Below, piece after piece: positions 1-25,378 of a stretch of DNA of 25,378 nucleotides. Below the pieces are notes generated by a model. That model saw only the letters and a program-made list of their open reading frames with translations, had not been told where the DNA came from and did not search any database. The DNA is taken from positions 1 through 25,378 of IMG/VR virus record IMGVR_UViG_3300030333_007801. One strand, written 5' to 3'. The DNA comes from a virus. Within the stretch, counting starts at the first letter, position 1. Each line of letters begins with the position of its first letter. Made by a program: the position numbers and the translations under genes.

Positions 1-47
1 TAGCGATCTCTGATAAAATTATGAAAGATTTGGAGGAAGAAAAGTAA
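1..47 (+). CDS. 3' end of an unidentified gene (C-terminal 14 residues)
   Basis: Only the last codons lie in the window. The frame from base 3 reads AISDKIMKDLEEEK and stops at TAA 45-47. The tail is charged and probably helical, which is too little to name a product. The stop shares a base with the next start (TAATG), so the two genes are likely translationally coupled and belong to one rightward transcript that ends at the terminator at 194-219. In T4, uvsY lies close to gene 25, but this tail does not resemble the UvsY C-terminus as I remember it, so I make no assignment. Confidence 0.6.
   Translation, partial: AISDKIMKDLEEEK
32..37 (+). promoter_or_regulatory. Strong Shine-Dalgarno site for the 47-aa gene
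   Basis: GGAGGA lies 9 bases before the ATG at 47, inside the last codons of the upstream gene. It is the best ribosome binding site in the window, and it supports the start chosen for the small gene. Most of the late structural genes further right lack a comparable site. Confidence 0.75.
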
Positions 48-190
48 TGCCAGTCAAAAAATCTCTCTCTGGTGGTGATTATGTAGAAACCATACCTAAA
101 AAGACTTATCAAGGTAGGGGCAAGCACACCAAATACGCAGCAACAAGTTCCAATAAACCTAAAAAAAGGTATAGAGGACAAGGAAGATAA
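47..190 (+). CDS. Small, very basic conserved phage peptide (47 aa), function unknown
   Basis: The ORF encodes 47 residues from ATG 47 to TAA 188-190. It begins MPVKKSLSGGDYVET and ends KKRYRGQGR. It is rich in Lys, Arg and Gly, has no hydrophobic segment, and looks disordered, as a nucleic-acid-binding or packaging-associated peptide might. From memory, small proteins with an N-terminal KxSLSGG-YVE pattern and a C-terminal RGQGR pattern recur in marine T4-like phages as hypothetical proteins; no search was possible here. A strong SD sits 9 bases upstream, the start overlaps the preceding stop, and a terminator begins 3 bases after its own stop, so it is the last gene of its transcript. Its function is unknown. 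Confidence 0.8.
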   Translation: MPVKKSLSGGDYVETIPKKTYQGRGKHTKYAATSSNKPKKRYRGQGR

Positions 191-193
191 AAT

Positions 194-219
194 AAAGGGA
201 CTCAAGAGAGTCCTTTTTT
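194..219. terminator. Intrinsic terminator, probably two-way
   Basis: GGACTC (198-203), loop AAGA and GAGTCC (208-213) form a six-pair stem. A G-U pair and AAA/TTT pairs (194-197 / 214-217) extend it, and the right side ends in a run of six T (214-219). On the minus strand the same stem is followed by TTTATTTT. It lies between the end of the 47-aa gene and the end of the leftward 53-aa ORF, whose TGA stop (202-204) is inside the hairpin. That placement suits a shared terminator for convergent transcripts. Confidence 0.85.
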
Positions 220-363
220 AATGAGTAATTTTAAATTATTTCTTTTATACCATCTTTTTGGTTTTCTAAATCCAAAAATACCCAAATAATCTGGTGCTAA
301 CCAGAAAAGTGTATCATCATCTAAAGGGCGTGCTGATTTTTCGCACTGAATTAGCATTGACAT
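202..363 (-). CDS. Leftward small ORF, 53 aa, hypothetical protein
   Basis: The minus-strand frame runs from ATG (363-361) to TGA (204-202). It encodes MSMLIQCEKSARPLDDDTLF at the N-terminus and ends KLLIKKGLS. The middle reads FWLAPDYLGIFGFRKPKRWY, with a balanced mix of aromatic, charged and hydrophobic residues, unlike a random AT-rich frame. An AGGAA site (369-373 on the plus strand) sits 5 bases before the start, and CTAAATAA, similar to a late promoter box, lies 26 bases upstream. A two-way terminator covers its end. A second ATG two codons in (357) is an alternative start. I recognise no family. It is the only credible leftward gene here; it could instead be a decayed remnant. Confidence 0.5.
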   Translation of the reverse strand: MSMLIQCEKSARPLDDDTLFWLAPDYLGIFGFRKPKRWYKRNNLKLLIKKGLS

Positions 364-389
364 AAGAGTTCCTAGCTCTATTATAATTG

Positions 390-397
390 TTATTTAG
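390..397 (-). promoter_or_regulatory. Possible leftward late-type promoter box (CTAAATAA)
   Basis: The plus strand reads TTATTTAG, so the minus strand reads CTAAATAA followed by C. The minus-strand octamer differs at two positions from the CATAAATA box in front of gp25, or matches ATAAATAAC at 8 of 9 when shifted by one base. It lies 26 bases before the leftward ATG, much like the 21 bases between the gp25 box and the gp25 start. This AT-rich motif could occur by chance. Confidence 0.35.
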
Positions 398-421
398 CGA
401 CCTTTTCCACAAGTAAAAATT

Positions 422-475
422 TTTTCGTTCAAAAAGACCCTAATGGAGTGTTCCAAAGGGTCTTTTATACGAAAA
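422..475. terminator. Strong symmetrical hairpin, candidate terminator or structured RNA
   Basis: AAAAGACCCT (432-441) pairs perfectly with AGGGTCTTTT (457-466). Inside it, TGGA (444-447) pairs with TCCA (452-455). Outside it, TTTTCGT (422-428) pairs with ACGAAAA (469-475). T runs flank the stem on both strands, so it could terminate rightward read-through from the 47-aa transcript before gp25. A terminator for leftward transcription is harder to explain, because no leftward gene is seen to its right. It might instead be part of a small RNA or a processing site. Confidence 0.65.
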
Positions 476-572
476 TTGTCATTAGAGCTAGGAATTCTTA
501 TGACACTATTATTTAGTCGCCTAAATATAACCTTCTAATTTTTATAATCAAATATTTTTGAGTAAAGATACA

Positions 573-580
573 CATAAATA
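573..580 (+). promoter_or_regulatory. T4-type late promoter for the baseplate operon
   Basis: CATAAATA followed by AC matches the T4 late promoter core (TATAAATA) at seven of eight positions. It is the same ten-base string found before gp8 at 15098, and nearly the same as that before the gp13-like gene at 25291. It ends 21 bases before the gp25 ATG. With the usual distance from a late box to its transcription start, the leader would be only about a dozen bases. T4-type late promoters are read by the gp55 sigma factor with gp33 and the sliding clamp. Confidence 0.8.
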
Positions 581-601
581 ACTTATATTTACTGTGTTTT
601 T

Positions 602-1003
602 ATGCCTGTCGAAAGGGTTAGTAGAGGATTTAAAGATCTGAGCATGACATTTCAGGTTAATCCTATCAATTCGGATTTAATTGCAACTAAAAATGAGACT
701 GCTATTGCACGTTCTGTAAGGAATTTAATACTAACAAGACCTGGAGAGAAGGTTTTTAACCCAAACTTAGGTTCCAGAGTCTATGAGTTGCTTTTTGACA
801 ACATGGATGAGATAACTGCTTCCTTAATTGAGGATGAAATTAAGGATACTATTGATAATTATGAACCTCGAGTTAAATTAAGAAAAGTAAAAGCAGTTCC
901 AGACTTTGATGGTAATGCTTTTGATGTAATAATTACATATGATATCATAGGAATTGATGCTCTTCCTCAACAATTAGCATTTGCACTACAGTCAACTAGA
1001 TAA
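602..1003 (+). CDS. 25: Baseplate wedge subunit gp25 (sheath initiator)
   Basis: The 133-residue product fits the GPW/gp25 family; T4 gp25 is 132 aa. The family core NLILTRPGEKVFNPNLGSRV spans residues 41-60, and the EPR motif that defines these proteins is at residues 88-90 (NYEPRVKL). In T4, gp25 joins the wedge core to the tube and sheath and nucleates sheath polymerisation; old 'lysozyme' labels on this family are not supported by its structure. The ATG lies 21 bases after a late promoter box with no clear Shine-Dalgarno site. The stop TAA directly abuts the ATG of gp6, as expected for products needed together in the wedge. Confidence 0.95.
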   Translation: MPVERVSRGFKDLSMTFQVNPINSDLIATKNETAIARSVRNLILTRPGEKVFNPNLGSRVYELLFDNMDEITASLIEDEIKDTIDNYEPRVKLRKVKAVPDFDGNAFDVIITYDIIGIDALPQQLAFALQSTR

Positions 1004-3040
1004 ATGGCACTAGTAAATTTTACAAATCTGGATTTTGACCAAATAAAAACTTCTTTGAAGGATTATTTGAGAGCAAATTCTAATTTTACAGATTATGATT
1101 TTGAAGGATCTAACCTTTCAAGCATAATTGATGTATTAGCATACAATACTTACATCAATTCTTACAATGCTAACATGATTAGCAATGAAGTTTTTATTGA
1201 TAGTGCTACTTTAAGAGAAAATGTAGTTGCATTAGCAAGAAATATAGGTTATACACCCAGATCTACTACTGCTGCAAAGGCAATTGTATCATTTTTTGTA
1301 GATACAACTGATTTTGCAACAAAACCTGTTACTCTTACCCTTAAAAAAGGCATTGTTGCTACTTCTGCATCAGTTTTTGGGTCAGAAAGTTACTCTTTTT
1401 GCATTCCGACTGATGTTACAGTACCTGTAGTTGATGGAATTGCTACTTTTAGTAATGTTACCATCTATGAGGGGACATTTTTAACTACAAATTTCACTGT
1501 TTCATCAGAAAATCCTGCACCTCCTACAAAATACATACTTCAGAACCCAAATATTGACACTTCTACAGTAGAAGTGATAGTTCGTGACACTCAAGCAAGT
1601 ACATCATCCAAAAAATTTGTATTTTCTGACACTTTAATAGAAGTTACAAGTACTTCAAGGGTATATTTCCTTCAAGAAATAGAAGATCAAAGATATGAGT
1701 TGATTTTTGGTGATGGTGTGTTTGGAGAAGCACTAGAATCACTCAATTTTATTGAAGTTTCCTATATTACTACTCATGGAGATGTTGCAAACAACATTTC
1801 ATCATTTTCTTTCAATGGAAGAATAGTAGATAACAACAATAACCTTGTAAGTACAGGAATTTCAGTAATTACAACTATAAATGACTCTATAGGTGGTAAA
1901 GCAATTGAATCTGTAGACTCAATTAAGCGTTATGCACCTAAAATCTACTCCACATACAATAGAGCAGTCACTGCAGCTGATTATGAGGCACTAATTCCCA
2001 AAGTTTACCCTGAAACAGAGTCAGTTTCTGTTTTTGGAGGTGAAGAAATGAGTCCTCCAAGATATGGGAAGGTTTTTATCACTATAAAACCATTTTATGG
2101 TCCTTATGTACCAGATTCTATTAAAAATAACCTTAAAAGGATTTTAAGAAAATATTCTGTTGCAGGAATTGTTTGTGAAATCCAAGATTTGAAATATTTG
2201 TATGTTGAGGTTGATATTAATGCATATTATAACCCAAGTTTGGTTTCTAATGCAAATACAGTAAAAACAGAGATATCTAACAATATAACTACATATTCAG
2301 ATTCCTCTGAAATGAATAAATATGGAGCTAAATTTAAATATAGTAGATTTCAGGCAGTTGTAGACAATAGTGGAGATTCGGTAACTTCAAATATTACAAA
2401 AGTCACAATTAGACGTGATTTGAAACCTTTACTCAATCAAAATGCAGAATATGAACTATGTTTTGGAAATCCTTTCTATGTAAAGAGTAATCAAGGTTAT
2501 AATATTAAATCATCTGGATTTAATATTTTTGGACAACCAGATACTGTGTATTTAAGTGATTCTCCTAATGCAGATGGAAAAACTGGAACATTGTTCTTAT
2601 TTAAATTAGAATCAAGGGGTAATCCTACAATTGTTTCTACTAATATTGGTACTGTTGATTATGCAAAAGCTGAAATATTGATTAAACCAATTAATATCAT
2701 TAAAACATCTAAAAAAGTCCAAAATATCCCAATTATAGAAATTTCTGCTTGTCCTAAGTCTAATGATATCATAGGATTGCAGGATTTATATTTACAGTTA
2801 GATATTAGCAATAGTACTATTGATATGATTGCTGATAACGTAACATCTGGTGATAATACTTCTGGTACTAAGTATACTGCTACTTCAAGTTATATGAATG
2901 GCAATATAGCTAGATTGACTGAAAAAGAGAAGGAAAATACCTCCCTTCTTTCCTCAGATACATATGTGTTAGGAGCTACTAATTTAGAACTTTTAGGTGA
3001 TTCTAATCCTACACCCAATAATATGAATACATCATATTAA
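1004..3040 (+). CDS. 6: Baseplate wedge subunit gp6
   Basis: The product has 678 residues, close to T4 gp6 (660). An N-terminal helical region at about residues 40-80 reads DVLAYNTYINSYNANMISNE, typical of T4-like gp6. Around 308-365 comes the baseplate J-like stretch with APKIYSTYNRAVTAADYEAL and then PPRYGKVFITIKP. gp6 dimers form the continuous ring of the baseplate inner part and drive its change from dome to star shape. The last 100 or so residues are rich in Ser, Thr and Asn and look less conserved. The ATG follows the gp25 stop without a gap, and no Shine-Dalgarno site is visible, so translation probably depends on coupling. The next gene starts 36 bases downstream. Confidence 0.95.
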   Translation: MALVNFTNLDFDQIKTSLKDYLRANSNFTDYDFEGSNLSSIIDVLAYNTYINSYNANMISNEVFIDSATLRENVVALARNIGYTPRSTTAAKAIVSFFVDTTDFATKPVTLTLKKGIVATSASVFGSESYSFCIPTDVTVPVVDGIATFSNVTIYEGTFLTTNFTVSSENPAPPTKYILQNPNIDTSTVEVIVRDTQASTSSKKFVFSDTLIEVTSTSRVYFLQEIEDQRYELIFGDGVFGEALESLNFIEVSYITTHGDVANNISSFSFNGRIVDNNNNLVSTGISVITTINDSIGGKAIESVDSIKRYAPKIYSTYNRAVTAADYEALIPKVYPETESVSVFGGEEMSPPRYGKVFITIKPFYGPYVPDSIKNNLKRILRKYSVAGIVCEIQDLKYLYVEVDINAYYNPSLVSNANTVKTEISNNITTYSDSSEMNKYGAKFKYSRFQAVVDNSGDSVTSNITKVTIRRDLKPLLNQNAEYELCFGNPFYVKSNQGYNIKSSGFNIFGQPDTVYLSDSPNADGKTGTLFLFKLESRGNPTIVSTNIGTVDYAKAEILIKPINIIKTSKKVQNIPIIEISACPKSNDIIGLQDLYLQLDISNSTIDMIADNVTSGDNTSGTKYTATSSYMNGNIARLTEKEKENTSLLSSDTYVLGATNLELLGDSNPTPNNMNTSY

Positions 3041-3075
3041 TCCTTTTATTAGCAGGAAATTAACACAACTATAAA

Positions 3076-6000
3076 ATGTCAGAAAATACAAGAGTCAAAA
3101 TTAGTTCAGTTGTTAAAAATCAACTGCCAGATTTTATAAGGGCAGATTTTCCACTTGCTGGTGATTTTTTAGCACAATATTATACTGCTATAGAAAATCA
3201 AGGATCTACACTTGATATTTTGCAAAATATTGATGAATATATAAAAGTTGATGAATTAGTAAACCTTGTAGATTCCACAACTCTTTCTGGATATGTTGGA
3301 ATAACAGATAACGTTATAGATGTTGAATCTACTACTGGATTTCCTGATACTTATGGATTAATTCAGATTAATGATGAAATTATAACATATACTGGAATTA
3401 CTACTAATTCTTTCACTGGATGCTCTCGAGGTTTTAGCGGAATTACATCATATAGAAGTCTTAACAAACCAGATGAACTTGTATTTTCACAATCTGGTAT
3501 TGCCACTCATTCTTCAGGCACGTCAGTTAGTAATCTAAGTATTCGTTTTTTACAGCAATTCTTCAAGAAGGTAAAGAAACAAATTACGCCAGGATTTGAA
3601 GAAAGACCACTTTCTGCTGATGTAGATAAAAGATTATTTGTTAAACAATCAAAAGATTTTTATTCTTCAAAAGGAACAGATCAATCCTTTGAGATTTTAT
3701 TTAGAGCATTATATGGAAAAGATGTAGAAGTTATTAAACCAAGTGATTATCTTTTCATACCTTCTGATGCGGAGTATAAAGTTTCTAAGCAACTTGTAGT
3801 AGAATCTATTGATGGAGATCCTATGGATCTTATTAATAGAAATATATTTCAAGATCCTGTATATGGATTTGAAAAGGCAAATGGAGCTATTAGTGATATA
3901 GAAAAAATAGTAAGAGGAGATAAGGCATATTATAGACTAAGTTTAGACTATGATCAAAGTTTAGATAAAGTAAGTGGAGATTTTTCTATACATCCTAATA
4001 CAAAATTAGTAGATGGTGTCTCAGTTGGATCAACAGTTTTAACTGTTGATTCTACAGTTGGATTTGGAACTACTGGTGTTTTAATAGCAAATTATATTGA
4101 TGGATCTTCAAGTACTATAAATTATACTTCAAAATCATTAACTCAATTTTATGGATGTAGTGGAGTAGATAAAAATATTTCACCAAAACATGATTTAAGA
4201 TTAGATGCATTTGCATATGGGTATTCTGGTATAGGAACTGCGGATGTAGTAAAAGTTAGAGTTACTGGTGTTTTATCTGATTTAATTCCTGAATTTAATA
4301 CTACCTATTATAATGAAGAAGGTAGTATTATTGAACCTAAAGGTTTGGGGTTAATTTCTAAAAGTGAAGTCACAAAGAATTTATTTACTAATATTTCTGT
4401 TACTTATAGTATAGAATCTATTGAATTAATTGACTCTTCAAACTTTACATATAAGTTAAATCTTTTTGATGACCATAATTTCGTTGCAGGAGATAATGCT
4501 CTTATTAATGATGTATCATGTTCTATCATATCTCTTGTTAGTTCTAAAGAAGTTTTAATTAAAGGTTCTGGAGAATTAAATCCAAATATTTCATATAGAA
4601 TTCAAAGGTTACTATCCAAAGCTAATTTAAGTAATTATCCTGAAGCAAATATTTACACTACAAATGTTCAAAACTCATATTTAACTCCTGGTATTGACGG
4701 AAATGATGTTTATATTGCTTCACCTTCACTTCCAAGTTATTTTGATGATGCTTTAGATATTAGAGAAACAGATTTATTATTTTCTGGTTCTTTTACTGAT
4801 GATACTGAAATATCCATCACTAATCATGGATTAATAACTGGAGAGAAGGTAACATATGTTCCTGGTGATGGAGATAATAAATTAGACTTAAGTGGTGGGG
4901 AGTATTTTGTCAAAAAGGTAGATATTAATACTATTAAACTTTCCAAAAGTAGTGCAAACATTTCTAATGAAATATATTCTACTTTTAGTGGAACTGTAAC
5001 TAATAATAAATTTGAACTTACTTTATTTTCTGAAAAATCAATACAATCTCAAAAATTAATTAGAAAAATTAAAGATCCTGTTTCATCTTTAATTAATCAG
5101 TCTACTCCAAGAGGAAAAACTGGTATTTTGGTGAATGGTGTTGAAATTCTTAATTATAAGTCTAATGATGTTGTTTCTTATGGTCCAATTCAAGATATTT
5201 CAGTTACAAGTGGCGGAAGTAATTATGATGTTATAAATCCACCTATTTTAGCAATTACAGATGGAGTTGGTGTAGGAGCATCTGCCTATTGTGAAGTTCA
5301 GGGGTCTATAGAAAAAATAGACATTGTAGATGAAGGATTTGATTATATTTCTACTCCTACTTTAAAAATAAGTGGTGGAAATGGGTCTGGGTGCATAGCA
5401 TATGCAAATTTGATTCAGAAGGATCATTCATTAACATTTGATTCCACTGAAACTGGAGGGTATGTTAATCTTACAAATAATACCATAGGATTTTCAACAT
5501 ATCATAAATTTAGAGATGGTGAATTAGTAACTTATATTACTGATACTCAAACTGCTATTGCTGGATTATCTACAGATGCTCCATATTTTTGTTCTATCAA
5601 AGATGCTACAACTGTCTCTTTACATGCCAATTATTTGGATGCTATAGCAGGAGTATCTAGTATTTCTATTACTGGTTATGGTGAAGGTATTCAAGAACTC
5701 AAATGTGCTATTAAAAAGAGGGTTATTGGATCTATAGGTATTGGTAATTCTGGAAGTGGTTATACTAATAGATTAACTTCAACAACTTCTTCAGGAATTA
5801 ATACTGCCACTAATATAATTAATATTCCTAATCATGGATATAAAACTGGTGAATTAATTAGATATGATAATAAAACTACTCCTATTATTGGACTTACTAC
5901 TCTAACAGATTATTATGTAACTGAAGTAGATGGAGGTTCATTTAAGTTGTCTGCTGTTGGAGTGGGTTCTACTCCAGCTAGTTTCTTCTTAAGAAATAAA

Positions 6001-9000
6001 AATTATATTGAATTGCTATCTGGTGGTGAAGGAATTAATGAATTTAATTATCCTCCAATTTCAGTAACAGTAACTGGAAATATAGGAGTTTCTACACTTT
6101 CTGGTCAAGATTTTAGTGCATCTTTACGACCTGTAGTAAGGGGTTCAATTAAATCAGTATATGTTGCTAATGGTGGTGTAGGATATGGATCATCAGACAT
6201 TATCAATTATAATAGGCAACCAACTTTTGAAGCGAAAAGTGGAAAAAATGCTCAATTAATTCCTATAATAACTGTTGATGGTAAGTTGAGTGAAGTTATA
6301 GTATTGAATTCAGGTACTGAATATAATTCTCCTCCTAATTTAAAGATGGAGGGAACTGGTAAAGGTACTGTTATCATTCCTATTTTAAAAAATGGATCTA
6401 TCGATTCAGTTAAAATAGTTAATGCTGGTGTAGGTCACACTTCTAGTGATGCTAGTATAACAGTAACATCTAACGGAGATGGTGCTAATTTTTATGCTAA
6501 TACTAAAACATGGACTATTAATAGCGTTGAAAGATTAATACAAAATGACCAAATTACGACTGATGATGGGGTAGTTTCTGCTGGTTTGAATGATGAGTAT
6601 GGTCTTCAGTATTCTCATTTATATGCACCCAGAAAATTAAGACAATCTGTTTATATTAAAAAATCTATAGGTGATAAGGAAGTATTTGTTCCAGATCTTT
6701 CATTGGAAAATGATATTGAACAAGTCTCAGTTTCTCATTCACCAATTATTGGATGGTCATATGATGGATGTCCAATTTATGGTCCTTATGGATATACAAA
6801 TAGTTCTGGTGGTCCTATTAAAATTTTAGAATCAGGGTATTCCCCTTCTATTTCTAGTGAGAGACCCAACCCACTCACATCCAATGGAGAGAAGATATAT
6901 TCTGAAGGATTTTTTGTAGAAGATTATACTTATTCTGATGATAAAGATTTAGATGAACATAATGGCAGATTCTGTAAAACACCAGAATTTCCTAATGGAG
7001 TTTATGCTTATTTTGCATTAATTAACCCAACTATAAATGATGATGAGGGTGCTTTTAAAAATTATAGAAAACCACAGTTTCCATATTTTATAGGTAATTC
7101 GTATAAGTATCAATCTATAGATTATAATTTTGATTATAGATCTAATCAAGATATAGTAGATCTTAATACTACAAATTTAGTCAGAAATACTACTCCTTAT
7201 AATTTCTTACTTAATGATACAAGTTATGATTTTGTATTAAATCCTAGCAATATTCATAGACAAAGAACTTATATTACGTCTACTACTGCTGGAAAAATTC
7301 AAAGTGTAGGGGTTAATACTGGAGGATCTCAATATAAAGTGGGAGATGAGGTAGTTTTTGAAGATGTAGGATCTAGTGGATATGGATCTAAATCTATTGT
7401 TAATTTTATTAAGGGTAAAACTGTAAATCAAGTTAGTGTTGCTTATACTGAATTTTCTAATGTAGAATTTATACTTGGAAATTATTCTGGCCAATATGTA
7501 GGATATACTACAAATCCTCATAATTTTTATCATAATGAAATAAGTTATATTTCTGGACTAAGTACTAGTGGTTTAAAGAATAACTCTTTAATAAAAATAG
7601 GAATTACAACAAATACTTTTAAATTATTTGATGCAGTTAATGCTTCTTCTTCTACTGGAATTGTAACTTACTTTAATTTAGAAGGAAATATAAGACCTCC
7701 TTATATAAAAGAAAATGATGTTTTGGGGATAGGAACTGAACAAGTAAAAGTTTTAAATGTAGATATTGAATCATCTAGAGTTAGAGTAATAAGAGAATGG
7801 AATTCTACTTCAGGAACTGCACATACAGCTTCTTCTAGAGTAGAACAAAAGCCTAGAAGTATTGTTTTTAACGCTACTCCTAAATTAGAAAATTCCAATT
7901 TAAAACTTAATAGAGAATTATATTTTAATCCATCAGAATCTGTTGGATTAGGAACAACATCTGGTGTAGGAATTGGATCTACTTTAGTATTTTCTAATCC
8001 TGGAGTTGGATTGACTGAATTATTCATTCCAACTAAATCACTTTATTTTAAAGATCATGGATTATTAACTGGAGATGCATTAACTTACAGTACAAATGCA
8101 GGAGCTGCTGTATCAGTGTCTACTGATGGTATAGATGGATTCGCTCTTACTCAAGGACAAACTGTTTATGCAGCAAAAATATCTAATGATTTAATTGGTA
8201 TTGCTACTGCAAGAGTAGGACTTGGATCTACTGGAACTTTTGTGGGAATTAATAGTACTACTACAGAGTCTACTTTATATTTTATTGGGGTTGGTACTGG
8301 AATATACCATAGTTTAAAAACTAACTATGAAAATAGTTTAGTAGGATCATTAAGTAGATCTTTAGTAACTGTATCTACAGCTTCTACTCATGGATTAAAA
8401 CCTAAAGATGATGTTGAATTAACTATTCAACCAGGAATAACTACTACTGTAAAAGTAGCATATAATGACTATAATAGAAGATTAGTAATAGATCCAAGAA
8501 CTTTTGGGTCTGGTGATGTAAGTGTTGGAAATAATACTATTACTATTTCAAGACATGGTTACAGTAATGGACAAAAAGTTATTCATACAGCAACTACATC
8601 TTCTGGTGGGTTAGTGGACAATGGAATTTATTATGTATCATTAGTAGATAAGAATACTATAAAATTATGCAATACTTATTATGATTCTATACATGTAGAA
8701 CCAAAAGCAATTGATATTACTAGTGCCTCTGCTGGAACTATTTCTCCAATTAATCCTCCTATAAAATTAGAAAGAAATTTAAAAATATACTTTGATCTTT
8801 CCGATTCTTCTTTATCATTCGTTGATGGAGGAGTTTCCTATAGTGCATTTGATTTTAATCTTTATACTGATCCAAATCTAACTAATATATTCTCTACTTC
8901 AGGAGAAACAGATGATTTTAATGTAGTTAGAACTGGGGTAGTTGGTGTAGATGCAAATGCTAATTTAACTGTAAAAAATGTAAAAGAAATTAATAATACA

Positions 9001-12000
9001 TTATATTATAATTTAACTCCAATAAACAAATTATTAAATTCTTCACTTAAAACTGAGATTATTAGAGATACTGAAAATATTAATAATTCCAATTCTGCTA
9101 CTTTATTCTCCAATCCATTATCAGGAAATAAAACTATAGTAGGAGTTGGATCTACTACATTTTCTTTTATATCACCCATTATTCCTCAAAAATTAGAATA
9201 TACATCATCAGATGGTGTATTTTCTTATGTTACTAATTCTAAAAATGCAGAAGGTCCAATTGCTAGTGTTGGAGTAGAAAATCAAGGATTCGAATATAAA
9301 TCTCTTCCAGGAATTAGCACTATAATTTCATCTAAAGGAAATAATGCAATTTTAGAAACAAAGGCTCCTACAGTAGGAAGAATAAGTCAATTAATGATTC
9401 AAGATATTGGATTTGATTATTCTGTAGATAAAACTCTTAGACCTGAATCTAATATACCACAATTAATTAAATTAGATCTACTTACTTCTTTAGAAAGTAT
9501 TGGAATTAGTTCAGTTGGAAAAAATTACTTAGAATCTCCAGGTTTGGTTCTTTTGGATGGATTGACTAATAAGGTAGTTGATGATGTTGATTTAAATTAT
9601 GAATTAGGAGATACTCAAGTTAGTATTTTAAAAAATAGTAAAACTTTGAATAATGTTACTCCTAAGATTATTCCTACTAGCAATTCTAATGGATATACTA
9701 TTAATAGTATAGATTATGATGAAGGAAATAAAAATGTAACATTGACAATTGGAGCAAGTTTTAGTGATGCTGCTGATTACCCATTTGAAGTGGGTAAGAA
9801 AGTAATGATTGAAGGAGTTAGTGTTGGAGTTGGAAGTACTGGTAAGGGTTATAATAGTGAGAATTATGATTATACTCTATTTGAGATTTTAGCAACAGAT
9901 CCTAATATTGGAGGAACTTTAGGAACAGTAAGATATAATTTATCTAATATTATTTCAGATGGTCAAATTCCTGGAACATTCCAATCCAATATTTCATCTG
10001 CAAAAATAATAGCTGAAAAAGATTTCCCAATTTTCGATATTAAATTAAAAGTTGATGAATTTGAAAAAGGAGAAGATGTTGTATCTGGTTCTAAACGTGG
10101 ATCTTTACAATCTTGGAATAATTCTTATGGATATCTTAGGGTATCTTCAACTCAAGATTTTGCTATAGGAGAATCTTTTGTAGGAGAATCTTCTGGTACT
10201 CAAGGAACCATAACAGAAGTTTTAGTAGACAATTCTTTATATGATATCGGTTCTTCTTCTATAGTGAAAGAAGGATTCCAGAAAAATACTGGATTTTTAA
10301 ATAATGATTTGCAAAGAGTTATTGATAGTGATTATTATCAATATTTCTCATATTCACTAAAATCTGAATGTGAGTTTGAAAAGTGGAAAGAGGCTGTATC
10401 TACTTTAAATCATACAGCAGGATTTAAAAAATTTAGTGATTTAATTATTAAAAATAGCGCAGAAGTAGGAATTACTTCTGTTCAGACTGAAAGTACATTT
10501 GAAGTAATAAATGATTTAATTTCTATAATGGATTTGAATACAGTATTTGATTTTGATTTAGCAAGAGAAAAAACATTAACAATAGGTTCTCAAATAATTT
10601 CTGATGAAATAGTTTTTGATACTAAAATTTTACAAGATTATAGTGAGTCTATAGGTAATAGAGTTTTGACTGTTGATGATATTAGTGGAGATTTTAATAA
10701 TAATGCTAGAACAGATGCATTTATGTCTGTTGATAGTTTCACTTTAGCAAGCGTAAGATATAGAAAATATATTACTTTTATTAGAGATAAGAGATATACT
10801 AAAGAAAGACAAATACTCTTAGTATCTGCTCTTCATGATGATAGTGGTAATATCTTCCTAAACCAATATGGTAGAGTTGAAACTAACACTGACCTTGGTG
10901 AATTTGGTGGGGATTTAGGTTCCTATGACATGGATATTGCTGGTGATGATGGAAGATTACTCTTCTATCCTAAGAAGTTTAAATTCAATAATTATGATGT
11001 TTCTAATGTTGCATTTAATATTTCTGACAGTGTTGCTGGTGTAGGTTCTACTGGATTAGGTGGTATTGTTAATATTACAAGTAGTACTACAACTATACCT
11101 TTAGGAATTACTACACAACATAGTATTGTTTCTTTTGCTACCACTTACAGAGGATCTAAGGTATTAGTATCTTATGCTGCTAGTGATGCTTCATATTGGG
11201 AGCATGATGAAATAACTTTGGTTCATGATGGAACTAATGTAGATATGATTGAGTATGGGCAGTTATCTACAGGTGATGTTGGTAGTGCTTCTGGAGAACC
11301 TGGTCTTGGAACTTATAGTGCTTATATTGCTGGATCTAGAGTTCATTTAGATCTTCATCCTACAGTATCCACTGCAAGTACATATGTTGCTAATACTGTG
11401 CATGTAGATTTTGGAAATGCATCATCTGCTGGAGTTGGCACTACATCATTAAATACTGCTAATTTAGATTCCAGATATACTTCTATATCTGCCAGTGGTT
11501 CTCCATCTGCTACTGCAGTGGCACAATATGAAACTGAAACATTTAATGGTGCTTATTATGTTGTATGTGTAGAAGATACTACTAATAGTCATTATCAAAT
11601 ATCAGAAGTTATAGTAGTAGATGATGGAACAACTCCATATGTTACTGAATATGCTATTAACCAAACTGTCACTAATTTAGGTGATTTTAGTGCTGCTATT
11701 TCTGGAGATTATACTACTTTAACATTTACTCCTATAGCAAGTGCTGCTGTTCAGGTTAGAGTATTCCAAGCTGCTTTAAGATTGGTTGATGAGGCAAATG
11801 AGGTTAATGAGATAGATTTAACTAATGCTACCATTGATACTGGATTTGGTGCTTATACTGCTACTGAGACTGATGTTAAGAGAGCATTTGAACTTAAGCA
11901 TAGACAACTACCAATCTTTAAGAGGGACTTTGTAGGAAGTGCTTCTACCACAGTTAGTTTGGCTGAAGATACAATTAGATTACCAGATCATTACTTTGTT

Positions 12001-15000
12001 ACTGGAGAGGAATTATCTTACAGATATACTGGATCTGGTACTACTTCTGCTATTGAGATTGCATCACAAGCTATACCTGGATATGGTACTACAGATAAAA
12101 TGCCTTCTACTGTATATGCAGTTAAAGTAGATGATTCTACTCTTAGACTTGCTACTTCTGCAGAGAATGCATTAAAGACTAATCCTACTTATTTGGATAT
12201 TACTGCAGTTGGAGTTGGAACTTCTCATTCATTTACTTCTAAAAAGCAAAACTCAAGATGTATATTAAGTATTGATAATGTGGTTCAATCTCCAATAGTT
12301 GCTACTGCTGTAACTACTACTATTACTGCTGATGTATCTGCTACTACAGATAAGATTAAACTATCAGGAATAACGTCTATTACTGGTGGTGATATGTTGA
12401 AGATTGGTGATGAGATTATGAAGGTGGATTCTGTTGGATTAGGTGCTACCAACGTTCTATTAGTAACTAGACCTTGGATGGGAACACAATCAGGTGTTCA
12501 TAGTGATGGAACTTTAATTACTAAGGTGGAAGGAAATTATAATATTGTAGATAGCACTGTTAACTTCTTTACTGCTCCTGTAGGATTAACTCCATTATCA
12601 ACTACTACTAATGAACCAGATGAAAGGGATTGGGTTGGTATTGCAACTCATTCATCTTTTAATGGCAGATCCTTTATGAGATCTGGTATTACTGGTAGTG
12701 CTGATGAACCTTATGCTGGTAACTATATTTTTGATGATATTTCTTCTAATTTTACTGGATTGACTACTCAGTTTACTCTTACATCTGGTGGAAGTAATAT
12801 AGCAGGATTCTCAACAAATAATGCTCTTATATTAGTCAATCAAGTACCACAAGGACCACAAAGATATACTGGTGGTGTATCTATTGCTGGAGATTATACT
12901 TTAACAGAAAGTGCAGGAATTACCAGTGTTCAATTTACAGGATCTATTTCATCTGTATCTTATGATCCTAATACTGCAAATGTTCCTCTTGGTGGTGTTA
13001 TTGTTTCTGTTGGTTCTACAGAAGGTTTAGGATATCAACCATTGGTTGCTGCAGGTGGTACTGCTATAGTATCTGGTTTGGGTACTATTAGTTCTATTAG
13101 TATAGGTAATAGTGGTTCTGGTTATAGAACTGGTATTCAGACAGTAGTTAACGTAGGTGTTCAAACCTTAAGTACAGGAGCACCTAATATTGAGTTTATT
13201 GGTACTGCTGCTATAAGTGGTGGTAATATTGTAAGTATTGCTATTACCAATCCTGGTACTGGTTATACATCAACTAATCCTCCATCAGTTGTAATAGATG
13301 AGCCATTATCTTATGATAATATGCCTCTATTCTATTCTTCAAATCAATCTGGGGTAGGATCAGAAGCAAGAGCAAATATAGTTGTTGGATTGGGTGGTAG
13401 TGTAATTGATTTTGAAATTACCAATCAAGGATATGGTTATGGTGAAACTCAGAAGTTAACTATAGGTGTAGGTGGTACTGTAGGTATTCCAACTGCAGGT
13501 GCTGCAGAATTTAGAGAATTCCAACTCACAGTTAATGAAACTGTAAGTGATAGTTTTGCTGGATGGACAGTTGGAGACTTTCAAGTTTTAGATCCTTTAG
13601 ACTCATTGTTTGATGGAAAGACAATTTCATTTGCATTAAACCTTAATGGAACACAGCAAACTATTCAATCTAAACCAGGTTCAAATATAGATGTTGAAGT
13701 TCTTTTATTAGTATTCATTAATGATATTCTTCAAGTTCCTGGAGATGGATATGAATTTAAGGGTGGTAGTTTCATTACCTTTAAAGAAGCACCTAAGTCA
13801 GGAGATACTTCTAAGATTTTATTTTATAGAGGAACTGGTTCTGTTGATGTTACTAATGTTGATATATTAGAAACAGTTAAAGCAGGTGATGAATTAAAAT
13901 TATATGACCAATCTATTGGGTTAGAAGAAAATAGAAGAACAGTAACTACTATTAATTCTTCAGATAGTTTAGATACAAATATCTATCCTGGTCCAGGAAT
14001 TACTACTAATGAAACATTCCAAAGATCTGTTACATGGTTTAGACAAACTCAAGATAAATTTATAGATGGAGAAGCTGTTACTAAGGATAGACCTCATTAT
14101 GAACCATTGATATATCCTAATACTAATATTATTCAATCAGTTGGTGTAGGATCTACTGTTATCTTTGTTTCAAATATAAGAACTTTCTTTGATAGTTCAA
14201 AGGAAAATTATACTGGTCAAAATGACATTAGAATCATTTCTCAAGACAGTATAGTTGGAGCATCTGCTACTGCCTTTGTTTCTGCTGCTGGAACTGTAAC
14301 TTCATTTGATATTACCAATCCTGGTGTTGGATATACAATAGCACCAACAGTTTCTATTACTACACCTGTAGGATATACTACTTCTCAGGGTGCTAGAGCA
14401 ACTGCTACTATAAGTGGAGTTGGAACTGTAAATGCTATTACAGTTTCTTATGGAGGAACTACAACTGGACTTGCATATACTAATACTGCTGCTCCTTCAG
14501 TTCTCATAGGAGAACCTAAGTTAGCAACTGCAATCGAGACTATTGAAAATGTATCTTATTCTGGTGATTTTGGTATTATATCTGGTATTTCAACTACTTC
14601 AGTTGGAGTAGCATCTACTGGTATTGTATTTGATTTACTTCTTCCTAAGGAGTCATTATTTAGAAATGCTGCTACTGTAGGAAGTGCTCTTACTGTAAGT
14701 GGAATTTCAACTGGATACTACTTCACAGTCTTTAATTCTAATGTAGGTGCTTCAGTAACTTCTTTATATCAAGATGGAACTGTGGTTGGTATAGGAACTT
14801 CCTTCTTAGATAATGTCTATGAGGTTGCTCAAGTTTCTATAGCTCAAACTATGGGTATAGGAATTGGATTAACATATGTTGCACAAGTAACAGTTAGTGT
14901 TCAGGATTATAATGGATTAACTGGACTTGGATATAGTGAGTTTTTTGGTGAATATAGTTGGGGAAGAATTGTCACAGCTCCTAGAGGATCTGCAAGGACA

Positions 15001-15102
15001 TTTACTTCATATGCTGGAAATAGTGATGGATTATCTGGAATAACTACTTCACCAATAATTGAAAGAGTTAATCCTTTAAGATACGTAAATTATAACACAT
15101 AA
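3076..15102 (+). CDS. Giant baseplate wedge protein in the gp7 position (4008 aa)
   Basis: This intact frame of 4008 codons is about four times the length of T4 gp7 (1032 aa), whose place in the gene order it fills. Residues 1-65 hold a wedge-type motif (LPDFIRADFPLAGDFLAQYY). Residues 155-245 hold the module with FYSSKGTDQSFEILFRALYG seen at the N-termini of phage wedge proteins. Long beta-rich repeats follow: GSGY-type units (about 710-780, 980-1150, 2060-2165, 3335-3465, 3728-3815) and HG-xTG units ending in TIKL. Residues 1175-1345 form a YHYH-like domain with SYDGCPIYGPYGY. Conserved marine-phage segments appear near 2415-2460 (WKEAVSTLNHTAGFKKFSDL), 2525-2660 and 3565-3710. The C-terminus contains FFGEYSWGRI. 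An AGGAAA lies 17 bases from the ATG, too far to be a good SD. I infer a gp7-like scaffold enlarged with exposed modules; host contact is possible but unproven. Confidence 0.85.
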   Translation: MSENTRVKISSVVKNQLPDFIRADFPLAGDFLAQYYTAIENQGSTLDILQNIDEYIKVDELVNLVDSTTLSGYVGITDNVIDVESTTGFPDTYGLIQINDEIITYTGITTNSFTGCSRGFSGITSYRSLNKPDELVFSQSGIATHSSGTSVSNLSIRFLQQFFKKVKKQITPGFEERPLSADVDKRLFVKQSKDFYSSKGTDQSFEILFRALYGKDVEVIKPSDYLFIPSDAEYKVSKQLVVESIDGDPMDLINRNIFQDPVYGFEKANGAISDIEKIVRGDKAYYRLSLDYDQSLDKVSGDFSIHPNTKLVDGVSVGSTVLTVDSTVGFGTTGVLIANYIDGSSSTINYTSKSLTQFYGCSGVDKNISPKHDLRLDAFAYGYSGIGTADVVKVRVTGVLSDLIPEFNTTYYNEEGSIIEPKGLGLISKSEVTKNLFTNISVTYSIESIELIDSSNFTYKLNLFDDHNFVAGDNALINDVSCSIISLVSSKEVLIKGSGELNPNISYRIQRLLSKANLSNYPEANIYTTNVQNSYLTPGIDGNDVYIASPSLPSYFDDALDIRETDLLFSGSFTDDTEISITNHGLITGEKVTYVPGDGDNKLDLSGGEYFVKKVDINTIKLSKSSANISNEIYSTFSGTVTNNKFELTLFSEKSIQSQKLIRKIKDPVSSLINQSTPRGKTGILVNGVEILNYKSNDVVSYGPIQDISVTSGGSNYDVINPPILAITDGVGVGASAYCEVQGSIEKIDIVDEGFDYISTPTLKISGGNGSGCIAYANLIQKDHSLTFDSTETGGYVNLTNNTIGFSTYHKFRDGELVTYITDTQTAIAGLSTDAPYFCSIKDATTVSLHANYLDAIAGVSSISITGYGEGIQELKCAIKKRVIGSIGIGNSGSGYTNRLTSTTSSGINTATNIINIPNHGYKTGELIRYDNKTTPIIGLTTLTDYYVTEVDGGSFKLSAVGVGSTPASFFLRNKNYIELLSGGEGINEFNYPPISVTVTGNIGVSTLSGQDFSASLRPVVRGSIKSVYVANGGVGYGSSDIINYNRQPTFEAKSGKNAQLIPIITVDGKLSEVIVLNSGTEYNSPPNLKMEGTGKGTVIIPILKNGSIDSVKIVNAGVGHTSSDASITVTSNGDGANFYANTKTWTINSVERLIQNDQITTDDGVVSAGLNDEYGLQYSHLYAPRKLRQSVYIKKSIGDKEVFVPDLSLENDIEQVSVSHSPIIGWSYDGCPIYGPYGYTNSSGGPIKILESGYSPSISSERPNPLTSNGEKIYSEGFFVEDYTYSDDKDLDEHNGRFCKTPEFPNGVYAYFALINPTINDDEGAFKNYRKPQFPYFIGNSYKYQSIDYNFDYRSNQDIVDLNTTNLVRNTTPYNFLLNDTSYDFVLNPSNIHRQRTYITSTTAGKIQSVGVNTGGSQYKVGDEVVFEDVGSSGYGSKSIVNFIKGKTVNQVSVAYTEFSNVEFILGNYSGQYVGYTTNPHNFYHNEISYISGLSTSGLKNNSLIKIGITTNTFKLFDAVNASSSTGIVTYFNLEGNIRPPYIKENDVLGIGTEQVKVLNVDIESSRVRVIREWNSTSGTAHTASSRVEQKPRSIVFNATPKLENSNLKLNRELYFNPSESVGLGTTSGVGIGSTLVFSNPGVGLTELFIPTKSLYFKDHGLLTGDALTYSTNAGAAVSVSTDGIDGFALTQGQTVYAAKISNDLIGIATARVGLGSTGTFVGINSTTTESTLYFIGVGTGIYHSLKTNYENSLVGSLSRSLVTVSTASTHGLKPKDDVELTIQPGITTTVKVAYNDYNRRLVIDPRTFGSGDVSVGNNTITISRHGYSNGQKVIHTATTSSGGLVDNGIYYVSLVDKNTIKLCNTYYDSIHVEPKAIDITSASAGTISPINPPIKLERNLKIYFDLSDSSLSFVDGGVSYSAFDFNLYTDPNLTNIFSTSGETDDFNVVRTGVVGVDANANLTVKNVKEINNTLYYNLTPINKLLNSSLKTEIIRDTENINNSNSATLFSNPLSGNKTIVGVGSTTFSFISPIIPQKLEYTSSDGVFSYVTNSKNAEGPIASVGVENQGFEYKSLPGISTIISSKGNNAILETKAPTVGRISQLMIQDIGFDYSVDKTLRPESNIPQLIKLDLLTSLESIGISSVGKNYLESPGLVLLDGLTNKVVDDVDLNYELGDTQVSILKNSKTLNNVTPKIIPTSNSNGYTINSIDYDEGNKNVTLTIGASFSDAADYPFEVGKKVMIEGVSVGVGSTGKGYNSENYDYTLFEILATDPNIGGTLGTVRYNLSNIISDGQIPGTFQSNISSAKIIAEKDFPIFDIKLKVDEFEKGEDVVSGSKRGSLQSWNNSYGYLRVSSTQDFAIGESFVGESSGTQGTITEVLVDNSLYDIGSSSIVKEGFQKNTGFLNNDLQRVIDSDYYQYFSYSLKSECEFEKWKEAVSTLNHTAGFKKFSDLIIKNSAEVGITSVQTESTFEVINDLISIMDLNTVFDFDLAREKTLTIGSQIISDEIVFDTKILQDYSESIGNRVLTVDDISGDFNNNARTDAFMSVDSFTLASVRYRKYITFIRDKRYTKERQILLVSALHDDSGNIFLNQYGRVETNTDLGEFGGDLGSYDMDIAGDDGRLLFYPKKFKFNNYDVSNVAFNISDSVAGVGSTGLGGIVNITSSTTTIPLGITTQHSIVSFATTYRGSKVLVSYAASDASYWEHDEITLVHDGTNVDMIEYGQLSTGDVGSASGEPGLGTYSAYIAGSRVHLDLHPTVSTASTYVANTVHVDFGNASSAGVGTTSLNTANLDSRYTSISASGSPSATAVAQYETETFNGAYYVVCVEDTTNSHYQISEVIVVDDGTTPYVTEYAINQTVTNLGDFSAAISGDYTTLTFTPIASAAVQVRVFQAALRLVDEANEVNEIDLTNATIDTGFGAYTATETDVKRAFELKHRQLPIFKRDFVGSASTTVSLAEDTIRLPDHYFVTGEELSYRYTGSGTTSAIEIASQAIPGYGTTDKMPSTVYAVKVDDSTLRLATSAENALKTNPTYLDITAVGVGTSHSFTSKKQNSRCILSIDNVVQSPIVATAVTTTITADVSATTDKIKLSGITSITGGDMLKIGDEIMKVDSVGLGATNVLLVTRPWMGTQSGVHSDGTLITKVEGNYNIVDSTVNFFTAPVGLTPLSTTTNEPDERDWVGIATHSSFNGRSFMRSGITGSADEPYAGNYIFDDISSNFTGLTTQFTLTSGGSNIAGFSTNNALILVNQVPQGPQRYTGGVSIAGDYTLTESAGITSVQFTGSISSVSYDPNTANVPLGGVIVSVGSTEGLGYQPLVAAGGTAIVSGLGTISSISIGNSGSGYRTGIQTVVNVGVQTLSTGAPNIEFIGTAAISGGNIVSIAITNPGTGYTSTNPPSVVIDEPLSYDNMPLFYSSNQSGVGSEARANIVVGLGGSVIDFEITNQGYGYGETQKLTIGVGGTVGIPTAGAAEFREFQLTVNETVSDSFAGWTVGDFQVLDPLDSLFDGKTISFALNLNGTQQTIQSKPGSNIDVEVLLLVFINDILQVPGDGYEFKGGSFITFKEAPKSGDTSKILFYRGTGSVDVTNVDILETVKAGDELKLYDQSIGLEENRRTVTTINSSDSLDTNIYPGPGITTNETFQRSVTWFRQTQDKFIDGEAVTKDRPHYEPLIYPNTNIIQSVGVGSTVIFVSNIRTFFDSSKENYTGQNDIRIISQDSIVGASATAFVSAAGTVTSFDITNPGVGYTIAPTVSITTPVGYTTSQGARATATISGVGTVNAITVSYGGTTTGLAYTNTAAPSVLIGEPKLATAIETIENVSYSGDFGIISGISTTSVGVASTGIVFDLLLPKESLFRNAATVGSALTVSGISTGYYFTVFNSNVGASVTSLYQDGTVVGIGTSFLDNVYEVAQVSIAQTMGIGIGLTYVAQVTVSVQDYNGLTGLGYSEFFGEYSWGRIVTAPRGSARTFTSYAGNSDGLSGITTSPIIERVNPLRYVNYNT
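5203..6500 (+). repeat. Tandem GSGY-type and HG-xTG-type protein repeats in the giant gene
   Basis: Units of roughly 30-40 residues follow the pattern: small turn, G-G/S-x-Y, x5-7, P-x-L/V, beta strand, G-x-G-x-G-A. Examples are VTSGGSNYDVINPPI at 5203, IVDEGFDYISTPTLKISGG near 5323, VANGGVGYGSSDI near 6160, VLNSGTEYNSPPNLKMEG near 6301 and VNAGVGHTSSDASITV near 6418. HG-xTG units (NHGYKTGELI near 5830) are interleaved with them. Further copies occur at 7291-7440, 9250-9560, 13081-13470 and 14260-14515. The DNA copies are diverged, so this is an old protein-level repeat rather than a recent tandem duplication. Stacked beta folds are likely. Confidence 0.7.
6600..7110 (+). other. YHYH-like domain within the 4008-aa protein
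   Basis: Residues about 1175-1345 contain IIGWSYDGCPIYGPYGY and, later, FCKTPEFPNGVYAYFAL and FPYFIGNSY, the hallmark segments of YHYH domains carried by marine T4-like phage structural proteins. The tetrapeptide that names the family normally stands just before the DG-PIYG motif; here that place reads VSVSHSP, so the signature itself seems degenerate. The family's biochemical role is unknown to me. Its position in the middle of a beta-repeat scaffold suggests an exposed module. Confidence 0.65.
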
Positions 15103-15105
15103 ATA
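15098..15105 (+). promoter_or_regulatory. T4-type late promoter for gp8, overlapping a stop codon
   Basis: CATAAATA followed by AC repeats the gp25 promoter core exactly. It lies across the last codons of the 4008-aa gene: its TAA (15100-15102) is the stop. It ends 18 bases before the gp8 ATG. It would let gp8 and the genes after it be transcribed without reading through 12 kb of the giant gene. Confidence 0.75.
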
Positions 15106-15123
15106 ACTAAAAAAATAGTAAAA

Positions 15124-16692
15124 ATGTCAGCCATTATAACTGATCAACTAAGAATATTGAATGCTAAGAATTTTGTCTCAGCAGCAACTTCTACTGTTAA
15201 TTCATATTATTCTTTTGTTGGTTTACCTAATGCTACTAATTATTCTTCTACTTGGAACTCTAATCCTCCAGCTCCTAAGGATAGTTTTGAGCAAGAAGAT
15301 GATTATTGGGATACTATGATTGCATTGAAGAAAATTACTTCTTCTGATGTGCGTAGAGTGGTTACTAAAAATACTTGGACTTCGGGTATAACTTATGATA
15401 TGTATCGTGGAGATATTAGTAGAACAAATACAGCAAAACCATCTGGCGCAACTAATCTATATTCATCAAAATATTTCGTAGTAAATGAAGATTTTAAAGT
15501 TTATATTTGTTTGCAAAATGGAACTGACCCAGAAAATACTTCAGGAAGACCGTCACTAGATCAACCTACATTTACAGATTTAGAACCTAAAACAGCTGGT
15601 GATAGTGGTGATGGTTATATATGGAAATATCTTTATACTATCAAACCAAGTGATATTGCAAAATTTGATTCTACTAATTTTATGCCTGTTCCTAGTGATT
15701 GGGAAACAAGTACAGATAATTCTGCAGTAAGAGATAATGCATCTAGTAGTGGTCAATTAAAAATTGCCACTATTATTAATAGAGGATCTGGTATAGGAAC
15801 TGCTAATAGAACTTATACTGGAGTTCCAGTGAATGGAGATGGATCTGGAGCAGAGGCAACTATAGTTATTAATAATGATGCTAAAGTAGAGTCTATTAAT
15901 ATAGCAAAAGGTGGATCTGGATATACCTATGGAACTATAGACTTAGTTTCTGGTGGGGTTCCTGTAGGAACTACTACACCAGTATTTAATGTCATCATAC
16001 CTCCTCAAGGTGGACATGGAGCAGATATTTATAGAGAGTTAGGAGCTACTAATGTTTTAGTTTATTCTAAGATTGAAAATGACACAGAAAATCCAGATTT
16101 TATAACAGGAAACCAAATTGCTAGAATTGGAGTTGTAGAAAATCCTCAAGCCTTTGATTCAACTGCTAATTTAACTCTTTCTAAAGCTAGCTCTCTTTAT
16201 GCTTTAAAATTAATAGGAGCAGGTTACACTACTGCTACTTTTGATTTAGATGGTCAAGTAACTCAAACTGTAGGAGTAGGTTCTACTGCTGTAGGAAGAG
16301 TTGTTTCTTATGATCAAACAACAGGAGTTCTTAAATATTGGCAAGATAAAAGTTTAGTTGGATTTAATAGTGATGGATCTTTGAAAACTGATCCTACTTA
16401 TGGATATGCATTACATCCATTTACAGCAAATCCTGCTACTGGAGGAAATGTAAATATTGCTAGTAATGAGGGTACTTTAGGAATAGATACTAATTTTGGA
16501 ACATCAGGTAGTCCTGGTATAAGTACCATAATAAATAATAGAACATATTACCTTGGACAGAGTTTTACTCAAGGAGTTTCTAATCCTGAAGTTAAAAAAT
16601 ACTCTGGAAATATAATATATGTTGACAACAGACCATCTATTACCAGGTCTGCTAATCAAAGAGAAGATATCAAAGTCATTTTGCAATTCTAA
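15124..16692 (+). CDS. 8: Baseplate wedge subunit gp8, enlarged form
   Basis: The 522 residues compare with 334 in T4 gp8. The N-terminal 195 residues carry the gp8 pattern: DYWDTMIALKKITSSDVRRV (about 59-78), NTWTSGITYDMYRGD, YSSKYFVVNEDFKVYICLQN and GDGYIWKYLYTIKPSDIAKF. From about 214 to 290 there is an insert of GSGY-type repeats (INRGSGIG..., KGGSGYTYG), then PPQGGHGADIYRELGA near 293-308 and a C-terminal end SANQREDIKVILQF. In T4, gp8 dimers join the gp7 and gp10 parts of the wedge, which fits a gene between two giant neighbours. It starts 18 bases after its own late promoter box without a Shine-Dalgarno site. The repeat insert explains most of the extra length. Confidence 0.9.
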   Translation: MSAIITDQLRILNAKNFVSAATSTVNSYYSFVGLPNATNYSSTWNSNPPAPKDSFEQEDDYWDTMIALKKITSSDVRRVVTKNTWTSGITYDMYRGDISRTNTAKPSGATNLYSSKYFVVNEDFKVYICLQNGTDPENTSGRPSLDQPTFTDLEPKTAGDSGDGYIWKYLYTIKPSDIAKFDSTNFMPVPSDWETSTDNSAVRDNASSSGQLKIATIINRGSGIGTANRTYTGVPVNGDGSGAEATIVINNDAKVESINIAKGGSGYTYGTIDLVSGGVPVGTTTPVFNVIIPPQGGHGADIYRELGATNVLVYSKIENDTENPDFITGNQIARIGVVENPQAFDSTANLTLSKASSLYALKLIGAGYTTATFDLDGQVTQTVGVGSTAVGRVVSYDQTTGVLKYWQDKSLVGFNSDGSLKTDPTYGYALHPFTANPATGGNVNIASNEGTLGIDTNFGTSGSPGISTIINNRTYYLGQSFTQGVSNPEVKKYSGNIIYVDNRPSITRSANQREDIKVILQF

Positions 16693-16698
16693 AGACTC

Positions 16699-19600
16699 AT
16701 GCCACAGGAAACCAATCTAAACGTCGCTCCTTATTTTGACGATTTTGATACTAAAAGTAATTATTGTAAAATATTATTTAAACCAGGATTACCTGTACAA
16801 GCACGTGAATTAACAGGAATTCAATCTATTCTTCAAAGTCAGATTGAAAAATTTGGGCAACATATTTTTAAAGATGGAGCTTCTGTGACTGGAGGTGGAG
16901 TTAGATATAATGGTGGATATACTTCTGTTAGAATTCAAAGATCTAATGAAGGAATAGATGTACACTCATATCTTAACAGATTGGTAGGTAAAGTAGTAAT
17001 TGGAAGTCAATCTGGAATAAAGGCTAAGATAAAATCATTTATTACTAGAGCTACTGGTGAAAATTGGTATATTTTATTCATAGCTTATTTAAATACTGGC
17101 GGAGAAAATAATGAAGTATTTTTGCCTGGAGAAAGTTTATTATTAGATAATGAAGTAGTAACTACAAGATCAGGAACAATATTTCAACCTGGAGAACCTG
17201 TTGCTCAATTGGTTCCAGGGGTTTGTTCATTTACTGGGTCTGCTGCTGTATTATCTTCTGGAATTTATTTTATAAGAGGATATTTTGTAGATGTTTCTTC
17301 TCAAACTATTGTTTTAGATCCATATCGTAATGATGTTAGTTTTAAAGTAGGATTAAAAATTAACGAAAATATAGTTACTTCAGATTTAGATCAAAGTTTA
17401 ACAGATAATGCCGCAGGATTTAGCAACTATACTGCTCCTGGTGCTGATAGATTAAGTATAAGTGTTCAATTAGTTGGAATACCTCCTACAGAAGCTAAAC
17501 CATCTAATTTTATAGATTTGATGGAAGTTAGAGAAGGTCAATTAATTTATGTGCGTCAAGAAAATGATTATAATGATTTAGCTAATGAATTAGCTAGAAG
17601 AACTTTTGATGAATCTGGTAATTATTATGTTAAACCATTTTCTCTTAATGCCAAGAATACCTTAAATGATTATGAAGGAAATAATGGAATTTTTAATGCA
17701 AGTCAAACAACTTATAATAATAATACTCCAAGTGATGATTTAGGAACTTATAAGTTATCTCCAGGAAAAGCGTATGTTGAAGGATTTGAAGTTGAAACAA
17801 TAACTCCTACTTTTTTAGATTTCAAAAAACCAAGAACAACAAAAACATTAGAAAATCAAAGTATCAATTATGTTACTGGACCTACTTTCACATTAAATAG
17901 GGTTTCTGGATCACCTTCAATAGGAGTAGGAACTAATTATACTGTTAGTTTGCGAGATGAAAGAATTGGTGCTGCTGCAACTACTGCTGCTGGTAAAGAA
18001 ATTGGAATAGCACGTGTATATGATTTTGGGTTAGAATCTGGGTTCTATGATTCTTCTAATCCTAGTGAAAATGAATGGGATATTGCTTTATATGATATTC
18101 AAACTTATACTAATATAACATTAAACACTAATCCATCAAATGCTTTAACTGTCCCTACACATATTAAAGGTAAATCAAGTGGAGCAACTGGTTATCTAAG
18201 ATATAATTCTGTTGGTACTGCTGTTACTGCATATAATACTAAAGGAACTTTTATTTCTGGAGAGCAATTAATTTTTAACGGCATAGAAAGTGGAAATATT
18301 TCAGCAGCATCTACTTCATATACTACTAGTGATATTAAATCTATTAATGGCACAGTAAGCACAGCAAGCACTTTTAATGCTGATGTAAAACAAAGTGTAT
18401 TATCTAATATAGGAGAAGTTAATATTAGTATTGCTACTACTTCTGGAGCTTACTTAGGTATATCAACAGTTACTAGTACTGATCTCAGTAAATTTTTCAT
18501 AGGAATTGCTACTGTTGGTAATGTTGTAGCATATACAAATCCTGGAAAAAGCATTCCTTCTTTTGCAAAAATTGAAAGTGTTTCTCAACATTCTTTAACT
18601 ATTTCAGGTCTTACTACTGTTACTGGTATTTGTGATGGTGGTCTTCCTATTAGCACAATTAATCCATCTGATTTTAGGATACTTGCTTCACAATTCCAAT
18701 CTTCTACAGATAACACTTTATATACTTCATTACCTAAAAATAATATTTCAGATGTAAATCTACAAAATTCTAATATTACTATTAGAAAACAGTTTGAAGT
18801 AAATATAACTGACAATTCTACAGGATCTATTAGTAGTGGTAATGGAAATGAAACTTTCTTGCCTTTTGATGAAGAAGATTATCTTTTAATAAGAGATGAT
18901 GGAACTACAGAATCTTTATCATCTGATAAATTTGATTTTAATGAAGGATCTACTCAAATAATAATTAATGGATTAGGAACTAATAGTGGTGCTAGATTAA
19001 TAGCGACATTACGTAAAATAAATGTAAAGGAAAAAATTAAAGAAAAGCAAAAAATTAATATACTTAATATAGTTGGATCTGCTAGTTCTATATCTGGTAT
19101 TGGAACTACTACATTAAATGATGGACTTACTTATAATAAAGTATATGGAACACGTGTTCAAGATGAAGAAATTTCATTAAATGTTCCAGATGTTATGAAA
19201 ATATATGGAGTATATGAATCTTCCAATGCAAGTGAAGCAGTTTTACCAATATTAACCTTTAGTTCTATTAATAGTGCAACTGGTAAAACTGGAGATTTTC
19301 TAATTGGAGAAACTTTTATTGGTGATCAAAGTAGTGCTATTGGTGTATATGTTAGTAAGAATACGGATTCTGCTATAAATTATACTCTTATTAATGATTT
19401 TGGTTTTCAAATTGGAGAAACAATTACTTTTAGAGAATCTGGAATTAGTGCTACTATAGGGGCTATTAGTTTAGGTTCCAATAATATAACTGATGAATAT
19501 AATTATGATGATGGACAAAGAAGTACAATATATGATTACTCTAGATTAATAAGAAAACCTGGATATGATGCACCTACTAAGAAGTTGAAGATAATATTTG

Positions 19601-22600
19601 AATCAGCTTATTTTACAGATTCTGATACAGGAGATATTACTACAGTTAATTCTTATGATAATTTTGAATATAAAAATTTACATTCAATTAATGGAAAAAG
19701 AGTAAGTGATATTATTGATATAAGACCTCGAGTTTCTGATTTCTCAGGAACATCACGTTCTCCTTTTGAATTTTTAGGTAGATCATTTGATGCATCTGGA
19801 AATTCTGCTCCAAATATTTTAGCATCTGATAAATCTATTTTATTAGATTATTCTTTCTATCTTCCTAGATTAGATAAAATTTACTTAACTAAAAATGGAA
19901 GTTTCCAATTAGTTAATGGAGTTCCAGCTGAGACTCCAGAATGGCCTACTCCTATAGATGGAGCATTAGAAGTAGCTTCTATTAAACTTCCTGCATATCT
20001 TTTCAATATAAAAAATGCAAGTATTACTCTTGCATCTTATAAGAGATATCAGATGAGTGATATCAATAAACTTGAAAAGAGAATTGAGAATTTAGAATTC
20101 TATACAACTCTCTCTTTATTAGAGAATGATACTTTAAATATGCAAATTACTGATGCTGATGGTTTAAATAGATTTAAATCAGGTTTCTTTGTAGATGATT
20201 TTTCTGATACAGAAAATCAACTTAAAAAGACTATTGTAAAAAATTCTATAGATTATCATAATGGAGAATTGAGACCATCACCTTATACTACTGAGTTAGA
20301 TCTTAAGGTGGATATGACTAGTTTGAATGGTGTTAGAAGGACTAGTAATATAATAACTTTAGATTATGATGAGGTTGTGCATGTATCTCAACTTTTTGCA
20401 ACTAGAGTTGAAAATGTTACTCCATATCTTGTAAGTTACTATGGAGGAACCATAGATTTAGTTCCTGATTCTGATATATGGGTAGATCAGGTAGTTCTTG
20501 AAGCTAAGAATGAAGATCTTACTACTTATACTGAAAATGAGGAGCAATTAGATGCTTCTGGATTTGACTCAAGATCTGGATATGGTCCAGTAACGTGGGG
20601 AGGTTGGAGAGATAATTGGACTGGATATAGTCAAGGTGGTTCTTGGGAAGATATAGAGTGGGTAGGACAAGATTTAGTCAGAAATGTATATGCAACTCAA
20701 ACTAGAACTGGAACTTCTCAAAGGACTGCAAGAAAGAGTTTAACTAGAGAAACATTTAGTACTATTAATGAAGGACCTAAGGTAGTCAATACTGAAGTAA
20801 GTGCTCATATGAGATCTAGAAATATTAAATTTGATGCCAGAACTTTAAAACCATCAACTGGTCTTTATGCATTCTTTGATGGACAAGATGTAGCAAAATA
20901 TATTATTCCCAAACTTCTTGAAATTACAATGACTACTGGTACTTTCCAAGTAGGTGAAACTGTTATAGGTACTAATAGTGAAGGAAAAGAATTGATTAGA
21001 TTTAAAGTAGCTCAATCCAATCACAAGAGAGGAAATCCTATAGATCCTAATTCATTCTATAATGTTAATCCATATTATCAATTTACTTCTTTGATGAAAG
21101 GAACTTCTGTTTTAGTTGACACTATAGTTCCAGCTTCTTCTACTACTACAAGTACAGATGAATCTACTGCTTCTAATCTTAGCATTATTCCAGAATTATA
21201 TTCTTCAACATCAACTATACTGAATATAGACTTAGATTCTTTATCTGAAAAATCAGATAATACATATTTTGGATATGTTGAAAAAGGTTTAAAATTAGCA
21301 GGACAAACATCTAATGCTCAAGCTACAATTTCTAATCTAAGATTAAGAAGTGATAATGTAGGAAGTGTAATTGGATCTTTCTTTATTCCTAATCCTAATG
21401 ATATAACTACTCCAAAATTTGAGACTGGTAAAAAAGTCTTTAGACTTACAAGCAGTAGTGTTAATAGCCAAATAGCTGGAAATGTTACTTGCGATGTCTC
21501 TGGAACTTTTGATTCTAGTGGAACTATTAATACAATGCAATCTACTATCATTAGTGTGAAGAATATTCATACTGATGTGTTAACTAAAGTTGAGAGTAAA
21601 TCTATTAGTAGTGATGATGGTACAACTTTAGTAAGTTCTACTGTCATAGACACCAGAAGAAATCAAGCTGATGACACTATGAATGTTATTGGTGATCCTG
21701 ATGATCTTACTGATAACGTAGTAGTTGATTTGCCAGAGGATCGTATTGGTGGTCCAGATTCTACTTATGTTGACTATGTTCCTGCATTAGATACAGTAGA
21801 GCAAGCACAGTCTTGGGTAGAACAAGATACTTATGTTCCAAAATTAACAAACACATATAATGGAGTAACACAAAAATCTCATTTCACTGGGTTCAATGTT
21901 ATTGAAGATGATGCTGGTAACACTACTGTAGAATCTGTTGATCCTATAGCAAATGCTTATGCTTTAGCTGGAGATCCTCCTCCAGATGAAGGAGCAGTAA
22001 AGTATTGGACTGCATCAATTGCAGAAGAATTGGGTACTGACGCTACTCCTCAACAAGTCCAAGAAAGGATGATTGAGCATATTGAATGGGCTAATGCTCA
22101 AACTACTGAATCACTTGCAGCATTTGAGGTAGCTGCAGCTGATGACATTGCAGCTAATTTTGCTGCTATTGAATCCGAAACTGGATTAGCTCAAGGAGAA
22201 TATGCTGCTTTAAATAAACCATGTGGGCATGGATATCAAGATCCACTTGCTCAATCTTTCTGGGTTCCTCATGGAGTTGGAATATATGCAACTAAAGTAG
22301 ATCTGTATTTTGGTACTAAAGATCAGTTCTTACCAGTAAGTGTTCAGTTAAGAACAATGAAATTGGGAGTTCCTACTACTGAAATAATTCCTTTTGGTGA
22401 AGTTGTATTAAATCCTGAACAAGTTAACATATCTGATGATGCATCTCTTAAAACAGTAGTTAGATTCCCTTCTCCTGTATATCTTCCAGGTGGACAATCT
22501 TATGCTATTGTTCTTTTATCTAATAGCAATGAATATACTGCTTGGATTTCAAGAATGGGAGAAGTGGATGTTCAAACAAAGAATAATCCAGAATCTGAGC

Positions 22601-24699
22601 AAGTAGTTGTAAGTGCTCAACCTACTTTAGGATCTTTATTTAAATCGCAGAATGGAGAAACTTGGAATGCTAGTCAATATGAAGATTTAAAATTTGTTCT
22701 TTATAAAGCTAAATTTAAAAATAGAAGTGGAACTATTAATTTCACCAATCCACCTTTATTGACATATTCTGATGATATTGCACCTTTACTTAAAGATTCA
22801 TTCAACATTACTTCTAATAAGATTAGAATAGGATTTAACACTACTATTTCTGATCCTGGAGTAACTGTTGGCAATATAATTTCTCAAGATGGCAGTAATG
22901 CTACTGGAAGGTTAGCTGGAACTGGAGGAACAGCAACTGGCAATTTAACTATTACTAATGCTGGTGTAGGATACACTCCTTCTTCAGGTAGTCAAGTTTA
23001 TTCTGGTGTTTCTCTTAATACTATTACTGGTCTTGGTCAAAATGCAACTGCTAATATTACCATTACTAATGGGGTAGCAGCTGCTGCAACAATAGCAAGT
23101 GGAGGTAGTGGTTATGTTATAGGTGATGTTGTTGGTATAACATCTGTAGGTATTAATTCTTTAGGTAGAGATATTAAATTCTCTATTGGATCTGTCACTG
23201 GTATTAATGAATATGTTCTTGATAATGTTCAAGGTGATTTTGCAACTGGTGTTGGTAAGACAATTAGATATACTACAAGTGCTGGAATAGTTACTCTTAA
23301 TCATGCTGTTGGCGGAAATGTTTGGTTGTCTGGAGATCCTGTAACAGTTTCTGATGGACTTCATATTAAGATTAATCAAAAGAATCATGGAATGTATTCC
23401 AACCAAAATACAGTAACACTTACTGATGTTGCTTCTGATGTCCCTGCTACTCAATTAGCAGCAGATTACGATTCAACTTCTACTGGTTCTATTATTGTAG
23501 ATGATGCAACAAACTTTGCTGAATTTGAAAATGTAGGTATTGGTTCTACTAACTTAGGTTATGTGAAAGTTGGAAGTGAGATTCTTTCTTATAGTGGAGT
23601 GGCAAATAATACCTTAACAGGTGTTACGAGAGGAGTTGATTCTACTCAAACTCTCAGTCATGCTGAAAATGATTTTGTTCATAAGTATGAGTTAAATGGA
23701 GTATCTCTTAGAAGAATTAATAAAAATCACAATATAGCAGATGCTACTGTTTCTGATTCTAAAGGTCTTGATTATTTCAATATTAAAGTAGATATGTCTT
23801 CTAATGGAGTAGACAGATCTGTAGGAACTAGTTTTCCTAAGTTGCATTTTAATCAAACTAAATCTACTGGTGGTACTAATATTCTTTCATCAGAGAATAT
23901 ACCTTTTGAGGTTGTAACACCAATAGTTCAAAATGTAACTCCACAAGGTTCTAATATAACAGCTCAAATAAGAACTGTTACTGCATCCAGTATAAATGGA
24001 TCAGAAGTACCTTATCAAGATAAAGGATTTGAATCAATCAGTTTGGAAAATGATAATTATATGTCCACTCCAAGAATGGTTGCTTCTAGAATTAATGAAA
24101 CAACATCTTTGACTACTTTACCTGATAACAAATCATTTACTATGAGTTTATCTTTGTATGGAGCAAGTCCAGCAGTTTCTCCTATAATAGATTTGGATAG
24201 GATTGGAGTTATCCTTACATCTAATAGGATTAATAATCCAATTGATGATTGGATTACAGATAATAGAGTTAATACATTGAAGGATGATCCTAATGCCTTT
24301 GTATATGCAACAAAACCAGTTACTTTAAAAGATGGAGCTACTGGAATTAAACTTCATATGGAAGCACATGTTAATGTTACTAGTGATATTAGAGCATTTT
24401 ATGCTATTCCAGAAGATGTGAATGAAGAATTAGTTTATCAACCATTCCCAGGATATCCTAATTTATTATCAACAGGTCAAATTATAGATCCTGCTCAAAA
24501 TAGTGGACTTCCTGATAAATTGGTTCCTAAAACTGACAAAATAGCATATCAGTCAGATCAAATTGTATGGAATGATTATGAATTTACTATTGACAATCTT
24601 CCTACATTTAGAAACTTTAGTATTAAATTAGTAGGTACTGGTACAAATCAGGCTCAACCACCTAGAGTGAAAAATCTTAGAGCAATCGCGCTTGCATAA
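16699..24699 (+). CDS. Giant DUF4815-type baseplate/virion structural protein (2666 aa)
   Basis: The N-terminal ~600 residues look like DUF4815, with FKPGLPVQARELTGIQSILQ (about 29-48) and ASVTGGGVRYNGGY. Marine-phage landmarks follow in order: LIATLRKINVKEKIKEKQ near 763; DIIDIRPRVSDFSGTSRSPF near 1012; RYQMSDINKLEKRIENLEFY with a short coiled coil near 1116, followed by GLNRFKSGFFVDDF; a Trp-rich stretch near 1290-1325; an acidic, Ala-rich insert (1700-1840); DPLAQSFWVPHGVGIYATKV (1848 on) running to WISRMGE near 1950, probably a jelly-roll-like beta domain; GSGY repeats at 2068-2190; and a closing PPRVKNLRAIALA. It fills the place of T4 genes 9-12 and wac, so a gp10-like peripheral baseplate role is inferred. 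The start is 6 bases after the gp8 stop, with no Shine-Dalgarno site. Confidence 0.85.
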   Translation: MPQETNLNVAPYFDDFDTKSNYCKILFKPGLPVQARELTGIQSILQSQIEKFGQHIFKDGASVTGGGVRYNGGYTSVRIQRSNEGIDVHSYLNRLVGKVVIGSQSGIKAKIKSFITRATGENWYILFIAYLNTGGENNEVFLPGESLLLDNEVVTTRSGTIFQPGEPVAQLVPGVCSFTGSAAVLSSGIYFIRGYFVDVSSQTIVLDPYRNDVSFKVGLKINENIVTSDLDQSLTDNAAGFSNYTAPGADRLSISVQLVGIPPTEAKPSNFIDLMEVREGQLIYVRQENDYNDLANELARRTFDESGNYYVKPFSLNAKNTLNDYEGNNGIFNASQTTYNNNTPSDDLGTYKLSPGKAYVEGFEVETITPTFLDFKKPRTTKTLENQSINYVTGPTFTLNRVSGSPSIGVGTNYTVSLRDERIGAAATTAAGKEIGIARVYDFGLESGFYDSSNPSENEWDIALYDIQTYTNITLNTNPSNALTVPTHIKGKSSGATGYLRYNSVGTAVTAYNTKGTFISGEQLIFNGIESGNISAASTSYTTSDIKSINGTVSTASTFNADVKQSVLSNIGEVNISIATTSGAYLGISTVTSTDLSKFFIGIATVGNVVAYTNPGKSIPSFAKIESVSQHSLTISGLTTVTGICDGGLPISTINPSDFRILASQFQSSTDNTLYTSLPKNNISDVNLQNSNITIRKQFEVNITDNSTGSISSGNGNETFLPFDEEDYLLIRDDGTTESLSSDKFDFNEGSTQIIINGLGTNSGARLIATLRKINVKEKIKEKQKINILNIVGSASSISGIGTTTLNDGLTYNKVYGTRVQDEEISLNVPDVMKIYGVYESSNASEAVLPILTFSSINSATGKTGDFLIGETFIGDQSSAIGVYVSKNTDSAINYTLINDFGFQIGETITFRESGISATIGAISLGSNNITDEYNYDDGQRSTIYDYSRLIRKPGYDAPTKKLKIIFESAYFTDSDTGDITTVNSYDNFEYKNLHSINGKRVSDIIDIRPRVSDFSGTSRSPFEFLGRSFDASGNSAPNILASDKSILLDYSFYLPRLDKIYLTKNGSFQLVNGVPAETPEWPTPIDGALEVASIKLPAYLFNIKNASITLASYKRYQMSDINKLEKRIENLEFYTTLSLLENDTLNMQITDADGLNRFKSGFFVDDFSDTENQLKKTIVKNSIDYHNGELRPSPYTTELDLKVDMTSLNGVRRTSNIITLDYDEVVHVSQLFATRVENVTPYLVSYYGGTIDLVPDSDIWVDQVVLEAKNEDLTTYTENEEQLDASGFDSRSGYGPVTWGGWRDNWTGYSQGGSWEDIEWVGQDLVRNVYATQTRTGTSQRTARKSLTRETFSTINEGPKVVNTEVSAHMRSRNIKFDARTLKPSTGLYAFFDGQDVAKYIIPKLLEITMTTGTFQVGETVIGTNSEGKELIRFKVAQSNHKRGNPIDPNSFYNVNPYYQFTSLMKGTSVLVDTIVPASSTTTSTDESTASNLSIIPELYSSTSTILNIDLDSLSEKSDNTYFGYVEKGLKLAGQTSNAQATISNLRLRSDNVGSVIGSFFIPNPNDITTPKFETGKKVFRLTSSSVNSQIAGNVTCDVSGTFDSSGTINTMQSTIISVKNIHTDVLTKVESKSISSDDGTTLVSSTVIDTRRNQADDTMNVIGDPDDLTDNVVVDLPEDRIGGPDSTYVDYVPALDTVEQAQSWVEQDTYVPKLTNTYNGVTQKSHFTGFNVIEDDAGNTTVESVDPIANAYALAGDPPPDEGAVKYWTASIAEELGTDATPQQVQERMIEHIEWANAQTTESLAAFEVAAADDIAANFAAIESETGLAQGEYAALNKPCGHGYQDPLAQSFWVPHGVGIYATKVDLYFGTKDQFLPVSVQLRTMKLGVPTTEIIPFGEVVLNPEQVNISDDASLKTVVRFPSPVYLPGGQSYAIVLLSNSNEYTAWISRMGEVDVQTKNNPESEQVVVSAQPTLGSLFKSQNGETWNASQYEDLKFVLYKAKFKNRSGTINFTNPPLLTYSDDIAPLLKDSFNITSNKIRIGFNTTISDPGVTVGNIISQDGSNATGRLAGTGGTATGNLTITNAGVGYTPSSGSQVYSGVSLNTITGLGQNATANITITNGVAAAATIASGGSGYVIGDVVGITSVGINSLGRDIKFSIGSVTGINEYVLDNVQGDFATGVGKTIRYTTSAGIVTLNHAVGGNVWLSGDPVTVSDGLHIKINQKNHGMYSNQNTVTLTDVASDVPATQLAADYDSTSTGSIIVDDATNFAEFENVGIGSTNLGYVKVGSEILSYSGVANNTLTGVTRGVDSTQTLSHAENDFVHKYELNGVSLRRINKNHNIADATVSDSKGLDYFNIKVDMSSNGVDRSVGTSFPKLHFNQTKSTGGTNILSSENIPFEVVTPIVQNVTPQGSNITAQIRTVTASSINGSEVPYQDKGFESISLENDNYMSTPRMVASRINETTSLTTLPDNKSFTMSLSLYGASPAVSPIIDLDRIGVILTSNRINNPIDDWITDNRVNTLKDDPNAFVYATKPVTLKDGATGIKLHMEAHVNVTSDIRAFYAIPEDVNEELVYQPFPGYPNLLSTGQIIDPAQNSGLPDKLVPKTDKIAYQSDQIVWNDYEFTIDNLPTFRNFSIKLVGTGTNQAQPPRVKNLRAIALA
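21940..22110 (+). other. DUF4214-like helical insert in the 2666-aa protein
   Basis: Residues about 1750-1803 read ANAYALAGDPPPDEGAVKYW followed by a helix with ATPQQVQERMIEHIEWANA. The spacing Y-x3-G-x2-P-x-G/A-x3-YW, followed by an amphipathic helix, resembles the DUF4214 repeat (consensus Y-x3-LGR-PD-x2-G-x2-YW) found in secreted and surface proteins of marine bacteria and phages. The alanine-rich helix after it (about 1800-1835) continues to the DPLAQSF domain. One line counted here (22081-22140) is 43% GC, against 18% in a line at 18721. The match is by eye and approximate. Confidence 0.5.
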
Positions 24700-24700
24700 T

Positions 24701-24913
24701 ATGAAAGTAGAAGGACACGCTAATCTTATTAGGGATGAAAATAGTAATGCTATTTTGAATACTAATTCAAGTGAATATGATAACTATGTTTCAATTCGTG
24801 CTAAAAGAAAGCAACGAGGTGAAAGAATAGATAATATGGAGAATGATTTGAAATCTTTAAAGGATGATATAAATGAAATCAAAACTTTACTAAGAGCATT
24901 ATCTAATGGCTAA
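24701..24913 (+). CDS. Small coiled-coil protein (70 aa), conserved hypothetical
   Basis: The start chosen is ATG 24701, one base after the upstream stop, giving 70 residues. A TTG three codons earlier (24692) would overlap the giant gene and is less likely. The N-terminus reads MKVEGHANLIRDENSNAILN. The C-terminal half, from about residue 40, is a heptad-like helix (MENDLKSLKDDINEIKTLLR) likely to form a coiled coil. From memory, peptides of this type (MKVEGH, then RD-x-N-x-AI-x-NTN) are found in the same place in marine T4-like phages. Its position among virion genes suggests a minor structural or assembly role, but this is unproven. Its end overlaps the next start by 8 bases. Confidence 0.8.
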   Translation: MKVEGHANLIRDENSNAILNTNSSEYDNYVSIRAKRKQRGERIDNMENDLKSLKDDINEIKTLLRALSNG

Positions 24914-25295
24914 AAACACTCTTACATTTGATCCCAGTTCAGGTGTTGCCTATGGCGTAAATCTCACCATTAATACTGGAGCAGATTTAGATGCTGACTA
25001 CACTGTAGTTGGTACTTCTGGTACTGCTTTTGATTTTACTGGATATAGTGGTTCTGCTCAACTTGCAAAGAGTGTAGCAATTGGATCATCACAACATGCA
25101 ATAAAAACCTTTGAAGTTGGTTTTACTAGTGCTAAGGGTGGGGAGTTTAGGTTATCATTAGGTTCTACTGCTACTAGAACTTTAACAGAAGGTAGATATG
25201 TATATGATGTTTTAATTGGTTCTGGTTCTTCAGTTTATAGGATAGTATCAGGAGATGTGTTAGTTATAGCAGGTATCTCTTCTGCTCCTTCATAA
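24906..25295 (+). CDS. Small beta-rich virion protein (129 aa), possibly BppU-N-like
   Basis: The 129-residue product has an early FDFTGYSGSAQLAKS (residues 42-56), a middle FEVGFTSAKGGEFRLSLG and a late LTEGRYVYDVLIGSG. It is nearly all predicted strand, with no signal peptide or membrane segment. The pattern (tyrosine-glycine turn, strand, LS-x-T-x-L-x-GRYVYDV, then a strand ending in V-x-AGI) recalls the immunoglobulin-like fold of phage baseplate N-terminal domains such as BppU-N, a resemblance at fold level only. It lies between the DUF4815-type gene and a neck gene, so a minor tail or fibre-associated part is likely. Its ATG overlaps the preceding gene by 8 bases, and a late promoter for the next gene lies across its stop. 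Confidence 0.75.
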   Translation: MAKNTLTFDPSSGVAYGVNLTINTGADLDADYTVVGTSGTAFDFTGYSGSAQLAKSVAIGSSQHAIKTFEVGFTSAKGGEFRLSLGSTATRTLTEGRYVYDVLIGSGSSVYRIVSGDVLVIAGISSAPS

Positions 25296-25298
25296 ATA
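25291..25298 (+). promoter_or_regulatory. T4-type late promoter for the neck gene, overlapping a stop codon
   Basis: CATAAATA followed by AC is the third copy of the late box in the window. The TAA at 25293-25295 is the stop of the 129-aa gene. The box ends 24 bases before the ATG at 25323. It should start transcription of the neck and terminase genes that usually follow in T4-like genomes. Confidence 0.75.
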
Positions 25299-25322
25299 AC
25301 ATTATACTAGTAAAGTAGATAA

Positions 25323-25378
25323 ATGGCGCAACCAAGCACACGTGGGGAATTAATAGATTACTGTAAAAGGCAGTTAGG
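25323..25378 (+). CDS. Start of a gp13-like neck protein gene (partial, 18 codons)
   Basis: Only MAQPSTRGELIDYCKRQL and two bases of the next codon (GG, probably Gly) are in the window. This N-terminus, with xxPSTRxELIDYC-x-RQLG, is one I recall from proteins annotated as neck protein gp13 in marine T4-like phages. The gene order of T4, in which wac is followed by 13, 14 and 15, agrees. gp13 closes the filled head with gp14 and accepts the tail. The gene has its own late promoter box 24 bases upstream and no Shine-Dalgarno site. The assignment rests on 18 residues and context. Confidence 0.65.
   Translation, partial: MAQPSTRGELIDYCKRQL

Follow-up and report, generated by a model that had tools for sequence, protein, structure and literature searches.

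A transferable leftward cassette upstream of gp25 in T4-like cyanophages, with a predicted antisense RNA and a small late gene

The window (the whole stretch of DNA analysed here, a 25,378-bp virus record) represents part of a T4-like cyanophage genome. Near its left end lies a gene for a 47-aa protein (47-190), a conserved small phage gene that matches phrog_516 in PHROGs; gp25 follows at 602-1003, with further baseplate and tail genes downstream, and all of these, the 47-aa gene included, point rightward. The 47-aa protein is basic (PKKTYQGRGKHTKYAATS..KPKKRYRGQG), adjoins the cassette described below, and is conserved across cyanophages. Two ORFs in the baseplate region, of 4008 aa (3076-15102) and 2666 aa (16699-24699), are unusually large for that location. 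The space between the 47-aa gene and gp25 is bounded on the left by a terminator common to the rightward 47-aa gene and a leftward small gene (198-219, both strands; a GGACTC/GAGTCC stem with A/T-runs on each side) and on the right by the late-promoter motif of gp25, ATAAATA (574-580, plus strand). By the ORF list, only rightward transcription occurs over the 25 kb to the right of the inverted repeat that fills this space, and within the window no gene co-oriented with the leftward cassette lies to its right.

The inverted repeat itself is real. Its arms (359-382 and 481-504) match at 21 of 24 positions, a repeat search recovers 349-380/483-514 at 81% identity, and both the perfect 10-bp inner hairpin (432-441/457-466) and the 7-bp stem flanking it (TTTTCGT/ACGAAAA) are present. 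The segment 355-510 folds at -54.7 kcal/mol against -24.1 +/- 3.3 kcal/mol for 200 shuffled sequences (z = -9.2), none of which equals it. The original prediction saw in the arms two outward-facing gene starts, each with a ribosome-binding site and an ATG. The minus-strand ATG at 361-363 does open a 53-aa ORF (202-363), but the plus-strand ATG is the complement of that start; when a ribosome-binding site and ATG lie in an inverted repeat, a second pair on the other strand is automatic. Only the leftward start belongs to a conserved gene, the other being its antisense. Nor is duplication of the SD-like AGGAA the point of the structure, since the relative L218 has lost AGGAA yet keeps the arm pairing; as far as the sequences tell, it is the pairing and not the motif that is conserved across cassettes. 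The suggested position at the junction of an earlier-type transcript with the late operon is not supported: the upstream gene is the conserved phrog_516 gene, and gp25 carries a late-promoter motif of its own.

Read along the minus strand, the region presents an ordered unit: a promoter (P2), an antisense seed, an intrinsic terminator, a second promoter (P1), a leader complementary to the seed, and the 53-aa ORF. P2, for the small RNA, is the late-promoter-like CTAAATA at 510-516, which differs by a single base from the late motif of cyanophages, NATAAATA (PMC2984593). The predicted antisense sRNA of about 76 (~75) nt spans 431-506, with its 5' end near 506 and its 3' end at the U-run 435-431. 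It would begin GUGUCAU...AUGAC, with a 5-bp stem, GUCAU (504-500) and AUGAC (482-478), that holds the second arm in its loop. This seed arm (483-505) pairs with the first arm at 21 of 23 positions and covaries with it across relatives. Between the arms stand the intrinsic terminator (431-466; the 10-bp stem, then five U, with a leftward T-run as in other cassettes) and P1, the late-promoter-like GCTAAATA at 391-398, which would serve the small gene. The leader arm (358-380), within a leader of about 23 nt, covers the SD-like AGGAA and the ATG, and its pairing with the sRNA runs from position -17 to position +5, counted from the ATG. From this layout one expects an RNA of ~76 nt followed, on the same strand, by an mRNA with a leader complementary to that RNA. 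An Rfam search gave no hit above the gathering threshold, only sub-threshold matches with E of 0.08 or more.

Relatives, gathered by searching with gp25, with the 47-aa gene and with sequences of the cassettes, yield 14 distinct cassettes immediately upstream of gp25, all with this layout and each with matched arms (the window/L001/L002; L218; L040; L093; L092; L014; L108; L008/L099; L012; L177/L178; L179; L004/L006/L007; L005/L236; L240). Many other relatives are cassette-free, with the gp25 late promoter coming straight after the terminator of the 47-aa gene. When each distinct gp25 protein is taken once, a cassette is present in 18 and the site is empty in 46, figures that do not represent population frequencies because the loci were picked by similarity. 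BLASTN and tblastn against cultured phages (INPHARED) found no cassette at the gp25 site. In all cassettes CTAAATA or TATAAATA (TATATA in L108) stands upstream of the ATG at a matching distance, as P1, giving leaders of 19-26 nt (52 nt in the exceptional L014). At the P2 place CTAAATA or TATAAATA occurs in 9 of 18 gp25-upstream sequences, and in L040, L093 and the L008/L012/L177 group an A+T-rich stretch resembling TATATAAT is all that marks P2; these promoter calls are short motifs only, weak for P2 in several cassettes. One more distant cassette (L240, positions 1-414) has a larger terminator, a payload related to the L108 type, and no clear P2. The sRNAs predicted from homologous cassettes fold as two hairpins, the first at the 5' end with the seed at or close to its loop, the second being the terminator, and the whole unit from P2 to the ATG folds with z between -3.1 and -8.5.

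The payload of the cassette, 53 aa in the window (MSMLIQCEKSARPLDDDTLFWLAPDYLGIFGFRKPKRWYKRNNLKLLIKKGLS), has counterparts at the same place in relatives, with C-termini of the related form (K/R)(W/Y)x(K/R)R(N/D/S)N. Between the window and L002 the payload shows seven synonymous and two other changes; between L004 and L005 there are two synonymous changes against ten others, and that reading frame is less convincing. Payloads are modular, L177 combining first codons of the L099 type with a body of the L108 type. No family match was found in Pfam, PHROGs, NCBIfam or PADLOC, an AlphaFold model showed no confident fold (pLDDT 55), and a search of other genomes with a payload profile returned only an already known cassette.

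The arms differ almost totally in sequence between most cassettes and match within each, and the check for compensatory changes in relatives that the original prediction proposed is clearly passed. Across seven related (type I) cassettes, 83 of 89 seed-leader cells pair, a count that leans somewhat towards pairing as the 14-mers were set by hand on conserved CAU/AUG anchors (with gaps in L092, and seven positions only for L014). Among all 5040 permutations of seeds and leaders for these cassettes only the true one reaches 83/89; the other 5039 fall short. Columns 10 and 11 of the alignment contain all four Watson-Crick types. Scoring limited to the seed, used because full-RNA RNAduplex energies are too noisy to rank cognates owing to the A/U-rich tails, does without the hand layout. 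For 11 or 12 of the 14 seeds it gives the cognate leader the top rank, and where it does not, the cassettes are near relatives of one another (L012/L008 and L179/L177). Individual changes tell the same story. From the window to L218, CCU:AGG becomes ACG:CGU (C-G to A-U, U-A to G-C), double changes that also destroy the SD-like AGGA. L040/L093 and L177/L179 each show a C-G to G-C change in the paired arms, and L179 differs from L177 by a G-C to U-A double change in the 5' stem, which in the type I-cassette sRNAs is nearly invariant and therefore weak evidence alone. Pairing is less regular in L012 (13 of 15 paired, with two central mismatches) and in L014, where an extra ~28 nt separates the seed match from the ATG. 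Read on the leftward strand, the arm pairings include nine G-U wobbles against three A-C mismatches, and the terminator stem of L004/L005 depends on G-U pairs that exist only on that strand; both favour the leftward strand as the RNA. Whole-unit folding energies in the window do not distinguish the strands.

Cassettes also part company with their neighbours. L008 and L099 are only 73.8% identical in gp25 DNA and 100% identical over 93 nt of sRNA DNA; for L005 and L236 the figures are 73% and 96.5%. Conversely, unrelated or absent cassettes occur beside gp25 genes that are 96-99.5% identical. For example, L012 and L014 have gp25 at 99.5% identity with unrelated cassettes, L004 and L005 differ in seed at 98.5% identity, and one and the same gp25 protein occurs with a cassette in L014 and without one in L015. 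On these sequence comparisons, cassettes do move between phages.

When about 4.5 Mb of cyanophage strand-sequence was scanned for the full layout, five distinct sites with P2 were detected. Apart from known cassettes, the scan picked out three other sites; reversed-sequence controls give one hit without P2 and none with it. The layout precedes a GIY-YIG homing endonuclease gene in G003 (near 65.3 kb) and b23_0045 in the cultured phage B23 (near 41.5 kb). The b23_0045 product (L332 / MN695335.1, 41542-42165) is annotated as "translation initiation factor 2", and it matches homing endonuclease profiles and NUMOD3. The third site, near 179.7 kb in phage B23, has a weaker terminator and precedes b23_0294, a repeat protein of uncertain type.

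It would appear that the structure is a transferable leftward cassette in which an antisense sRNA blocks translation of a small late gene in trans, a reading to which we assign a probability of about 0.63. Its layout, covarying arms, wobble strand bias and exchange between phages can be read from the DNA; what we infer is that P2 and P1 are transcribed, that the sRNA acts in trans and represses the gene, and whatever benefit the phage may gain. Late transcription from P2 would yield a short RNA whose 5' hairpin displays, at or close to the loop, a seed of 12-20 nt, ahead of the terminator. P1, also late, would yield the mRNA for the ~50-aa protein, with a 5' leader complementary to the seed. 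As the pairing spans the leader and often the AUG, the sRNA would block translation, perhaps also exposing the paired mRNA to RNase. Should transcripts from P2 read through the terminator, the same arms could also pair in cis, again masking the start. A control role, as originally suggested, is likely, and a duplex between transcripts could indeed cover a translation start.

The cassette most likely represents, by analogy, a tandem version of the divergent type I loci of E. coli (tisB/istR-1, shoB/ohsC, zor/orz, dinQ/agrB), with an embedded late promoter as in the T4 e/soc/I-TevI hairpins. In those E. coli loci an sRNA gene likewise adjoins a small-protein gene without overlap, and a stretch of about 20 nt is complementary to the mRNA leader (PMC4147584). 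The phage arrangement differs in that one strand carries both sRNA and mRNA, one after the other; in several cassettes the complementary stretch extends as far as the AUG, the promoters are of the phage late type, and the protein is not hydrophobic. The predicted RNA is complementary to the predicted small-protein mRNA, with covariation, as an antisense RNA of a type I system would be. Type I toxins are small hydrophobic, usually membrane-spanning proteins, and 11 payloads lack this character (maximum Kyte-Doolittle, window 17, of -0.44 to 1.24). SymE and RalR are exceptions to the hydrophobic rule.

The T4 late-gene hairpins (e, soc, 49, I-TevI and segB, with mobE of Aeh1) suggest an alternative, control in cis alone: longer leftward transcripts, carrying both arms, would hide the start, and P1 transcripts, which lack the first arm, would be translated late. 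Here as there, a late promoter lies inside the inverted repeat (P1, 391-398, whose transcript would lack the 5' arm) and the helix of a longer RNA takes in the start codon (PMC2988022, PMC3014915). At the homing endonuclease sites of G003 and phage B23, which have co-oriented genes upstream, such a cis hairpin may apply. At the gp25 site it is less likely. Neither an early leftward transcript nor early or middle read-through into the gene is expected, given that transcription to the right of the site runs rightward throughout 25 kb; a terminator stands between the arms in every cassette; and P2 of the window is itself late-type, so that P1 and P2 give no early/late distinction. The phage cassette further differs from the T4 hairpins in its larger loop and variable arms, and in that its terminator and second, upstream late promoter would produce a separate short RNA.

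A poorer alternative, which we regard as improbable, treats the arms as the terminal inverted repeats that bound a small mobile element, or as a homing or recombination site, their match arising by transposition or template switching rather than through RNA pairing. The arms are nearly perfect, and cassettes are patchy in occurrence, replaced and horizontally transferred. However, the arms do not bound the inserted DNA, with the ORF and P2 falling outside them; many cassettes have arms of unrelated sequence; promoters, terminator and start codon keep their places relative to the arms; and the wobble bias favours a leftward RNA. Comparison by eye with cassette-free sites revealed no target-site duplication at the cassette junctions, and with the arms not terminal a terminal-repeat element is rejected. 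Packaging or recombination as the primary role, proposed earlier, is not supported. Template switching between arms could help to maintain their identity. Least probable of all is that a strong terminator or insulator separates divergent late units and the small ORF is incidental, as the perfect inner hairpin with T-runs and the nearby divergent gp25 promoter might suggest, since seed-leader covariation and an ORF family at a fixed distance are not needed for one; the structure is, as first proposed, more than a simple terminator.

Two further phage systems bear comparison with the antisense cassette. CfrI of cyanophage S-PM2 (PMC2984593, PMC12197685) is likewise an antisense RNA from a T4-like cyanophage and is associated with a homing endonuclease gene, but it is ~225 nt long, truly opposite-strand to psbA and the endonuclease gene, and is no seed-loop sRNA with a small payload. 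The PeSL cassettes of T4-type phages, in the account given in PMC4503421, which cites them, are similarly mobile intergenic units of promoter and stem-loop; that account gives them early promoters and does not mention antisense pairing.

According to a review of post-transcriptional control in T4, functional characterisation has been achieved for no small trans-acting RNA of that phage; it notes that related genomes might suggest candidates (PMC3014915). The predicted sRNA is such a candidate, supported by covariation and present in many ocean phages, and the cassette connects T4 late-gene hairpins with type I antitoxin RNAs, both of them textbook devices. A more tentative extension, which we hold to be possible rather than probable, is that the cassette is a transferable antisense-RNA module of lytic marine phages whose hypervariable seed is allele-specific, so that each phage silences its own allele only, and that alleles act as types of an RNA-based immunity or addiction during co-infection, with homing endonucleases sharing the control design. 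An addiction or co-infection role for a silenced small gene in a lytic phage is speculation. The diversity of seeds makes specificity between co-infecting phages directly testable using natural alleles, and in one metagenome sample (3300030107) several alleles (L093, L099 and L218) are found together, along with empty sites.
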